A stretch of DNA of 64,000 nucleotides from Streptomyces sp. NBC_01304. GTDB taxonomy: Bacteria > Actinomycetota > Actinomycetes > Streptomycetales > Streptomycetaceae. Where the stretch lies: contig NZ_CP109055.1 of assembly GCF_035975855.1 (NCBI RefSeq), forward strand, positions 7,006,001-7,070,000. The letters are read 5' to 3'. Under the pieces are notes generated by a model that was not told the origin of the DNA, made no database searches, and was given only the letters and a program-made list of their open reading frames with translations. Positions 1-64,000 of the stretch are shown here, one piece after another (position 1 is the stretch's first letter; every line of letters begins with the position of its first letter). Made by a program: the position numbers and the translations under genes.

Positions 1-1
1 G

Positions 2-1363
<1,362 letters not shown>

Positions 1364-1374
1364 GGTCGACTTCC

Positions 1375-1800
1375 ATGACGAGGCACATCTACTCCTGCCC
1401 CCTGCGCTGGTCGGACATGGACGCCTTCGGGCACGTCAACAACGTCGTCTTCCTGCGGTACTTGGAAGAGGCGCGCATTGACTTCATGTTCCGGCTCGCG
1501 CCGGGTGACGGGTCGCCGTCGTTCTCCGGCGGCTCCGTCGTCGCACGGCACGAGATCGACTACGTACGGCCGCTGGTGCACCGGCACGAGCCCGTCACCG
1601 TCGAGTCGTGGGTGACGAAGATAGGCGCGGCCTCGCTCACCATCGCGTACGAGATCAAGGATCCCGAGCAGGTGTACGTGCGGGCCTCGACGGTCGTCGT
1701 GCCCTTCAACCTGGAGGCCCAGCGGCCTCGGCGGATCACCGCCGAGGAGAAGCTGTACCTCCAGGAGTACCTCGATGGGCCGGAGGCGCTCGCCGCATGA
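1375..1800 (+). CDS. Acyl-CoA thioesterase, hotdog fold (4HBT/YbgC/FadM-like)
   Basis: A 141-residue single hotdog-fold domain that probably hydrolyses an acyl-CoA thioester in the cytoplasm. The diagnostic N-terminal stretch is RWSDMDAFGHVNNVVFLRYL, with the Asp-Met-Asp...Gly-His-Val-Asn-Asn pattern of the 4-hydroxybenzoyl-CoA thioesterase superfamily followed by an LEEAR helix. Length matches the family (130-150). The ATG at 1375 was chosen because it opens directly on the domain and sits 11 bases after the ettA stop. The stop overlaps the next start by four bases, so the two are translationally coupled. Substrate cannot be told from sequence. Confidence 0.85.
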   Translation: MTRHIYSCPLRWSDMDAFGHVNNVVFLRYLEEARIDFMFRLAPGDGSPSFSGGSVVARHEIDYVRPLVHRHEPVTVESWVTKIGAASLTIAYEIKDPEQVYVRASTVVVPFNLEAQRPRRITAEEKLYLQEYLDGPEALAA

Positions 1801-2462
1801 CGGCGCTCACGCAGCCGGTGCGCTTCGCCGACGTCGGGGAGGCGGCGGACCTCGCCGCCTTCCTGGCCCGGCTGATCCACTACGACAAGGCCGCGGCCGT
1901 GCGCCTGCAGGCCGGGGGCGGCGCGCTCGCGGTCTTCGGGCGGCCCGCGTCGTTCGAGGTCCTCGCGATCCGCACGGCGCGGCTCGCGCAGCAGCAAGAG
2001 ACGTTCGATGTGACCGTCTCCGCGGGTGAACTCCTCGAAGCCATCGACGAGTCGGCGGGCGGCGCCGTCGTGCCCGCCGCCGTCACCGGCCCGCCCTGGG
2101 CCGGGGTGCTGCCCCCGCGCGGCGGCTGGCAACAGGTGCCGGGGCTTCCGGGATCCCAGGCCGTACGCCGGTTCGTGAGCGGCGCGGTGGCCGAATTCCG
2201 GGCGCAGGTCGAGGAGTTGGAGCCCGAGAAGCGGACCCGGTCCGAACTCGACCGGATCGGGCGGGTGATCTGGTCCCGCCCCGTCGGTGACACCGAGCTT
2301 CCGGTGCGTGCCGCGCACGCCGCGCAGTCCGTGGGATTCCTGCGCCCCGAGAGCGAGTTGGCCCTGCTGTCCGCGGGGGCCTGGCTCCGGCTGCGTACGC
2401 CCTACGGATCCATCGCCGTACGGCGCGCGGGACTTGGCGCCCTGAGTGTGACGCCGACCTGA
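1797..2462 (+). CDS. Conserved protein of unknown function
   Basis: 221 residues, starting at the ATG that overlaps the thioesterase stop (ATGA). I do not recognise the family. There is no signal peptide or transmembrane segment. The N-terminal half is alpha/beta-like with long Ala/Leu-rich stretches (AADLAAFLARLIHYDKAAAVRLQ); the C-terminal half is charged around EELEPEKRTRSELDRIGRVIWSR and ends with an R-rich segment. Third-position GC is typical of the neighbours, so it is a real gene. The tight overlap suggests it is co-expressed with ettA and the thioesterase, but no role follows from this. Confidence 0.75.
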   Translation: MTALTQPVRFADVGEAADLAAFLARLIHYDKAAAVRLQAGGGALAVFGRPASFEVLAIRTARLAQQQETFDVTVSAGELLEAIDESAGGAVVPAAVTGPPWAGVLPPRGGWQQVPGLPGSQAVRRFVSGAVAEFRAQVEELEPEKRTRSELDRIGRVIWSRPVGDTELPVRAAHAAQSVGFLRPESELALLSAGAWLRLRTPYGSIAVRRAGLGALSVTPT

Positions 2463-2484
2463 GCCGGCGCTCTCGACTGCCGGG

Positions 2485-2889
2485 TCAGCCCGCCGTGTTG
2501 ACCATCGAAGCGGCCGCGTACGTCAGATAGCTCCAGAGCGTGTGCGTGTGCTCCTCGCTCAGTCCGAGCTCGTCGACCGCGTCCCGCATGTGCTTGAGCC
2601 ATGCGTCGTGCGCCGCCTGATCGACCACGAACGGGGCGTGCCGCATGCGCAGGCGCGGGTGGCCGCGGTTGTCGCTGTAGGTGCGGGGGCCGCCCCAGTA
2701 CTGCATCAGGAACAGGGCAAGGCGCTCCTCGGCCGGACCCAGGTCCTCCTCCGGGTACATCGGCTTCAGCAGCGGGTCCTCGGCAACGCCCTGGTAGAAG
2801 CGGTGCACCAGGCGCCGGAAGGTCTCCTCGCCACCGACCTGCTCGTAGAAGGTCTGCTCCTGAAGCGTGCCGCGCGGGATCTCTTTCAC
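2485..2889 (-). CDS. glbO: Group II truncated haemoglobin (HbO type)
   Basis: A 134-residue 2-on-2 globin that binds haem and probably handles O2, NO or peroxide in the cytoplasm. The signature is YWGGPRTYSDNRGHPRLRMR followed by HAPF: the proximal histidine (F8) is H84 and the group II G8 tryptophan is W97 in AWLKHM. The N-terminal FYEQVGGEETFRRLVHRFY is the usual globin A/B region, and the length matches GlbO of actinobacteria. The gene is convergent with the preceding operon, with 22 bases between stops, and divergent from the methyltransferase gene. Confidence 0.92.
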   Translation of the reverse strand: MKEIPRGTLQEQTFYEQVGGEETFRRLVHRFYQGVAEDPLLKPMYPEEDLGPAEERLALFLMQYWGGPRTYSDNRGHPRLRMRHAPFVVDQAAHDAWLKHMRDAVDELGLSEEHTHTLWSYLTYAAASMVNTAG

Positions 2890-3013
2890 CTGTCCATGGT
2901 CTCAGACGGGGCGGCCGAAGACTTGGGGCCTAGGACTTCTCTCCAGGCGACCGATGGCGACTGTGGCGGCATGGGCCCTCGCATCCACGGCCAAAGCGCA
3001 GCACAGTGGGTAT

Positions 3014-4012
3014 ATGGGTGCGCCGGAACCGGAACCCCGCCTCGACGACCCGCGCGTGGACGCCGACCACGCCGCGGCGGCCCGTGCCGCCCTGGTGGCG
3101 GAGATCGAGGCGAGCGGGGCGTTCGACGGCGACCTGTCGTGGCGGGCGGAGTTCGCGCAGGTGGCACGGCATGTGTTCGTTCCGTACTACTTCATCGGTA
3201 CGACGACGGGCTATGAGCGGCTCTGGGGCGAGGACCCCGACCCGGAGCGCCGGGAGCGCTGGCTGCGCGGGGCCTATGCGGACGCACCGCTGGCCACGCG
3301 GGTGCGGGACGGGGAGCTGATCTCGTCCAGCAGCCAGCCGTCGCTGATGGCCAAGATGCTGGTGGAGCTGGACGTGCGCGAGGGGCACGCGGTGCTCGAA
3401 ATCGGCGCCGGGACCGGCTACAACGCGGCGCTGCTCGCCCATCGCCTCGGGGACTCGCTGGTCACGACGGTCGACCTGGACCCGGAGATCACCGAGGCCG
3501 CGCGCACGCATCTGGCCGCCGCCGGACACCGCCCCGCCGTGGTCACCGGGGACGGCGCGCGAGGGTGCCCCGAGCGGGCCCCGTACGACCGGATCATCGC
3601 GACCTGCACCCTGACCACCGTGCCGCGCCCCTGGATCGCGCAGTGCCGGCCGGGGGCCCGGATCCTGGCGCCGCTCGCGACCGGTCTGATCGCGCTCGAA
3701 GTGCGGGACTCGGGGCACGCGGAGGGGCACTTCCTGCACACGCCCGCCTACTTCGTGCCGCTGCGGGGCGCCGAGAAGCGGGCCGGGCGGCCGCAGCACA
3801 TCGGCGGGCTGCCGCGCGGGGCGTTGCAGAACGAGCTGTTCCGGTTCCTGCTCGCGCTGACCGAGGGCGTGCTCGATCCACATGAGGCGCTGGCCCTGTG
3901 GCGGCGCGAGGGGCGGCCGGAGCGGGAGCGGTTCGGGGTGACGGTGAGCGGCCAGTACGCATGGGCCTGGCTGGATGATCCAGCCGGTCCGTACGCCTGG
4001 CCGCTTCCGTGA
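3014..4012 (+). CDS. SAM-dependent methyltransferase, PCMT-like
   Basis: 332 residues. SAM-binding motif I is VLEIGAGTGYNAALLAHRLG at about residues 126-145, followed by the acidic loop VDLDPEI and then GDGARG and YDRIIATCTLTTVP, the pattern of protein-L-isoaspartate O-methyltransferases. An extra N-terminal region of about 90 residues and an extended C-terminus set it apart from the housekeeping enzyme. Such PCMT-like proteins also occur in actinobacterial peptide-modification (graspetide and FxLD) loci, but I see no ATP-grasp gene or precursor beside it. The ATG at 3014 is the only good start close to the domain; the ribosome site is weak (GTGGG). True substrate unknown. Confidence 0.75.
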   Translation: MGAPEPEPRLDDPRVDADHAAAARAALVAEIEASGAFDGDLSWRAEFAQVARHVFVPYYFIGTTTGYERLWGEDPDPERRERWLRGAYADAPLATRVRDGELISSSSQPSLMAKMLVELDVREGHAVLEIGAGTGYNAALLAHRLGDSLVTTVDLDPEITEAARTHLAAAGHRPAVVTGDGARGCPERAPYDRIIATCTLTTVPRPWIAQCRPGARILAPLATGLIALEVRDSGHAEGHFLHTPAYFVPLRGAEKRAGRPQHIGGLPRGALQNELFRFLLALTEGVLDPHEALALWRREGRPERERFGVTVSGQYAWAWLDDPAGPYAWPLP

Positions 4013-4050
4013 CTGTCCTTGGTGCTTCTACCGCCTTACGCGGATGAGGT

Positions 4051-5691
4051 TCAGCCGCGCCTGACGGTGATCGTCGTCCACGCGCCCACGTGCACGCGGT
4101 CGCCGTCCTGCAGCGGGACCGGGACGAAGGGCTGGATGGGCTCCTCGCCGCCGTTCACCGTCGTGCCGTTGGTGGAGTTCTGGTCGACGACCGCCCAGGA
4201 GCCGTCCGGCTGCTGGACCAGGACCGCGTGCTGGTGCGAGACGCCCGGGTCCTCCGGCGGCACCGACAGATCGATGTCCGGGGTGTCGCCGGTGGAGTGC
4301 CGGCGGCGGCCGATCGTGATCTGGTTGCCGACCAGCTGGCGCTGCTGCTCCGGCGAGTACGCGGGCAGGTTGAGCCCCGACGCGTCGGGGCCGCTGCGCT
4401 GCATCATCGCCATGAAGTAGTCGCGGTCGGGCCCGACCGTCGCCGTCCAGCCCGTCGGCGCGGGCGCCTGGGTCTGCGGGTAGCCGTAGCCGCCCTGGGG
4501 CTGGCCCTGGCTCTGGTCCGGGTAGCCCTGCTGCTGCGGGGGTCCGCCCGGGAAGCCGCCGCCGTTCGGGTCGAAGCCGGCCTGGCTCTGGTCGGGGTAG
4601 CCCTGCGGGGCGCCCTGGCCCTGCGGTGCGAACGGCTGCTGCTGCATCGGCGGGGCCGACGAGGCGGCGGCAGCCGGGGGTGCCTGGCCGGACGGCGGCG
4701 GGATCATCCAGTCGTCGTCACCGCCGAAGCTGGGGTTCGGCGGCAGCGGCTCACCAGCCGGTTGGACCTGCTGCTGGAACCCGGCAGCAGGCGGCGGAGG
4801 CGGCGGCCCCTGCTGGAAGCCCTGGTCGGGGAAGCCCTGGTCGGGAAAGCCCTGCGGCGCACCCTGACCGGGACCGGGGCCTTGGTCGGGGAAGCCCTGC
4901 GGACCGCCCTGACCCGGACCGGGCCCCTGGCCGGGAAAGCCCTGCGGACCACCCTGACCCGGACCGGGACCCTGCGGCGCGGGCGGCTGAGGCGCGCCCA
5001 TGCCCTGCGGTGCCGGCGGCTGTGGCGCGCCCATTCCCTGCGGTGCGCCCATGCCCTGCGGTGCGCCCGGACCGGGGCCCTGCTGGCCGGGTGCGCCCAT
5101 GCCGGGCTGAGGTGCCTGGCCGGGCTGCGGCCGGTTCTGCCAGTCGTCGTCTCCGCCGAAGTGCGGGCCGGGCAGCGGCTCGGCGGGGCGGTTCATCTGC
5201 GAGGGCCGCGAGCTGGTGTACTCGCCGCCCACGGTGCCGGGACCCGGCGGGGCCTGCTGGAAACCGGGGCCGGGCGGCGCACCCTGCGGGGAGCCGGGGC
5301 CCGGCGGCGGTGCCTGCGAGAAGCCCGGCGGCAGGTTGAGGGCGGGGCCGCCCTGCGGGCGCGGGGCCGCGGGCGTGTACGACGTCGCCGTGTTGGTCAG
5401 GAAGTTCCAGCGGCACTGCTCGCAGAACGGGGCGTTCGCCTCGCGCGGAGTCTGGCACTGCGGGCACAGCTCGGGAGCGGCGCCGGGATCCTGCGGGTAG
5501 CCGTAACCGGCGCCGGGCGGTGGCGGCGGTCCGGGCTGGCCGGGCTGCTGCGGGTAGCCGTAACCGGCGCCCGGGGGCGGCGGGGGAGGCGGCGGCACAG
5601 CACCGGGCGCCCCTGCTCCGGCCATGCGGTGGCCGCAGACCTCGCACCAGTCGTCGGAACCCGACTGGTGTCCGTTCGGGCAGGTCGGCAT
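4051..5691 (-). CDS. FHA-domain protein with zinc ribbons and a Pro/Gly/Gln-rich linker
   Basis: 546 residues and the last gene of the kinase/phosphatase operon. The N-terminus has two zinc-ribbon-like pairs (CPNGHQSGSDDWCEVCG, then CPQC...FCEQC near residue 90). The middle is a long low-complexity region of Pro, Gly, Gln and Ala with tandem blocks such as GPGPGQGGPQGFP. The last 95 residues are a forkhead-associated domain: IGRRRHS, VSHQHA and NSTNGTTVNG carry the conserved Gly-Arg, Ser-x-x-His and Asn-Gly residues that bind phosphothreonine. Start: the ATG at 5691 follows AAGGAGAGG and opens on the first ribbon. It is the likely reader of phosphorylation made by the PknG-like kinase upstream. 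The linker repeats may vary between strains. Confidence 0.85.
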   Translation of the reverse strand: MPTCPNGHQSGSDDWCEVCGHRMAGAGAPGAVPPPPPPPPGAGYGYPQQPGQPGPPPPPGAGYGYPQDPGAAPELCPQCQTPREANAPFCEQCRWNFLTNTATSYTPAAPRPQGGPALNLPPGFSQAPPPGPGSPQGAPPGPGFQQAPPGPGTVGGEYTSSRPSQMNRPAEPLPGPHFGGDDDWQNRPQPGQAPQPGMGAPGQQGPGPGAPQGMGAPQGMGAPQPPAPQGMGAPQPPAPQGPGPGQGGPQGFPGQGPGPGQGGPQGFPDQGPGPGQGAPQGFPDQGFPDQGFQQGPPPPPPAAGFQQQVQPAGEPLPPNPSFGGDDDWMIPPPSGQAPPAAAASSAPPMQQQPFAPQGQGAPQGYPDQSQAGFDPNGGGFPGGPPQQQGYPDQSQGQPQGGYGYPQTQAPAPTGWTATVGPDRDYFMAMMQRSGPDASGLNLPAYSPEQQRQLVGNQITIGRRRHSTGDTPDIDLSVPPEDPGVSHQHAVLVQQPDGSWAVVDQNSTNGTTVNGGEEPIQPFVPVPLQDGDRVHVGAWTTITVRRG

Positions 5692-5816
5692 GTCGGCGCT
5701 TCCCCCTCTCCTTCTTCGGCCCCTCGGGCCCTGCTCTCGTCGCCCCTCGGGGCCCTGCCGCAGTCGCGCCCGATCACTTACTGTCACGGGGCAACTGCGT
5801 TACGTACAAAAGGCGT

Positions 5817-7154
5817 TCACTTCTTTACGCGAACGGTCTTTGTCGACCGGGTCTCGAGCGTCATCGAGTCGGCCTCCGCGACCTTCGCCTTCAGTCGCAC
5901 AGTACCTTCCGCGGCATCGACGACGTCGACCACCTTCGCAAGGAGTTTCGCAGTGTCCTCGTTCCCCGAGGCGCTCGCGAGCTGAACTGCCCGGCCCAGC
6001 TTGGCCGTTGCGCCATCCACGTCGCCCGCTTTGCGTGCATCCAGACCCTGTTGGATGACTTGTGCCAGTTCCGCCTGACCTGTGTAGTGCGCGACCTGCG
6101 GATTGATCGAGGTCGACGCCGCCATGTCGTCCGTCCACACGGCCCGTACGAGCGCCTGGGAGAGCGTCTCCACGCTGCCGTCGTCCTTGGGGATCACCAG
6201 GGAGACCCGGGCGGCGAGCATCTCCTGGCCCAGCTCGGCGTTCGGTACCTCGACGCACACGTGGTAGTCGCGGGACTCGTCGCCCCAGGAGCCGGTCGGG
6301 TAGTCGCCGGCCCGCGGGCCCGTCTGCGTACGGCGGTCGGTCAACTGCTCGACCGTGGGCGCGACTTGCTTCACGAACTTGATCTCCACGCCCACCGGGG
6401 TCCACAGCCGCAGCGAGACGTCGGCGACCTCCTTGCCCATCGCCTGCTCCATCATCTGCGTGAAGTCGGCGGAGAGCTCGGCCGGGTCGGCCACGATGTC
6501 GGCGGTGCCGAGCAGCGCCGAGGCGATGCCGGTGACCTCCTTGACCTCCCAGTCCGTGCCGACGCCGCGGGCGTCGCAGGTGAAGCGGCCCGAACTGGCG
6601 TCGAGCGCGGCCTTGAGGTCCTCGGGCGACTCGTGTTCGTTGCGCCCGTCGGTGAGCAGGATGCCGTGCCGGATGGAGACGTCCGCGTTGGCCAGGAGCC
6701 GGTCGGCGAGCTTCAGCCAGGTGCCGATCGCCGTGCCGCCGCCCGCGCTGAGCTTGCGCAGCGCCTGCTTGGCCTGGTCACGGGTCTGCGCATCGGCGAC
6801 GGCGAGGCGCCCGGCGCCCGGGTAGACCTCCTTGGCGACGTGCGTGCCGCCGATCACCGCGAAGTGCACACCGTCGCGCAGGGTGTCGATCGCGGCGGCC
6901 GTGGCGTCGCGCGCGTTGCGCATCTTGGTCGGTGGGTAGTCCATCGAGCCCGAACAGTCGACCATGATCGCGACGGCCGCGTCGGGCCCGCCGCCCGCGG
7001 CGTACGTGCGCGCGGCCATGCCCCCCAGCGTGCCACCGCCCGTCGACGTCACGGTCACGATCGCGTTGACCTCGCGGCCGCCGTCCGGCAGGTACTCGTT
7101 CTGGTACACGTCGACCGAGAACTGCGGCACATTCGACTTCGAGAAATTGGCCAT
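5817..7154 (-). CDS. VWA-domain protein
   Basis: 445 residues with a von Willebrand factor A domain. The metal-ion-dependent adhesion site is visible as MVDCSGSMDYPPTK (DxSxS), with the later Thr in GGGTAIGTW and the Asp in LLTDGRNEH. The C-terminal part has a mixed domain ending in an Ala-rich helical segment (QQGLDARKAGDVDGATAKLG). There is no signal peptide, so it is probably cytoplasmic. Start: the ATG at 7154 follows AGGGGGAGC at good spacing and begins MANFSKSN; an ATG further upstream has no ribosome site. Its place between the PP2C and FHA genes suggests a scaffold or substrate role in the same phospho-signalling system; this is inference. Confidence 0.85.
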   Translation of the reverse strand: MANFSKSNVPQFSVDVYQNEYLPDGGREVNAIVTVTSTGGGTLGGMAARTYAAGGGPDAAVAIMVDCSGSMDYPPTKMRNARDATAAAIDTLRDGVHFAVIGGTHVAKEVYPGAGRLAVADAQTRDQAKQALRKLSAGGGTAIGTWLKLADRLLANADVSIRHGILLTDGRNEHESPEDLKAALDASSGRFTCDARGVGTDWEVKEVTGIASALLGTADIVADPAELSADFTQMMEQAMGKEVADVSLRLWTPVGVEIKFVKQVAPTVEQLTDRRTQTGPRAGDYPTGSWGDESRDYHVCVEVPNAELGQEMLAARVSLVIPKDDGSVETLSQALVRAVWTDDMAASTSINPQVAHYTGQAELAQVIQQGLDARKAGDVDGATAKLGRAVQLASASGNEDTAKLLAKVVDVVDAAEGTVRLKAKVAEADSMTLETRSTKTVRVKK

Positions 7155-7317
7155 GGATTTTGCTCCCCCTAGCTCTTCCACAAGCTTTCCCACGGCAGCG
7201 GTGCGACCGCCGGTACGTGGGTGACAACTGCTGAGTGATGAGGCGTACGTGGTGAGTGATGAGGCGTACGTTGCGGTGGCTCGGCCGACCTCAGGTGTGG
7301 TGGTGGCTCGGCCGGCC

Positions 7318-8841
7318 TCAGGCCGATCCTGCCCCCTGCGGCGGGGCGGGGAACGGCAGGACCGCCACTGTTACGTTGTCGTGGCCCCCGCCGTCCAGGG
7401 CGTGACCGACCAGGACCTGGGCACTGTGCAGCGGGCGCTGCGCGGCGTCCACGGGGATCGCCGCGGCCATGTCGTCCGCCGCCTCCGCGTAGTTCCACAG
7501 TCCGTCCGTGCACACCACCACTACACCCGGCCGGTCGGGCTTGAAGGAAGCGGTGTGCGGCTCCAGTTCGTACGCGTCCGCGCCGAGCCAGCCCGTGATC
7601 GCGTGCGCGCGCTCGTCGGCGTACGCCTCGGCCTCGTTCATCAGTCCCGCGGACACCATCTGCGCGGCCCAGGAGTCGTCCTCGGTGAGCCGGGCGGCGG
7701 GCGCGGAGCGGTCGACGGGGACCCAGTAGGCGCGCGAGTCGCCGACCCAGCCGACGACGAGCAGGCCGCCCGCGATGACGGAGCCGACAATGGTGCAGGC
7801 CGGTGCGTTCTGGTGGCGGTGCGGGTCGTGCTCCATCGCCTGACCCGGTTCCGTGGCAATGGAGTTGACCGCGTCGGCGGCCGCCACGATCGCCTCGTGC
7901 ATGGCCTGCTGTGGATGCGTACCGCGTGGCAGGGACGCGAGCAGCGACTCATTGGCCGCCTGGGAGGCCGCAAGTGAGGCCTCGTCGGGGCGGGTTGCCG
8001 AGGACACGCCGTCGCAGACGATCGCCACGACCGCGGGCGAGCCGTCGGGCAGGGCGGTCGCGGAGACCGCGAACGCGTCCTCGTTGCGATGGTGGCGCAG
8101 CCCGCGGTCGCTGACCGCGGCCACCGCGTCCAGCTCCTGCTCCATGTGGTCGCGCTCGCGGGGCTGGGCGTGGCCGCAGCGCTCGCAGTAGCCGTCCGGG
8201 TCGACTTGCCCGGAGCGGCAGGCCACACAGAGCTTGGTGCCGGCCGGGGGCGTGGGCTCCGGCGCGGTGGTGCGCGGGTCGGGCAGCGGGGCCTGGGCGG
8301 CGGCGCCGGGCTCGTCGAAGTCGGTGAGACCTTCGCGCTCGTCGAAGTCCGTCAGGGGGCCGGGGCGGGACTCGGCGGCGGCCGGGGCCGGCGGGTTGTC
8401 GAGGGGGGTCCCCCCTGCTCGAGCGGAGCCGAGATCTGGGGAGAGCGTGCCGGCGGGCCTCAAGTCGGGTCCGTCCGCCGGGAGTTCGCTGCCGCCCGAG
8501 TCGGTGCCCGCGAGGTCGCTGGGCAGGTGGACCGGCGCGGGCGTGTCCGAGCTGTCTACTTCTGGGGCCTCCGGCCACTCCACGGACGAGGAGACAGCCG
8601 CGGGCGCCGGGGGAGCGGCGGGCATGGGCGGAGCCGACGCCGCCGCTGCGGCAGCCGCACGCGCCGCAGCGCCGTTGATCGCCACGGTCGGGTGGTCCTG
8701 CGCGGGCTGCGCGGCCGCCGACAGCTCGAATCCGCACGCACCGCAGAACAGGTCGCCGCTCTCCAGCGGCTCGGTGCAACTGGGGCACTTCAACATTTCA
8801 GGCATGGCCGCCCCGTCGGTCTGCTGGTGCATCTGCGACAT
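7318..8841 (-). CDS. PP2C-family serine/threonine phosphatase with N-terminal zinc ribbons
   Basis: 507 residues. An N-terminal ribbon (CPSCTEPLESGDLFCGACG) is followed by an Ala/Pro-rich linker, a second ribbon (CVACRSGQVDPDGYCERCG) and a C-terminal PP2C catalytic domain. PP2C motifs: AVSDRGLRHHRNEDAF, VCDGVSSATRPDEAS (metal-binding Asp), GWVGDSRAYW, CTDGLWNY and HDNVTVAVLPF. It should remove phosphate from Ser/Thr, with the adjacent PknG-like kinase the obvious antagonist. The kinase stop is at 8845-8847; a TTG at 8844 and this ATG at 8841 follow immediately, so the pair is coupled. The linker carries an in-frame palindromic repeat (see repeat at 8403). Confidence 0.9.
   Translation of the reverse strand: MSQMHQQTDGAAMPEMLKCPSCTEPLESGDLFCGACGFELSAAAQPAQDHPTVAINGAAARAAAAAAASAPPMPAAPPAPAAVSSSVEWPEAPEVDSSDTPAPVHLPSDLAGTDSGGSELPADGPDLRPAGTLSPDLGSARAGGTPLDNPPAPAAAESRPGPLTDFDEREGLTDFDEPGAAAQAPLPDPRTTAPEPTPPAGTKLCVACRSGQVDPDGYCERCGHAQPRERDHMEQELDAVAAVSDRGLRHHRNEDAFAVSATALPDGSPAVVAIVCDGVSSATRPDEASLAASQAANESLLASLPRGTHPQQAMHEAIVAAADAVNSIATEPGQAMEHDPHRHQNAPACTIVGSVIAGGLLVVGWVGDSRAYWVPVDRSAPAARLTEDDSWAAQMVSAGLMNEAEAYADERAHAITGWLGADAYELEPHTASFKPDRPGVVVVCTDGLWNYAEAADDMAAAIPVDAAQRPLHSAQVLVGHALDGGGHDNVTVAVLPFPAPPQGAGSA
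8403..8446. repeat. Palindromic repeat inserted in frame in the PP2C linker
   Basis: A GC-rich hairpin sequence with inner arms CTCG/CGAG around GAGCGGAGC and outer C-run/G-run arms, lying inside the phosphatase gene. On the coding strand it reads LSPDLGSARAGGTPL. Sequences of this type (CCCCC...CTCGAGC..AGCCGAG...GGGGAG) are, from general knowledge, a common dispersed repeat of Streptomyces intergenic DNA. Here it keeps the frame and lies in a disordered linker, so it is tolerated. Confidence 0.55.
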
Positions 8842-8844
8842 CAA

Positions 8845-11391
8845 TCACACCCACGTCCGGGGGCGGAAACGGTTGGCCCGCTCCACCAGTTCGATCCTCT
8901 CCTCACCGCGCTGCGCCAGCCTGGCAAGCGTCCGGTACGAGCGCTCGAGGCCGAAACGCAGGCCCCGCTCGTCCAGACTGCTGCCGAGCAGCACCGCGTG
9001 CGCGGCTCCCTGCTGTCCCTGCTGCCCGCCCTGCGGCGCACTGCCGCGGCTACCGGAGAGTACCCAGTCAAGGGCGGTCCCCAGGACCTCGGCCGACAAC
9101 TGCTCGCGGCGCACCGCGTCCAGGCCGAAGTGCCTGAGCGCCTCGACCTGGCCGGCGGCGGCGGTCAGGTCGTCAAGCAGGGGTTCGTGCAGCGCCTGGT
9201 CCCGCAAGCGGGCCCGTACGGCGGCTACCCGGGCCGCCGTGTAGTGAATCGACGCCTCCGGTACGGATTCCAGGGTACGCACCGCGCCGCGCCGGTCCGC
9301 GGCCGCCAGCTGTACCCGGGCGAGGCCGAAGGCCGTCGACACATAGCTGGGGTCGGTCGTCCACACCAGGCGGTAGTACTCCGCGGCGTTGTCCAACTGC
9401 CCCAGGACCTCCGCGCAGACGCCGAGGGCCAGCTTGGGCGCGGGCTCGCCGGGGAACGCGTCGTAGATCCCGTCGAAGGACAGCGCGGCGCTCGCGAAGT
9501 CGCCGGTGGCCAGGGAGACCACACCGCGGTACCAGACGACGCGCCAGTCGTCCGGGTTGGTCTGCTCCAGATCGTCCAACGACTTTGTGGCGGAGTTCAG
9601 TTCGCCCATCTCCAGGCGGGCCCGCAGCTCCCTCAGGCGCAGCTCCAGGGAGGTCGCGGGCGCGGCCGCGAGCGCGCTGATCAGCTCGGCGGGCGCGGAG
9701 GCCATGAGCCCGGCCAGGAACCCGGCGTTGGGGTCGCTCGGGTCGACGCGCGGCACGGGCAGCGCCAGCGCCACGGCCGGGGCGTCCAGCGTGCGGATCA
9801 GGTGCGCGGCGTTGGGCGGGTCCGTGGGGCCGGGTCCCGTGCTGCCGGGCGGGGCGGGGATCGCGGGCAGCGGCCCGCCGTTGGAGAGGGCGGGGGCGGC
9901 CTTGCCGTCGCGCCGGGCGCCCAGCTTCGAGACCTCCAGGTCGCGCTCCGCGAACAGCTCGGTGTCCGTGACCTTGACCTCGGGCCCGAACAGCGTGGAC
10001 AGCGCGGGCCGCGGCTTGCTCGTCTGGACCGCGACGACCTCGCGCAGCACACCGGTCAGCTGCTCCGCCATCTCCTGCGCGGAGGCGAACCGCCGCGCCG
10101 GATCCGGGTCGGTGGCACGGACCAGGAGGCGGTAGAACGACTCGTACTTACGGAAGACCTCGATGTTGTCCGGGTCGGGCAGCGAGTCCACGAAGACGTT
10201 CGTATAGCCCTGGAAGTCGAACGTCATGATCGCGAGGGTGCGCGCCACCGTGTACAGATCGGAGGCGACGGACGGGCCGACCTCGGCGACCTCGGGGGCC
10301 TGATAGCCGACCGTGCCGTAGATCGCCGACTCGTCGTCGTCCATCCTGCGGACCGCGCCCATGTCGATGAGCTTGAGCTGGTCCTCCGTCTGGATGGCGT
10401 TGTCCACCTTGAAGTCGCAGTACAGAAGGTTTCTGCTGTGAAGGTGGCCGAGGGCCTCCAGGGCCTCGATGCCGTACGCACACGCCTGCTCGACCGGCAG
10501 CGGATCGCGCTTGCCGTCCGGGGTGCGCCGGTCGTTGGCGATCTCCTTGAGGGACTTGCCGCCGACGTACTCCATGACGATGTACCCGTCGAGGGAGCCG
10601 GTGCGCTGGTCGAGGTGCTCGACGAAGTTGTAGATCCGCACGATGTTGGAGTGCTCGATCTCGGCGAGGAAGCGCCGCTCGGAGATCGCCGCGGCCATCG
10701 CGTCCTGGTCACCGGTGTCGAGCAGGCCCTTGAGGACCACCCAACGGTCCGACACCGCACGGTCGATGGCGAGATACACCCAGCCGAGCCCGCCGTGCGC
10801 GAGACAGCCCATGACCTCGTACTGACCGTGCACGATGTCGCCCGTGCTCAACTTCGGCATGAAGGAGTACGGGTGGCCGCACTTGGTGCAGAAGCCCTCG
10901 GTGCGGCCCTTGCGCTCCCCGCGCGAACGGCCCACCGGCGCCCCGCAGTCGGAGCGCGAGCAGAACCGTTTGCGTTCGGGGACCTCGGGGTTCTCCTGGA
11001 CCATCTCGCCCGGGTTGGGCCGCGGCACCTGGGGCACCGAGACCAGGCCCGCGCCAAGGCGGTTGCGCCCCGACGCCCCGGTGGACGCGCCCGAGCTGCG
11101 GACCGACACCGACCGCGACGACGTACGCCCCGACAGCGAGCGCGACAGCCGGCCCGACACCGAGCGGCGGGACTGCGAGGAGCGGGACGAGCGCGAACTG
11201 GCCCTGGAACTGCGCGAGGACGAGCTGCTGCCCCGGCCGCCGCCCCCGGTGATACCGGTCGGCTGGGAGCTCACCATGCCGTTCGGCGCGACGACGGGAG
11301 CCAGGCCGCAGGTGTCGCAGTAGAGCTCACCACCGCCCATGTCCTCGTACGATCCGGTGCAACCGGGCCGCTGACATTCCTGACTGGTCAA
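8845..11391 (-). CDS. pknG: PknG-family serine/threonine protein kinase with rubredoxin-like ribbons and TPR tail
   Basis: 848 residues with the PknG architecture. The N-terminus has two Cys clusters (CQRPGCTG...YCDTCG and CSRSDCGAPVG...FCTKCG), then a basic Ser/Arg-rich linker. The kinase domain spans roughly residues 190-460: glycine loop AHGGLGWVYLA, ATP lysine in VVLKGLL, catalytic loop YCDFKVDN (no RD arginine), metal-binding LIDMGAVR and YQAPEV. The C-terminal half is helical TPR-like repeats (GDFASAALSFDGIYDAFPGE). Soluble PknG phosphorylates FHA proteins such as GarA/OdhI and so adjusts glutamate metabolism. Its stop adjoins the phosphatase start and its start overlaps the upstream gene by four bases. 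It is the central catalytic member of this operon. Confidence 0.9.
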   Translation of the reverse strand: MTSQECQRPGCTGSYEDMGGGELYCDTCGLAPVVAPNGMVSSQPTGITGGGGRGSSSSSRSSRASSRSSRSSQSRRSVSGRLSRSLSGRTSSRSVSVRSSGASTGASGRNRLGAGLVSVPQVPRPNPGEMVQENPEVPERKRFCSRSDCGAPVGRSRGERKGRTEGFCTKCGHPYSFMPKLSTGDIVHGQYEVMGCLAHGGLGWVYLAIDRAVSDRWVVLKGLLDTGDQDAMAAAISERRFLAEIEHSNIVRIYNFVEHLDQRTGSLDGYIVMEYVGGKSLKEIANDRRTPDGKRDPLPVEQACAYGIEALEALGHLHSRNLLYCDFKVDNAIQTEDQLKLIDMGAVRRMDDDESAIYGTVGYQAPEVAEVGPSVASDLYTVARTLAIMTFDFQGYTNVFVDSLPDPDNIEVFRKYESFYRLLVRATDPDPARRFASAQEMAEQLTGVLREVVAVQTSKPRPALSTLFGPEVKVTDTELFAERDLEVSKLGARRDGKAAPALSNGGPLPAIPAPPGSTGPGPTDPPNAAHLIRTLDAPAVALALPVPRVDPSDPNAGFLAGLMASAPAELISALAAAPATSLELRLRELRARLEMGELNSATKSLDDLEQTNPDDWRVVWYRGVVSLATGDFASAALSFDGIYDAFPGEPAPKLALGVCAEVLGQLDNAAEYYRLVWTTDPSYVSTAFGLARVQLAAADRRGAVRTLESVPEASIHYTAARVAAVRARLRDQALHEPLLDDLTAAAGQVEALRHFGLDAVRREQLSAEVLGTALDWVLSGSRGSAPQGGQQGQQGAAHAVLLGSSLDERGLRFGLERSYRTLARLAQRGEERIELVERANRFRPRTWV

Positions 11392-12713
11392 GATTCCCCC
11401 CTACGGTCCTGTGGTCCGCCCTGCTGCGGGACTCGTGCGGCCAGCGCCTCCGCGGCCGCGTGCTGATAGCGCAGGACCGCCTGCTCGGCCACGCGTAGAT
11501 CGCAGGGTGCGCTCCACAGCATGCGGCGGGCCGCGTCGTACCGCTCGATGAGCAGCGGGTCCTCGGCGGCGCCGTGCCGGGCGACCTTCGCCTTGTACGC
11601 GTCGAGGCGGCCGCGCAGCTCGGCGCGGACCGCGAGCGGCTGGGTGACGGCGCTCAACGACTCGCGGGCGCGCAGGAGTTCGTCCTCCGCCTTGCGCTCC
11701 AGGGACTCCAGGAGCGGTGACAGGCGGTGCCACTGGGCATGTCTGCGGTACTCGGCGGCGGTCGCCAGCTGATCCTGCAGCGCGGTCGGCGGGCCGCTGA
11801 CCGGGGGCACCTCCGACGCGGCGATCTTCGCAAGCACCTCACCGCGCGCGGAGCGGGCCTCGGCGAGGGTGCGGTCCGCGCGGGACAGCACGTCGCGCAG
11901 CCTGCCGAGCCGGAGCTCGGCGTCCTGGCGGACCGTGAGCACCGCGTCGATCTCGCGGCGCACCTCCTCCAGGGCCTGGGCCTCGCGGTCGTACCGCCCG
12001 GTGTCGGGCCGGCCGCCGCCCGGCGCGGAACTGCGCGACGGCGACGGCATCCAGAACGCCAGCGGATCCGAGATCACTTGGGCGCGCAGGGACGTCAACT
12101 CGGCTGTGATGCGCTCCAGATCGTCACCCGAAGGATGCTCACCAGGACGTACGCCGACGGAGGAGGCGAGCTGCCGGGTGCGGGCCAGCTCGGCCGAGAG
12201 CAGATCGATCCGGGCGGGCAGCGCGGACCAGACCGCGTCGGCCGCGACCACCATGTCCAGGCTGCTCGCATACAGCTCGTTCATCCGGGCGACCAGGTCG
12301 GCCAGCGTGAACTGCTCGGAGAGCGTGGGCGATCCGGTGATCGAAGAAGGCGCGCCATTGGGGTGCGCGCCGCCCGAGACGGTGATGCCGTCGCCGCGCA
12401 GCACGTCGGTGAGCTCGACCAGGTCCTCGCGGCTCGGCCAGCGCCGGCGCGCGCGCACCTCACGGGCGCCGGTCAGGGCGTCCGTGTACGCGTCGAAGTA
12501 CGCCCAGAGCCGGGTGATCTCGCCCTCGGCGACGGACCAGCGCTCCTTGGTGGTGCCGGTCAGCCCGGCGCCCTCGAGGAGCCTGCGGCCCGCGTGGTCC
12601 TGCAACGCGAGCAGCGAGGACTCGATGGCCTCGTGCTCGGCGCCCAGTCGGGCAAGGGCACGGTCCACCTCGTCCCGGTCCATGACGGGTCCGGGGGGTC
12701 CCGCGACGCCCAT
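11388..12713 (-). CDS. Coiled-coil protein of unknown function in the kinase operon
   Basis: 441 residues, almost wholly alpha-helical with heptad-like Leu/Ala spacing (DRALARLGAEHEAIESSLLA, RREIDAVLTVRQDAELRLGR). No signal peptide, membrane segment or catalytic motif is visible. The ATG at 12713 follows GGAGAGGTG at nine bases; an alternative ATG at 12683 lacks a ribosome site. It overlaps the kinase start by four bases and lies just after the binding-protein gene, so it may connect membrane sensing to the kinase, but this is inference only. I know of no counterpart in the mycobacterial glnX-glnH-pknG locus. Confidence 0.75.
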   Translation of the reverse strand: MGVAGPPGPVMDRDEVDRALARLGAEHEAIESSLLALQDHAGRRLLEGAGLTGTTKERWSVAEGEITRLWAYFDAYTDALTGAREVRARRRWPSREDLVELTDVLRGDGITVSGGAHPNGAPSSITGSPTLSEQFTLADLVARMNELYASSLDMVVAADAVWSALPARIDLLSAELARTRQLASSVGVRPGEHPSGDDLERITAELTSLRAQVISDPLAFWMPSPSRSSAPGGGRPDTGRYDREAQALEEVRREIDAVLTVRQDAELRLGRLRDVLSRADRTLAEARSARGEVLAKIAASEVPPVSGPPTALQDQLATAAEYRRHAQWHRLSPLLESLERKAEDELLRARESLSAVTQPLAVRAELRGRLDAYKAKVARHGAAEDPLLIERYDAARRMLWSAPCDLRVAEQAVLRYQHAAAEALAARVPQQGGPQDRRGES

Positions 12714-12863
12714 CGATCACCTCTCCCACCTGGGCGCACGGTTGGCGCCACGGTCGTTCAACCCGGTTGGTTCCGCTGGTACTCGACCAGTCCTGCTGGT
12801 GCTCCCGGCCAGTACTTCCGGTCCTTGCCCAGTCCTTCTCTTCTTTGTTCAGTTCTTCTTCGC

Positions 12864-13883
12864 TCAGTCCTTCTGGTACCTGGCGGGCGGCGGGCCGGGG
12901 CTGTCACCCATGTCGGCCTTCAGCCAAGTGTCGTACGCCTTCTCCCACTTGCTGCCGTCACCGCCGTCGCGGTACTTCTCCAGGATGTCGTTGACCCGGC
13001 TTACCAAGTCGTCGGCGCCCTGCTTGGCCGCCACGCCGTAGTACTCCTCGGTGAACGGCTCGCCCTTGAGCTCCACCGTCGGGTCCTGCGCGGCCTGGCC
13101 GGCGCCGAGGGCGCTGTCCGTGACCACCGCGTCGGCGTTCCCCAACTGCAGCTGCACCAGGCAGTCCAGCTGGTTGACCACGCGGATGATCTTCGCGCCG
13201 TGCGACTCCTTCTTCAGCGCCTCGTCGGCCGTGGACTTGTCGGCGACGCAGACGCGGCGGCCGCTCAGCGTGTCGTCGTACCCCTTGATCGGGGAGCCCT
13301 CGGGCGCGAGCACCTGCTGTCCCGTCTTGAAGTACGCGGTGGAGAACTCGACGCCCTCCGCCTTGCGCGAGCAGCTGATCGTCATCGTGCGCACGATCAG
13401 GTCGACCTTGCCGCTCTTGAGCATCGGGATGCGCTGGTTCGTCGGCACCGCGCGGAACGTCACCGCGTCCTCGTGGCCCATGATGCTGCGGCCTATCTCC
13501 TTGGCGAGGTCGATGTCGAAGCCGTGCAACTTGCCGTCGTCCGGGTCGCGGTAGCCCCAGCGGTAGCTGTTCTGGTCGACGCCGATGACCAGCTTGGCGT
13601 TGTCCCCCCGGGCCTTGATCGCCTCGATTGTGGGGCCGTCGTCGGAGGACTTGGGCAGGCTCTTGTCCGGGCTCTCGTCGTCGCACTTCTCGGCCTTCGC
13701 CTGGACGGCGTGGGCCACGCCCGAGCCGCCCTGTGCGACCTGCTCGTCCGCGGCGCCCTTCACGGGCAGCAGCACGAAGCACGCGGCCAGCAGGCAGGCG
13801 ACGGCCATCGAGGCCACGCCGCCCCAGCCGCGCAGCCTGGCGAACGGACGCTTCAACTCCAGTGGTGCCCTCATCTTGGTCAT
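12864..13883 (-). CDS. Glutamate/aspartate-type extracellular solute-binding protein (GlnH-like)
   Basis: 339 residues, SBP_bac_3 family. An N-terminal membrane segment (GGVASMAVACLLAACFVLLP) is a signal peptide or anchor, possibly a lipoprotein given LLAAC. The binding domain contains LVIGVDQNSYRWGYRDPDDG, GFDIDLAKEIGRSIMG and KVDLIVRTMTISCSRK, typical for amino-acid binding proteins. No transporter permease or ATPase lies nearby. That fits a sensory binding protein like mycobacterial GlnH, which signals amino-acid levels through GlnX to PknG. Start: the ATG at 13883 follows GAGGGGG and lies 11 bases after the upstream stop; an internal ATG at 13874 is also possible. Confidence 0.85.
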   Translation of the reverse strand: MTKMRAPLELKRPFARLRGWGGVASMAVACLLAACFVLLPVKGAADEQVAQGGSGVAHAVQAKAEKCDDESPDKSLPKSSDDGPTIEAIKARGDNAKLVIGVDQNSYRWGYRDPDDGKLHGFDIDLAKEIGRSIMGHEDAVTFRAVPTNQRIPMLKSGKVDLIVRTMTISCSRKAEGVEFSTAYFKTGQQVLAPEGSPIKGYDDTLSGRRVCVADKSTADEALKKESHGAKIIRVVNQLDCLVQLQLGNADAVVTDSALGAGQAAQDPTVELKGEPFTEEYYGVAAKQGADDLVSRVNDILEKYRDGGDGSKWEKAYDTWLKADMGDSPGPPPARYQKD

Positions 13884-13894
13884 CTCGCCCCCTC

Positions 13895-15427
13895 TCACCG
13901 GTACTCCGAAAGCCTGCGCCCGATACCGAGCACGGCACCCGCCGCGGCCAGCACGGCCAGTACGGCGGCGCCGATCGGCAGACCCGTCATCGCCCCCCTG
14001 CCGTCCTCGGCAGCGCTCAGGAAGTCCTGCTTCTCCAGTGCCAAGGCCTGGTCGAGCGCCTTGTCCGCCACGTCGAAGCACTCGCCCGTGGCGTCCTTCT
14101 TCTCGATGAGCTTGCCCTTGGAGTCCTTCCCGCCGATGACCCGGGCGAGCGCCGTCTCGTAGTCACCTTGTGTATCGGCCTCGCGGGCGGCCGTGTGGCG
14201 CTTTTGCCAAGCCTCCACGGCATCCATCGCAGCCTTGACCGGAGCGTCACCCTCGTCGTCGCCCAGTGCCAGGGCCTTGTCGAGGGAGCCTTCGAGGCGG
14301 TCGCCGCGGCCGCCGTCCAGGGACTTCATCAGCTTGATGAAGCTGACGTCGTAGGCGTCCTTGCCCTTGTCCTTGCCCTCCTTGGTGACGGTCTCGGCGC
14401 CGCGTGCGACCAGCGTGAGGTTTTCGTCACTGCGGGCCCGAAGGGTGCTGATCCGGGCGTCGTTGAGGACATTCAGTGAACGAATGCCGTTGTCGTACGA
14501 GTCCGAGAGCGCCGACCAGGCCAGGGTGTGGCCGACCGACAGCCAGAGCAGCACCACCGTGGTCGCGGCGGTCGCGGTGGCCAGGCCGTGGTTCAACACC
14601 CGGTTGGTCCGCCGGTAGTTGCGGCGCTGCGCCCAGACCAGCGCGCCGAGCGCGACCAGGCCGAGGAAGATGGCCACCCAGGGGTAGGACTTCGCGTCGG
14701 CGTAGTCGGAGTCGAGGCGGGCCTTCTCGGCGTCGTACAGCTCCTCGGCGGCCGGGAGCATCTCGTTCTGCATCAGGTCGTTCGCATTGCGCAGGTAGGC
14801 GCCGCCCAGGGGCAGGCCCTGGCGGTTGTTGTCCCGGGCCGTCTGGATGCGCTCCGCGTACTCCGGGAGCAGCCGGTTCAGCTTGGCTATCTGGGCGGCC
14901 GAAGTGGTCGAGCCCTTGCTGTTCGCCGCCGCGTTGGCCAGCTTCTCCGCGGCCCTGTCCATGTCGTCCTGGTATCGCTCGCGCAGGTCCGCGGGCTCCT
15001 GGCCGCCGGTCAGGAAGCCGCTGGCCGCCGCGGTGTTGGCGTCCGCGAGGGAGCGGTAGATGCTCGCCGCGTCGGCGCTCAGCGGCTGGCTGCGGTGCAG
15101 CACGGAGTCGGCGGCGGCAGAGCGGTCGGACTCCTGCCAGGCGGTGACGGCGCCGAACGCGATGACGAGCACCGCGAGCACGGCCCCGATGAGGCGCAGC
15201 CGGCCGGGCTCCGTGGTGGCCGCGGCGCGCAGCCGGTCCGTGGCCTCGGCCCAGGCGGGGCGACGCGCGGCAGCCGCGGGTTCCACGGGCGCACCAGGCA
15301 CACCGGCCGCACCAGGCACACCGGGCCCGCCCGGTGCCTGCGGCGGCACCGTGGGCGGCGGCCCTGCGGGCATGGTGGGCGGGGCCGTAGGTGGCCGCTC
15401 CGCGTTGCCGTTCGGCGGGTATGTCAC
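13895..15427 (-). CDS. Four-TM membrane sensor (GlnX-like), first gene of the kinase operon
   Basis: 510 residues from the GTG at 15427, chosen for the strong GGGGGAGGT ribosome site ahead of it. A cytoplasmic Pro/Ala-rich N-terminus is followed by TM1 (LIGAVLAVLVIAFGAVTAW), an extracytoplasmic helical region of about 150 residues, TM2 (WVAIFLGLVALGALVWA) and TM3 (TTVVLLWLSVGHTLAWSA), a second extracytoplasmic helical domain, and TM4 at the C-terminus (LPIGAAVLAVLAAAGAVLGI). The layout resembles GlnX, the membrane partner of GlnH in the mycobacterial PknG pathway, and chemoreceptor-like four-helix sensor domains. Gene order (this, binding protein, kinase) supports the assignment; sequence identity to GlnX could not be tested. 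Confidence 0.7.
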   Translation of the reverse strand: MTYPPNGNAERPPTAPPTMPAGPPPTVPPQAPGGPGVPGAAGVPGAPVEPAAAARRPAWAEATDRLRAAATTEPGRLRLIGAVLAVLVIAFGAVTAWQESDRSAAADSVLHRSQPLSADAASIYRSLADANTAAASGFLTGGQEPADLRERYQDDMDRAAEKLANAAANSKGSTTSAAQIAKLNRLLPEYAERIQTARDNNRQGLPLGGAYLRNANDLMQNEMLPAAEELYDAEKARLDSDYADAKSYPWVAIFLGLVALGALVWAQRRNYRRTNRVLNHGLATATAATTVVLLWLSVGHTLAWSALSDSYDNGIRSLNVLNDARISTLRARSDENLTLVARGAETVTKEGKDKGKDAYDVSFIKLMKSLDGGRGDRLEGSLDKALALGDDEGDAPVKAAMDAVEAWQKRHTAAREADTQGDYETALARVIGGKDSKGKLIEKKDATGECFDVADKALDQALALEKQDFLSAAEDGRGAMTGLPIGAAVLAVLAAAGAVLGIGRRLSEYR

Positions 15428-15732
15428 GTGACCTCCCCCTTGGTCATCCGACAGTATGGCCGCAGGGACTGACATCGACACCAGTGCTGACTGGATCTTG
15501 TTCGTATCGAAGCCTGGGACCGCGCTGGTTGAGCCCTGATTCCTGCTGTTGTTGCTTGTTCCCCGTGCCAGGAACCACTGGTTCGTGCCGCTTGTTCCTG
15601 CTGGGCTTCCGGTGCGTAACGCAGCACGAGACGCCCGTACCGCCCCCTGCCCTTGTATACGCGATCTGGATCTGTTCGGTTCCCGTTCGGCGCCGGTTAC
15701 CTTCGGTCACAGACCACCGTCGACGGGCCCCG
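15428..15732. other. Intergenic region upstream of the kinase operon
   Basis: 305 bases with no credible gene. It must hold the promoter of the seven-gene minus-strand operon and the 3' end of the immunity gene transcript. A TATACA hexamer on the minus strand (15654-15659) is a possible -10 element, though the 5' UTR would then be over 200 bases and no good -35 precedes it. Short degenerate direct repeats built on CTGGTTCGTG/CTTGTTCCTG occur around 15540-15610. No terminator hairpin was found. Confidence 0.35.
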
Positions 15733-16290
15733 CTACCAACTGCCCGCGATCCCGTCCCACCAACTCGCCGCGCCCGGCGGCTTGCAGCCGGGATCCAGCT
15801 CGTGGATCCAGTCGCAGAACCGCTGCAGGTTCCCCTCCAACTGCTCGTACTCCTCGGCCTCGTCGAGCGGGATCAGGGCCTGCGTGGTGAAGTGCAGCCG
15901 CCAGGCGATCTCGACGAACGCCGGCACCGACGTATTGATCAGCACCACCGGGAAGTGCTCCTCCTCGGGCAGCCCGTACACCGCGCCGCTCCCCGGCAGG
16001 GCACCGATCGGCCGCCCGAAGTAACTGGCCAGGCGGTACGCCGTGATGCCGCGCGCCATGAGCTGCGGCTCCGGCTCCGTCTGCACGTCCCCGGCGAGGG
16101 TGGAGATCCCGGAGGGGCCCGCCGGCAGCACCGGCACACCCCAGCGGGTCAGCGCCCCCACCGCGTCCGCGGGCAGGTCCCAGCCGCGCGCGACGGCCGT
16201 CGCCCGCGCCGCGGGCGGCCCCTCGGCGACGAGGCCGTCCAGGTCCCGGGTGAGCGCGGTGTCGAAGGCGCGCTGAGCCTCGTCGTGCAT
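15733..16290 (-). CDS. SUKH-4 family immunity protein
   Basis: 185 residues. Cytoplasmic immunity protein expected to neutralise the toxin encoded directly upstream. SUKH-type features: an N-terminal DLPADAVGALTRWGVPVLPAG region, the central GALPGSGAVYGLP strand/turn, and the conserved VVLINTSVPAFVEIAWRL segment, where an Asn-x-Ser pair precedes a helix. Length fits SUKH-4. Start: ATG at 16290 after AAGGAGATCC. It begins 54 bases after the toxin stop on the same strand. SUKH proteins paired with deaminase or nuclease toxins are well documented in polymorphic toxin systems; cognacy here rests on adjacency. Confidence 0.82.
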   Translation of the reverse strand: MHDEAQRAFDTALTRDLDGLVAEGPPAARATAVARGWDLPADAVGALTRWGVPVLPAGPSGISTLAGDVQTEPEPQLMARGITAYRLASYFGRPIGALPGSGAVYGLPEEEHFPVVLINTSVPAFVEIAWRLHFTTQALIPLDEAEEYEQLEGNLQRFCDWIHELDPGCKPPGAASWWDGIAGSW

Positions 16291-16344
16291 GGATCTCCTT
16301 GTACGTGTGGTCGATTGGCCGCTCGGCCGCCCGGCCGGCGGGGG

Positions 16345-18246
16345 TCAGTTGCCGAGCCAGGTGACGTCGCCGTCGCCCGGCAGGTCTCCGGACGGCCCCT
16401 GGTAGTTTCCCCGCGCCTCGCCGATCCTTCCGGCATTCCTGGCGAGGTTCTTCTTCCCGCTGATGCCGACATCCGGCTCCAGGCTCCACGAGATGTCGTT
16501 CTGCGCGTTCGGGTAGCGGCCCACGATCCGCGCGCACTCGGCGCCCGAAATGCACGGCTGGCGCTCGGAGTAGACACCGGTCACCTCGTCGGGCGAGATG
16601 CCGTTGTCCTTCAGGTACTGGTCGAGGACCTGCTCCGAGTGGAGTCCCCGGTTGCCCTCGTTGGGTGCCGCGATGTAGCGGGCGTCGGGGCCCTCGCCGA
16701 TGCGGTAGACCGCGATGTTGCGGGTGCTGGGGAGGTTGTGTTCCATGCGCAGGCGCATGGAGAGCTGGGACAGCGTGTTGCCGGAGTCGTTGAGGTTGAT
16801 GCGGCCGCAGCGGCGGTTGTTGATCCGTACGATGCCGGATTCGGCTGGGTCTGCGGGGTGTTGGTAGACCGCGAGGACCACGGTCGGGGCGCCGGGGGAT
16901 TCGGTGAGGCTGCCGTCGTTGCCGTGGTACGACGCCGGGCAGGTGACCGGTAGGTCGCGGTCCTTGCCGTCGGGGTCGGGCTTCTTGCCGTCCGGGTCCG
17001 GCTTCTTGCCGTCCGGGAGCTTCTTGCCCGCGTCGTGCGCCCCGTCCGCGATCTTGCGGAGCTTGGTCAGCTTCTGGACGATCTTGGCTTCGCCGAGGCC
17101 CGGGATGAACAGCGAGCCGCCGTTCCACAGGACCTGGCCGATCGACCTGCCGTACTCCCCGTTGCTCCAGGCCTCGCGGGCCTCCGGGGTGACGACGAAG
17201 TCGCCGCCGAGCTTCCAGATCAGGCGCGGGTTGACGGTCACCGCCTGGCCGACGATGCCCAGGTAGTCGCCGTCGTTCCACTTGTCGCGGTAGCCGTCGA
17301 ACTCGGTGGTGACCCAGTCCTTGCCGTAGTCCCACAGGCCGGTGACCGTGTCCTTCACGGTGTCGATGGGGTGGATCACCGAGTTGACGGTGTCCTTGAC
17401 GTCGCCCCAGGCACCGTCCACGACGATGCCCTCGACCGCGCCGACGGTCTGGTCCTTCGCGCAGCCGAAGAAGGCGCCTACGCCGGAGAAGCAGCCCTCG
17501 TCGTCGTTCTCGTCTTCGTCTCCGTTGTCGCTTCCGTCCTTGCTTCCGTCGTCGTTCCCGTTCCCGTTCTCGTCGCCTTCGGTCTCGTCTCCGTCGTTGT
17601 TGCCGGGCTTGTCGCCGCTCTCGTCCGTGGTGGGTGGGGCCGCGCAGCCCATGCCGGTGATGGAACAGACCGCGTTCTGCACGGTGGTGGCGACCTGGGG
17701 GCCGATCCCGAGGGCCAGTACGGCGAGCACGATGCCCGCGATGATCGTGAGCAGCCCCGCGTACTCGGCGGTGGTCTGCCCCTCCTCGCTGTGCCGCCAC
17801 TTCAGCATCCGGGCCGGGCTGAAGCCCCGTGCGCGGCCCCTGCTGCGGCCGGGGTCGCGGGTGTCCGGGGCGCTGCGGAACCAGTCGCGTACGTCCCGTC
17901 GGTGGAGCAGGGCCGCCATCGCGGCCGGGATCAGGAGCTGGGTCAGGCCGCGGCCGCTGCCCGAGCCCATCGTGTTCAGCGCGCCCAGGGTGAGCCAGAT
18001 CTGGACGGCGGCGAGGCCGGCGTACGTGCGCATGCCGCCGCGGCGTGTGCGCAGTGCGAGCCACAGGCCGAGTGTGGTGGGGGCTGCGGCGTACGCGAGT
18101 CTGCCCAGGAGCTGGCCGCTCGGTGGGGCCACGAGGAGTACGCCCAGGGTGGATGCGGCGGTGATCGTGAATGCGGTGGCCAGGAGCAGGCGGAGGTGGG
18201 TCACGCGGTGGGGGAGCGGGTGGGGTGGGGCCTCTGCCTGAGCCAT
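16345..18246 (-). CDS. Polymorphic toxin: membrane/Flp-like export region plus C-terminal nucleic-acid deaminase
   Basis: 633 residues. Four hydrophobic segments lie in the first 115 residues. A class III pilin-like signal follows at 152-182: HSEEG then QTTAEYAGLL and a hydrophobic helix, matching the Flp/Tad rule of Gly, five residues with Glu at +5, then Tyr. After it come a very acidic D/G/N/E linker (205-250), a middle domain, a basic KKPDPDGKKPDPDG linker, and the toxin tip. The tip has H536-S-E538 and PC565...C571, the zinc and catalytic pattern of the deaminase superfamily, probably the XOO_2897-type group. It likely deaminates bases in target nucleic acid. Another start at Met147 (17808), just before the signal, is possible. 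The SUKH-4 gene follows. Confidence 0.8.
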   Translation of the reverse strand: MAQAEAPPHPLPHRVTHLRLLLATAFTITAASTLGVLLVAPPSGQLLGRLAYAAAPTTLGLWLALRTRRGGMRTYAGLAAVQIWLTLGALNTMGSGSGRGLTQLLIPAAMAALLHRRDVRDWFRSAPDTRDPGRSRGRARGFSPARMLKWRHSEEGQTTAEYAGLLTIIAGIVLAVLALGIGPQVATTVQNAVCSITGMGCAAPPTTDESGDKPGNNDGDETEGDENGNGNDDGSKDGSDNGDEDENDDEGCFSGVGAFFGCAKDQTVGAVEGIVVDGAWGDVKDTVNSVIHPIDTVKDTVTGLWDYGKDWVTTEFDGYRDKWNDGDYLGIVGQAVTVNPRLIWKLGGDFVVTPEAREAWSNGEYGRSIGQVLWNGGSLFIPGLGEAKIVQKLTKLRKIADGAHDAGKKLPDGKKPDPDGKKPDPDGKDRDLPVTCPASYHGNDGSLTESPGAPTVVLAVYQHPADPAESGIVRINNRRCGRINLNDSGNTLSQLSMRLRMEHNLPSTRNIAVYRIGEGPDARYIAAPNEGNRGLHSEQVLDQYLKDNGISPDEVTGVYSERQPCISGAECARIVGRYPNAQNDISWSLEPDVGISGKKNLARNAGRIGEARGNYQGPSGDLPGDGDVTWLGN

Positions 18247-18390
18247 GGGCTCAAGTTAGGTATGTCCGTGTGGCTGGGCACGGGTCCATGGGCCCAAGGG
18301 GAGGCCCAACTCCGGGTGGAGGTGGGTCTGTTCGGGCCCAGGTCGCGAGGCTCTGCCCCGGGCCCCGGTCCTGGCCGGACGGGCTGATTT

Positions 18391-18535
18391 TGCCCCTCCC
18401 CGCCCCTTCCCTAAATCCTGCGGAGCTTTCCGCCCTCCGGGCGGTGTCCTCAAACGCCGGACGGGCTAGAGAGATGCCGGACGGGCTAGAGAGATGCCGG
18501 ACGGGCTAGAGAGATGCCGGACGGGCTAGAGAGCT
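18391..18535. repeat. Truncated copy of the dispersed hairpin repeat with four 20-base tandem units
   Basis: The left half (18391-18470) has the outer arm CCGCCCCTTCCC, the spacer AAATCCTGCGGAGCT and the inner arm TCCTCAAACGCCGGACGGGC, as in the copies near 33148, 52988 and 62296, but the returning arm is absent. In its place GCCGGACGGGCTAGAGAGAT is repeated at 18456, 18476 and 18496, with a fourth unit at 18516 differing at one base. The last unit contains the stop codon of the minus-strand gene ending at 18526. Confidence 0.8.
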
Positions 18536-19011
18536 GAGGGCGGGCTGAAGAGAGAGCCCAACCTGTCCAGGCTCCGCCGCCCCGACAGCCCCACCCCCAC
18601 CGGTACCAACGCCGCCCGCCCCGGCACCCGTACGCCCCCGGTGAGCGCCACCCGGGTGTCGGGCCCCTCCGCCACCGCCGCGACCCCCACCAGCAGGAAG
18701 CGGCTCTGCAGCCAGCACCAGCCGGGGCGTTGGACGCCTGCCAGGCGGGCGCGGAAGCCGTACTTGCTGTGGGCCACGGCCGTCACCTGCTCGCCGTTCC
18801 TGTGGGTGATCCGTACGCCTCGCATGTCCGGAAGGACGCGGCCCAACTCGCCCTCCAGATCGGCCAGGATCGGCCACACCTGGTCGAAGGGCGCCTCGAT
18901 CAGGCGCTCGCTCACCTGGGCGCCGCGGACGCCCGCCGCGAGCGCGTGCAGGCGGCGTACCGGGTCCAGGTCGGTGGTCGGCCACCGGGTGTTGTCCTGT
19001 TCGTACGTCAT
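18526..19011 (-). CDS. SRPBCC/START-like protein, last gene of the ECF operon
   Basis: 161 residues. The stretch SERLIEAPFDQVWPILADLE is the usual opening of a polyketide-cyclase/SRPBCC helix-grip fold, followed by strands ending near LTGGVRVPGRAALVPVGVG. No membrane segment. The ATG at 19011 overlaps the sigma-factor stop by four bases (ATGA), so the two are co-translated. The fold suggests binding of a hydrophobic ligand; whether it modulates the sigma factor is unknown. The stop falls within a tandem 20-base repeat, so the C-terminal end may have been altered by the repeat. Confidence 0.7.
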   Translation of the reverse strand: MTYEQDNTRWPTTDLDPVRRLHALAAGVRGAQVSERLIEAPFDQVWPILADLEGELGRVLPDMRGVRITHRNGEQVTAVAHSKYGFRARLAGVQRPGWCWLQSRFLLVGVAAVAEGPDTRVALTGGVRVPGRAALVPVGVGLSGRRSLDRLGSLFSPPSAL

Positions 19012-19508
19012 GACGTCCACGCCTTCCGGAAGGTGTCGCGGGCCCGCGAGAGCCGGGACTTGACCGTGCCCACGCGCAGGCCGAGCAGTTCCGCCGCGGC
19101 CCGTTCGTCCAGGCCCTCGATGTCGCGCAGGACCAGGACCGCGCGGTGCTCGGGGGAGAGGCGGTCCAGGACATCCCTGATGTCGGCGGCCAGTTGGGGG
19201 TCGCCGCGCGCGGGCAGCTCGCTCAGGTCGGCCGGGACCGCGCGGGCCGAACGACGGGCGACCCGGACGGCCTCGCGGACCGCGATCGCCCGCACCCAGC
19301 CGTACAGCGCGGCCGGCTGCTTGAGCGAGCGGAGCGCGCGGAACACCGCGGTCAGGGCCTCCTGCGCCGCGTCCGGGCCCTGGTCGAGGGCGATCGGGGC
19401 GCAGATCCGGCCCACGTACGGGGTGAGTTCGTCCAGCAGGGCCGCCATCGCGAGGGTGTCGCCGCGCTGGGCCGCGCGGACCCGCTGGACGGTGGCTTCG
19501 TCAGGCAC
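19008..19508 (-). CDS. ECF-family RNA polymerase sigma factor
   Basis: 166 residues with sigma regions 2 and 4 only. Region 2: ALLDELTPYVGRICAPIALD and AAQEALTAVFRALRS; region 4: LSPEHRAVLVLRDIEGLDER with the helix-turn-helix LLGLRVGTVKSRLSRARDTF. The gene overlaps the upstream membrane-protein gene by eight bases and the downstream SRPBCC gene by four. No recognisable anti-sigma factor with a zinc-binding HxxxCxxC motif is present; the upstream four-TM protein is the only membrane partner. Targets unknown. Confidence 0.88.
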   Translation of the reverse strand: MPDEATVQRVRAAQRGDTLAMAALLDELTPYVGRICAPIALDQGPDAAQEALTAVFRALRSLKQPAALYGWVRAIAVREAVRVARRSARAVPADLSELPARGDPQLAADIRDVLDRLSPEHRAVLVLRDIEGLDERAAAELLGLRVGTVKSRLSRARDTFRKAWTS

Positions 19509-19968
19509 GGAGCGAGTCTTCCAGGGGGACGGAGTCGGTCGCGGGCCGGGACCGCCCCACGCGCAGGGCCGCTGCCGCGAGGGTCAGGCAGAGCGGGGTG
19601 TAGAGGGCCAGGTTCAGCCAGTAGAAGGCGGAGTCCGGGGACTTCGTGACGAGCCAGAGGAGACCGGCTGCCGCGCGTGCGGACAAGCCCAAGGTGACTG
19701 CGCGTACGCCCAGTTGAAGTACGCGCGTGCGGCGCCCGGCCCGGGCCAGGACGATCCCCGACGCCGTGAGCAGGAGCAGGGCGAGCGGGACGAGGACCGG
19801 TGGGGTGAAGGGGGTGTCCAGGCCGAGGACCGCGTACGACAGGGACTTCTCGTCGGCCGCCGGCCAGGTGGAGCCGGTGGCCCAGAACAGGTGCAGCGCG
19901 GCGTCGGCGGCCAGGACCGAGGCGATGAGGGTGGCGGCGCGACGGGCCGTGCGTTCGGCGGTGGGCAT
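19501..19968 (-). CDS. Small four-TM membrane protein (DUF3995-like)
   Basis: 155 residues. Hydrophobic segments: AATLIASVLAADAALHLFWA, VLVPLALLLLTASGIVLARA, a weaker helix around LGVRAVTLGLSARAAAGLLW, and FYWLNLALYTPLCLTLAAAAL. The first helix with HLFWATGSTWP resembles the DUF3995 family. The ATG at 19968 follows GGAGG at good spacing. It is the first gene of the sigma-factor operon and overlaps it by eight bases, so it could be a membrane regulator of the sigma factor; this is inference. On the minus strand upstream, GGAAC (in 20031-20038) is a possible ECF-type -35 element. Confidence 0.7.
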   Translation of the reverse strand: MPTAERTARRAATLIASVLAADAALHLFWATGSTWPAADEKSLSYAVLGLDTPFTPPVLVPLALLLLTASGIVLARAGRRTRVLQLGVRAVTLGLSARAAAGLLWLVTKSPDSAFYWLNLALYTPLCLTLAAAALRVGRSRPATDSVPLEDSLRA

Positions 19969-20207
19969 GGGGGCCTCCAGTGGGCAGCGATGAGGGTGGG
20001 GCAACCTCCAGAGGCGGCGTACGGGCGAAACGTTCCCCGCGTGTGCGGCCAATTTCGCGGGAGCGCTCAGCGGCGGATACCTGCCATGACGGGTTACCGC
20101 CACCCCAGCCCCTGGCGTCCCCCAACCCCCAACCGCGCCAATGGTGTTCGCCAGGAGCCAGAAGCCAGGAGCCAAGAACCCGCACCGCGCGCGCTGAGGG
20201 GTTGGGG

Positions 20208-23200
20208 ATGGGAATGGGGATCGGGATGGGAAGACGTACGAGAACCATGGGGGTGGTGGCGGCCACCGCCGTCGCCCTGCTCGCCACCGGGCTCACGCCC
20301 GCCGGGGCCGACCCGGGGCCGGGCTCGAAGGGCAGGACCGCGCCCACCGCCGCACCCGGCGCGCACACGGTCACACTGCTCAGCGGCGACCGGGTCACCT
20401 ACACCGGGAGCGGGAAGTCCCTGCAGGTCAGCGGGGTCAGGGCGGGCAAGGGGCGGGAGCAGGTCGCGTTCACCCGGGCCCGGCTCGACGACCACGAGTA
20501 CGTCATCCCCGTCGACGCCACGGACGCGCTCGGCGCAGGGCGCCTGGACCGGCAGCTCTTCGATGTGACGGCGCTGGTCGCGCAGGGCCACGACGACGCG
20601 AAGCGCACCACCATCCCGCTCATCGCCACGGAGCGGGCCGAGCTCCAAGGGGCTTCCCGGAAGGGCGAGTTCGAGGAGCTGGGCCTCGCCGCCCGGTCCG
20701 TGCGCAAGACCGAGGCCGCCGAGGTCTGGCAGGGCCTGGTGAAGGAGACTGCGGGCAGCTCACGTACGGCCAGGGCCACCAAGGTGTGGCTGGACGGCAA
20801 GGTCGAGGCGAGTCTCGACAAGAGCGTGCCGATGACCGGCGCGCCCGAGGCGTGGAAGAAGGGCCTCGACGGCAAGGGTGTAAGGGTCGCCGTCCTGGAC
20901 ACCGGGGCTGACACCACCCACCCGGACCTCAAGGGCCGCGTCGTCGCCGAGAAGAACTTCACCTGGGACGAGACGGCCGAGGACTTCAACGGGCACGGCA
21001 CCCATGTCGCGTCGACCGTCGCGGGTGTTGGTCAGGCCTCCGGTGGGCGCTACAAGGGCGTCGCACCCGGCGTCGATCTCCTCAACGGCAAGGTGCTCGA
21101 CGGAGGCGGCTCCGGCTACATCAGCTGGATCCTGGAGGGCATGGAGTGGGCGGCCGCCCAGAAGGCCGACATCGTGTCCATGTCGCTGGGCTCCGGAGAG
21201 CCGAGCGACGGGAGTGACCCGCTGTCCCAGGCCGTGGAGCAACTGTCCGCCGGGGGCGGCCCGTTGTTCGTCGTCGCCGCGGGCAATGAGGGCAAGCCGA
21301 ACACCATCGGCTCCCCGTCCGCTGCGCCCAGCGCCCTGACCGTCGGCTCGATCACCAAGCAGCGCGCCATGTCCGAGTTCTCCTCGCAGGGTCCCGCCCT
21401 CGACGACGGCGGCGTCAAGCCCGAGATCACCGCGCCCGGCAGCGACATCACCGCGGCCCGCGCGAAGGGCACCTTCGAGAGCGTCGCGGTGAGCGAGCAC
21501 TACGCCACCATCAGCGGCACCTCGATGGCCACCCCGCACGTCTCCGGAGCCGCCGCGATCCTCAAGCAGGGCCACCCCGACTGGGATGCGCAGCAGCTCA
21601 AGTCGGCCCTCGTCGGCAGTGCGGACGCGGTGGACGACGCGGGTGTCTACGAGCAGGGCGCGGGCAGCGTCGACGTCCCCGGTGCGCTCCACGCGCGCGT
21701 GCAGGCCACCCCGGCGGCCGTCTCCGCCGAGCTGACCTGGCCGTACGCGAAAGAGGTCACCCGGAAGGTGACGTACCGGAACACCGGCGACAAGAGCGTC
21801 CGCCTCAGCCTCGAAATCGACGGCTACGCGCGCGTGGCGCTCGCTGAGCGCAGGCTCACGATTCCGGCGGGCGGCACCGCGACCGCCACGGTGCGCATCG
21901 ACGGGTCCGCGACCGGGCCGGGCACGCACAGCGCCTGGATCACCGCCCGTGGCTCCGACGGCAGCCGGGTCCGCACCCCCGTCGGCATCGACGCGGAGGC
22001 CAAGACCGCGACCCTGACGCTGGCCGCCCCCGCCAAGCGTCCCGGCGTCGACCGCGCGTACACGAACGTCGTCGTCCAGAACGAGAAGACCGGCGAGTCC
22101 CAGCTGACCGGAGTCACCGAGGGCACCCGTGAACTGCGGCTCCCGGAGGGCACGTACCGGCTGCTCGGGAGCGTCTGGGAGTACGACGACGAGAACGACG
22201 TGCCCGTCTCCGTCGCCACCGTCCAGCTCGCCGAACGCGTCACCCTGACCGGCGACCGCACGGTCACCCCCGACCTGTCCGGCGCGAAGCCGGTCACCCT
22301 CGGTGTCGACGACCCGACGATGCGCATCAGCAGCCAGGGTTCCGCCCAGGGCCTGGTCTCGCAGGTGACGGGCGCACCCACCGGGCTGCTCACGCCGCTG
22401 TTCGACGGGCAGTTCAAGGCGTACGCGGTCGGCAGCGGCAAGATTCCGGGCGTCACCTACTTCGCCGGGGCCAGCTGGGAGCAGCCGTTCCTGCACGCCG
22501 CGACGACCGGACCGGATCCGCTCGACATCCCGATCCGCCCGTACTACTTCGACCGCATCGAGTGGGACCTCAAGGGCCAGGTCGTCGACGTGGGCGACGG
22601 CACGGACCTGGACGGGCGTGAACTCGCCGACCGCATCGTGCTGTTCGAGCCCGGCTACGGCCTTCCCGGCGGCGAGGCCGACCGCCGCTACCGGGCGATC
22701 CTGGCCAAGAAGCCGCAGGTGGTGCTGCTGGGCAAGGGCTGGGTCTCCGCCGAGCCCGACGACCAGGTCCTGGTGGTGCAGGAGCCGGCCCAGACCTTGC
22801 TCCGGGGGCGCCTCGCGGCCGGCCCGGTCACCTTGGAGATCAAGGCCCAGCGCAACGGCGACCGCGCGTACTTCACGTTCCACAGCCACGAGAACGGCGT
22901 CCCCGCGGGCGCCAACTGGGTAGACAGGCGCGCCGACTTGGCGCGCGTGGAGCACAGCGTGCGCACGACCGGATACCCCAATGACGTCAAGGGCCTGTAC
23001 GGCTGGGCGCGCTACGCGGGCCTGAACCTGGTCCAGCAGAACACGGTGGTGCGGGCGCCGCACAAGCTGACCGCGTACTACACGCCCGATGTGCCGTGGA
23101 CGGCCGCGACCTTCGAATACCTGGTGCCCGACGGGGAGCGGGACATGACGCTCGGCGAGCAGTTCACCGAGCCGACCGTGTACCGGCGCGGCAGGACGGT

Positions 23201-23936
23201 CGAGGAGAACTGGCTCACCGGCCCCTTCAACCCGTCCCTGTCCGTGACCGGCTCCGACGGGCGCGCCCAGGCCACCCGCGACGGCGACAAGCTGCGGCTC
23301 GCGCTGCCGATGCTCTCCGACGCGCGCGGTCACCGGTCCGTGGCCACGCCCCAGCTGGAGAGCGGGACGACGGAGTTGCGGACCGCCGGTGGTGAGCTGG
23401 TCGGGCGCAATGACTCCGGCGGGCGGGGCGTGTTCGACGTGCCGGCGCGGAATGCCGCGTACGAGCTGACCTCGACGGTGCGGCGGGAGAGCTCGTCCTG
23501 GGAGCTGGGCACCCAGGTGTCGGACACCTGGCGGTTCCGTTCGGGGCGTACGTCGTCCGAGCGTGCGCTCGGGCTGCTCGACACGCGGTACGACGTTGCC
23601 GGGCTCGACGGGGACAACTCCGTCGGGGTGGGGCGGGCCTTCGAGTTCGGGGTCGGATTCGGGTATCAGGCCGGGGCGCGGGGGGCTGCGGTCGACCGGG
23701 TACGGGTCGAGTACTCCACGGATGACGGGGCGACTTGGGCCTCGGCCAAGGTGCGCAAGGCGGACGGCAGTTGGCGCGTGTCCGTGCCGGGGCTGTCCCA
23801 GGGCTGGGTCTCGCTGAAGGTCACCGGATCCGCGCCCGGGGGCGCCTCGCTCACCGAGACAGTGACTCGGGCCTACAAGGTCGGGTGTCCTTCGGACTGG
23901 TGCGGGTATGCGCCTGAGTGGCCGCACTGGGAGTGA
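20208..23936 (+). CDS. Large secreted S8 subtilisin-like serine protease
   Basis: 1242 residues. A signal peptide is evident (RTRTMGVVAATAVALLATGL then TPAGADPG). A propeptide of about 190 residues precedes the S8 domain. Catalytic triad: Asp231 in VAVLDTGADTTHPDL, His263 in NGHGTHVAS, Ser439 in SGTSMATPHVSG; the oxyanion Asn is in AAGNEGKPN. About 750 residues of beta-rich extension follow, including a Fn3-like region after the catalytic domain, and the end has a Cys pair GCPSDWCGY. Several in-frame ATGs are close together (20208, 20214, 20226); 20208 fits the GAGGGG site best. Large Streptomyces subtilases of this type are extracellular; substrate unknown. A hairpin repeat lies directly after the stop. 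Confidence 0.9.
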   Translation: MGMGIGMGRRTRTMGVVAATAVALLATGLTPAGADPGPGSKGRTAPTAAPGAHTVTLLSGDRVTYTGSGKSLQVSGVRAGKGREQVAFTRARLDDHEYVIPVDATDALGAGRLDRQLFDVTALVAQGHDDAKRTTIPLIATERAELQGASRKGEFEELGLAARSVRKTEAAEVWQGLVKETAGSSRTARATKVWLDGKVEASLDKSVPMTGAPEAWKKGLDGKGVRVAVLDTGADTTHPDLKGRVVAEKNFTWDETAEDFNGHGTHVASTVAGVGQASGGRYKGVAPGVDLLNGKVLDGGGSGYISWILEGMEWAAAQKADIVSMSLGSGEPSDGSDPLSQAVEQLSAGGGPLFVVAAGNEGKPNTIGSPSAAPSALTVGSITKQRAMSEFSSQGPALDDGGVKPEITAPGSDITAARAKGTFESVAVSEHYATISGTSMATPHVSGAAAILKQGHPDWDAQQLKSALVGSADAVDDAGVYEQGAGSVDVPGALHARVQATPAAVSAELTWPYAKEVTRKVTYRNTGDKSVRLSLEIDGYARVALAERRLTIPAGGTATATVRIDGSATGPGTHSAWITARGSDGSRVRTPVGIDAEAKTATLTLAAPAKRPGVDRAYTNVVVQNEKTGESQLTGVTEGTRELRLPEGTYRLLGSVWEYDDENDVPVSVATVQLAERVTLTGDRTVTPDLSGAKPVTLGVDDPTMRISSQGSAQGLVSQVTGAPTGLLTPLFDGQFKAYAVGSGKIPGVTYFAGASWEQPFLHAATTGPDPLDIPIRPYYFDRIEWDLKGQVVDVGDGTDLDGRELADRIVLFEPGYGLPGGEADRRYRAILAKKPQVVLLGKGWVSAEPDDQVLVVQEPAQTLLRGRLAAGPVTLEIKAQRNGDRAYFTFHSHENGVPAGANWVDRRADLARVEHSVRTTGYPNDVKGLYGWARYAGLNLVQQNTVVRAPHKLTAYYTPDVPWTAATFEYLVPDGERDMTLGEQFTEPTVYRRGRTVEENWLTGPFNPSLSVTGSDGRAQATRDGDKLRLALPMLSDARGHRSVATPQLESGTTELRTAGGELVGRNDSGGRGVFDVPARNAAYELTSTVRRESSSWELGTQVSDTWRFRSGRTSSERALGLLDTRYDVAGLDGDNSVGVGRAFEFGVGFGYQAGARGAAVDRVRVEYSTDDGATWASAKVRKADGSWRVSVPGLSQGWVSLKVTGSAPGGASLTETVTRAYKVGCPSDWCGYAPEWPHWE

Positions 23937-23942
23937 GTTCTT

Positions 23943-24101
23943 CCCCCACCCCGCCCCTTCCCGAAAGGCCTGCGGCCGGCTTGGGGCGGGGTGGGACCTT
24001 TGTCCTCAATCGCCGGACGGGCTGGTGAAACCAGCCCGTCCGGCGATTGAGGACAGTCCTTTCAGCCGGCGGCAGCCTTACGGGAAGGGGCGGGGCGGGG
24101 A
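23943..24101. repeat. Dispersed hairpin repeat, complete copy, between convergent genes
   Basis: Outer arms CCCCACCCCGCCCCTTCCCG and CGGGAAGGGGCGGGGCGGGG flank an inner hairpin with perfect 24-base arms (24002-24025 and 24031-24054) around TGAAA. The arm core is CGCCGGACGGGCTGG. It lies between the protease (plus) and csnK (minus) and is likely a bidirectional terminator, although the last codons and stop of csnK lie inside it. Confidence 0.85.
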
Positions 24102-25084
24102 GAAAAATGTTCACGTACGCGCGCGTGCACCTCAGGGTCGGCGCCCAGCCAATCGAGCCCCAGGAGCGCAGCTCCAAGGACAGGACGGGCAACGATCACC
24201 CGAGGCACCGCCTTCGGCGCCCGAGCCGCGAGCAGGGCCCGCACCCGGTCGTCCAGGAGCGCGTGCCGCGCCGCGAGGACACTCCCGCCGAGCAGCACCG
24301 GCACCACCTCGTCAAGGAGATCGAGCCGGCCCAGCGCGACCGAGGCCATCGTCGCGACCTCCTCCGCCTGGCGCGCCACGATCGAACGCGCCACCGCATC
24401 ACCCGCCGCCGCGACGGCGAAGAGCACCGGCGTGAGCTCATGCCGCCGGAGCACGGGGACATGCCCCAGGTGGAGCGCCTCGATGAGCGCGCTCATCGAG
24501 GCGAGCCCGAAGTGCGCCGGCAGGGCGTCCGCCAGGGCCGTGGGCCCGCCCCGGCCGTCCGCCGCGCGGGCCGCGTGCCACAGGGCCTCCTCCGCCAGGC
24601 CCCCGCCGCCGCCCCAGTCCCCGGAGATCCGCCCGACCGCCGGGAAGCGCGCGGTGCGCCCGTCCGGGGTCATGCCCACGCAGTTGATGCCGGCCCCGCA
24701 CACCACCGCGACCCCGCGCGGCTCGTCGCCGAGCTGCAGGCCCGCGCGCAGGATGGCGAAGGTGTCGTTGCGTACGTCGACGGAGCAGCCCCAGCCCCGG
24801 GAACGTACCGCCGTCGTCAACTCCTCCTCCTCGACGGGCAGATCGGCGTTCGCCAGGCAGGCCGAGACATGCTGTACGCCGGTGACGCCCGCCGCGGTGA
24901 AGGCCTCGGTGACCGCTTCGGCGAGGATGTCCATCGCCGCCGTGACGCCCACGAGGGGCGGCTGGAAGCCGCCGCCGCGGGCCGAGCCGACGACGCGTCC
25001 GTCGGCCGCGACGACCGCGACGTCGGTCTTGCTGTTCCCCGCGTCGATGGCGAGCACCGCCGCCTCGCGCGGGTCTTGCGTCAT
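24062..25084 (-). CDS. csnK: BadF/BadG-type sugar kinase (N-acetylglucosamine/glucosamine kinase-like), CsnK
   Basis: 340 residues of the ASKHA kinase fold. Phosphate-1 loop AIDAGNSKTDVAVV at the N-terminus; ACLANADLP and GAGINCVG follow; adenosine-region residues lie in VGRISGDWGGGGGLAEEALW. It probably phosphorylates glucosamine released inside the cell from imported oligosaccharides. The ATG at 25084 overlaps the csnH stop by four bases. Its final codons (SPRPAPSRKAAAG) are encoded by the right arm of the intergenic hairpin repeat, so the native C-terminus has probably been extended by repeat sequence. Last gene of the operon; the name follows the S. lividans csnR-K operon. Confidence 0.82.
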   Translation of the reverse strand: MTQDPREAAVLAIDAGNSKTDVAVVAADGRVVGSARGGGFQPPLVGVTAAMDILAEAVTEAFTAAGVTGVQHVSACLANADLPVEEEELTTAVRSRGWGCSVDVRNDTFAILRAGLQLGDEPRGVAVVCGAGINCVGMTPDGRTARFPAVGRISGDWGGGGGLAEEALWHAARAADGRGGPTALADALPAHFGLASMSALIEALHLGHVPVLRRHELTPVLFAVAAAGDAVARSIVARQAEEVATMASVALGRLDLLDEVVPVLLGGSVLAARHALLDDRVRALLAARAPKAVPRVIVARPVLGAALLGLDWLGADPEVHARVREHFSPRPAPSRKAAAG

Positions 25085-26346
25085 GCCCACGCGAGGTGCT
25101 CCCGGTTGTGCGCGATCAGTTGGTCGGTCAGCTGCTCGGCGTACGCGTACTGGCCGATCAGCGGGTGGGCGAGCAGCGCCTTGAACACGCGGTCGCGGCC
25201 GCCGCGCAGGGCCGCCTCCAGGGCCAGGTCCTCGTACGCCGTGACGTTGGCGATCAGTCCGCTGTAGAGCGGGTCGAGTGCGGGCACGGCGAGCGGCGTG
25301 GCGCCGGAGCCGTCGACGGTCGCCTGGACCTCGATGACCGCGTCGTCGGGCAGGAACGGCAGCGTGCCGCGGTTGTAGGTGTTGACCACCTGGTACGGGC
25401 TGCCGCCGGAGCCGAGCAGCGACGCGGCCAGGTCCACGGCGGCCTCCGAGTAGAAGGCGCCGCCGCGCTTGGCGAGCAGCTCCGGCTTCTCGTCGAGGGT
25501 CGGGTCGCCGTACATCTCCAGCAACTCGCGTTCCATCTTGGCGACTTCGGCCGCCCGCGACGGCTTGGTCGCCAGCTCCTGCACGACCTCGTCGTGCGCG
25601 TAGAAGTACCGCAGGTAGTACGAGGGCACGACGCCGAGCCGGTCGAGGAGCGGGCGCGGCAGGCTCAGGTTGTCGGCGATCTCGTCGCCCGTCTCCGCGA
25701 GGAGCTTGGGCAGTACGTCCTCGCCGTCGGGTCCGCCGATGCGTACGCCCCGCTCCCAGGTGAGGTGGTTGAGCCCCACGTGGTCGAGGAACACCTGGCC
25801 CGGCTCGACGCCGAGGGAGGCGGCGAACCGGCGCTGGAAGCCGATCGCCACGTTGCACAGGCCGACGGCCTTGTGGCCGGCCTGCAGGAGGGCGCGGGTG
25901 ACGATGCCGACCGGGTTGGTGAAGTCGATGATCCAGGCGTTCGGGTTCGAGCGGCGTACGCGCTCGGCGATGTCCAGGACGACCGGGACGGTCCGCAGCG
26001 CCTTGGCGAGGCCGCCCGCGCCCGTCGTCTCCTGGCCCACGCAGCCGCAGTCGAGCGGCCACGTCTCGTCCTGCTGCCTGGCGGCCTGCCCGCCGACGCG
26101 CAGCTGCAGCAGCACGGCGTCCGCGTCCGCGACGCCCGCGTCCAGGTCGGAGGTGGTGACGATGCGGCCGGGGTGGCCCTGCTTGGCGAAGATGCGCCGT
26201 GCCAGACCGCCGACCAGTTCGAGACGGTCGGCCGCCGGGTCGACGAGGACGAGCTCCTCGATGGGCAGGACGTCCCTGAGCCGGGCGAAGCCGTCGATGA
26301 GTTCGGGGGTGTAGGTGGAGCCGCCCCCCACCACTGCGAGTTTCAT
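25081..26346 (-). CDS. csnH: Glycoside hydrolase family 4 enzyme (6-phospho-beta-glucosidase type), CsnH
   Basis: 421 residues. The N-terminal Rossmann motif VGGGSTYTPEL binds NAD, which GH4 enzymes use in a redox-assisted cleavage. The family motifs IIDFTNPVGIVTRAL, LCNVAIGFQ (metal-binding Cys-Asn) and GLNHLTWERG are all present. It probably cleaves glucosamine oligosaccharides or their phosphates in the cytoplasm. It follows the second permease by six bases and overlaps csnK by four. There is no signal peptide, as expected. Whether it needs a phosphorylated substrate is not evident from the sequence. Confidence 0.88.
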   Translation of the reverse strand: MKLAVVGGGSTYTPELIDGFARLRDVLPIEELVLVDPAADRLELVGGLARRIFAKQGHPGRIVTTSDLDAGVADADAVLLQLRVGGQAARQQDETWPLDCGCVGQETTGAGGLAKALRTVPVVLDIAERVRRSNPNAWIIDFTNPVGIVTRALLQAGHKAVGLCNVAIGFQRRFAASLGVEPGQVFLDHVGLNHLTWERGVRIGGPDGEDVLPKLLAETGDEIADNLSLPRPLLDRLGVVPSYYLRYFYAHDEVVQELATKPSRAAEVAKMERELLEMYGDPTLDEKPELLAKRGGAFYSEAAVDLAASLLGSGGSPYQVVNTYNRGTLPFLPDDAVIEVQATVDGSGATPLAVPALDPLYSGLIANVTAYEDLALEAALRGGRDRVFKALLAHPLIGQYAYAEQLTDQLIAHNREHLAWA

Positions 26347-26352
26347 ATGGTT

Positions 26353-27207
26353 CTAGCCCTTCACTCCGGTCAGGGTGACGCCCTCGACAAATGCCTTCTG
26401 GGCGAAGAAGAAGAGGACGATGACGGGCGCCATGACCAGTACGGTCGCGGCCATCGTCAGATTCCAGTCGGTATGGTGCGCGCCCTTGAACGACTCCAGT
26501 CCGTAACTCAGCGTCCAGGCGGCCGGGTTCTCCGAGGCGTAGATCTGCGGCCCGAAGTAGTCGTTCCAGGCGTAGAAGAACTGGAACAGGGCGACCGCGG
26601 CGATTCCCGGCTTCGCCATCGGGAGCACCACACGGATCAGCGTACGGAATTCACCGCAGCCGTCCACCCGCGCCGAGTCCAGATACTCATTGGGAATGGT
26701 CAGCAGGAACTGCCGCAGCAGGAAGATGGAGAAGGCGTCGCCGAAGGCCATCGGAATGATCAGCGGCCACAAGGTACCCGCCAGATCCAGCTGCTTCGCC
26801 CAGAACAGATACATCGGGATGATGATGACCTGCGGCGGCAGCATCATCATCGAGATGACCAGCATCAGCGACAGATTCCGGCCCCGGAAGCGGAACTTGG
26901 CGAGCGCGTACGCCACGGGAATGGACGAGAGCAGGGTGAGGACCGTGCCCAGGCCCGCGTACAGCAGTGTGTTCTTCCACCAGGTCAGAAAGCCGGGAGT
27001 GTCGAACACCTCGCGGTAGTTGCTCCATTCCCAGTCGCGCGGCCACAGATCGCGGGTGAGCGCCTGTTGGTCGCTCATCACCGAGGTCAGGAACACGAAC
27101 ACGAAGGGCAGCACGAAGAAGAGCGCGGCGGCGACTCCGAGCGCGTGCACCCCGACCCATTCGAGCAGCGCCCTACGGCGTGCCGTCACAGCGGCAACAG
27201 TGGACAT
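26353..27207 (-). CDS. csnG: Carbohydrate ABC transporter permease (MalG type), CsnG
   Basis: 284 residues, six predicted membrane helices (first LGVAAALFFVLPFVFVFLTS). The cytoplasmic EAA-like loop that docks the ATPase is EYLDSARVDGCGEFRTLIRV followed by VLPMAKPGI. It forms the import channel with CsnF. It lies five bases after csnF. No ATPase gene is present in the operon; Streptomyces sugar importers of this class usually share the ATPase MsiK encoded elsewhere. Confidence 0.9.
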   Translation of the reverse strand: MSTVAAVTARRRALLEWVGVHALGVAAALFFVLPFVFVFLTSVMSDQQALTRDLWPRDWEWSNYREVFDTPGFLTWWKNTLLYAGLGTVLTLLSSIPVAYALAKFRFRGRNLSLMLVISMMMLPPQVIIIPMYLFWAKQLDLAGTLWPLIIPMAFGDAFSIFLLRQFLLTIPNEYLDSARVDGCGEFRTLIRVVLPMAKPGIAAVALFQFFYAWNDYFGPQIYASENPAAWTLSYGLESFKGAHHTDWNLTMAATVLVMAPVIVLFFFAQKAFVEGVTLTGVKG

Positions 27208-27212
27208 AGTGA

Positions 27213-28154
27213 TCAGTCACCTGCCTGGATCAGGCCGCCGCGGCGGCGCATGAGGAGCGCCGTGACCGCCATGGCGAGCACGAACAGCACCAGGGCCAGC
27301 ACACACGACGCGCCGTAGTCGAAGCGCGAGAAGCCCAGGTCGTAGACGAGTTGCGGAATGGTCAGCGTCGACTGGTCCGGATATCCGGGCTCGAATTGCT
27401 GACCGGAATTGCCGATGATTCCCGAGGCGACCTTTCCGGCCACGAAGGGCTGCGTGTAGTACTGCAACGTCTGGATCACGCCCGTCACCACGGCGAACAT
27501 CACGATCGGCGAAATGTTCGGCAGCGTGACGAACCGGAACCGCTGGATGGCATTCGCACCGTCCAGCTCGGCCGCCTCGTACTGCTCCTTCGGTACGTCG
27601 AGCAGCGCGGCCATGAAGATCACCATCAGGTCGCCCACGCCCCACACCGCGAGCGAGGTCAGCGCCGGCTTCGACCACGCGGCGTCGGTGAACCAGCCGG
27701 GCGTCGGCAGCCCGAGATCACCGAGGACCGAATTGACCGGCCCGGTACCGGGGTTGAGCAGGAACACGAACGCCAGCGTCGCGGCGACCGGCGGCGCCAG
27801 ATAGGGCAGATAGAAGAGCGTCCGGAAGACACCGGCACCCGTCTTGATCTTCGTGATGAGCAGCCCGACCCCGAGCCCGAAGGCGACCCGGCAGGTGACC
27901 ATGACGAGGACGAACCACAGGGTGTTCCTCATCGCGGGCCAGAACAGCGGGTAGTTGTCGAAGACGTACGTCCAGTTGTCGAGCCCGTTGAACGTCGGCG
28001 GGCGGATCCCGTCGTAGTCCATGAACGAGAAATAGACGGTCGAGAGCAGCGGATAGGCGAAGAAGACGCCGAAACCGATGATCCAGGGCGACATGAAGGC
28101 CGCGGTGCGAAGCGCCGACCGCCGGCGCTTCGCCCGCAGGGTGTACTTGGTCAT
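27213..28154 (-). CDS. csnF: Carbohydrate ABC transporter permease (MalF type), CsnF
   Basis: 313 residues, six or seven membrane helices, with a basic cytoplasmic N-terminus (TKYTLRAKRRRSALRTAAF) and the EAA loop EAAELDGANAIQRFRFVTLP then NISPIV. Pairs with CsnG as the membrane part of the importer. The ATG at 28154 is preceded immediately by AGGGGA. The gene starts 35 bases after csnE. Confidence 0.9.
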   Translation of the reverse strand: MTKYTLRAKRRRSALRTAAFMSPWIIGFGVFFAYPLLSTVYFSFMDYDGIRPPTFNGLDNWTYVFDNYPLFWPAMRNTLWFVLVMVTCRVAFGLGVGLLITKIKTGAGVFRTLFYLPYLAPPVAATLAFVFLLNPGTGPVNSVLGDLGLPTPGWFTDAAWSKPALTSLAVWGVGDLMVIFMAALLDVPKEQYEAAELDGANAIQRFRFVTLPNISPIVMFAVVTGVIQTLQYYTQPFVAGKVASGIIGNSGQQFEPGYPDQSTLTIPQLVYDLGFSRFDYGASCVLALVLFVLAMAVTALLMRRRGGLIQAGD

Positions 28155-28189
28155 TCCCCTGAGTCCTTGAGTCCCTGAGCCCCCGACGC

Positions 28190-29521
28190 CTACTTGGCCT
28201 TTTCGATGTCCGTGTCGATCTGCGCGGCGGTCTTCTCCAGACCTGCCTGCAGATCGGTCTGCCGGCCCTTTTCGTAGTCGTAGCCGAGGCGCTGCAGCGT
28301 CACCTGGTACGCGCCGCCGTCGGCCGCCGCCGGGGTGGTGTTGGACTTCGGGTGCTGCGCGATCTCGATGAACGTCTTGAACTCGGGCGTGACCTCGAGC
28401 TTCGGCGACTTCAGCGCCTCCAGCGTGGAGGGCACATTGTGAATGGCGTTGGCGAAGGCCACGACCTCATCGGTGTCCGTGGTCAGGAACTTCACCAGCT
28501 CCCAAGCGGCGTTCTGCTTCTTGCTGTTGCCGGGGATCCCGATGATCGTGCCCGACAGATAGCCCTTGCCGTAGTCGGCGACCTGGTCGTCCGGGACGGG
28601 CAGCGGCGCGGTCCCGATCTCGAACTTCGCCCCGGCGTCCTTCGTCATCCCGAGCCGCCACTCGCCGTCCAGCTGCATCGCGACCTGGCCGGTGTGGAAG
28701 GGGTGCTTGGCCCCGAACTCGTCACCGAACGTCTTCTGGTGCCGCTCCAGCTTCTCGAAGCCGCCCAGCTTCTCTATGAGCCGCTTCTGGAACTTGAACA
28801 TGTTCGCGAAGGCCGGGTCCTTGGCGATGTTCGACTTGCCGTCCTTGTCGAAATAGGTCGGCCCCCACTGGGCGACGTAGTGCCCAGGCGTCGTCTCATA
28901 GCTGTGGTAGTTGGGCATGAACCCGACCTGCTCGTACGAGTCGCCCTTGGCCTTCGTCAGCTTGACGGCGACCTTCTCGAATTCACTCCACGTCTTCGGC
29001 GGGGCCTTGATGCCCGCCTTCTTGAAGGCGTCCTTGTTGTAGTAGAGGCCGTACGCGTCATTGAGCAGCGGCAGCGTGCACTGGTTGCCGTCGAACTGCG
29101 TGTACTCCTGCAGCGCCTTCGGGAAGACCTTCGTCACGTCGACCTTCGACTTCGCCAGGAACGGCTTCAGATCGGCGAAGGCCCCCGAGGAACAGAACTT
29201 CCCCACGCTGTCCGTCGTGAAGGAGGAGACGACGTCCGGTCCTTTCGAACCCCCGGCCCGCAACGCCTGGTTGATCTTCGGGTCCGTCACATTCGGGGTG
29301 ATGTTCACCGTGATGTTCGGGTGGGCGTCCTCGAAGCGGCCGATCGCTTGCTCGATGGCCTTCTTCTCGCTGTCCGCGGACCAGCCGTGCCAGAAGTTGA
29401 TCGTGGTCTTGGCGTTGGGGTCGTCGTTCGCGCCGTTCTCGGTGGAACCGGTGCAGGCGGAGGCAAGGACCGATATTGATGCGACTGCGGCTGCTGCGAT
29501 CAGCCGGCGGTTTTTGCGCAT
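28190..29521 (-). CDS. csnE: Extracellular sugar-binding lipoprotein of an ABC importer, CsnE
   Basis: 443 residues. The signal peptide RRLIAAAAVASISVLASAC ends in the lipobox LASAC, so the mature protein is probably lipid-anchored outside the membrane. SBP_bac_1 features: INFWHGWSADSEKKAIEQAI and the cleft-lining PLLNDAYGLYYNKDAFKKAG. Start at 29521, after GGGAG. In S. lividans the orthologous operon imports glucosamine oligosaccharides from chitosan. Assignment as CsnE rests on the conserved order ROK, binding protein, two permeases, GH4, kinase. Confidence 0.88.
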   Translation of the reverse strand: MRKNRRLIAAAAVASISVLASACTGSTENGANDDPNAKTTINFWHGWSADSEKKAIEQAIGRFEDAHPNITVNITPNVTDPKINQALRAGGSKGPDVVSSFTTDSVGKFCSSGAFADLKPFLAKSKVDVTKVFPKALQEYTQFDGNQCTLPLLNDAYGLYYNKDAFKKAGIKAPPKTWSEFEKVAVKLTKAKGDSYEQVGFMPNYHSYETTPGHYVAQWGPTYFDKDGKSNIAKDPAFANMFKFQKRLIEKLGGFEKLERHQKTFGDEFGAKHPFHTGQVAMQLDGEWRLGMTKDAGAKFEIGTAPLPVPDDQVADYGKGYLSGTIIGIPGNSKKQNAAWELVKFLTTDTDEVVAFANAIHNVPSTLEALKSPKLEVTPEFKTFIEIAQHPKSNTTPAAADGGAYQVTLQRLGYDYEKGRQTDLQAGLEKTAAQIDTDIEKAK

Positions 29522-29612
29522 GGCGCTGTCTCCCTTGGCGGGCTCGGGTCTTGGCAGGACGTCGGGAAGGACTCGGGACGGAACTTGAGGCGGGACTCTT
29601 GGGTGGTGGTGG

Positions 29613-30848
29613 TCAGCGGGAGGTGTCGAACACCTCGTCGCGGGCGCTGGCGAGCGCGCTCTCCAGCGCACCGCGCAGAACGGGGTGTTCATGGACTTCG
29701 CCGAGCGCGAGCCGGGGCCGGGACGCGGCCAGTTCGGCCAGCTCCGACTGGATCAGGGCACGCAACGGCTCCCCGCCGGCGGGGAACAGGGCGCCGGACA
29801 GGACGATCAGACCGGGGTCGAGCACGGCGACCACGGAGGAGAGACCGATGGCGAGGCGCTGCGCGAACTGCCGCAGCAGCTGGGCGAGTTGCTCGTCGCC
29901 GCTCTCGTCGGCTGCGGCCCGGGCGAGCAGCGAGGTGGCCACCTGGAGGTAGGGCTGCTCGGGGGTGTCGATGCCGAGCTGCTTGGCGATCCTGGGCACG
30001 GACTGGACGCCGGCCAGCTCCTGGAAGCCGCCGCTGTTGGCCTTGGTGACCTGCCGGACCAGCGGCGTCCCGGGCACGGGCAGGAACCCGAGCTCACCGG
30101 CGCCGCCCGTCCAGCCCCGGTGCAGTCGCCCGCCGATGACGAGGGCGGCGCCGATCCCTTCCTGGTCCCAGAGCAGCACGAAGTCGTCGTGCTCGCGGGC
30201 CGCGCCGAGGCGCTGCTCGGCGATGGCGGCGAGGTTCACGTCGTTCTCGTACTCGACGGGCATCGGCAGTACGGCGGCGAGCTCGTCAAGGAGCGTGGGG
30301 GAGTGCCAGCCCGGCAGGTGGCTGGCGTACCTGAGCCGTCCCGTGCCGGGGTCGAAGGCGCCGGGCGTGCCGATGACGACGCGATGCAGCTGGGCCCTGG
30401 TCACCCCGGCGGCCTTCGCGGCGCCGTCGATGGCCTCCGTCACCTGACGTACGACGCCCTGGCCGGCCCGGCCGGGGGTGCGGACCTCGAACTCGCCGAC
30501 CGTCGCCCCGGTGACGTCGGCGACTGCGGCGAGGATCCGCTCGGGGGTGACATCGAGTCCGGCGACGTGCGCGGCCTGCGCGTTCACCGCGTACAGCTGG
30601 GCGTTGGGCCCCGGCCGGCCCTCGCTGGTCCCGGTCGCGACGACGAGGCCGGCGGCTTCGAGGCGGGCGAGCAGCTGGGACGCGGTCGGCTTCGAGAGAC
30701 CGGTCAGCTTCCCGATCCGGGTCCGGGACAGCGGCCCGTGCGCGAGCAACAGGTCGAGCGCGGCCCGGTCGTTCATCGCGCGCAGGACCCGGGGGGTGCC
30801 GGGAGTGGCGGAGGGCGGTCCGGGGGTACCGGGGGTCGTACCGGCCAT
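29613..30848 (-). CDS. csnR: ROK-family transcriptional repressor CsnR
   Basis: 411 residues. N-terminal winged helix (LLLAHGPLSRTRIGKLTGLS then KPTASQLLARLEAAG) and a C-terminal ROK sugar-binding fold with AGLDVTPERILAAVADV and GAALVIGGRLHRGWTGGAGE. The zinc-binding Cys motif typical of ROK kinases is not evident, as in many ROK regulators. It leads the operon and probably represses it until glucosamine oligomers appear. Start: the ATG at 30848, after AAGGGG, is preferred to a GTG at 30884 that has no ribosome site and lies beside the operator. CsnR of S. lividans has the same position and family. Confidence 0.85.
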   Translation of the reverse strand: MAGTTPGTPGPPSATPGTPRVLRAMNDRAALDLLLAHGPLSRTRIGKLTGLSKPTASQLLARLEAAGLVVATGTSEGRPGPNAQLYAVNAQAAHVAGLDVTPERILAAVADVTGATVGEFEVRTPGRAGQGVVRQVTEAIDGAAKAAGVTRAQLHRVVIGTPGAFDPGTGRLRYASHLPGWHSPTLLDELAAVLPMPVEYENDVNLAAIAEQRLGAAREHDDFVLLWDQEGIGAALVIGGRLHRGWTGGAGELGFLPVPGTPLVRQVTKANSGGFQELAGVQSVPRIAKQLGIDTPEQPYLQVATSLLARAAADESGDEQLAQLLRQFAQRLAIGLSSVVAVLDPGLIVLSGALFPAGGEPLRALIQSELAELAASRPRLALGEVHEHPVLRGALESALASARDEVFDTSR

Positions 30849-30892
30849 GAGCTGCCCCTTCGTGCGGTCCTTCGTACTGGCCACGCGAACTG

Positions 30893-30909
30893 TTAGGAAG
30901 GTTTCCTAT
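30893..30909. promoter_or_regulatory. Putative CsnR (ROK) operator upstream of csnR
   Basis: The inverted repeat TTAGGAA-GGT-TTCCTAT has arms matching at six of seven positions. It is A/T-rich against a GC-rich background and lies 45-61 bases upstream of the csnR start. Streptomyces ROK repressors bind palindromes of just this AGGAAAnTTTCCT form, so it is the likely autoregulatory site for the whole csn operon. Confidence 0.7.
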
Positions 30910-31190
30910 CGCGCTGCGAGGAACGTAGCAGCGCAGCTCGGGGGAGCGTCAAGACACCGCACACGGGCAGCGGCCAAGTCGTTACCTGAGGGGAGGGGGC
31001 AAGTGGGGGAAATGGGGCTCAGATAAGGGGCGTATCGGACGCTCTAGCGCCCCTTTTCCTCCACTCGTCACCTCAGGCGGGCGCCGCGGCGGGGCGGCGC
31101 GGCCCGGCGCCCGCCGCTCGCCCGGGCCCCGGCCCCGCCCCTGCGTCGCCCGCCCCGGGCCGCCCCGCCCGCCCCGGGCCGGCGCCCCCC

Positions 31191-31240
31191 GAAGGGCCCC
31201 GCCCCTCGAAGGGCCCCGCCCCTCGAAGGGCCCCGGCCAC
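31191..31240. repeat. 17-base tandem repeat in a GC-rich block
   Basis: GAAGGGCCCCGCCCCTC occurs at 31191 and 31208, and a third copy starts at 31225 and degenerates after GAAGGGCCCCG. GGGCCC is self-complementary, so each unit can fold. It lies just downstream of the HNH gene stop and may help end that transcript. Confidence 0.7.
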
Positions 31241-31254
31241 ACAAAAGCCCGGCC

Positions 31255-31791
31255 TCAGGCAGAGATGCCGTCGATCCGGGCCAACGCGTCGTCCGCGCCG
31301 TATGGCTGCAGGTAAGGCAGCCAGCGCGGATCCCTATGCCCGGTCCCGATAATCCGCCAGGCGAGACCGGTGGGCGGGGCCGGTTTGTGCCGCAGTCGCC
31401 AGCCCAGCTCGAGGAGATGGCGGTCGGCCTTGGTGTGGTTGCAGCGGCGGCAGGACGCGACGACGTTCTCCCAGGCGTGCTGTCCGCCCCGGCTCTTCGG
31501 GATGACGTGGTCGACGCTGGTTGCGACGCCACCGCAGTAGGCGCACCGGCCGCCGTCGCGGGCGAAGAGCGCCCGGCGGGTCAAAGGCACGGGCCCCCGG
31601 TAGGGGACCCTCACGAAGCGCTTGAGCCGGACCACGCTGGGTGCGGGGATGGTGCGAGTCGCGCTGTGCATGAAGGCGCCGGATTCCTCGAGGCAGAGAG
31701 CCTTGTTCTCAAGGACGAGGACGAGCGCGCGGCGGAGCGGTACGACGCCGAGGGGCTCGTACGACGCATTCAGAACCAGGACGTGCGGCAC
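31255..31791 (-). CDS. HNH endonuclease domain protein
   Basis: 178 residues. The HNH nuclease core is CAYCGG...SVDHVIPKSRGGQHAWENV...CRRCNHTKADR: two Cys pairs bind structural zinc, and the Asp-His plus the later Asn and His form the catalytic site. The N-terminal half (VLVLNASYEPLGVVPLRRAL) is the typical extension of the widespread actinobacterial McrA-like HNH protein. Start: GTG at 31791 after AGGAGG. It stands alone, not next to a restriction or phage gene, so a role in defence is not indicated. Confidence 0.88.
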   Translation of the reverse strand: MPHVLVLNASYEPLGVVPLRRALVLVLENKALCLEESGAFMHSATRTIPAPSVVRLKRFVRVPYRGPVPLTRRALFARDGGRCAYCGGVATSVDHVIPKSRGGQHAWENVVASCRRCNHTKADRHLLELGWRLRHKPAPPTGLAWRIIGTGHRDPRWLPYLQPYGADDALARIDGISA

Positions 31792-31997
31792 GGATGCCTC
31801 CTATTACGCCGGCGGCGCGTGGCTCGCGCCGGGACGATCTGCTCTCAGTCTCCCCTCAGTGCTGGTCGAAGCGCCACCATGTCCGAGTAACGGGCTCGGA
31901 GTGTTTTCGACCACACCTCGTTCATCCCCAGGTGCGAAGCGTCTCTCCCTCGAACATGACAACGATCCACACACAATGCCCCGTTAGTGTGGTGGGT

Positions 31998-32039
31998 CTG
32001 CCCGCTACATCCCTCTTGGGATCTCCCTCTTGCGGGCAG
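31998..32039 (+). promoter_or_regulatory. Inverted repeat in the leader of the MscS gene
   Basis: Perfect eight-base arms CTGCCCGC (31998-32005) and GCGGGCAG (32032-32039) enclose 26 bases containing two copies of TCCCTCTTG. It ends 25 bases before the GTG start of the mechanosensitive channel and so would be in its mRNA leader. It may be an attenuator or a structural leader element; no known riboswitch consensus was recognised. Confidence 0.35.
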
Positions 32040-32064
32040 GCCGCTACACCTGGAGGTGCCTGCC

Positions 32065-33138
32065 GTGTTCCTGTCCGCCGCCTTGTCGACGTTGTCGGCC
32101 GCGGGGTCCAACGACCCAGCAACCCTGGACGACGCTCAGGAGAAGGCCAAGAGCGCCGCGGGCTTCGTCGAGGACAACTGGGGCTCCTGGCTCGCCATCG
32201 GGCTGCGGGTGCTGCTGATCATCGTGATCGCCACGGTGCTGCGCAGTGTGATCCGGCGGGCCATCACCAAGCTGATAGACCGGATGAACCGGGGCGCCCA
32301 GGCCGTCGACGGCACCGCGCTCGGGGGGCTGCTCGTGAACGCGGAGCGCCGCCGCCAGCGCTCCGAGGCCATCGGCTCGGTCCTGCGCTCGGTCGCCTCG
32401 TTCGTGATCCTCGGCACGGCCGCGCTGATGATCCTCGGCACCTTCGAGATCGATCTCGCACCGCTGCTCGCGAGCGCGGGCGTCGCGGGGGTCGCGCTCG
32501 GTTTCGGTGCGCGCAACCTCGTCACGGACTTCCTGTCCGGCGTCTTCATGATCCTCGAGGACCAGTACGGCGTCGGGGACTCGGTCGACGCGGGCGTCGC
32601 GTCCGGCGAGGTCATAGAGGTGGGGCTCCGCGTGACCAAGCTGCGCGGGGACAACGGCGAGATCTGGTACGTCCGCAACGGCGAGGTCAAGCGGATCGGG
32701 AACCTCTCCCAGGGCTGGGCCACGGCCGGGGTGGACGTGACCGTGCGCTCCGACGAGAACCTGGAGAAGGTCCAGGAGGTGCTCGCCGAGGTGGGCGACT
32801 CGCTCAGCAAGGACGAACCCTGGAACGAGCGGTTGTGGGGGCCGGTCGAGGTTCTTGGCCTTGACGCGGTCTACCTGGACTCGATGGTCGTACGTGTCTC
32901 CGCGAAGACGATGCCCGGGAAGGCGCTCGGCGTTGAGCGGGAGCTGCGCTGGCGGATCAAGCGGGCCTTCGACGCGGCGGGGATCCGGATCGTCGGCGGG
33001 CCCCTGCCGGTCGGGGCCGGGGACGAGGACGACGCGCCTGCGGCGCCGGCTGTTTCCGCGCCGTCCGCGTACGCCTCTTCGACTTCGCCGCAGTCGCTCG
33101 CCGCGTCTCCGATAGCGCCGCCGAATCTGGCGAAGTAG
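32065..33138 (+). CDS. MscS-family mechanosensitive ion channel
   Basis: 357 residues. Three membrane helices: GSWLAIGLRVLLIIVIATVL, VASFVILGTAALMILGTF, and the pore-lining LLASAGVAGVALGFGARNLV followed by TDFLSGVFMILEDQYGVGD, the MscS signature. A beta-rich cytoplasmic domain follows (VGLRVTKLRGDNGEIWYVRN) and a Pro/Ala/Ser-rich tail. It opens under membrane tension to release solutes in hypo-osmotic shock. Start: GTG at 32065 after GGAGGT at seven bases. A hairpin repeat lies immediately downstream, between this gene and the convergent ABC exporter. Confidence 0.92.
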   Translation: MFLSAALSTLSAAGSNDPATLDDAQEKAKSAAGFVEDNWGSWLAIGLRVLLIIVIATVLRSVIRRAITKLIDRMNRGAQAVDGTALGGLLVNAERRRQRSEAIGSVLRSVASFVILGTAALMILGTFEIDLAPLLASAGVAGVALGFGARNLVTDFLSGVFMILEDQYGVGDSVDAGVASGEVIEVGLRVTKLRGDNGEIWYVRNGEVKRIGNLSQGWATAGVDVTVRSDENLEKVQEVLAEVGDSLSKDEPWNERLWGPVEVLGLDAVYLDSMVVRVSAKTMPGKALGVERELRWRIKRAFDAAGIRIVGGPLPVGAGDEDDAPAAPAVSAPSAYASSTSPQSLAASPIAPPNLAK

Positions 33139-33147
33139 GAACTTTTT

Positions 33148-33294
33148 CCCCACCCCGCCCCTTCCCGAAATCCTGCGGAGCTGTGTCCTCAAACGCCGGA
33201 CGGGCTGATTCATCAGAGATGAATCAGCCCGTCCGGCGTTTGAGGACAGTCTTTGAAGCCGGCGGCAGCCTTACGGGAAGGGGCGGGGTGGGGT
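33148..33294. repeat. Dispersed hairpin repeat, complete copy
   Basis: Left outer arm CCCCACCCCGCCCCTTCCCG, spacer AAATCCTGCGGAGCTG, then an inner hairpin with 31-base perfect arms (33184-33214 and 33218-33248) separated by only AGA, then the right outer arm CGGGAAGGGGCGGGGTGGGG. The inner arm begins TGTCCTCAAACGCCGGACGG. It lies between the convergent mscS and FtsX-type genes and is a likely bidirectional terminator. Confidence 0.9.
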
Positions 33295-33306
33295 GAAAGC
33301 CGTTCG

Positions 33307-34725
33307 CTACTCGTAGCGGAGCTCCGACGGACGCACAGCCCGGCCCAGCAGGGGCAAAGACGTCGCCGCCGCCAGCAGGCACAGGGCGTACACGCCGAAG
33401 GGGACCAGCAGGGGCAGAACCAGCGGCAAGGGCTCGCCCGTCATGCCGCCGTAGCCCGCGTACAGCCCGAACCCGCCGACCCCGGCCAGGACCACCGCGG
33501 GGGCCAGCGGAAGCGCCGTCTCCAGGAGCACCGCGCGCCGCAGCACCGAGCGGGGGACGCCCGCCGCGGCCTGGGCCGCGAGGGTGCGGCGGCGGGTGGC
33601 GAGGGACTCGGCGGTGCCGATCGCGAGGGCGACGAGGCCGATGCCGAGGGCGACGAGGACGCCCGCGCCGATCATGGCGAAGCCGGTGTCGTAGTAGGAG
33701 ACGTCGGTGTGCATCTCCTGTTCGCGCACCACCCCGTCGTGCACGATCTGCCACACCCCCGCGAAGCCCACCCCGACCACCGCCACGAGCAGCACCGACG
33801 CATGCGTACGCGCCGCCGCCCAGGGGTCGAGGCGCAGCCGGCCCGCGGCGATGAGGACGGCGGGTCGCGGCGAGGACGACAGGCGGCGGCCCATGTACTT
33901 GGCGAAGCCCCCGGCGGCGGCCAGTGCCGCGGCGCCGGTGAGCGTCACCGCGGCGATCACGCCGAGCGGAAGCAGCACGGCGGTCGGGTCCTGGCCGGCC
34001 CGGACGATCAGGTCGACCGCCGCGACGACGAGGGCCGTACCCGCCACCAGGACGAGCCGCGGCACCCGGCGGCGCTCCGGCTTGATCCGGCGCACCACAC
34101 CGAGCGGCGAGGCCACGACACGGCGCAGCGCGAAGACACCGACGAGGACGGCGAGCAGCGGTACGCCCAGCGTGACGAGGACGCCGCCGACGACGGCCGG
34201 GAGCTCGGGAACGTACCCGATGGCCAGCAGGAATCCGATGAAGCCGAGGAGCGCGAGCAGCGAGCCCGCCAGGCAGGTCAGCCCCGACTCCAGGGCGGAG
34301 ATCTGCCGCACCTGACGCGGGCTCGCCCCGATCAGGCGCAGCGTGGCGAGCCGCCGGTCGCGGTGCACGGCCCCGATGCGGGCGCACTGCCCGAGGAAGC
34401 CGAGGACCGGCGCGAGCAGGCCGAGCAGGGCGAGGACCACGCCGACGCGAGTGCCTTCGCCGTTCAGCAGCGTGCCGCCGACCGGGACCCGGTGCGAGCC
34501 CGACATCGCGGCGACCGTCACCGCGGCCAGGGCGAAGCCGGTGCCGAGCAGCGCGCCGAGCGCCGTGAGCCCGGCCCGCCACCACTCGCGCCGGTCCGAG
34601 CCGCGCAGCAGCCGCCACGCGATGCGGAGATTGGCCAGGATGCCGCCCGACCAGGCCTTCCAGCGGGCACCCCAGCCGGGCTTCGCCCCGCGCAGGACCG
34701 ACCCGGGCGCGGTCTGGGCGCTCAT
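33307..34725 (-). CDS. FtsX-type ABC transporter permease
   Basis: 472 residues with two FtsX/MacB-like permease modules. A first membrane helix (GLTALGALLGTGFALAAVTV) is followed by a four-helix bundle region near LALLGLLAPVLGFLG and a second set at the C-terminal end (MIGAGVLVALGIGLVALAIG). The cytoplasmic motif RDRRLATLRLIGASPRQVRQ sits after the first pair of helices, as usual in this family. The start overlaps the ATPase stop by four bases. With the ATPase it forms an exporter or lipoprotein/peptide efflux system; the cargo is unknown. Confidence 0.85.
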   Translation of the reverse strand: MSAQTAPGSVLRGAKPGWGARWKAWSGGILANLRIAWRLLRGSDRREWWRAGLTALGALLGTGFALAAVTVAAMSGSHRVPVGGTLLNGEGTRVGVVLALLGLLAPVLGFLGQCARIGAVHRDRRLATLRLIGASPRQVRQISALESGLTCLAGSLLALLGFIGFLLAIGYVPELPAVVGGVLVTLGVPLLAVLVGVFALRRVVASPLGVVRRIKPERRRVPRLVLVAGTALVVAAVDLIVRAGQDPTAVLLPLGVIAAVTLTGAAALAAAGGFAKYMGRRLSSSPRPAVLIAAGRLRLDPWAAARTHASVLLVAVVGVGFAGVWQIVHDGVVREQEMHTDVSYYDTGFAMIGAGVLVALGIGLVALAIGTAESLATRRRTLAAQAAAGVPRSVLRRAVLLETALPLAPAVVLAGVGGFGLYAGYGGMTGEPLPLVLPLLVPFGVYALCLLAAATSLPLLGRAVRPSELRYE

Positions 34726-35462
34726 CGGGCACGCTCCTGCGAAGAAGCCGGGGCCGCCCCGTACGCGGCCCCGCCCGCCTCGGGAGCGAGCGTCCCGTCC
34801 ACCAGCCGCACCTCGCGGTCCGCGAACGCCGCCACCTGGGCGTCGTGCGTGATGAGCAGCACCGACGTCCCCGTCTCGCGCACCGCGTGCACCAGCGCCG
34901 TCATCACCTGCTCGCCGGCGAGCGTGTCCAGGGCGCCGGTCGGCTCGTCCGCGAACACCGCCCGCGGCCGCGTCACCAACGCCCGGGCCAGCGCGACCCG
35001 TTGGCCCTGTCCGCCGCTGAGCTGCCCGGGCTGCTGCTCGGCCTGGCCGCGTACGCCGAAACGCTCCAGCCACTCGTCGGCCTGTGCGTGCGCCGCGGCA
35101 CGGCCGGTGCCGGCGAGCAGCAGCGGCAGGGCGACGTTGTCGATGGCCGTCAACTCCGGGATCAGCTGGCCGAATTGGAAGACCACGCCGAACTCGGTGC
35201 GCCGCAGCTCGCTGCGCTCCGCCTCCGAGAGCCGGTCGACGCGCCGCTGGTCGTAGACGACCGCGCCCTCGTCGGGCGTGACGATTCCGGTCAGGCAGTG
35301 CAGCAGCGTGGACTTGCCGCTGCCGCTCGTGCCCGACACGGCGAGGATTTCGCCCGCGCCGAGCTCCACGGACGCGCCGCGCAGGGCTTGGGTCTTCCCG
35401 TAGGCCAGGTGGAGGTCGCGGGCCGCGAGCAGCGGGGTCCCTCCGTGCGCAGTCGTACTCAT
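34722..35462 (-). CDS. ABC transporter ATP-binding protein (LolD/MacB type)
   Basis: 246 residues. Walker A GTSGSGKST, Q-loop VFQFGQLIPELTA, signature LSGGQGQRVALARAL, Walker B AVFADEPTGALD, H-loop LLITHDAQVA. Energises the FtsX-type permease with which it overlaps. The ATG at 35462 overlaps the PadR stop by four bases, giving a three-gene operon padR-ATPase-permease. Confidence 0.92.
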   Translation of the reverse strand: MSTTAHGGTPLLAARDLHLAYGKTQALRGASVELGAGEILAVSGTSGSGKSTLLHCLTGIVTPDEGAVVYDQRRVDRLSEAERSELRRTEFGVVFQFGQLIPELTAIDNVALPLLLAGTGRAAAHAQADEWLERFGVRGQAEQQPGQLSGGQGQRVALARALVTRPRAVFADEPTGALDTLAGEQVMTALVHAVRETGTSVLLITHDAQVAAFADREVRLVDGTLAPEAGGAAYGAAPASSQERAR

Positions 35463-36007
35463 ACGGTGTTGATCTCCTCGGTGAGGGTGGCGAGCCGGCT
35501 CGCCGTGGTGGCCATCCAACGCAGGTCGGCGTCGAGGTGGTTGAGGGCGTAGTCGGCGGACAGGACGGTGGTGAGGTCGGTGCCCGGCGCCGTCTTGACC
35601 GCCGTGAGTTCGCGCATGCGCGCCATGTGGGCGGTGCGTTGGGCCCGCAGGTACGCGGCCGGATCGGTCGGTTCGCCGGCCGTGGCGGCGAGTGTCGCGA
35701 CGACGACCTTGGCGAAGATCTCGTTGCTCACGAAGGGCGCGGGCGGGGCGATCTGTGCGATCCAGCCGATGAGTTCGCGGCTGCCGGTGGTGGTGGACCG
35801 GTACTTGGTGCGCTCCGGTCCGCCGTCCGAATCGGTGCCGTCGATCTCGGCGAGCCCGTCGCGGACGAGTCGCTGCAGGGTCGTATAGACCTGCCCGTAC
35901 GCCAGCGGGCGGGCCTGCGGGAAACGTTCGTCGTGCCGTCGCTTGAGGTCATAGCCGTGGCTGGGGCCTGCCGCGAGCAGTCCGAGCAGGACGTGGCGAG
36001 TGCTCAT
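35459..36007 (-). CDS. PadR-family transcriptional regulator
   Basis: 182 residues. The PadR winged helix occupies residues 1-80: HVLLGLLAAGPSHGYDLKRR, the conserved AYGQVYTTLQRLVRDGLAE, then TKYRSTTTGSREL in the wing. A C-terminal helical dimerisation domain follows. PadR proteins of this kind repress neighbouring efflux transporters, which fits the overlapping ABC exporter genes. The ATG at 36007 begins MSTRHVLL. A palindrome lies 16-42 bases upstream. Confidence 0.88.
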   Translation of the reverse strand: MSTRHVLLGLLAAGPSHGYDLKRRHDERFPQARPLAYGQVYTTLQRLVRDGLAEIDGTDSDGGPERTKYRSTTTGSRELIGWIAQIAPPAPFVSNEIFAKVVVATLAATAGEPTDPAAYLRAQRTAHMARMRELTAVKTAPGTDLTTVLSADYALNHLDADLRWMATTASRLATLTEEINTV

Positions 36008-36022
36008 ACGCACACTATGCAC

Positions 36023-36049
36023 CGGCTATATGTACTGAGTGAATAGCCG
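36023..36049. promoter_or_regulatory. Putative PadR operator/promoter
   Basis: Inverted repeat CGGCTAT and ATAGCCG with perfect seven-base arms and a 13-base spacer containing ATGTACT. It lies 16-42 bases upstream of the padR start, in AT-rich DNA that could also provide a -10 element. Autorepression by PadR is inferred from position. Confidence 0.45.
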
Positions 36050-36148
36050 ACGGGAAGAAGCTGCAGGCCGAAGTGAAGTGAGAGATTTGATTCCGCTTCT
36101 GGCGTGTCCAATTCGCGGGTCCGGTCCGCGGGTCTGCGAACCGGGGCT

Positions 36149-39121
36149 CTAGCGGGGGTCCTCCTTGACCGCGTACGCCTCGACCGACCACAACGAATAC
36201 CCGAACCGGGTAGCTCGCTCTTCCCCTTGAACCCGGACGAAGCGCACCTCGCGCGCATCCATCCGCACCGACTCCCGCCCGCCCTTCCCGTCCTTCACCG
36301 TGGCCGCCGTGCGCCACGTGCGGCCGTCCGCGGACACCTGGACGCGGTAGCGGGAGGCGTACGCGTCCTGCCAGTGCAGGACCACCTGACCCAGGCGCAC
36401 CGGCTCCCGGAGCCGCAGCTGCCACCAGGCGCCGTCCGCGGCGGGGGAGGACCAACGGGTCTTCGCGTCGCCGTCGTTGGCGGCCGACGCGGGGAAGTCC
36501 CTCGTCTCGTCACCGGACGACGAGGCTTGCCCTGAGCGGGCCAGGTCGGGTCCTGCGGTGCGGGGGTAGGCGCGGACCGTCAGGGTGCGGGTCTCCTCGC
36601 CGAAGGAGACCGGGACGTCGTACGTGCCCGCCGCCGTCCCCGGTGCGACCGTCACCTCGACCGGGACGGACACCTGAGTGCCGCGCGGCAGGCGGGAGTC
36701 GGCCGGGGTGCGGACCGTGATGCCCTTCGGGGGCCGGGTGGTCAGCTTTCCCTGTACGTCGCCGGGGCGCGTGGACGTCAGGCGGGCGGCCACCCGCTGG
36801 GAGGTGCCGCCGATCTCCGCGTCCGTCTCGGCGCGGGCCAGCGACAGGTCGGCGGCCGGTCCGTCGGCGTACCAGGGGACGAGGCGCTCGACCCGGGCCG
36901 CGTCGCCGGTGACCCGGACCGCGTCCACCCGGGCGCCCTGGCCCGGCGCCCCGGTCTCCGTCCAGCCGCCGTCGGCCAGCTTGCCGAGCGCGCGCCAGCC
37001 CTCGCCCGGCACATGGGCCTCCACCGTGCCCTCGGCGCCGGGCGCGGCCATCGCGGTCACCGCGTCGAGCGGGCGGGGGCGGGGCAGCCGGACCGTGTAA
37101 GTGGAGCTCTCCGTACGCTCGTTGACCTCGGCCTTGCCCTGCGGGTGTGCCGCGCCCGTCCACGCGGCGGACTCCCGCCGGGCCCGGTCGAGGAACGGGT
37201 CGAGGACGCCCTTGCCGACCGTGACCCGGGCCGTCTTCAGGTCGCCGCGGAGCGCGTTCAGCTTCCGTGCCGCCGTCCAGGCGGCCGCCCCCTCGCCCTT
37301 CGCCTGCGCAAGGAGCATGTCCACCGCGAGCTCACCGCTCGTGCCGTAGCGCGCCAACTGGTCCAGCCACGGCTTCACTTCGCGTGCCAGCTCGCTGCCC
37401 TTGAGGCGCTCGGGCGCCTGCGCCATCACGCCGAAGGCGGCCCGCAGTCGCTGCCCCGCCTCGTCCAGGCGACCCTGGTCCGCGCTCTCCCTGGCACGCC
37501 AGAAGTCGGCGACGAGCGGGCGCAGATACGCCGACTCCTCGCCGCCGAGCACCGAGGAAGCGTCGTTCCCGGCGAGCGCGGCGACCGCCTCGCGGGCCTT
37601 CCGGTCCGGGCCCGCCAGGTCGTCGATCGCGGCCCGCCAGGACTCCTCGGGCCGGTAGTGCCTGGGATTCCAGGCGTAGTCGGCGGCCGTGAACAGCGGG
37701 ATGCGGGAAGCCGCGGGCTGCTCCATCGCGTTGGCGAGGAGCGCCGCCGAACCCGTGGCGACCGCGGGCTCGCGGCCCGTGTACGGGCCCAGGAAGATAC
37801 GGTCCTGCGCGTAGTCGTTGACCGGATAGTTGTCCATCGTCATCAGCGGATGCTTCAACGCCCCGCGCGCACCGGCCAGTTCGCGCCCGGTGATGGTCCT
37901 CGGCACGACCCCCACCCCGGTCCACGCGACCTGCGTCCTCCCCTTCAGCTCCCGCGCGAGCGCCGCGCGGTACTCGGTGGCACCGTCCTGGAAGAACTCG
38001 GTCGGCATGAGGGACAGCGCATCCGCCGCCCGGTGCCGATCCTTCAGATGTGCGGCCACCGCGTTCGCCACGCGAGCCTGCGCCTTCGCGGCCGCCTCGG
38101 GGCCCGAGCCGAAGGTGTCGGCGTCGTCGTCGCAGTGCCACTCGCTGTACGACACGTCCTGGAACTGCAGTTGGAAGGACCGGACGCCCAGCGCCCACAT
38201 GGCGTCCAGCTTCTTGATCAGCGCCTGTACGTCGCCGTCGGACGCCATGCACATCGCCTGGCCCGGCGACACGGCCCAGGTCAGCGTCACGTGATTGCGC
38301 CGGGCCCGCTCGGCGAGCGCGCGGAAGTCGGCGCGCTCGTCGGCCGGGTAGGGCTCGCGCCAGCGCGCCTGGCGGTACGGGTCGTCCCCGGGGGCGTACA
38401 CGTAACGGTTCTGCTTGGTACGGCCCATGAAGTCGAGCTGCGCGAGCCGCTGTTCGCGCGTCCACGGCGTGCCGTAGAAGCCCTCGGTCATGCCGCGCAC
38501 GGCCGTGCCCGGCCAGTCCCTGACCTGCACACCGGGCACGAACCTGTCGCGGATCAGTTGCCGCAGGGTCTGCACCGCGTGGAACAGTCCGTCCTCGCCC
38601 ACGCCCTGGAGCGCGAGGGTGTCGCGGCCCGCGATCCGGCCGGCCGCCAGGCGGTAACCCCCGGTGGGCAGGTCGGCGCGCTCGGGTGCCTTCAGGGCGC
38701 GCAGGGCGGCATCGCTGCCGGAGCGACCGGCGCCGACGCCAGTGCCGGAGCCCGCGCCGGATCCGGCCCGTACGAGCAGACCCTTCGGCGGCAGCGCGTC
38801 CTCGGAGGGAACCTCGCTGACCATGCGCGCACCCGCCGAGCGCAGCACCTCACGCAGGGCCTCGACCGCGTACGGATCCGCGCCCTCGTCCGTGAGCAGG
38901 AACACCTCGTCGCCCACCGGGACCGCCCCGCCCGCGGCCCGCATCGACTGTGGCTTCGGCCACACCGACGGCAGCCGGTCCGCGCCCTGCGGGTCCTGCG
39001 CGTCGGGAGAGCTGATGCCCGGATCGGCCGGAGCCGCGAGGGCGCCCGGCGCGGCGCCGAGCAGACCGCTGATGACGGCGGCGGCGATGGCCGCGGCACC
39101 CTTCCTGCGCCGGACCTGCAC
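36149..39121 (-). CDS. Secreted GH84-like beta-N-acetylglucosaminidase with C-terminal CBM32-like domain
   Basis: 990 residues. Signal peptide (RRRKGAAAIAAAVISGLLGA, cleavage near ALAAPAD). A glycosidase N-terminal alpha/beta domain spans about 45-200, then a GH84 barrel starts with GFYGTPWTREQRLAQLDFMG. The position of the catalytic Asp pair reads LQFQDVSYSEWHC, so the first Asp of the usual Asp-Asp is Gln321 and only Asp322 remains. A helical region follows, then an NEW3/Ig-like domain and a discoidin-type (F5/8, CBM32) domain near 860-985 with NDGDAKTRWSS. It probably acts on GlcNAc-containing glycans outside the cell, but the substituted residue leaves activity uncertain. Single gene, divergent from the malQ pair. 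Confidence 0.8.
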   Translation of the reverse strand: MQVRRRKGAAAIAAAVISGLLGAAPGALAAPADPGISSPDAQDPQGADRLPSVWPKPQSMRAAGGAVPVGDEVFLLTDEGADPYAVEALREVLRSAGARMVSEVPSEDALPPKGLLVRAGSGAGSGTGVGAGRSGSDAALRALKAPERADLPTGGYRLAAGRIAGRDTLALQGVGEDGLFHAVQTLRQLIRDRFVPGVQVRDWPGTAVRGMTEGFYGTPWTREQRLAQLDFMGRTKQNRYVYAPGDDPYRQARWREPYPADERADFRALAERARRNHVTLTWAVSPGQAMCMASDGDVQALIKKLDAMWALGVRSFQLQFQDVSYSEWHCDDDADTFGSGPEAAAKAQARVANAVAAHLKDRHRAADALSLMPTEFFQDGATEYRAALARELKGRTQVAWTGVGVVPRTITGRELAGARGALKHPLMTMDNYPVNDYAQDRIFLGPYTGREPAVATGSAALLANAMEQPAASRIPLFTAADYAWNPRHYRPEESWRAAIDDLAGPDRKAREAVAALAGNDASSVLGGEESAYLRPLVADFWRARESADQGRLDEAGQRLRAAFGVMAQAPERLKGSELAREVKPWLDQLARYGTSGELAVDMLLAQAKGEGAAAWTAARKLNALRGDLKTARVTVGKGVLDPFLDRARRESAAWTGAAHPQGKAEVNERTESSTYTVRLPRPRPLDAVTAMAAPGAEGTVEAHVPGEGWRALGKLADGGWTETGAPGQGARVDAVRVTGDAARVERLVPWYADGPAADLSLARAETDAEIGGTSQRVAARLTSTRPGDVQGKLTTRPPKGITVRTPADSRLPRGTQVSVPVEVTVAPGTAAGTYDVPVSFGEETRTLTVRAYPRTAGPDLARSGQASSSGDETRDFPASAANDGDAKTRWSSPAADGAWWQLRLREPVRLGQVVLHWQDAYASRYRVQVSADGRTWRTAATVKDGKGGRESVRMDAREVRFVRVQGEERATRFGYSLWSVEAYAVKEDPR

Positions 39122-39392
39122 GGTTGGTCCTGCCCTTCTCGACAGCCCCGGGAGTGGGGGATCCAGGGTGGACCCGAGCCCACCACCACGGTGGTGACAG
39201 TGTCAATGCGCGTGACCGTTGTGCCGGGTTTGCACCCCTGGGAACGGGCCGCGTGTCGCGATCTCGTCCAGGCCCTGGCCAACTCCCGTACCCGGCACAC
39301 AATGTGAGCAGCGCCACGTTGCCCGAATGCCGGACCATTCGCTGGGTAGAGCTCGTCTGGACCCTGCCACCGCTTATGTCAAGGAGGCCCCC

Positions 39393-39635
39393 GTGGCCGC
39401 ATCGGCTCACCTGCTGCTCGACGCCCTCTCCAAACGCCCGGAGCCGGACCTGTCCCGCGTCTCCGACCCCGACTCGGGCCTGCTCGGCTCCTGCTCCTGC
39501 TGCACCCTCGAAGCGCCGCTGACGAGCGAACCGTCGCTCGCCGCCTTCGCCCCCCTGACCAGCGAGCCCCCGCTCGCCGACGCCGCGCCGCTGACCAGCG
39601 AGCCCACCGCCACGGGTACCGCGTCGGGAGTCTGA
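39393..39635 (+). CDS. 80-residue peptide with Cys cluster and three 12-residue PLTSEP repeats, ahead of malQ
   Basis: A short gene with a strong AAGGAGG ribosome site five bases before the GTG start. The first 30 residues are helical and leader-like (HLLLDALSKRPEPDLSRVSD). GSCSCCTLE follows at 32-40, then three units beginning APLTSEP at residues 41, 53 and 65, exactly 12 apart. The end is TATGTASGV. No signal peptide or membrane helix. It ends seven bases before the malQ start, so the two are probably translated together. The leader-plus-repeated-core form resembles RiPP precursors with several cores, but no modifying enzyme is adjacent. It could instead be a small regulatory or metal-binding protein. 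Function unknown. Confidence 0.65.
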   Translation: MAASAHLLLDALSKRPEPDLSRVSDPDSGLLGSCSCCTLEAPLTSEPSLAAFAPLTSEPPLADAAPLTSEPTATGTASGV

Positions 39636-39642
39636 TGACCCC

Positions 39643-41793
39643 ATGACCCTTGCCCGGTTGGCCGCCCTGCACGGCGTCGCCACCTCCTACTCCCCGTCGC
39701 CGGGCCGCACCGTCGAGACCCCGGCCGCCGCGATCGTCGCCGCGCTCGCGGCGCTGGGGGTCGACGCGTCCGCACCGGGCGCGATCCGGGACGCCCTCAC
39801 CCTGCGCGAGGCCGCACTCCGCCGCCGCCTGCTCCCACCGACCGTGGTGTGGCCCGACGGGGTGTCCGGACTGCCCGACGGGACCCGCCTGCGGGTGGAG
39901 ACGGAGGACGGCGAGACGCTGGAGTGGACGGCAGCCGCGGCCGGCTCTGGTGTGCACGACGACGTGCACGACGACGTGCATGACGGCACGCACGAGGACG
40001 CGGACGTCCCCCGACTCCCGTTGGGGATCCACACCCTGCACGCCACCGCCCCCGACGACCGCACCGCTCAGGTCCACCTCGTCGTCGCCCCCGAGCGGGT
40101 CCCCGTCCCGCAGCAGCGGACGTACGGCGTCCTCGTACAGCTCTACTCGCTGCTGTCCCGGCGCTCCTGGGGCATGGGCGACCTCGGGGACCTCGCGGAG
40201 CTCGCCGCCTGGGCGGGACGGGCGCACGGGATCGGCTTCCTCCAGGTCAACCCGCTGCACGCCGCCGTGCCGGGGGCGCCGAGCGACCCCTCGCCCTACC
40301 GGCCCTCCTCGCGGCGCTTCCCGGACCCGGTGCACTTACGCATCGAGGACATACCGGAGTACGCGTACCTCCCGGCCCGAACCCGGGAACGTATCGACGA
40401 CGGACGCGACGGGCATGACGGGCATGACGGGCATGACGGGCATGACGTCCAGGGGATCCTCGAACAGGCCGGGGCCCTGCGGGAGTCCGTCCTCCGCAAA
40501 GGCGCCCTGATCGACCGGGACGCCGTCTGGGCGCTCAAGTTCAAGGCCCTGGAACTGATCCGCACCGTCCCGCTGAGCCCCGGCCGGCGCGCCGCCTACT
40601 GCGACTTCCTCGCCGAACAGGGCGAAGCCCTCGAAGCCCATGCCACGTGGTGTGCGCTGGCCGAACGGTACGGCCCCGACTGGCACACCTGGCCCGAGAC
40701 ACTGCGGGACCCGCACGCCCCGGGCGTCGTCCGGGCCGGCGGCGAGCTCATGGACCGCATCGACTTCCACTGCTGGCTCGCCTGGCTTACCGACGCCCAA
40801 CTCGGCACCGCCCAGCGCACCGCGCGGGACGCGGGCATGGACATCGGACTCGTCCACGACCTCGCGGTCGGCGTGCACCCGGGCGGGGCCGACGCCTGGG
40901 CCCAACAGGCGTTCCACGCGCGCGGGATGACGGTCGGGGCCCCGCCCGACGCCTTCAACTCCCGCGGCCAGGACTGGGGTCTGCCGCCCTGGCGCCCGGA
41001 CGCGCTCGCCGCCGCGGGCTACGCACCCTTCCGCGGCCTGCTGCGCACCCTGTTCGCCCATGCCGGTGCGCTGCGCATCGACCACGTGATGGGCCTGTTC
41101 CGGCTCTGGTGGATCCCCGAGGGACACCCGCCCACCGACGGCACGTACGTCTCGTACGACGCCGAGGCGATGCTCGCCGTCCTCGCGCTGGAGGCGCACC
41201 GCGCGGGCGCGACCGTCATCGGCGAGGACCTCGGGACGGTCGAACCGGGCGTACGCGAGGCGCTGGCGCGGCGCGGCATCCTCGGCACGTCGGTGCTGTG
41301 GTTCGAGCGCGACTGGGAGGGCACGGGCCGCCCGCTCGCCCCCGAGGAGTGGCGCACGGACTGCGTGGCCACCGCCACCACGCACGACCTGCCGTCCACC
41401 GCGGCCCGCCTCACCGGCGAACACGTCCAACTCCGCCACCGCCTCGGCCTGTTGACGACCCCGTTGCTCGTGGCGCAGGCCGAGGACTCGGCGGAGGTGG
41501 GGGAGTGGCTGGGCATCCTCGGCCGGCTCGGGCTGCTGCCGGGCGGCGGGGGCGACGAGGAGGGCGAGATCAGGGCCGTCTACCGCTTCCTGGCGCGCAC
41601 ACCGGCCCGGATGGTGGGCGTCTGGCTGCCCGACGGCGTCGGCGACCGCCGCCCGCAGAACCTGCCGGGCACCTGGGACGAGTACCCGAACTGGCGGCTC
41701 CCGATCGCGGGGGCGGACGGGAGCCCGGTCACGCTGGAGGAGTTGGTGGCGTCGCCGCGCATGCACGCGCTGCTCTCCGCCTTACGTTCCTGA
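39643..41793 (+). CDS. malQ: 4-alpha-glucanotransferase (amylomaltase)
   Basis: 716 residues, GH77. It transfers alpha-1,4-glucan segments in maltodextrin and glycogen metabolism in the cytoplasm. Family landmarks: RRSWGMGDLGDLAELAAWAG, QVNPLHAAVPG, SPYRPSSRRFPDP, GLVHDLAVGVHPGGAD, the nucleophile region LRIDHVMGLFRLWWIPEG, VIGEDLGTVEPGVREAL and TTHDLPSTA. Length is normal for actinobacterial MalQ. Two short in-frame tandem repeats interrupt loops: VHDD-type units at about 39955-39990 and four GACGGGCAT units near 40409. The ribosome site is poor (GGGAG at 12 bases), which fits coupling to the repeat peptide gene. Confidence 0.93.
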   Translation: MTLARLAALHGVATSYSPSPGRTVETPAAAIVAALAALGVDASAPGAIRDALTLREAALRRRLLPPTVVWPDGVSGLPDGTRLRVETEDGETLEWTAAAAGSGVHDDVHDDVHDGTHEDADVPRLPLGIHTLHATAPDDRTAQVHLVVAPERVPVPQQRTYGVLVQLYSLLSRRSWGMGDLGDLAELAAWAGRAHGIGFLQVNPLHAAVPGAPSDPSPYRPSSRRFPDPVHLRIEDIPEYAYLPARTRERIDDGRDGHDGHDGHDGHDVQGILEQAGALRESVLRKGALIDRDAVWALKFKALELIRTVPLSPGRRAAYCDFLAEQGEALEAHATWCALAERYGPDWHTWPETLRDPHAPGVVRAGGELMDRIDFHCWLAWLTDAQLGTAQRTARDAGMDIGLVHDLAVGVHPGGADAWAQQAFHARGMTVGAPPDAFNSRGQDWGLPPWRPDALAAAGYAPFRGLLRTLFAHAGALRIDHVMGLFRLWWIPEGHPPTDGTYVSYDAEAMLAVLALEAHRAGATVIGEDLGTVEPGVREALARRGILGTSVLWFERDWEGTGRPLAPEEWRTDCVATATTHDLPSTAARLTGEHVQLRHRLGLLTTPLLVAQAEDSAEVGEWLGILGRLGLLPGGGGDEEGEIRAVYRFLARTPARMVGVWLPDGVGDRRPQNLPGTWDEYPNWRLPIAGADGSPVTLEELVASPRMHALLSALRS

Positions 41794-41831
41794 CGCAGGC
41801 GTACGTTCCTGACGCACGGCCGCGCGGACAT

Positions 41832-41875
41832 GTCGAGGGCGCCCTCGTGTGCGTACACACAAGGACGCCCTCGAC
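41832..41875. terminator. Bidirectional hairpin terminator between malQ and the small membrane protein
   Basis: Two 20-base arms (41832-41851 and 41856-41875) around the loop CGTA pair at 18 of 20 positions; the outer nine bases are GTCGAGGGC/GCCCTCGAC. It lies between convergent stops at 41793 and 41890. Confidence 0.8.
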
Positions 41876-41889
41876 GGGAAGCGTCGTCG

Positions 41890-42120
41890 CTACTGCTGCT
41901 TGCGGGACTTGTCCCCGACCATCACCAGGCCGGCGATCACCAGGAACAGCACGATCGGGGCCACGACGTAGAGCCCGAGGGTCTCCATCACGTTCAGGCC
42001 GGGGCCCGGGTCGTCGCCGTCGTCGCGCGTGAGCGCAAGCGCGGGGGACGTCATGAGCAGCATCATCAGCGTCGTACCGGCTGCTACGGCGCCGGCGCGC
42101 AGGGCGTTCTTCTTGTCCAC
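41890..42120 (-). CDS. Small membrane protein of unknown function
   Basis: 76 residues from the GTG at 42120. A first hydrophobic segment (AGAVAAGTTLMMLLMTSPAL) looks like a signal peptide or anchor ending near ALALTRDD. A short acidic Asp/Gly/Pro stretch and a second helix (GLYVVAPIVLFLVIAGLVMV) follow, with a short basic tail GDKSRKQQ. No clear ribosome site precedes the GTG, so it may be a leaderless transcript. Composition and hydrophobic pattern support a real gene. Confidence 0.65.
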   Translation of the reverse strand: MDKKNALRAGAVAAGTTLMMLLMTSPALALTRDDGDDPGPGLNVMETLGLYVVAPIVLFLVIAGLVMVGDKSRKQQ

Positions 42121-42202
42121 GGAGCCAACGTAGCGAATGCGGGAACGACCCGCGCGCCCGGGGTGCCCGTACGGGGCACGGACCGGCCCTACGCCTGGTT
42201 CG

Positions 42203-42721
42203 TCACGCCTGGTTCGTCGCGGCAAGGAGCGTGCGCAGGAGGCCGTTCAGTTGCTCCGTCTCCCGGTCGTCGAGCGAGGTCAGGATCGCCTGGCGTACCT
42301 CAAGGCCCGCGACCACCGCCTCCTCGATCAGGGCGAGGCCCTTCTCGGTGAGAGTGACCTGCAGGCCGCGTCGGTCATTCGGGTCGGGGGAGCGGGCCAG
42401 CAGGCCTGCGCGCTCCAGTTTGTCGAGGCGTCCGGTCATGCCGCCCGTGGTGAGCATCAGCGTCGCCGAGAGCTGGCGCGGGGAGAGCGTGTACGGCTCG
42501 TCGGCCCGGCGCAGCGTGGCAAGGACGTCGAACTCGCCCCGGTTGATGCCGAATTGACCGTACGTCCGGTCCATCACCGTCTGCAGCTTCGCGGTGATCC
42601 GGGCGATCCGCCCGAAGACCGCCATCGCCTCCACGTCGAGTTCGGGGCGGACGGAGTTCCACTGGTCGATGATCGCGTCGACCGCGTCCGGGGCCTCCGA
42701 GGCTTTTCGAGATGCGCTCAT
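42203..42721 (-). CDS. MarR-family transcriptional regulator
   Basis: 172 residues. Winged helix with GINRGEFDVLATLRRAD, LSPRQLSATLMLTTGGMTGR and the wing LDKLERAGLLARSPDPNDRR. The N- and C-terminal helices form the dimer. It is divergent from an EamA exporter, and the intergenic DNA carries a 13-base-arm palindrome across the probable exporter promoter, so it most likely represses the exporter and itself. Start: ATG at 42721, giving MSASRKAS. Confidence 0.9.
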   Translation of the reverse strand: MSASRKASEAPDAVDAIIDQWNSVRPELDVEAMAVFGRIARITAKLQTVMDRTYGQFGINRGEFDVLATLRRADEPYTLSPRQLSATLMLTTGGMTGRLDKLERAGLLARSPDPNDRRGLQVTLTEKGLALIEEAVVAGLEVRQAILTSLDDRETEQLNGLLRTLLAATNQA

Positions 42722-42765
42722 GTCCCCAGTATCGGCGCCCGCTCGCTCGGTCGCAAGAAAGTTGC

Positions 42766-42800
42766 TTGACGGAAAGTAGCTTAGGAGTAAGCTACTTTCC
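42766..42800 (+). promoter_or_regulatory. Promoter and MarR operator upstream of the EamA exporter
   Basis: Perfect inverted repeat GGAAAGTAGCTTA-GGAG-TAAGCTACTTTCC (42771-42800). Further half-sites flank it: AAGTTGCTTG upstream and CAAGCTACTT downstream. A -35 TTGACG (42766-42771) and a -10 TAAGCT (42788-42793), 16 bases apart, are embedded in it, so repressor binding would block RNA polymerase. Confidence 0.75.
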
Positions 42801-42825
42801 AGCAAGCTACTTCCGAGGGGGAACC

Positions 42826-43887
42826 ATGAAGCGCACTGGCACCAGCACCAGCACCAGCACCAGCACAGGTACAGGCACCAGCACAGGTACAGGCACCAGC
42901 ACAGGCACAGGCACAGGCACAGGTACCGGCACCGGCACCGGCACCGGCAAGATCGCCACCATCGCCCTCACCGCCCTGGCCCCGATCTCCTGGGGCTCGA
43001 CCTACGCCGTGACCACGGAGTTCCTGCCGCCGGACCGGCCCCTGTTCACCGGCCTGATGCGCGCCCTGCCCGCGGGCCTCGCGCTCCTCGCCCTCGCCCG
43101 GGTGCTGCCGCGCGGCGCCTGGTGGTGGAAGTCGGCCGTGCTCGGTGCGCTGAACATCGGGGCCTTCTTCCCGCTGCTCTTCCTCGCCGCCTACCGCCTG
43201 CCCGGCGGCCTCGCGGCGGTCTTCGGCTCGGTCGGGCCGCTGTTCGCGGTGGGGCTCGCGGCCCTGGTCCTCGGGGAGCGGGTCACCGTGCGCAAGGTCC
43301 TCACGGCGATCGCCGCGGCGTTCGGCGTAAGCCTGGTCGTGCTCAAGGCGACGGCCGGGCTCGACCTCATCGGCGTACTCGCCGCGCTCGCCGGCACCGC
43401 GTCGATGTCCACCGGCACCATCATGACCAAGCGCTGGGGCCGCCCGGACGGCGTCGGCCCGCTCGCCATGACCGGCTGGCAGCTCGCCTGGGGCGGCCTC
43501 CTGATCGCGCCGCTCGCCTTCCTCGTCGAGGGCGCGCCGCCCGCGCTCGACGGGCGGAACATCGCGGGCTACCTCTACCTCGCGCTGGTCAACACGGCGG
43601 TCGCGTACTGGCTCTGGTTCCGCGGCATCGGCCGGCTGAGCGCGTCGCAGGCCACCTTCCTCGGCCCGATGTCCCCGATCGCCGCGGCCGTCATCGGCTG
43701 GGCCGCGCTCGGTCAGGCGCTGACCCCGGTGCAGTTGGCGGGGATGACGATCGCGTTCGGGGCGACGCTCGCGGGGCAGCTGGCGCCGCAGCGGGCGCCG
43801 GGCGTGACCACGGTGGTCGCGAGCTCCGAAACGTTCAGTTCTGCTTCAAAGAACGGTCGAAAGTTTTCGATGGACCTAAGCAAGTGA
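42826..43887 (+). CDS. EamA/DMT-family exporter with Thr-Gly/Ser-Thr repeat N-terminus
   Basis: 353 residues. After a 37-residue tail of alternating Thr with Gly or Ser come ten membrane helices in two EamA halves (first IALTALAPISWGSTYAVTTE; second half ends MSPIAAAVIGWAALGQALTP). It probably exports a metabolite or drug. The tail is encoded by hexamer-like repeats GGCACA/ACCAGC (42838-42949). The last 25 codons after GVTTVVAS use many A/T-ending codons, unlike the rest, as if the 3' end came from other DNA. Start: ATG at 42826 after GAGGGGG. Confidence 0.87.
   Translation: MKRTGTSTSTSTSTGTGTSTGTGTSTGTGTGTGTGTGTGTGKIATIALTALAPISWGSTYAVTTEFLPPDRPLFTGLMRALPAGLALLALARVLPRGAWWWKSAVLGALNIGAFFPLLFLAAYRLPGGLAAVFGSVGPLFAVGLAALVLGERVTVRKVLTAIAAAFGVSLVVLKATAGLDLIGVLAALAGTASMSTGTIMTKRWGRPDGVGPLAMTGWQLAWGGLLIAPLAFLVEGAPPALDGRNIAGYLYLALVNTAVAYWLWFRGIGRLSASQATFLGPMSPIAAAVIGWAALGQALTPVQLAGMTIAFGATLAGQLAPQRAPGVTTVVASSETFSSASKNGRKFSMDLSK
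42838..42949. repeat. Hexamer-like tandem repeat in the 5' end of the EamA gene
   Basis: Irregular runs of ACCAGC, then AGGTAC/AGGCAC, then GGCACC encode a Thr-Gly/Ser-Thr tail. Gain or loss of six-base units would keep the frame, so tail length can vary. Confidence 0.85.
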
Positions 43888-43991
43888 GGGATGGGACTGT
43901 AGATCACGTCGGCGAGGGAAACCCCCGCGAAGGCATCGTCAAGCTCCATCAACTAGGCCCCTGACCAGGGGAGACAGGCAAGGGATACGTC
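43888..43991. other. Spacer between two EamA genes with a CCCCTG/CAGGGG palindrome
   Basis: 104 bases of lower GC. CCCCTG-AC-CAGGGG (43958-43971) lies 20 bases before the next start and could be an operator. A minus-strand frame from 43952 (MMELDDAFAGVSLADVIYSP) runs into the 3' end of the exporter and may be a fragment of an old gene. It is not annotated as a gene. Confidence 0.4.
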
Positions 43992-45068
43992 ATGGCAGTC
44001 CTGGACCGAGCCCACAGCAGCGAGGCAGTCGCGACCTCGACGTCGACGAAGGGTCAGCAGGCCCCGGCCCGCGGCCTCGTCCTCGCGGCCGTCGCGACGG
44101 TGGTCTGGTCCGGAAGCTTCGTCGCCGCACGGGCCCTCGGCGACTCCGTCCCGCCCATTCAGCACGCCTTCTGGCGCTGGATCATCGCCATCGTCGCCGT
44201 CGCCCCCTTCGCGGCCCGCGAGGCCTGGCGGCAGCGGGACCTGATCCGCCGCCACATACGCTTCGTGCTCGTCGCCGCCCTCCTCGGGATCACCGTCTAC
44301 AACACCCTGGTCAACCAGGCCGGCACCTCCACCTCCGCCGGAAACATGGGCATGATCATGGCCGCCTCGCCGGTCCTGATGGCCCTGTACGAGCGCTTCA
44401 CCGGCGCCCGCCTCGGCGCCCGCCGCATCGCCGGGATGCTGATCGCCTGCGCCGGAGTGCTGTTGCTCGTCAGCAAGGGTTCCCTCGCGATGGACTTCGC
44501 GGCAGGCGACCTGTGGATGATCGGCGCCGCCGTCTCCTTCGCCTCGTACAGCGCGATCCTGCGCCGCAAGCCCGCCGAGATCGGCGGCCTCGCCTTCCTG
44601 CTCTGGACGTTCGTCCTCGGCACCCTGATGCTGCTGCCCGCCTACCTGGTGAGCCTGTCCGTCCAGGGTGGCTTCGAGGTCTCCACCGAGACGGTCTCGC
44701 CGCTCCTCTACGTCGGTGTCGCGTCCTCGGCCGTGGCCTTCTTCGCCTGGAACAAGGCGATCTCGCTCATCGGCGCGGCCCGCGCCGGGGTCATCTACTA
44801 CATGCAGCCCGTCTGCGTCGCGGCCCTCTCGCTGGTGATCCTGGGCGAGGAGATCGACCTGATGAAGATCGTCTGCATGGTCCTGATCCTGGGCGGCGTG
44901 ATCCTGGGGGCGGCCCGCAGCGGCGCGGCCCGTGGCGGCGCGGCTCGTGGCAGCGTCGATCGGAGCGGCGCCGATCGCAGCAGCGCCGATAGCGGTAGCG
45001 CGGCTCGCAGCGCCGCCGATCGCAGTGCCGCGGCTCGCAGTGCCGCCGATCGCGGCGCCGCTGAGTGA
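43992..45068 (+). CDS. EamA/DMT-family exporter with Ser/Ala/Asp/Arg repeat C-terminus
   Basis: 358 residues. Ten membrane helices in two EamA repeats (LVLAAVATVVWSGSFVAARA; SPLLYVGVASSAVAFFAWNK; VCMVLILGGVILGAA). The final 50 residues are a degenerate repeat of Arg-Ser-Ala-Ala-Asp units encoded by GGCGCGGC/GATCGCAGC-type DNA (44918-45062), so the tail is probably disordered. Start: ATG at 43992 after AAGGGA. It is closer to RhaT/YdcZ-type exporters than to its upstream neighbour; substrate unknown. A U-tailed terminator lies 180 bases downstream. Confidence 0.88.
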   Translation: MAVLDRAHSSEAVATSTSTKGQQAPARGLVLAAVATVVWSGSFVAARALGDSVPPIQHAFWRWIIAIVAVAPFAAREAWRQRDLIRRHIRFVLVAALLGITVYNTLVNQAGTSTSAGNMGMIMAASPVLMALYERFTGARLGARRIAGMLIACAGVLLLVSKGSLAMDFAAGDLWMIGAAVSFASYSAILRRKPAEIGGLAFLLWTFVLGTLMLLPAYLVSLSVQGGFEVSTETVSPLLYVGVASSAVAFFAWNKAISLIGAARAGVIYYMQPVCVAALSLVILGEEIDLMKIVCMVLILGGVILGAARSGAARGGAARGSVDRSGADRSSADSGSAARSAADRSAAARSAADRGAAE

Positions 45069-45251
45069 GCCGCGTGATGGCCTGGAGGTAGGGGCAAAAG
45101 CGGGATTGCGTGGCTGATGGGGGTGGGGGGTGCAGGTGGCCTCCGCCCCCTTCGTCGTTGGCTGCGGACCGTCTGTGGCTGGCTTTCCCCAATTGCGGTC
45201 AGTGCGGGGCAAAAGGGGCGGCGGCGGAGATGGGGAGGGTCGGGTGGGGGG

Positions 45252-45287
45252 AAAGGGGCAATTACTGCCCCAATTTGCCCCTTTTTT
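45252..45287 (+). terminator. Rho-independent terminator with U-tract
   Basis: Stem AAAGGGGCAATT with AATTTGCCCCTTT (one bulged base), loop ACTGCCCC, followed by a run of T. Canonical U-tailed terminators are uncommon in such GC-rich genomes. It would end the EamA transcript. Confidence 0.7.
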
Positions 45288-45306
45288 CTGCCCGTTTCCC
45301 CCCACC

Positions 45307-45376
45307 TAGCTGCTCCCGCCTAGCTGCTCCCGCCTGGCTGCTCCCGCCTGGCTGCTCCCTTCTAGCTGCTCCCTCG
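45307..45376. repeat. 14-base tandem repeat, five copies
   Basis: TAGCTGCTCCCGCC at 45307 and 45321, TGGCTGCTCCCGCC at 45335, TGGCTGCTCCCTTC at 45349 and TAGCTGCTCCCTCG at 45363. Non-coding; copy number is likely to vary. Confidence 0.85.
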
Positions 45377-45611
45377 ACTCGCGCAGCTGCTTCCCGGGGC
45401 CGTACTGACCGTCATGGGGGAAAGCCAGCCACAGACGGTCCGCGGTCGACGACGAAAGAAGCGGAGGCCACCTGCACCACCCACCCGCCCCAGCCACGCA
45501 ATCGAGTCTTTCGTCTCTGCCCGAGCAGAGCTCCGCGGCGGGCAGAGCTCCGCGGCGAGCAGGGTCCGCCGGCGCGCGGGGCCCGCCGGTGCGCGGGATA
45601 AGTTGCCGCGT

Positions 45612-46574
45612 ATGACCGAGTGGGACATCAAGAAGCTGCAGATCCTGCGGACCCTGCGCGACCGGGGCACCGTGACCGCGGCTGCCGAGGCGCTGCTCAT
45701 GACGCCCTCGGCCGTGTCCCAGCAGCTGTCCAACCTCGCCAAGCAGGTCGGCGTACCGCTGCTCGAAGCGCAGGGGCGGCGCGTACGCCTGACCGACGCG
45801 GCCCATCTGGTGCTACGCCACGCGGAGCTCGTCTTCGCCCAACTGGAGCTAGCCGACGCGGAGTTGGCGGGCTATGTGCACGGCGAGGCGGGGGAGGTCC
45901 GGGTCGGGGCGTTCTCGACCGCCGTGCCCGCCCTGGTCGTGCCCGCAGTGCGGCAGCTGCGCGAGGTGGCGCCGGGGCTCGACGTGCGGGTCCGGGAGGC
46001 CGAGGCGGCGGAGGCGTACGAACTGCTCTCGGGTGGCGAGGTGGACCTGGCCCTGTCCCTCGCCGCGCACGCGCCGACCGCCCGTGACCCCAAGTTCACC
46101 CGCGTACCGCTGCTCGCCGATCCGCTGGACGTGGCCCTGCCCGTGGGGCATCCGCTCGCGGACAAGAGCCGGCTCCGGCTCGCCGATCTCTCCGGGGAGC
46201 AGTGGATCTTCGGGGGGAGCGGGCCCTGGTCGGAGATCACGCTGGCCGCGTGCGAGGTCGCCGGGTTCGTGCCGGAGCAGGCGCACAGCGCGGCCGGGTG
46301 GACGGCGATCCTGGCCATGGTCGAGGCCGGGATGGGCGTCGCGCTGGTGCCGCGGATGGCGGCGGGCCCCCGGCAGGCGCACACGGACGGCGTGGTCATG
46401 CGCGAGCTGCGCGCCGATCAGCCGCGCCGCCATGTCGTCGCCGCGGTGCGGCGCGGGGCGGAGGAAGGGCCTGCGGTGGCCCGGGTGCTCGGGGCGCTGC
46501 GGGATGCGGCGGCGGGTTCGGGGGCGGGCGCGGGCACGGGTTCTGGGGCGAGTGCGGGTGACGCCCCGGCGTAA
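45612..46574 (+). CDS. LysR-family transcriptional regulator
   Basis: 320 residues. N-terminal helix-turn-helix (LQILRTLRDRGTVTAAAEAL then MTPSAVSQQLSNLAKQVGVP) and a LysR substrate-binding domain (VRVGAFSTAVPALVVPAVRQ ... GGEVDLALSL ... AILAMVEAGMGVALVPRMA). The tail is Gly/Ala/Ser repeat. The start ATG at 45612 (MTEWDIKKLQ) has a poor ribosome site. It precedes the carboxylesterase gene in the same direction, with 245 bases between, so it may regulate a gene elsewhere. Confidence 0.88.
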   Translation: MTEWDIKKLQILRTLRDRGTVTAAAEALLMTPSAVSQQLSNLAKQVGVPLLEAQGRRVRLTDAAHLVLRHAELVFAQLELADAELAGYVHGEAGEVRVGAFSTAVPALVVPAVRQLREVAPGLDVRVREAEAAEAYELLSGGEVDLALSLAAHAPTARDPKFTRVPLLADPLDVALPVGHPLADKSRLRLADLSGEQWIFGGSGPWSEITLAACEVAGFVPEQAHSAAGWTAILAMVEAGMGVALVPRMAAGPRQAHTDGVVMRELRADQPRRHVVAAVRRGAEEGPAVARVLGALRDAAAGSGAGAGTGSGASAGDAPA

Positions 46575-46819
46575 GGTGCGCCGTTTTGGGACCGGTTGGC
46601 CGATTTGGGGCGAGTGATTCGCGCCCACTTGTGTGCGGTACGTGTGTGAACTGTGCAGGCCGCGCGGGTGGCTCCGGTCGGCTTCGGGCCAACTCCCGGG
46701 CGGGCGGCTGTCACTGACGGTTGATCACTGGTCACCTTGGGCGGTCGGGCGGACGGCAAGGACATCAGGCCCGCCGACAGCATCCGCGCTCCGCACTCCG
46801 CGCTCAGGGAGGAATCCAC

Positions 46820-48382
46820 ATGCCCATCCAGACGTCCGAGGTGAACACGGCGTACGGCAAGGTCTCCGGCATCGTCGAGGACGGGATAGCCCGCTTCCTC
46901 GGCATCCCCTACGCCGCCCCGCCGGTCGGCGACCTCCGCTTCGCCGCCCCGCAGGCGCCCGAGCCGTGGACCGGCGTGCACGACGCCTACACCTACGGCC
47001 CGACCCCGCCGAAGCCGCTCCTCGACCCCGAGAGCGAGATGGGCAAGCTGATGCCCGAGCCGTCCTACGAGGGCGACGGCTGGCTCAACCTCAATGTGTG
47101 GACCCCGAGGCCCGAGGACGGCGCGGAGCTGCCGGTCATGGTCTGGATCCACGGCGGCGCCTTCACCTCCGGCTCCTCCGCGGTCAGGGGCTACGACGGC
47201 GCCACCTTCGCCCGCGACGGCGTGGTCTGCGTCAGCCTCAACTACCGGCTCGGCGTCGAGGGATTCGCCTACATCGAAGGCGCGGACTGTCCGGCCAACC
47301 GAGGCCTGCGCGACCAGGAGTTCGCGCTCCAGTGGGTGCGGCAGAACATCGCGAGGTTCGGCGGGAACCCGGACAACGTCACCGTCTTCGGCGAGTCCGC
47401 CGGCGCGATGAGCATCCTCGCCCATCTCTCCCGCGACACCGACCTGTTCCACAAGGCGATCGTGCAGAGCGGCACGGCGCACATCGCGCAGACCGTCGAG
47501 GACGCCAAGCTCGTCATCAGGGAGATCGCCAAGGAGCTGGGCAGGCCGGGCGCGACGAAGGCCGACCTGATCGACGTCCCGATGGCCGACCTCATCAAGG
47601 CGCAGGCCGCGGTGAACAGCGATGTGGTGACGAACGCGAACAAGACCAAGTACGGGGCCTCGACCATCGCGTCCTGCGGGATGTCGCTGATGCCCGTGAT
47701 CGACGGCGACTTCCTCACCCAGCCCCCGATCTCCGCCATCGCGGAGGGCGCGGGCGAGCGGGTGCAGCTGCTGCTCGGTACCAACAGCGAGGAGTTCCGG
47801 CTCTTCGTCATGCCCACCTGGATGGTCGCCTGGACCGACCCGATCCTGTTCCGGGTCAGGCTCGGGCAGTACGGCGCACCCGACGGGTCGTACGCGCTGT
47901 ACCGGGACTCGGAGTACAACGTCGAGCCGTACAAGCGGCCGAAGGCGCCGGCCATCGCCTGTGCGGTGCTCACCGACCGGATGTTCTGGATCCCCACGAT
48001 CCGTATCGCCGAGGCGCGCGCGAACGCGTCGGCCGGCACGCACGTCTACGAGTTCGGCTTCCGCTCCCCGACCGTGCCCAACGAGCACGACATCGAGCTC
48101 GGCTCCTCGCACGCCCTGGAGCTGCCCTTCATGTGGGACACCCTGGCCAACCCGGACAGCCTGTACCTCACGGGGGCCGAACCGCCGCAGGCGCTCGCCG
48201 ACGAGATGCACCAGGCGTGGGTCGGCTTCGCGAGCGGTGGGGCGCCGGACTGGAACGCGTACGACACCGAAGCGCGCTCCGTCATGTCGTTCTGGCACAA
48301 CGACCAGGCGCAGAGCGTCGAGGTGCACGACCCGCGCCGTGGAGAGCGGGAGCACTGGGACGGTGAACTCCAGGCGAAGTAG
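46820..48382 (+). CDS. Type B carboxylesterase/lipase family protein
   Basis: 520 residues, alpha/beta hydrolase. The N-terminal FLGIPYAAPPVGDLRFAAPQ is diagnostic of the type B esterase family. The oxyanion hole is WIHGGAF, the nucleophile Ser193 lies in FGESAGAMS, and the acid and His probably lie in TNSEEF and SSHALELPF. No signal peptide, so cytoplasmic. Substrate (para-nitrobenzyl-ester-like) unknown. Start: ATG at 46820 after GGGAGGA. Confidence 0.9.
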   Translation: MPIQTSEVNTAYGKVSGIVEDGIARFLGIPYAAPPVGDLRFAAPQAPEPWTGVHDAYTYGPTPPKPLLDPESEMGKLMPEPSYEGDGWLNLNVWTPRPEDGAELPVMVWIHGGAFTSGSSAVRGYDGATFARDGVVCVSLNYRLGVEGFAYIEGADCPANRGLRDQEFALQWVRQNIARFGGNPDNVTVFGESAGAMSILAHLSRDTDLFHKAIVQSGTAHIAQTVEDAKLVIREIAKELGRPGATKADLIDVPMADLIKAQAAVNSDVVTNANKTKYGASTIASCGMSLMPVIDGDFLTQPPISAIAEGAGERVQLLLGTNSEEFRLFVMPTWMVAWTDPILFRVRLGQYGAPDGSYALYRDSEYNVEPYKRPKAPAIACAVLTDRMFWIPTIRIAEARANASAGTHVYEFGFRSPTVPNEHDIELGSSHALELPFMWDTLANPDSLYLTGAEPPQALADEMHQAWVGFASGGAPDWNAYDTEARSVMSFWHNDQAQSVEVHDPRRGEREHWDGELQAK

Positions 48383-48406
48383 CCGCAGCGCGGCCCGGGT
48401 GGTGCG

Positions 48407-50110
48407 TCAGGCTCCGCGCAGGAGGTCGCCGAGGACGGCCACGCCCTCGGTGATCGCCGAGGGGTGCGCCGCCGCGTAGCCGAGGACCAGGCCCTGGGTG
48501 CCGGGGAGTTGGGCGTGCCAGGACAAGGGGTGCGCCTTGACTCCCCGCTCCAGGGCCCCGGCCGCCACCTCCGTGTCCGTCCTGCCGCTGTCGTACGTGA
48601 CCGTCAGGTGCAGGCCCGCCGCCGCACCGTGGACCGTCGCGTCCGGCAGGTACCGGCCGAGCGCCGCGATCATCGTGTCCCGGCGGCGGCGATGGCGGGC
48701 CCTGCTCAGGCGCAGGTGGCGTTCCATCGCGCCGGACGCGAGGAAGTGGGCGAGGACCAGCTGGGGGAGGGCCGCGTTGCCGAGGTCGGCGAAACGCTTG
48801 GCCTCGACGAGGGCGTCGCGGTGGCGGGGCGGGGGCAGCATCCAGCCGATCCGCAGGGCCGGGGCGAGGATCTTGGACACACTGCCCGCGTACAGGACCT
48901 GGTCGGGCAGGAGCGAGCGCAGGGCCGCGACCGGGGGGCGGTCGTAGCGGTGCTCGGCGTCGTAGTCGTCCTCGATGATCAGGCCGTTCGACTCGGCGGC
49001 CCAGGCGAGCAGTTCACGGCGGCGCTCGCCCGCGAGGACGACGCCCATCGGGAACTGGTGGGCGGGGGTGAGGAGCACGGCGGACGCCCCGGTGGCACGC
49101 AGGACGTCGACGCGCAGGCCGTCCGCGTCGACCGGTACGGGCGGGGTGTCCAGCTGCCAGTTGTGCAGATGCTGACGGGCGCCCAGCGAGCTCGGCTCCT
49201 CCACCGCGAGGGCCGATATGCCTTCGGCGCGCAGGACTTGGGCGACCAGAGAGAGGGTCTGTGCGGTCCCGGAGGTCACGATCAGCTCGTCCGGCTCCGC
49301 CCGGATGCCCCGGTTCCGGGCCAGCCAGTGCACGATCGCCTGCCGCAGGGCGGGGGTGCCGCGCGGGTCGCCGTACCCGAAGTCGGCGGGGGCAAGCCCG
49401 GCGAGCACGGCCCGCTCGGCCCGCAGCCAGGACGCACGGGGGAAGGCGGCGAGGTCGGGGAGGCCCGGGGTGAGGTCCATCCGGGCGGGGGCGGCACGGA
49501 TGGCATCGAAGACGTCGAGTCCGGGGGTGGGGGCGAACGCGGGCGCGCGGGACGCGGGTTGAGCGCGCTCGGCGCTGTGCCGGGCGGGGGTTGTGGGTCG
49601 GGCATGCCTTGTGTTGTCCCGGGCGGGGGTTGTGCGCTGGGTGTGCCCAGCGGTGTGGCGGGCGGGGGTGGTGGGCTGGATGTGCCTCCTGCCGCCCGGT
49701 GCGGGAGCTGCGGGTCGGGTGTGCGTTGCGTCGTCCCACGCGGCGACCGGGGCCGCCAGGACGACGGTGCCGCCCCGGCCGTGTCCCGCCACCTGCCCGT
49801 CCTCGCCGAGCCGGCGATACGCCTCGGTGACCACGCCTCGCGAGACCCGCAACTCCCCGGCGAGCACCCGGCTCGCGGGCAACCGCGTGCCCACCGGCAG
49901 CCGCCCGTCCGCGATCGCCGCCCGCAACTCCCGCGCCAGCCAGTCGGCCAGACCGCCCGCGGGGGCGTCGGTGGTACGCAGCTGGAGGAAGTCGGCGGCG
50001 CCCGGCGGCGCGTTCCCGGCTGTCCCGGCCTGCGTACGGCTTCCAGCCGCCGAGCCGACCACGCCGCTCCTGGCCTCCGCCCCGGCCCCGCCGATCCCAG
50101 CCCTCGCCAT
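48407..50110 (-). CDS. MocR/PdxR-type regulator: GntR helix-turn-helix fused to aminotransferase-like PLP domain
   Basis: 567 residues. GntR winged helix (ADWLARELRAAIADGRLPVG, LPASRVLAGELRVSRGVVTE) joined by a linker of about 60 residues to a fold type I PLP domain (FGYGDPRGTPALRQAIVHWL, VTSGTAQTLSLVAQVLRAEG, IIEDDYDAEHRYD; PLP lysine in YAGSVSKILAPALRIGW). The linker is a repeat of TTPARHT/TTPARDN units encoded by tandem DNA at about 49565-49700. MocR proteins use PLP as effector or anchor and usually act on the divergent gene, here a LysE exporter. Start: ATG at 50110 after GGGAG. Confidence 0.9.
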   Translation of the reverse strand: MARAGIGGAGAEARSGVVGSAAGSRTQAGTAGNAPPGAADFLQLRTTDAPAGGLADWLARELRAAIADGRLPVGTRLPASRVLAGELRVSRGVVTEAYRRLGEDGQVAGHGRGGTVVLAAPVAAWDDATHTRPAAPAPGGRRHIQPTTPARHTAGHTQRTTPARDNTRHARPTTPARHSAERAQPASRAPAFAPTPGLDVFDAIRAAPARMDLTPGLPDLAAFPRASWLRAERAVLAGLAPADFGYGDPRGTPALRQAIVHWLARNRGIRAEPDELIVTSGTAQTLSLVAQVLRAEGISALAVEEPSSLGARQHLHNWQLDTPPVPVDADGLRVDVLRATGASAVLLTPAHQFPMGVVLAGERRRELLAWAAESNGLIIEDDYDAEHRYDRPPVAALRSLLPDQVLYAGSVSKILAPALRIGWMLPPPRHRDALVEAKRFADLGNAALPQLVLAHFLASGAMERHLRLSRARHRRRRDTMIAALGRYLPDATVHGAAAGLHLTVTYDSGRTDTEVAAGALERGVKAHPLSWHAQLPGTQGLVLGYAAAHPSAITEGVAVLGDLLRGA

Positions 50111-50141
50111 GCCGCCCCCAACTCCCGTTCCCCTAAGCCAG

Positions 50142-50190
50142 TTATGGACCCCTCGAACCGCCCCCCATTGGACCTGTCCACCAGTCCATT
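50142..50190. promoter_or_regulatory. Putative MocR operator between the divergent genes
   Basis: TTATGGACC at 50142, the near-palindrome TGGAC-CT-GTCCA at 50169-50180 and a further AGTCCAT at 50183 give repeated GGAC/GTCC half-sites, in the arrangement of direct plus inverted repeats bound by MocR/PdxR regulators. Lies between the starts at 50110 and 50210. Confidence 0.5.
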
Positions 50191-50209
50191 CTCCCGCCAG
50201 AGTCAGAGC

Positions 50210-50824
50210 ATGTTCGCACTCACCCCGGAATTCCTCCTGACCTCGCTCATCATGGTCGTCACCCCCGGCACCGGCGCCCTCTACACGATCGCGGCCGGCC
50301 TGGCCCGCGGCACCCGGGCCAGTGTCGTCGCCGCCGTCGGGTGCACGCTGGGCGTCGTGCCGCACATGCTCGCCGCGATCACCGGGCTCGCCGCGCTGCT
50401 GCACACCAGCGCCATGGCCTTCCAGATCCTCAAGTACGCGGGCGTGGCCTACCTCTTGTACATGGCGGTAACCACGTTCCGGGACAAGGGCTCGCTCACG
50501 GTGGAGCAGGAGAGCACACCGCCCTCGGCCGGGAAGGTCATCGTCTCCGGCGTGCTCATCAACCTCCTGAACCCCAAGCTCACGCTGTTCTTCTTCGCGT
50601 TCCTGCCCCAGTTCGTGGATCCCGGGGCGAGCTACGCCCTGGCGCACATGGTCGTGCTGAGCCTGGTGTTCATGCTGCTGACGTTCGTCGTCTTCGCCGC
50701 GTACGGCCGGTTCGCCGCCGCGATGCGCGGGCAGGTCATCTCGCGCCCCAAGGTGCTCACTTGGATGCGCCAGATCTTCGCGGGGGCCTTCGCCGCACTT
50801 GGAGCCAAGCTGGCTTTTCTCTGA
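50210..50824 (+). CDS. LysE/RhtB-family exporter
   Basis: 204 residues with six membrane helices. Opens FLLTSLIMVVTPGTGALYTI, the LysE signature around Pro-Gly, with ILKYAGVAYLLYMAVTTFRD, GVLINLLNPKLTLFFFAFLP (Asn-Pro-Lys motif) and MVVLSLVFMLLTFVVFAAYG. Exports amino acids or related metabolites. Divergent from the MocR regulator, which likely controls it. Confidence 0.92.
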   Translation: MFALTPEFLLTSLIMVVTPGTGALYTIAAGLARGTRASVVAAVGCTLGVVPHMLAAITGLAALLHTSAMAFQILKYAGVAYLLYMAVTTFRDKGSLTVEQESTPPSAGKVIVSGVLINLLNPKLTLFFFAFLPQFVDPGASYALAHMVVLSLVFMLLTFVVFAAYGRFAAAMRGQVISRPKVLTWMRQIFAGAFAALGAKLAFL

Positions 50825-50903
50825 CTTCCGGCCTCGCTGTCCAGCGCGCAACCGTGCCGGCGTTACGCCGATTTCACGGGGTGTGGTCCGAGGCGGGGTG
50901 ACG

Positions 50904-50932
50904 GGAACGATCAATTTCGGGCACAGTTGATC
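50904..50932 (+). promoter_or_regulatory. Possible promoter/operator of the methyltransferase-terpene synthase pair
   Basis: GGAAC (50904-50908), 17 bases, then GTT resembles an ECF-type promoter. The same segment contains the inverted repeat GATCAA (50909-50914) and TTGATC (50927-50932). Located 39-67 bases before the methyltransferase ATG. Confidence 0.4.
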
Positions 50933-50970
50933 CGCCCCGCCACCCCCACGACCGTAGGACCGGAGAATCG

Positions 50971-51873
50971 ATGGACCGCAGCCTCGTCGCCTTCGATGAG
51001 ACCCAAGTGCCCCTGTATTACTCGCGCAAGACGGCCGACATCCTCTACAAATACGGTCCAGGACCAAGGATCCACTTCCATATGGGCCTCTTCGAGTCGG
51101 GCGCCACACCCAACACGACGGTCTCCCAACGAGCGCTGCAGCGCCGCATAGTGGGCTCCCAGGAGGCGATAGTCGACCACGCGGCCCGCACCTGGGGCGT
51201 GTACGCGAGCCCGCCCGGCTCCGTCCTCGACATCGGCTGCGGTGTGGGCGGCGGCTCCCTCTACTGGGCACAGGAGCACGGCGCCCGGGTCACCGGTCTC
51301 ACCGTCGCGGGCGAGCATCTTCCTGTCATCCGTGACCTGGCGGCCCGGGCCGGGGTCGGGGAGCGGGTCACTCCGCTGTTCGCCGACGTGCACGAGTACG
51401 TCGCCACCGAGCGTTTCGACGCCGCGTACGCGAATGAGAGCTCGGGCTACATGGACCGCGAGCGGCTCTTCGAGGTGGTGGCCAAGTCGCTGAAGCCCGG
51501 CGGCTGGTTCGGCATCCAGGAGCACTTCATCTGCCGCCCCGAGTGGACCGAGTTCATCGACGACTACTACAAGACCCGCCTCGGGACCCTGACCGAATAC
51601 ATCACCGCCGCCGAGGCCGCGGGCTTCGAGCTGGAACAGGACGAGGACGTCACCGACCGGGTCGCCGAGTTCTGGGTGCAGTCGATGGCCTGGAACACGG
51701 CCGAGCTGGAGCGCACGGAGCGCACCGGCGAGCAGCCCCGGGAGGCCTGGACCCGCGAACGGCTCACCGAGTCGGCGATCACCCACGGCAAGCTGTTCCG
51801 CATCTGGCGCGACCACGCGATGGAGACCAGGCTGCTGCTCTTCCGTCTCGTCGGCGCAGAAGGGGAGCGCTGA
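50971..51873 (+). CDS. SAM methyltransferase, prenyl-diphosphate C-methyltransferase-like
   Basis: 300 residues. Motif [21 protein letters not shown] (85-104), then [16 protein letters not shown], and a [20 protein letters not shown] region, of the UbiE/cyclopropane-synthase-like class. The N-terminal [15 protein letters not shown] resembles geranyl diphosphate 2-C-methyltransferase and related terpene methyltransferases. Start: ATG at 50971 after CGGAG. The terpene synthase gene begins four bases after its stop, so the enzyme may methylate the prenyl diphosphate before cyclisation, as in 2-methylisoborneol biosynthesis, or the terpene afterwards. Specificity cannot be read from sequence. Confidence 0.8.
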
Positions 51874-51877
51874 GCCG

Positions 51878-52987
51878 GTGCCACCCGTGTATGCAGAAGG
51901 CAGCGCGTCCTCGCGCATCGGCTGGGAACTGCCGCCCTTCTACTGCCCGTTCAATGAATCGCTGATCCACCCCAAGGCGGCGGAACTGGAGGCCCGGGCC
52001 GTTGAGTGGATCGACCACTTCGGCCTTTACGCGGACCCGGTGGAGCGCGCCTGGGGACTCGCCACCCACTCCGCCGACTTCACCTCGCGGATCATTCCGT
52101 ACGGTGACGTGGAGGCGATGCTCCTGTTTGTGGAGTGGAACTACTGGGCCAATGCCGTCGACGACTGGCAGGACTCCGGCTCCACCGCCACCAGCACCGC
52201 TGCCATCGCCGACCACAGCGCCCGCCTGGTCCGTGCCATCGAAGCACCTGGTTCCGGGCTCCTGCCGCCTTCGCCGCTCACGGCCGCGCTGGACGATCTG
52301 GTCTCGCGGACGCGCGCCATGCTGACCCCCTTCCAGCTGCGGAGATTCTCCGAGGGGACGCGGGACTGGCTGTTCGGTGCCGGGTGGCAGACGGCCAACT
52401 CCGAGCGGGGCGTGATGCCGTCGCTGAACGAGTTCTGCGCCATGCGGATGTCGGTGAACGGAACACGGTTCACGCTCACGTGGTGCGATGTGGCGAACGA
52501 GATTTCAGGGCCCCCGGAGGTCCTGTACTCCGCCCCCGTACAGGCGTTGACGGACGCGGCGGGGTTCATCGTGTCGTGCGACAACGATCTGTTCTCGTAC
52601 AACAAGGAGGATCACCAGTCGCCTTGGGAGCAGAACCTGCTCAATGTGGTGGCCGCCGATCAGGGGTGTTCCCCGCGGGAGGCACTTGGACCCGCGGTGG
52701 CCCTCCGGGACCGGGCCATGACGCTGTTCATCCGGCTCAGGGAACGGCTTGCCCGTGGGGCGGACGAGCCGTTGCGACGCTACTTGGACTCGCTGGCCCA
52801 CTATGTGAGCGGGTGCATCGAGTGGCAGAACCTGGCGCCGCGGTACGCCAGTCCGCGGAACCGGAACTCGCTTCCTGCGGAAGGGGCTTCGTACGACATC
52901 AGATGGCGGGCCACGCCGACGGATGTCCGTACGGATGCGCCCGACATACCGGCTGTCGCGTGGTGGTGGGAGCAGCTGAAGAACTGA
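51878..52987 (+). CDS. Class I terpene synthase (cyclase)
   Basis: 369 residues. Aspartate-rich motif ANAVDDWQD (DDxxD at 95-99), NSE motif NDLFSYNKE (236-244) and the C-terminal Arg-Tyr pair in APRYAS (322-323), which together bind Mg-diphosphate and start cyclisation. It opens with WELPPFYCPF as many actinobacterial cyclases do. It lacks the Pro-rich N-terminal extension usual in 2-methylisoborneol synthase and the double-domain length of geosmin synthase. GTG start at 51878, four bases after the methyltransferase stop; GGGGAG lies ten bases before. Product unknown; a methylated (C11 or C16) terpene is an inference. Confidence 0.88.
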   Translation: MPPVYAEGSASSRIGWELPPFYCPFNESLIHPKAAELEARAVEWIDHFGLYADPVERAWGLATHSADFTSRIIPYGDVEAMLLFVEWNYWANAVDDWQDSGSTATSTAAIADHSARLVRAIEAPGSGLLPPSPLTAALDDLVSRTRAMLTPFQLRRFSEGTRDWLFGAGWQTANSERGVMPSLNEFCAMRMSVNGTRFTLTWCDVANEISGPPEVLYSAPVQALTDAAGFIVSCDNDLFSYNKEDHQSPWEQNLLNVVAADQGCSPREALGPAVALRDRAMTLFIRLRERLARGADEPLRRYLDSLAHYVSGCIEWQNLAPRYASPRNRNSLPAEGASYDIRWRATPTDVRTDAPDIPAVAWWWEQLKN

Positions 52988-53094
52988 CCCCCACCCCGCC
53001 CCTTCCCGAAATCCTGCGGAGCTGTGTCCTCAAACGCCGGACGGGCTGATTCATCGAGGCCCGCCTCGATGAATCAGCCCGTCCGGCGTTTGAG
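52988..53094. repeat. Dispersed hairpin repeat lacking its right outer arm
   Basis: CCCCACCCCGCCCCTTCCCG, AAATCCTGCGGAGCTG, then inner arms of 32 bases (53029-53060 and 53063-53094) almost without a loop. The arm core is CAAACGCCGGACGGGCTGAT. Lies between the terpene synthase and the convergent P450 gene; probable bidirectional terminator. Confidence 0.88.
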
Positions 53095-53104
53095 AACGAG
53101 AACC

Positions 53105-54529
53105 TCAGCTCCCGAACAGCCGTGACCACCAGGACCGCCGGGCGGTTGCGGCCTCGATCACAGGCTCTGCTCGCGGCGAAGCGACTTCCGGCAGAGGCGC
53201 CGATTTCGGGGGCGCCGGGGTGGAGTCCGTGACCTCCGCACCGCGCGGTGTGAAGGTCACCGGCAGTGAGACCAGCTGATGCGACATCAATGAGGCGGAC
53301 CGCAGCAACTCAGCCTCGGGGACGGCCAGTTCCAGATCGGGTAGGCGTGCGAGCAGCGCATCGATCCCGGTGTCCGCGATCGCCCGCCCGATGTCCTGCC
53401 CGGGGCACTCGTGCGGCCCGCCGCTGAAGGCGAGATGCGACCGGTTGCCATGCACCGCCCGGGTCAGATCGGGCCGGATCTCCGGATCGACATTGCCCGC
53501 CGCGAGCCCGAGCAGCACCATGTCCCCCTCCTTGATGGAGGCGGACCCGAGCACCATGTCCCCCGTGGCCCACCGCCCCAGGATCGTGGTGAGCGGCGGC
53601 TCGTCCCACAGGACCTGTTCGAGCGCGTCCGGCAACGTCATATGGCCACCGGACAGATTGGCCCTGAAACGGCGGTCGGTGAGGACCATGCGCAGGGTGT
53701 TCGCGATCAGGTTTGCCGTCGTCTCGAAGGCGGCGATGAGGACGAGGCGTACGTGCTCCAGGATCTCCTGGTCCGTCAGGGCCGTGTCGTGTTCCAGGAG
53801 CCACGAGGTGAAGTCCCGGCCGGGCTGCTCCCTCTTGCGCTCAAGGAGTTGGCGCAGGGCTCCGGTGATGTACTCGTTGGACTGGACGGCCGTCTCGGTG
53901 CCCTTGAGCATGTCGCGGGCGGCCTCCACGATGCGCGGACCGTACGAGTCGGGCATGCCGATCAGCTGGGTCATCACCAGCATCGGCAGCTGTTCGGCGA
54001 AGTCCTGGACCAGGTCGGCGCGGCCGCTCTGGGCGAAGCGGTCGATCAACTGATTCGCGAAGCGGGTGACATAGCGGCGGACGCCGCGCCGGTCGAACCG
54101 TTCCAGGGACTCCGTGACCGCGCCCCGCAGGCGCTCGTGCTCGGCGCCGTCCGCGAAGTTGCACACCGGTTGCCAGGCGGCGATGGGCGTCAGCGGATGG
54201 TCGGCCCGCACCTGCCCCTCGCGCATGGCGCGCCAGCGCCGGGAGTCACGGGAGAAGCGGGACGGTGTACGGGCCACCTCAAGGTTCTCGCGGTGGCCCA
54301 GTACGAGCCAGGCCGGCAGATCGCCCTGGACGAGGACGGGCGCGACCGCGCCGTGTTCCGCGCGGAGCTTCTCGTACAGGCCTCGGGGGTCGGATTCCGC
54401 CTCGGGGCCGTGGAGGCGACGGATGCCCTCGGGCCCGAGCCCGTGCGCGGGGCAGCCGGGCGGAGGCGTGGCCCCGGCGCCTGGAGCGGGGGCGAGCCCG
54501 GACTCGATGGGTGACTCGGACGTGCTCAC
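53105..54529 (-). CDS. Conservon-linked cytochrome P450 lacking ExxR (CYP157-like)
   Basis: 474 residues. The haem-binding loop is FSGGPHECPG (Cys375) and the I-helix LIAAFETTANLI (about 264-275). The K-helix position reads Glu304-Gln-Val-Leu-Trp, so the normally invariant Arg of ExxR is absent. From the literature, CYP157 members in Streptomyces conservons show exactly this loss (EQSLW in CYP157C1), and this protein has the same context. CYP157s usually sit with a CYP154 gene; none is seen here. The start overlaps cvnD by four bases. An extended C-terminal Pro/Ser/Ala tail follows the fold. Physiological substrate unknown. Confidence 0.87.
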   Translation of the reverse strand: MSTSESPIESGLAPAPGAGATPPPGCPAHGLGPEGIRRLHGPEAESDPRGLYEKLRAEHGAVAPVLVQGDLPAWLVLGHRENLEVARTPSRFSRDSRRWRAMREGQVRADHPLTPIAAWQPVCNFADGAEHERLRGAVTESLERFDRRGVRRYVTRFANQLIDRFAQSGRADLVQDFAEQLPMLVMTQLIGMPDSYGPRIVEAARDMLKGTETAVQSNEYITGALRQLLERKREQPGRDFTSWLLEHDTALTDQEILEHVRLVLIAAFETTANLIANTLRMVLTDRRFRANLSGGHMTLPDALEQVLWDEPPLTTILGRWATGDMVLGSASIKEGDMVLLGLAAGNVDPEIRPDLTRAVHGNRSHLAFSGGPHECPGQDIGRAIADTGIDALLARLPDLELAVPEAELLRSASLMSHQLVSLPVTFTPRGAEVTDSTPAPPKSAPLPEVASPRAEPVIEAATARRSWWSRLFGS

Positions 54530-55158
54530 GATGCCTCCGGGGACGAACTAGTCAGGGCGATGGACTGCAAGTACCGCATCAAAGCCATCAGCACATCCCG
54601 ACTCGACTCCCGACTCCGCGCATCGCACTCCACGATCGGCACCTCGGCCGGCAGGTCGAGTGCGCCGCGCAGTTCGTCGAGGGCGTGACCGGGCGCGTCC
54701 GGGAAGGAGTTGACCGCGACCACGAAGGGCACGCCGCGCTCCTCCAGGCGGCCGATGACGTCGAAGCTGACCTCCAGGCGGCGGGTGTCCACCAGGACCA
54801 CCGCGCCGAGCGCGCCCTCGAACAGGCCGCGCCACAGGAACCAGAAGCGCTCCTGGCCGGGGGTGCCGAACAGGTAGAGGACCAGTTCCTCGTTGATGCT
54901 GATGCGGCCGAAGTCCATGGCCACGGTGGTGGTCGACTTGGTGGCGACGCCCGCCGTGTCGTCGACGCCGACCCCGGCCTGGGTCATCGTCTCCTCGGTG
55001 GTCAGCGGCCTGATCTCGCTGACCGAGCCGACCAGGGTCGTCTTGCCCACCCCGAAGCCGCCGACGATGACCACCTTGACCGCGGCGGCCGCCGTCTGCG
55101 GAAGTTCGTCCTCGCTGCTCGGCCCGCCGGGCAGCAGCTCAGAGCTTCTGAAGTCCAT
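54526..55158 (-). CDS. cvnD: Conservon GTPase-like protein CvnD
   Basis: 210 residues. P-loop GGFGVGKTTLVGSV, then a switch region with TTVAMDFGRI, GTPGQERFWFLWRG (DxxG equivalent) and the NKxD-like VAVNSFPD. A small Ras/MglA-like GTPase that forms a membrane-associated complex with CvnA, B and C, by analogy with the cvn9 system. It overlaps cvnC by 20 bases and the P450 gene by four. Confidence 0.9.
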   Translation of the reverse strand: MDFRSSELLPGGPSSEDELPQTAAAAVKVVIVGGFGVGKTTLVGSVSEIRPLTTEETMTQAGVGVDDTAGVATKSTTTVAMDFGRISINEELVLYLFGTPGQERFWFLWRGLFEGALGAVVLVDTRRLEVSFDVIGRLEERGVPFVVAVNSFPDAPGHALDELRGALDLPAEVPIVECDARSRESSRDVLMALMRYLQSIALTSSSPEAS

Positions 55159-55501
55159 CGATCACTGCCTCAATCAAGCTGATGTCGGGGAGTTTGGCGG
55201 GAGCCACGGGCGGCCGGGAGATCACCTTCTGCTCGGCGAGCAGATCGCTGAGCAGGACGGTGACGACACTGACCGGCAGGCCCAGGTGCGCGGAGATCTC
55301 CGCGACGGACAGCGGGCGCTGGCAGATCCGCATGATGGCCGCCCGTTCGGGCTGCATCCCGGGCCGCGGGCCGGACTTGGCCACGATCAGGGTGACCAGG
55401 TCCAGCGCGGTGGGCGCGGACGAACCGCTGCGCCCACCGGTGATCACATAGAGCCGCTCGGGCCCGCCCTCGTCCCATTCCTGGCCGGGGGGCTGCGTCA
55501 C
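55139..55501 (-). CDS. cvnC: Conservon DUF742 protein CvnC
   Basis: 120 residues, DUF742 winged-helix-like protein. Features: ERLYVITGGRSGSSAPTALD, then ICQRPLSVAEISAHLGLPVS and VVTVLLSDLLAEQKV. Adapter in the Cvn complex; DNA binding has not been assigned from sequence. It overlaps cvnB by four bases. Confidence 0.9.
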   Translation of the reverse strand: MTQPPGQEWDEGGPERLYVITGGRSGSSAPTALDLVTLIVAKSGPRPGMQPERAAIMRICQRPLSVAEISAHLGLPVSVVTVLLSDLLAEQKVISRPPVAPAKLPDISLIEAVIDGLQKL

Positions 55502-55935
55502 CTGGCGGCCTGCGCGTCCTGCCGCGGCGGGCTGCTCAGGTGTGCTCCGATCCGCAGCACGAGGTCGCGCATGCGCTGCCCCATCAGGCCCGCGTCCACC
55601 CCTTCGCCCGCGAGCACGGCGAGGTACGCGCCCGCGCCCGCCGCCATCAGGTAGAAGAAGCCGCCGTCCATCTCGATGACGACGAGCCGCATCCGGCCCT
55701 CGCTCTGCGGGAGTTCGGCCGCGACGGCACCCGCCAGGGACTGCAGGCCCGCACAGGCGGCGGCCAGGCGGTCCGCCGAGTCGGTGTCGCCACCGTGCTG
55801 GGCCATGCGCAGGCCGTCCGCGGACAGGACGACCACCTGACGGGTCTGCGGAACGCCCTCGGCCAGGTCCTTCAGCATCCAGTCCAGATTGGCTGTGCCT
55901 GCTGCCTTGCCGGGGTGTACCTGCTGCTGCGTCAC
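55498..55935 (-). CDS. cvnB: Conservon roadblock/LC7 protein CvnB
   Basis: 145 residues with the roadblock/LC7 fold (LDWMLKDLAEGVPQTRQVVV, LSADGLRMAQHGG, RLAAACAGLQSLAGAVAAEL). Such proteins act as GTPase-activating partners of small GTPases such as CvnD. It overlaps cvnA by four bases and cvnC by four. Confidence 0.92.
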   Translation of the reverse strand: MTQQQVHPGKAAGTANLDWMLKDLAEGVPQTRQVVVLSADGLRMAQHGGDTDSADRLAAACAGLQSLAGAVAAELPQSEGRMRLVVIEMDGGFFYLMAAGAGAYLAVLAGEGVDAGLMGQRMRDLVLRIGAHLSSPPRQDAQAAR

Positions 55936-57413
55936 TGCTCGTTCCCCTTGCTAGTGGTCTCGACCTCGGGTGCGGTCTCGCCCGAGACGCCGCTCTGGAA
56001 GGCGGCCAGCCACATACCGGGCTGGGTCTGCTCCACGGGCTCGGACTCGGGCTCGGTCGGGCCCGGAAGTGCTGCGGCTGCTGCGGTGGGGGCCTTGCGG
56101 CGGCGCTGCGGCAGGCCGTTCGGGGTGCGCTCGGTCACTACGGGCGTCTCCGCGTCCAGGCTCGGGCCGGTCGTCGCCCGCTCCACCAACGTCGTGGTTC
56201 CGGCGAGGGGCGTACTGGCGACAGCGGTCCCCGCGGGAGGTGTGCTGGTGGCGGTACGCGGCCCGGAGGACGCGCCGATGCCGTGGGCCAGGCCCGTCGC
56301 GGCCGCCGTCGTGGTGATGAGCTCCTGCGGCACGACGAGCACCGCACGGACACCGCCGTACGCGGACGGGCGCAGCGAGACCTGGAACCCGTACACCTGC
56401 GAGAGCTTGCCGACCACGGCGAGGCCGAGGCGCGGGGTCTCGCCGAGGTCGTTGACGTCGATGCCCTGCTGGGCCTGCCTCAGCATGCGCTCGGCGCGGG
56501 TCCGCGCCTCCTCGCTCATGGAGACGCCGCCGTCCTCGATCTCGATGGCGATGCCCGACTGGACGTCGACGGCGGTGAGATGGACGCGGGTGTTGGGCGG
56601 CGAGTAGCGGGTGGCGTTGTCGAGGAGCTCGGCGAGCGCGTGGATCAGCGGCTCGACCGCGGTGCCGACGACGGCGATCTCGGAGACCGAGTGCAGCTCG
56701 ACCCGCTGGAAGTCGATGATCCGCGACATGGCGCCACGCAGCACCGAGTAGAGGGGCACGGCCTTCGACCACTGGCGGCCGGGGCGGGCCCCACCGAGCA
56801 CGGCGATCGAGTCGGCGAGGCGGCCGATCAGCGCGGTGCCGTGGTCGAGGCGCAGCAGATCGCCGAAGACCTCGGGCGCCTGGCCGTGCCGGTCCTCCAT
56901 CTCGCGGAGTTCCTGGGCCTGTTGGTGCACGATCGCCTGTACGCGGCGGGCGATGTTGACGAAGGCGCGCTGCGCCGAGTCGCGCAGGTCCTCCTCGGCC
57001 GCGACCGCGTCGAGCACCGAGCGCAGCACCGCCTGGTGCGCGGCCGGGACGTCGAGTCCGGCGAGCACCTCCTCGGCGAACTCGCCCTTGCGCAGCCGGG
57101 CCACGAGCTCCGGCAGAAGCTGCTCGGCGAGACGTACGGTCGCCGCTTCCTGCCGGGCCAGGTCCTCGTCCCGCGCCGTCGCGGCCACCTTGAGTTCGGT
57201 GATCTGCCGGTGGTTGAGCGTGATGAAGATGCTGAGCATGGCGGTCAGGCCGACGACCAGGGCGCCGCACCAGATGCCGGCCAGGAGGTTGGCCGGCTCG
57301 GCCAGGTAGAGGCCCAGTGCCACGAACCCGGCGGCCGCGGCTGGTCCTACCAGCCACAACGGAGGGGAGGACTTGGGACTTCCCGGGGATATCCCCGCAC
57401 TCACCCTTTGCAC
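55932..57413 (-). CDS. cvnA: Conservon sensor histidine-kinase-like protein CvnA
   Basis: 493 residues. Two N-terminal membrane helices (LVGPAAAAGFVALGLYL; WCGALVVGLTAMLSIFITL), a helical dimerisation region (FVNIARRVQAIVHQQAQELR), and a HATPase_c domain with the N box LLDNATRYSPPNT and G boxes IEIEDGGVSM and GLAVVG. The C-terminus is a disordered Pro/Thr-rich tail. No conventional phospho-acceptor His motif is obvious, as usual for CvnA. The GTG at 57413 with GGGAG five bases before it is preferred to a GTG at 57431 with no ribosome site. Confidence 0.9.
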   Translation of the reverse strand: MQRVSAGISPGSPKSSPPLWLVGPAAAAGFVALGLYLAEPANLLAGIWCGALVVGLTAMLSIFITLNHRQITELKVAATARDEDLARQEAATVRLAEQLLPELVARLRKGEFAEEVLAGLDVPAAHQAVLRSVLDAVAAEEDLRDSAQRAFVNIARRVQAIVHQQAQELREMEDRHGQAPEVFGDLLRLDHGTALIGRLADSIAVLGGARPGRQWSKAVPLYSVLRGAMSRIIDFQRVELHSVSEIAVVGTAVEPLIHALAELLDNATRYSPPNTRVHLTAVDVQSGIAIEIEDGGVSMSEEARTRAERMLRQAQQGIDVNDLGETPRLGLAVVGKLSQVYGFQVSLRPSAYGGVRAVLVVPQELITTTAAATGLAHGIGASSGPRTATSTPPAGTAVASTPLAGTTTLVERATTGPSLDAETPVVTERTPNGLPQRRRKAPTAAAAALPGPTEPESEPVEQTQPGMWLAAFQSGVSGETAPEVETTSKGNEQ

Positions 57414-57513
57414 CGCAACTCCCGTACGCACCCGAAGATCAGCTTACGGTTGGGTAGCGTAACGCGTTCGAGTGAATGCGGTTGACGTTGCTCCGTTTCC
57501 TTGGCGCGATATG

Positions 57514-57561
57514 CATGTGCCCGGCACGGCGGCGTAACAACGCCTTCGTACCGGGCACATG
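57514..57561 (-). terminator. Strong hairpin after pepN
   Basis: Outer arms CATGTGCCCGG (57514-57524) and CCGGGCACATG (57551-57561) with an additional inner stem GGCGT/ACGCC around AACA. Located 27 bases beyond the pepN stop and before the cvnA leader, both minus strand. Confidence 0.75.
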
Positions 57562-57587
57562 GCAGTGCGTCAGATGCTCAACAGGCC

Positions 57588-60167
57588 CTAGCCTGCGGCG
57601 GCGTCCGCCGCCTGCGCCTTCAGCGCCCGCTCCACACCGGAGCGCGACTCCGAAACCAGGCGCCGCAGCGCCGCGTTCGGCTCCGCGGACCCGAGCCAGG
57701 CGTCCGTCGCGTCCAGCGTGCCCGCCGAGACCTGCAGCGCCGGGTAGAGCCCGACCGCGATCTGCTGGGCCATCTCGTGCGAGCGGGACTCCCAGACGCC
57801 CTTGACCGCCGCGAAGTACTTCTCCGTGTACGGGGCGAGGAGCGCGCGTTGGTCGGTCTGGACGAAGCCGCCGATCACCGCTTCCTGCAGCGCGTTGGGG
57901 AGCTTGTCCGACTCGACGACCGACGCCCATGCCTCGGCCTTGGCCTCGGCGCTCGGGCGGGCCGCACGCGCGGTGGCCGCGTGCCGCTCGCCGGCCGCGG
58001 TCTTGTCGCGCGCGTACTCGGCGGCGATCGCCGCCTCGTCCGCACGGCCGGTCGCCGCGAGACGCTGCAGGAACGCCCAGCGCAGCTCGGTGTCGACCGC
58101 GAGCCCCTCCACCGACTGGGAGCCGTCCAACAGGGCGGCCAGGAAGTCGAGTTGCTCGTCCGTACGCGCCGTCGCGGCGAAGGCGCGCGCCCACGCCAGC
58201 TGGTGGTCGCTGCCCGGCTCGGCGGACTTCAGGTGGGCCAGCGTGGCCTCGGTCCAGCGGGCCACGCCCTGCTCGCGCCACTCGGGGGCCGAGTACAGGT
58301 CGAGCGCCAGCTTCACCTGCCGGTGCAGCGACTGCACCACACCGATGTCCGACTCCTTGCCGATGCCCGACAGGACCAGCGACAGATAGTCGCGCGTCGC
58401 CAGCTCGCCGTCCCGCGTCTGGTCCCAGGCCGAGGCCCAGCACAGCGCGCGCGGCAGCGAGGCCTCGAAGTCGCCCAGGTGCTGGGTGACATGACGCAGC
58501 GACTCGGCGTCCAGGCGGACCTTGGCGTACGACAGGTCGTCGTCGTTGAGCAGGATCACCGCGGGACGGTGCCGGCCGACCAGCTCGGGCACCTCGGTGA
58601 GGTCACGGTCGAGGATGTCGAGCTCGATCCGGTCCGAGCGCACCAGCTTGCCGGAGCTGTCGTCGAGGTCGTACAGGCCGATCGCGATGCGGTGCGGCCG
58701 AAGGACCGGCTCGCCCTTGGCGCCCGCGGGCAGGGCCGGGGCCTCCTGGCGTACCGCGAAGGAGGTGATCGTGCCGTTGGCGTCGGTCTCGATCGCCGGG
58801 CGCAGGACGTTGATGCCCGCGGTCTCCAGCCACGCCTTCGACCAGGCCTTCAGATCGCGGCCGCTGGTCTCCTCCAGCTTGCCGAGGAGGTCGGACAGGC
58901 GGGTGTTCCCGAAGGCGTGCGCCTTGAAATAGGCCTGCACCCCGCTGAAGAACTCGTCCATCCCCACATACGCGACAAGCTGCTTGAGGACGCTCGCGCC
59001 CTTGGCGTACGTGATGCCGTCGAAGTTCACGAGAACGTCATCGAGGTCGCCAATTTCAGCCATGATCGGATGGGTCGACGGCAGCTGGTCCTGCCGGTAC
59101 GCCCACGTCTTCATGGAGTTGGCGAACGTCGTCCACGAGTGCGGCCACTTCGAGCCCTCGGCGTACGCCTGGCAGGCGATGGACGTGTACGTCGCGAAGG
59201 ACTCGTTCAGCCAGAGGTCGTTCCACCACTCCATGGTCACGAGGTCGCCGAACCACATGTGGGCGAGCTCGTGCAGGATCGTCTCGGCCCGCACCTCGTA
59301 CGCGGCGTCCGTGACCTTCGACCGGAACACGTACTGGTCGCGGATGGTCACCGCACCCGCGTTCTCCATGGCCCCCGCGTTGAACTCGGGCACGAAGAGC
59401 TGGTCGTACTTCTCGAAGGGGTACGCGTAGTCGAACTTCTCCTGGAACCAGTCGAAGCCCTGCCGCGTCACGTCGAAGATCGCGTCGGCGTCCAGGAACT
59501 CGGCGAGCGAGGGCCGGCAGTAGATGCCGAGCGGCACGCTCTGCCCGTCCGGGCCCTCGTAGCTGCTGTGCACCGAGTGGTACGGACCCACGATCAGCGC
59601 CGTGATGTACGTCGAGATCCGCGGCGTCGGCGCGAACACCCACACATCGCCCGACGGCTCGGGCGTCGACGAGTTGGAAATGACGGTCCAGCCGGACGGC
59701 GCCTTCACGGTGAACTGGAAGGTCGCCTTCAGGTCGGGCTGCTCGAACGAGGCGAAGACGCGGCGGGCGTCCGGCACCTCGAACTGGGTGTACAGATAAG
59801 CCTGGTCGTCGACCGGGTCGACGAAGCGGTGCAGGCCCTCACCGGTGTTGGTGTACTCGCAGTCCGCGACGACCTTCAGCTCATTGGGCCCCGCCTGCAG
59901 GTTCGCGAGCGCGATCCGGGAGTCCGCGAAGACCGCCTTCGCATCGAGGCTCTCGCCGTTCAGCACGACCTCGTGCACGGTCGGCGCGACCAGGTCGATG
60001 AAGGTCTCGGCGCCCGCCTCGGCACTGCCGAAGCGCACGGTGGTGACGGACCGGTAGGTGCCGCCCTCCTGCGCGCCGCTCAGATCGAGGTCGATCTCGT
60101 ACGCGTCCACGGTGAGCAGGCGCGCCCGCAGCTGCGCCTCTTCGCGGGTGAGATTGGTGCCAGGCAC
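57588..60167 (-). CDS. pepN: Aminopeptidase N (M1 family)
   Basis: 859 residues. Exopeptidase motif GAMENAGAVTIRDQYVF and zinc site HELAHMWFGD with the third ligand Glu in WLNESFATY. The N-terminal beta domain (YEIDLDLSGAQEGGTYRSVT) and the C-terminal helical domain are complete, and length fits actinobacterial PepN (about 860). Releases N-terminal residues from cytoplasmic peptides. Start: GTG at 60167 after AGGAG at eight bases, reading MPGTNLTREEAQLR; an upstream ATG at 60224 lacks a site. Confidence 0.95.
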   Translation of the reverse strand: MPGTNLTREEAQLRARLLTVDAYEIDLDLSGAQEGGTYRSVTTVRFGSAEAGAETFIDLVAPTVHEVVLNGESLDAKAVFADSRIALANLQAGPNELKVVADCEYTNTGEGLHRFVDPVDDQAYLYTQFEVPDARRVFASFEQPDLKATFQFTVKAPSGWTVISNSSTPEPSGDVWVFAPTPRISTYITALIVGPYHSVHSSYEGPDGQSVPLGIYCRPSLAEFLDADAIFDVTRQGFDWFQEKFDYAYPFEKYDQLFVPEFNAGAMENAGAVTIRDQYVFRSKVTDAAYEVRAETILHELAHMWFGDLVTMEWWNDLWLNESFATYTSIACQAYAEGSKWPHSWTTFANSMKTWAYRQDQLPSTHPIMAEIGDLDDVLVNFDGITYAKGASVLKQLVAYVGMDEFFSGVQAYFKAHAFGNTRLSDLLGKLEETSGRDLKAWSKAWLETAGINVLRPAIETDANGTITSFAVRQEAPALPAGAKGEPVLRPHRIAIGLYDLDDSSGKLVRSDRIELDILDRDLTEVPELVGRHRPAVILLNDDDLSYAKVRLDAESLRHVTQHLGDFEASLPRALCWASAWDQTRDGELATRDYLSLVLSGIGKESDIGVVQSLHRQVKLALDLYSAPEWREQGVARWTEATLAHLKSAEPGSDHQLAWARAFAATARTDEQLDFLAALLDGSQSVEGLAVDTELRWAFLQRLAATGRADEAAIAAEYARDKTAAGERHAATARAARPSAEAKAEAWASVVESDKLPNALQEAVIGGFVQTDQRALLAPYTEKYFAAVKGVWESRSHEMAQQIAVGLYPALQVSAGTLDATDAWLGSAEPNAALRRLVSESRSGVERALKAQAADAAAG

Positions 60168-60292
60168 GCGGTCATCTCCTCGTTGAGCCGGATATGTCGT
60201 TCGGTTTTCCCGCCATCCTTCCACGGTGCCCCCGAAAGGGCCGGTCGCATTTGCTCTGGGCAGGGATCCGACTGTTGGGCATCCTGGGGTAC

Positions 60293-61042
60293 GTGCTGGA
60301 GATCAAGGGGCTCGGCCACGCGTACGCGGACGGTCACCGGGCCGTCGACGGGATCGACCTCGACATCGCCCGGGGCGAACTGGTCTCGCTCGTCGGCCCC
60401 TCCGGCTGCGGCAAATCGACGCTCCTGCGCTGCGTGGCCGGGCTGATCACGCCGAGCGAGGGCGCGGTGGTCATCGACGGCAAGGTCGTCGACCGGGTCC
60501 CGGACGCTCTCGCGGTCGTCTTCCAGGACTACACCCGCTCGCTCTTCCCCTGGCTGTCCGTACGCGACAACGTGGCCCTCCCGCTGCGCCGCCGCGGCAG
60601 CGCCCGGGCCGCACGCCGGGCCGCGGCGGAGGAGGCCCTGGCGGCGGTCGGCCTCGAAGGAGCAGGCCGCAAGTATCCCTGGCAGCTCTCCGGAGGCATG
60701 CAGCAACGGGCCGCGCTCGCAAGGGCGTTGGCGTACCGCCCCACCCTCCTCCTCATGGACGAGCCCTTCGGCTCGGTCGACGCACAGACCCGCGAGGACC
60801 TGGAGGACCTGCTCCTCACGGTGCGCGGCTCGGACGGGATGACCATCCTCCTCGTGACGCACGACATCGACGAGAGCGTGTACGTGGGCGACCGCGTCGT
60901 CGTCCTCACCGGCGCGCCCGGCCGCGTACGCCTGGACCTGCCGGTCCCGCTTCCCGCGCCCCGCGATCAGATAGCCACCCGCGAGCTGCCCGCCTTCGTG
61001 CGGCTGCGGGCCGAGGTCGGACGGGCGGTGCGGCGGCCATGA
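60293..61042 (+). CDS. ABC transporter ATP-binding protein (SsuB/TauB type), orphan
   Basis: 249 residues. Walker A GPSGCGKST, Q-loop VVFQDYTRSLFPWLSV, signature LSGGMQQRAALARAL, Walker B LLLMDEPFGSVD, H-loop VTHDIDESVYV. The family powers import of nitrate, sulfonates, taurine or related anions, yet no permease or binding protein is adjacent. The GTG at 60293 (reading VLEIKGLGHAY) was chosen to match the family start; the ribosome site (TGGGG) is weak. Its stop overlaps the FAD monooxygenase start by four bases, an unusual pairing. Confidence 0.85.
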   Translation: MLEIKGLGHAYADGHRAVDGIDLDIARGELVSLVGPSGCGKSTLLRCVAGLITPSEGAVVIDGKVVDRVPDALAVVFQDYTRSLFPWLSVRDNVALPLRRRGSARAARRAAAEEALAAVGLEGAGRKYPWQLSGGMQQRAALARALAYRPTLLLMDEPFGSVDAQTREDLEDLLLTVRGSDGMTILLVTHDIDESVYVGDRVVVLTGAPGRVRLDLPVPLPAPRDQIATRELPAFVRLRAEVGRAVRRP

Positions 61043-62286
61043 CGGACCGGGTTCTCGTGGCGGGCGCCGGGATCGGCGGGCTGACGGCAGCGCTGTCGCT
61101 GCATGCGGCCGGACTGCCGGTGCAAGTGGTGGACGCGGCGCGGTCGTTGCGTCCCGTGGGCGTGGGCATCAACCTCCTGCCGCATGCCGTACGGGAGCTG
61201 ACGGAGCTCGGCCTCGGCGACGCGCTCGCCGCGACCGCCGTGCCCACCGCCGAGATGGTCCACTTCGACCGGCACGGCAACCGCATCTGGGGCGAGCCGC
61301 GCGGACTCGCCCTCGGCTACCACTGGCCCCAGTACTCGCTGCACCGCGGGGAGTTGCAGCGCATCCTGCTCGACGCGGCGGTCGCGCGGATCGGTCCGGT
61401 GCGGACCGGGGCGGCGGTGCTCGGCTTCGAGCAGCTGCCCGGCGACGGCGGGGTGCGGGTGTCGTTCTCCGGGCAGCGGCCCGCCGAGACCGTGTCCGTC
61501 CTGGTCGGGGCCGACGGCCTGCACTCCGCGGTCCGCGCGCAGCTGCACCCCGGCGAGGGCCCGCCGCTCTGGAGCGGCATCCGCATGTGGCGGGGCATGA
61601 CCCGCGGCGAGCCGTTCCTCACGGGCCGTACGGTCGCGGTCCTCGGCTGCAACGCCACGGCCAAGCTGGTGGCGTACCCCGTGTCGCGGGCCGCCGAGTC
61701 GGAGGGGGCCGCGCTGATCAACTGGGTCGCGGAGGTGCGGTCGGGGGCTTCGCCGGGCGGGGCGGACTGGGACCGGGCCGGTCAACTCGCCGACGTGCTG
61801 CCGCTGTTCGCGTCCTGGAAGGTGCCGTGGCTGGATGTGCCCGGCCTCATCTCCGCGACCTCGCGGATCCTGGAGTACCCCATGGTGGACCGGGATCCCC
61901 TGTCGTCGTGGGGCCTCGGCCGGGTCACCCTGCTCGGCGACGCCGCGCATCCCATGTATCCGATCGGCTCCAACGGGGCGTCCCAGGCGGTCCTGGACGC
62001 GCGCGTCCTTGCCCGGTGCCTGGCCCTTGCCTCCTCGCCGGAGGCGGGGCTGCGGGCGTACGAGGCGGAGCGGTTGCCGGCCGTGAACGCGCTGGTTCTG
62101 GCGAACCGGGAGATGCCGGCGGATCGCTTGCTGCGGGCTGTGGCGGATCGGGCGCCGGCCGGGTTCGACCGGGTCGAGGACGTGCTCACTCCTGCGGAGC
62201 TGGGCTCGATCGAAGCGGCGTATCGGCGGACCACGGGGACGGATGTGGCGTTGCTGAACGGGCGCGGGTCGTGGTCGGTTCGGTAG
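61039..62286 (+). CDS. FAD-dependent aromatic hydroxylase/monooxygenase
   Basis: 415 residues, class A flavoprotein monooxygenase. FAD motifs: GAGIGGLTAALSLHAAG (GxGxxG), the DG motif LVGADGLHSAVRAQL, and the GD motif VTLLGDAAHPMYPIGSNGAS. The residues after the GD motif resemble salicylate/3-hydroxybenzoate hydroxylases and PhzS. Probably hydroxylates an aromatic compound with NAD(P)H and O2. Coupled by ATGA to the orphan ABC ATPase upstream, suggesting the pair deals with uptake and oxidation of one substrate, although the transporter is incomplete here. A hairpin repeat follows. Confidence 0.87.
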   Translation: MTDRVLVAGAGIGGLTAALSLHAAGLPVQVVDAARSLRPVGVGINLLPHAVRELTELGLGDALAATAVPTAEMVHFDRHGNRIWGEPRGLALGYHWPQYSLHRGELQRILLDAAVARIGPVRTGAAVLGFEQLPGDGGVRVSFSGQRPAETVSVLVGADGLHSAVRAQLHPGEGPPLWSGIRMWRGMTRGEPFLTGRTVAVLGCNATAKLVAYPVSRAAESEGAALINWVAEVRSGASPGGADWDRAGQLADVLPLFASWKVPWLDVPGLISATSRILEYPMVDRDPLSSWGLGRVTLLGDAAHPMYPIGSNGASQAVLDARVLARCLALASSPEAGLRAYEAERLPAVNALVLANREMPADRLLRAVADRAPAGFDRVEDVLTPAELGSIEAAYRRTTGTDVALLNGRGSWSVR

Positions 62287-62295
62287 GGACATTTT

Positions 62296-62439
62296 CCCCA
62301 CCCCGCCCCTTCCCGAAATCCTGCGGAGCTGTGTCCTCAAGCGCCGGACGGGCTGATTTCATCAGCCCGTCCGGCGCTTGAGGACACAGCCAGAAGGGCG
62401 GAAGGCGTCGCAGCCTTACGGGAAGGGGCGGGGTGGGGG
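62296..62439. repeat. Dispersed hairpin repeat, complete copy
   Basis: Left outer arm CCCCACCCCGCCCCTTCCCG and AAATCCTGCGGA, inner hairpin arms of 30 bases (62328-62357 and 62361-62390) around TTC with core CAAGCGCCGGACGGGCTGAT, then the right outer arm CGGGAAGGGGCGGGGTGGGG. Unlike the other complete copies it lies between two genes in the same direction. Confidence 0.9.
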
Positions 62440-62497
62440 AAATTTGATGTCTGAAATCCGCCGGAACCTACCCACCCACCTGAGCCACGCTGATCCC

Positions 62498-64000
<1,503 letters not shown>

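Follow-up and report, generated by a model that had tools for sequence, protein, structure and literature searches.

What is the function of an 80-residue protein that is encoded immediately ahead of malQ and carries the same short motif, LTSEP, three times at regular intervals? The question is raised by the 64,000-nucleotide stretch of a Streptomyces genome of ~11 Mb that was analyzed here (the window). A preliminary description of this DNA saw in the small reading frame either the precursor of a multi-core modified peptide, such as a graspetide or another RiPP, or a conserved partner of MalQ. We suggest instead, tentatively and with a probability of about 0.45, that the frame may encode a small stress- and cAMP-controlled protein acting through multivalent binding of its LTSEP motifs to a conserved partner. 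The earlier interpretation was therefore only partly supported: homologues and repeats behaved as it anticipated, whereas neither the MalQ-partner nor the RiPP reading fared well. The genus concerned is central to antibiotic production, nearly all of its sampled genomes carry the gene, with the pentapeptide under very strong constraint, and LTSEP offers an experimentally easy entry to a conserved partner in an apparent SigB/Crp response. The case also carries a caution, in that the location ahead of malQ appears to have pointed to the wrong function.

A small gene of Streptomyces and its close relatives

What had been seen directly in the DNA is confirmed (Table 1). The plus-strand frame encodes 80 residues, its three APLTSEP units start at residues 41, 53 and 65, spaced by exactly 12, and its ribosome site is very strong. 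The stop codon lies 7 bases before malQ, whose own best site by eye, GGGAG at 12 nt upstream of malQ, is fairly described as poor. The repeat DNA consists of three 36-nt units, and identity to the first unit is 75% for the second and 64% for the third. The GSCSCC cluster that had also attracted attention is present in the window protein, but it is not a trait of the family, as cysteine is absent from 18 of 81 coding sequences (80 named loci plus the window) and from 51 of 198 listed proteins. The same 81 sequences start with GTG in 71 cases and ATG in 10, and all 81 have a ribosome site of GGAG or better, a count that is biased since starts were chosen partly by their Shine-Dalgarno signal.

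Table 1. Features of the LTSEP-repeat gene and its surroundings, in window coordinates
Feature	Position	Strand	Details and basis
Crp/GlxR-type site (candidate) GTGAGCAGCGCCAC	39304..39317	+	fits GTG(N)6GNCAC
SigB-family-type promoter (putative) GAAT-N15-GGGTA	39325..39348	+	-35 at 39325-39328, -10 core at 39344-39348
Shine-Dalgarno AAGGAGG	39381..39387	+	read directly; 5 bases before GTG
LTSEP-repeat small protein	39393..39635	+	80 aa, GTG start; ORF translation, homologue search
N-terminal conserved segment AASAHLLLDALSK	39396..39434	+	residues 2-14; dN/dS 0.32 (81 sequences), alignment A1
Three APLTSEP units and two spacers	39513..39605	+	LTSEP = residues 43-47, 55-59, 67-71
malQ, GH77 4-alpha-glucanotransferase with MalQ_N domain	39643..41793	+	Pfam; co-oriented neighbor, dispensable for ORF retention

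A protein search returned 905 homologous protein clusters at E<=1e-3, and the frame was present at 80 of 80 named loci, mostly with the same neighbors. Conservation on this scale is beyond chance and thus indicates that the frame at 39393-39635 is a real gene. The 80 loci are the best-scoring of 562 that were confirmed and lean toward close relatives, and counts across related genomes are not independent. The named relatives of the window are Streptomyces, and among the best 120 of the 905 matches the products, where named in the sources, are called hypothetical, uncharacterized or secreted proteins. A second search, made with an alignment of ten members from other genera, gave 1228 matches among 8000 scored candidates, the best 120 of which bear names such as Streptantibioticus and Wenjunlia as well as Streptomyces.

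A 41-row profile, applied at E<=1e-3, matched 59 of 63 genomes of the genus, with no match in the other four (G289, G293, G309 and G337), and 12 of 137 other genomes of the family. One of the latter (G169, L140) is spurious, since the stretch that was read contains no LTSE ORF; its removal reduces the credible members outside the genus to 11 of 137 family genomes, spread over 7 of 16 other genera. Among 246 class-level genomes there were only six weak matches outside the genus (E 9e-5 to 9e-3), and the one that was read (G510, L148) has no LTSE ORF; we therefore do not accept homologues outside Streptomycetaceae.

The family has no covering entry in Pfam or NCBIfam: a search with the 41 members of alignment A1 at E<=1 gave only matches to one or two members at E 0.05-1. 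Four member proteins had no match in PHROGs, no family member was found in the plasmid and phage collections, and the window genome contains no paralogue (next match E 0.29). Likewise, no Rfam element matched across 36000-43000, and the single match to a solved structure (E 0.55) was attributed to chance. SCO2649 is presumably the malQ gene of S. coelicolor. In the literature searched, the strings LTSEPPL and PLTSEP do not occur and no mention of SCO2648, SCO2650 or SCO2651 was found; SCO2649 is annotated as malQ in PMC7324645.

Selection is concentrated in the repeated pentapeptide

Across the 81 coding sequences, mean pairwise dN/dS is 0.03, 0.06 and 0.01 in the three LTSEP motifs. It is 0.32 in residues 2-14, takes values of 0.30 and 0.58 in the two spacers, and reaches 0.63 in the linker and 0.83 in the tail. 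Divergence at synonymous sites is high in the same sequences, with pS of ~0.5 even within the motifs, and the motif serine has been kept through switches between AGY and TCN codons, TCN being used in some sequences. It follows that selection acts on the peptide and not on the DNA.

The number of units is less constant than their sequence. Three LTSE units are found in 79 of the 81 sequences and four in the other two; among the 198 listed proteins, the motif occurs three times in 150, four times in 40, five times in 3, twice in 4 and once in 1, which is a fragment. Successive units are 12 residues apart in 400 of 436 intervals and 11 apart in 26. Thr, Ser and Glu are invariant in all three units of alignment A1 (41 rows), and Ser is retained in 616 of 633 units in the 198 proteins, where the counting pattern itself demanded Thr and Glu. 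The preliminary description had proposed to look for homologues upstream of malQ and to see whether the number of units changes with Thr, Ser and Glu retained. Such homologues exist across the genus, and the three residues are nearly always kept; exceptions include LISEP in 4 of the 198 proteins, 12 LTAE units and 5 LTGE units. Furthermore, linker length varies across the family, and at three loci (L149, L150 and L152) the protein has two repeats and its N-terminal segment is eroded; these loci are perhaps on the way to losing the ORF.

The gene is kept where malQ is missing

An obligate partner of MalQ might be expected to be lost together with malQ, which is not what we found. It could well have been imagined that the small protein is a dedicated activator, inhibitor or scaffold of MalQ, as malQ was seen at 61 of the 80 named loci, and the gap between the two genes is <=10 nt, or they overlap, at 29 of the 54 loci with an alignable malQ start. 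However, malQ was not seen at the other 19 loci. Three of these end at a contig edge (L088, L107 and L111); the remaining 16 of the 80 still bear the ORF, in a region that is largely collinear apart from the lack of malQ. A genome-wide search for MalQ, in which the window genome served as positive control, was negative for 20 of 20 genome handles, namely those 16 genomes and G088, G138, G031 and G287; the handles represent at least 18 distinct genomes, because L073 and G287, and L075 and G138, are evidently the same. In a set of 200 genomes of the family, malQ is present in 194 and absent from five genomes of the genus, all five of which bear the ORF.

The converse is also observed. Genomes of other genera have malQ in 136 of 137 cases, yet 126 of the 137 have no credible match to the ORF, and none of 18 malQ upstream stretches read from other-genus genomes without a match contained an LTSE-repeat ORF. 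Within the genus, malQ is present in G293 and G337, two of the four genomes without a match, with no LTSEP ORF before it.

On a quick tree built from the products of the two upstream genes, the MscS-like and HNH proteins (74 rows, 71 with an assigned state, 14 malQ-less; L070 and L079 left out), the presence of malQ requires six changes, at least five by starred branches. The tree alone does not distinguish gain from loss, but loss is the simple reading given that malQ is present in 194 of the 200 family genomes. Within malQ-less groups the dN/dS of the repeats stays low, at 0.055 for five loci around L039 and 0.019 for six around L064, the latter group being defined by ORF similarity and including L070 and L079. 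Since the ORF is under strong selection after malQ has gone, partnership with MalQ fails as its main function, and the idea of a conserved MalQ partner has been largely refuted; we consider it very unlikely. MalQ is, as judged from these comparisons, not a necessary partner of the LTSEP protein, which probably has a job of its own, independent of MalQ. Most simply, the position before malQ would reflect a shared transcript and not a shared function. Long open frames around some matches had raised the possibility of an ORF-MalQ fusion, but at the two loci examined (L120 and L121) the ORF is separate, with 102 aa between stops.

The same observations bear on another scenario, in which the frame is a leader ORF that does no more than tune the translation of malQ in cis, either by coupling or by pausing at Pro-Pro. 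The strong Shine-Dalgarno sequence, the often short or overlapping gap to malQ and the SEPP motifs would all suit such a leader. Nevertheless, selection operates at the level of amino acids despite diverged codons, the ORF is retained without malQ, and the second Pro of SEPP stands in only 406 of 633 units, being replaced in many others. We regard this scenario as highly improbable.

A putative SigB-type promoter and a candidate Crp site

An element of the form GNNT-N14-16-GGGTA lies upstream of the ORF in all 81 sequences, including all 16 malQ-less loci, as compared with 1.4+-1.3 in 50 shuffles. According to passages of PMC8346170, GGGTA is the consensus for the SigB homologues of S. coelicolor and the less conserved GNNT is tied to the osmotic-stress group; genes of the SigB regulon in Streptomyces have this same type of promoter. 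Those passages do not name the LTSEP gene, and the paper contains no 'SCO26' term. We describe the promoter as putatively of SigB-family type.

The loose Crp-type pattern GTG-N8-CAC occurs within 200 nt upstream of 80 of the 81 ORFs (7.0+-2.6 in 50 shuffles), and the strict form GTG(N)6GNCAC, the consensus quoted in a passage of PMC10033298, upstream of 46 of 81 (2.3+-1.3 in shuffles), which makes the gene a candidate member of the Crp regulon. The distance from the GTG of this site to GGGTA is 50 nt in 65 of 80 cases, 40 in 9, 51 in 3 and another value in 3. The window has the 40-nt spacing; in L041 and L042, both malQ-less, a Crp-type site is found only farther upstream. The main alternative distance differs from the common one (50 versus 40) by one helical turn, which fits an activator that touches RNA polymerase from one face.

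The arrangement is rare elsewhere. When 932 regions lying upstream of other called genes (not the ORF, malQ or GH84) were taken as background, the GGGTA element was found in 53 of 53 called ORFs versus 11 of 932, and both elements in order in 50 of 53 versus 1 of 932. GTG-N8-CAC alone occurs in 167 of the 932 regions, of which 119 precede the divergent HNH and MscS genes, and this pattern is thus not peculiar to the ORF; in the window by itself, the strict pattern is not significantly enriched (15 sites versus 16.35 expected). Of nine loci from other genera, all 9 have the GGGTA element, but only 2 have a Crp site in the equivalent position. Since GNNT-N14-16-GGGTA also lies within 330 nt upstream of 9 of 20 malQ genes that lack the ORF, the promoter may predate the ORF. 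Among such ORF-less malQ genes, a GNNT-N-GGGTA element lies at about -70 to -93 in L154, L156, L157 and L158 (g7) and at about -150 in all four loci read of g14 (L163-L166).

A promoter of this kind would also be expected for a general stress protein with a bulk physico-chemical effect, comparable to a hydrophilin. The protein is small and rich in Pro, Ala, Ser, Thr and Glu, with a mean net charge of ~-10 in the 81 sequences, as such an idea would have it. However, composition would suffice for an effect of this sort, which leaves a near-invariant pentamer with dN/dS near 0.03 unexplained, and a charge-hydropathy plot, which places 79 of the 81 sequences on the folded side, does not support disorder. 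We accord this explanation a small chance.

A proposed role in motif binding

We propose that the frame would be translated into a small protein in Streptomyces and its close relatives, from a transcript that would start at the ORF's own SigB-family-type promoter, with SigB and, through the Crp-type activator site, Crp as the likely controls, and that would usually carry malQ as its second gene. The working part would consist of LTSEP short linear motifs in tandem, most often three but ranging from two to five, which a linker of variable length would tether to the short N-terminal segment AASAxLLLSALSK, probably a helix for docking or oligomerization. The motifs might bind a conserved cytoplasmic partner multivalently, and the protein could then serve as an adaptor, scaffold or inhibitor in a stress/cAMP response.

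We favor motif binding because selection at the protein level is concentrated in the motifs, whose number varies while their sequence hardly does, because it persists in the two malQ-less groups, and because the GGGTA element accompanies every ORF, with or without malQ. In these respects the LTSEP protein is like short-linear-motif adaptors in general, which combine a near-invariant short motif in variable number with drifting surroundings. Disorder is not part of our proposal, given the result of the charge-hydropathy plot. A bacterial receptor for LTSEP is not known to us. Modification at several sites would suit the conserved Thr, Ser and Glu as well as binding does. The loci with two repeats and no proper N-terminal segment, and the four genomes of the genus in which no match was found, also weigh against our proposal.

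Comparison with graspetides and other RiPPs

Graspetide precursors, such as those of microviridin, plesiocin and thuringinin, consist of a leader and a repeated core. The LTSEP protein is like them in that a leader-like N-terminus and a linker precede repeats with Thr/Ser and an acidic residue, and it would be tempting to read the N-terminus as a leader and the LTSEP units as cores or modification sites of an enzyme encoded elsewhere in the genome. The invariance of Thr, Ser and Glu in all three units of A1 and the retention of Ser in nearly all units counted (by a pattern demanding Thr and Glu) speak for this, as does the frequency of TIGR04187 enzymes in the genus (50 of 61 genomes).

Several points argue against it. 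No ATP-grasp ligase or other maturase was recognized among the families found repeatedly in flanks of up to 10 kb around the 80 loci (two of these families have no Pfam match), and the window genome as a whole has no TIGR04187 match; PF21068 likewise gave no match, but neither did its controls. Cysteine is not conserved, in the core or elsewhere, contrary to what a lanthipeptide or another Cys-based RiPP would show. In addition, the putative core is near-invariant genus-wide instead of variable, some members have LISEP or LTAEP in place of the motif, and the N-terminus is eroded in some lineages. On inspection, neither the microviridin leader sequence PFFARFL nor the motif P-h-h-x(1,2)-h, which occurs in about half of graspetide precursors according to a passage of PMC8939145, is visible in residues 1-40 of the window protein. 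The RiPP/graspetide suggestion thus finds little to sustain it, and a modified peptide of this general layout is in our opinion rather unlikely.

A more specific variant, a stress-induced peptide found throughout the genus whose LTSEP units receive Thr/Ser-Glu cross-links or another mark from a distant enzyme, seems improbable to us. If this variant were true, the product would represent a new class of multi-core modified peptide, with a housekeeping role, and not a strain-specific natural product.

The PIMT-like methyltransferase encoded at 2954-4012 resembles TIGR04188 (ATP-grasp peptide maturase methyltransferase) below the cut-off, with 262 versus 380 bits, and could be part of a two-gene locus of pamtide type. 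Enzymes of this kind act on Asp, as stated in a passage of PMC10787088; no Asp in the repeats is invariant in A1, and one spacer Asp is present in all ten rows of alignment A2.

Neighboring genes

In the flanks of the 80 loci, up to 10 kb, the families seen most often are a small membrane protein, MscS, HNH, malQ, GH84, ROK, LysR, PepN and sugar uptake. Ten representatives of recurring families without a homologue in the window were compared with Pfam, which assigned them to allantoicase, fatty acid desaturase, beta-lactamase, EamA, FAD-binding, fucosidase, M7 peptidase and TetR families, two having no match. Two neighbors were rejected as partners: GH84 was not seen at 21 of the 80 loci, a number that includes some truncated where the contig stops, and the small membrane protein at 41890-42120 is present in 189 of the 200 family genomes, most of which lack the ORF.

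The gene of this membrane protein is on the minus strand in the window; of 77 relatives only L101 shares this, the other 76 having it on the plus strand. Similarly, the divergent HNH/MscS-like pair at 31255-33138, taken as a block, has the opposite orientation to that in 73 of 74 named relatives, the exception being L083, which agrees with the window. GTG-N8-CAC lies upstream of HNH in 56 of 60 relatives and of MscS in 63 of 74, the window site being at 31901. A sugar uptake block at 24062-30884, with genes for a GlcNAc-kinase-like protein, a GH4-like protein (alpha-galactosidase model), an ABC transporter and a ROK regulator, is syntenic with the ORF in many relatives. MalQ itself contains in-frame low-complexity stretches at 39949-40005 (GVHDDVHDDVHDGTHEDAD) and 40402-40446 (GRDGHDGHDGHDGHD), and a transporter-like ORF at 42826 has TSTSTGTG repeats.
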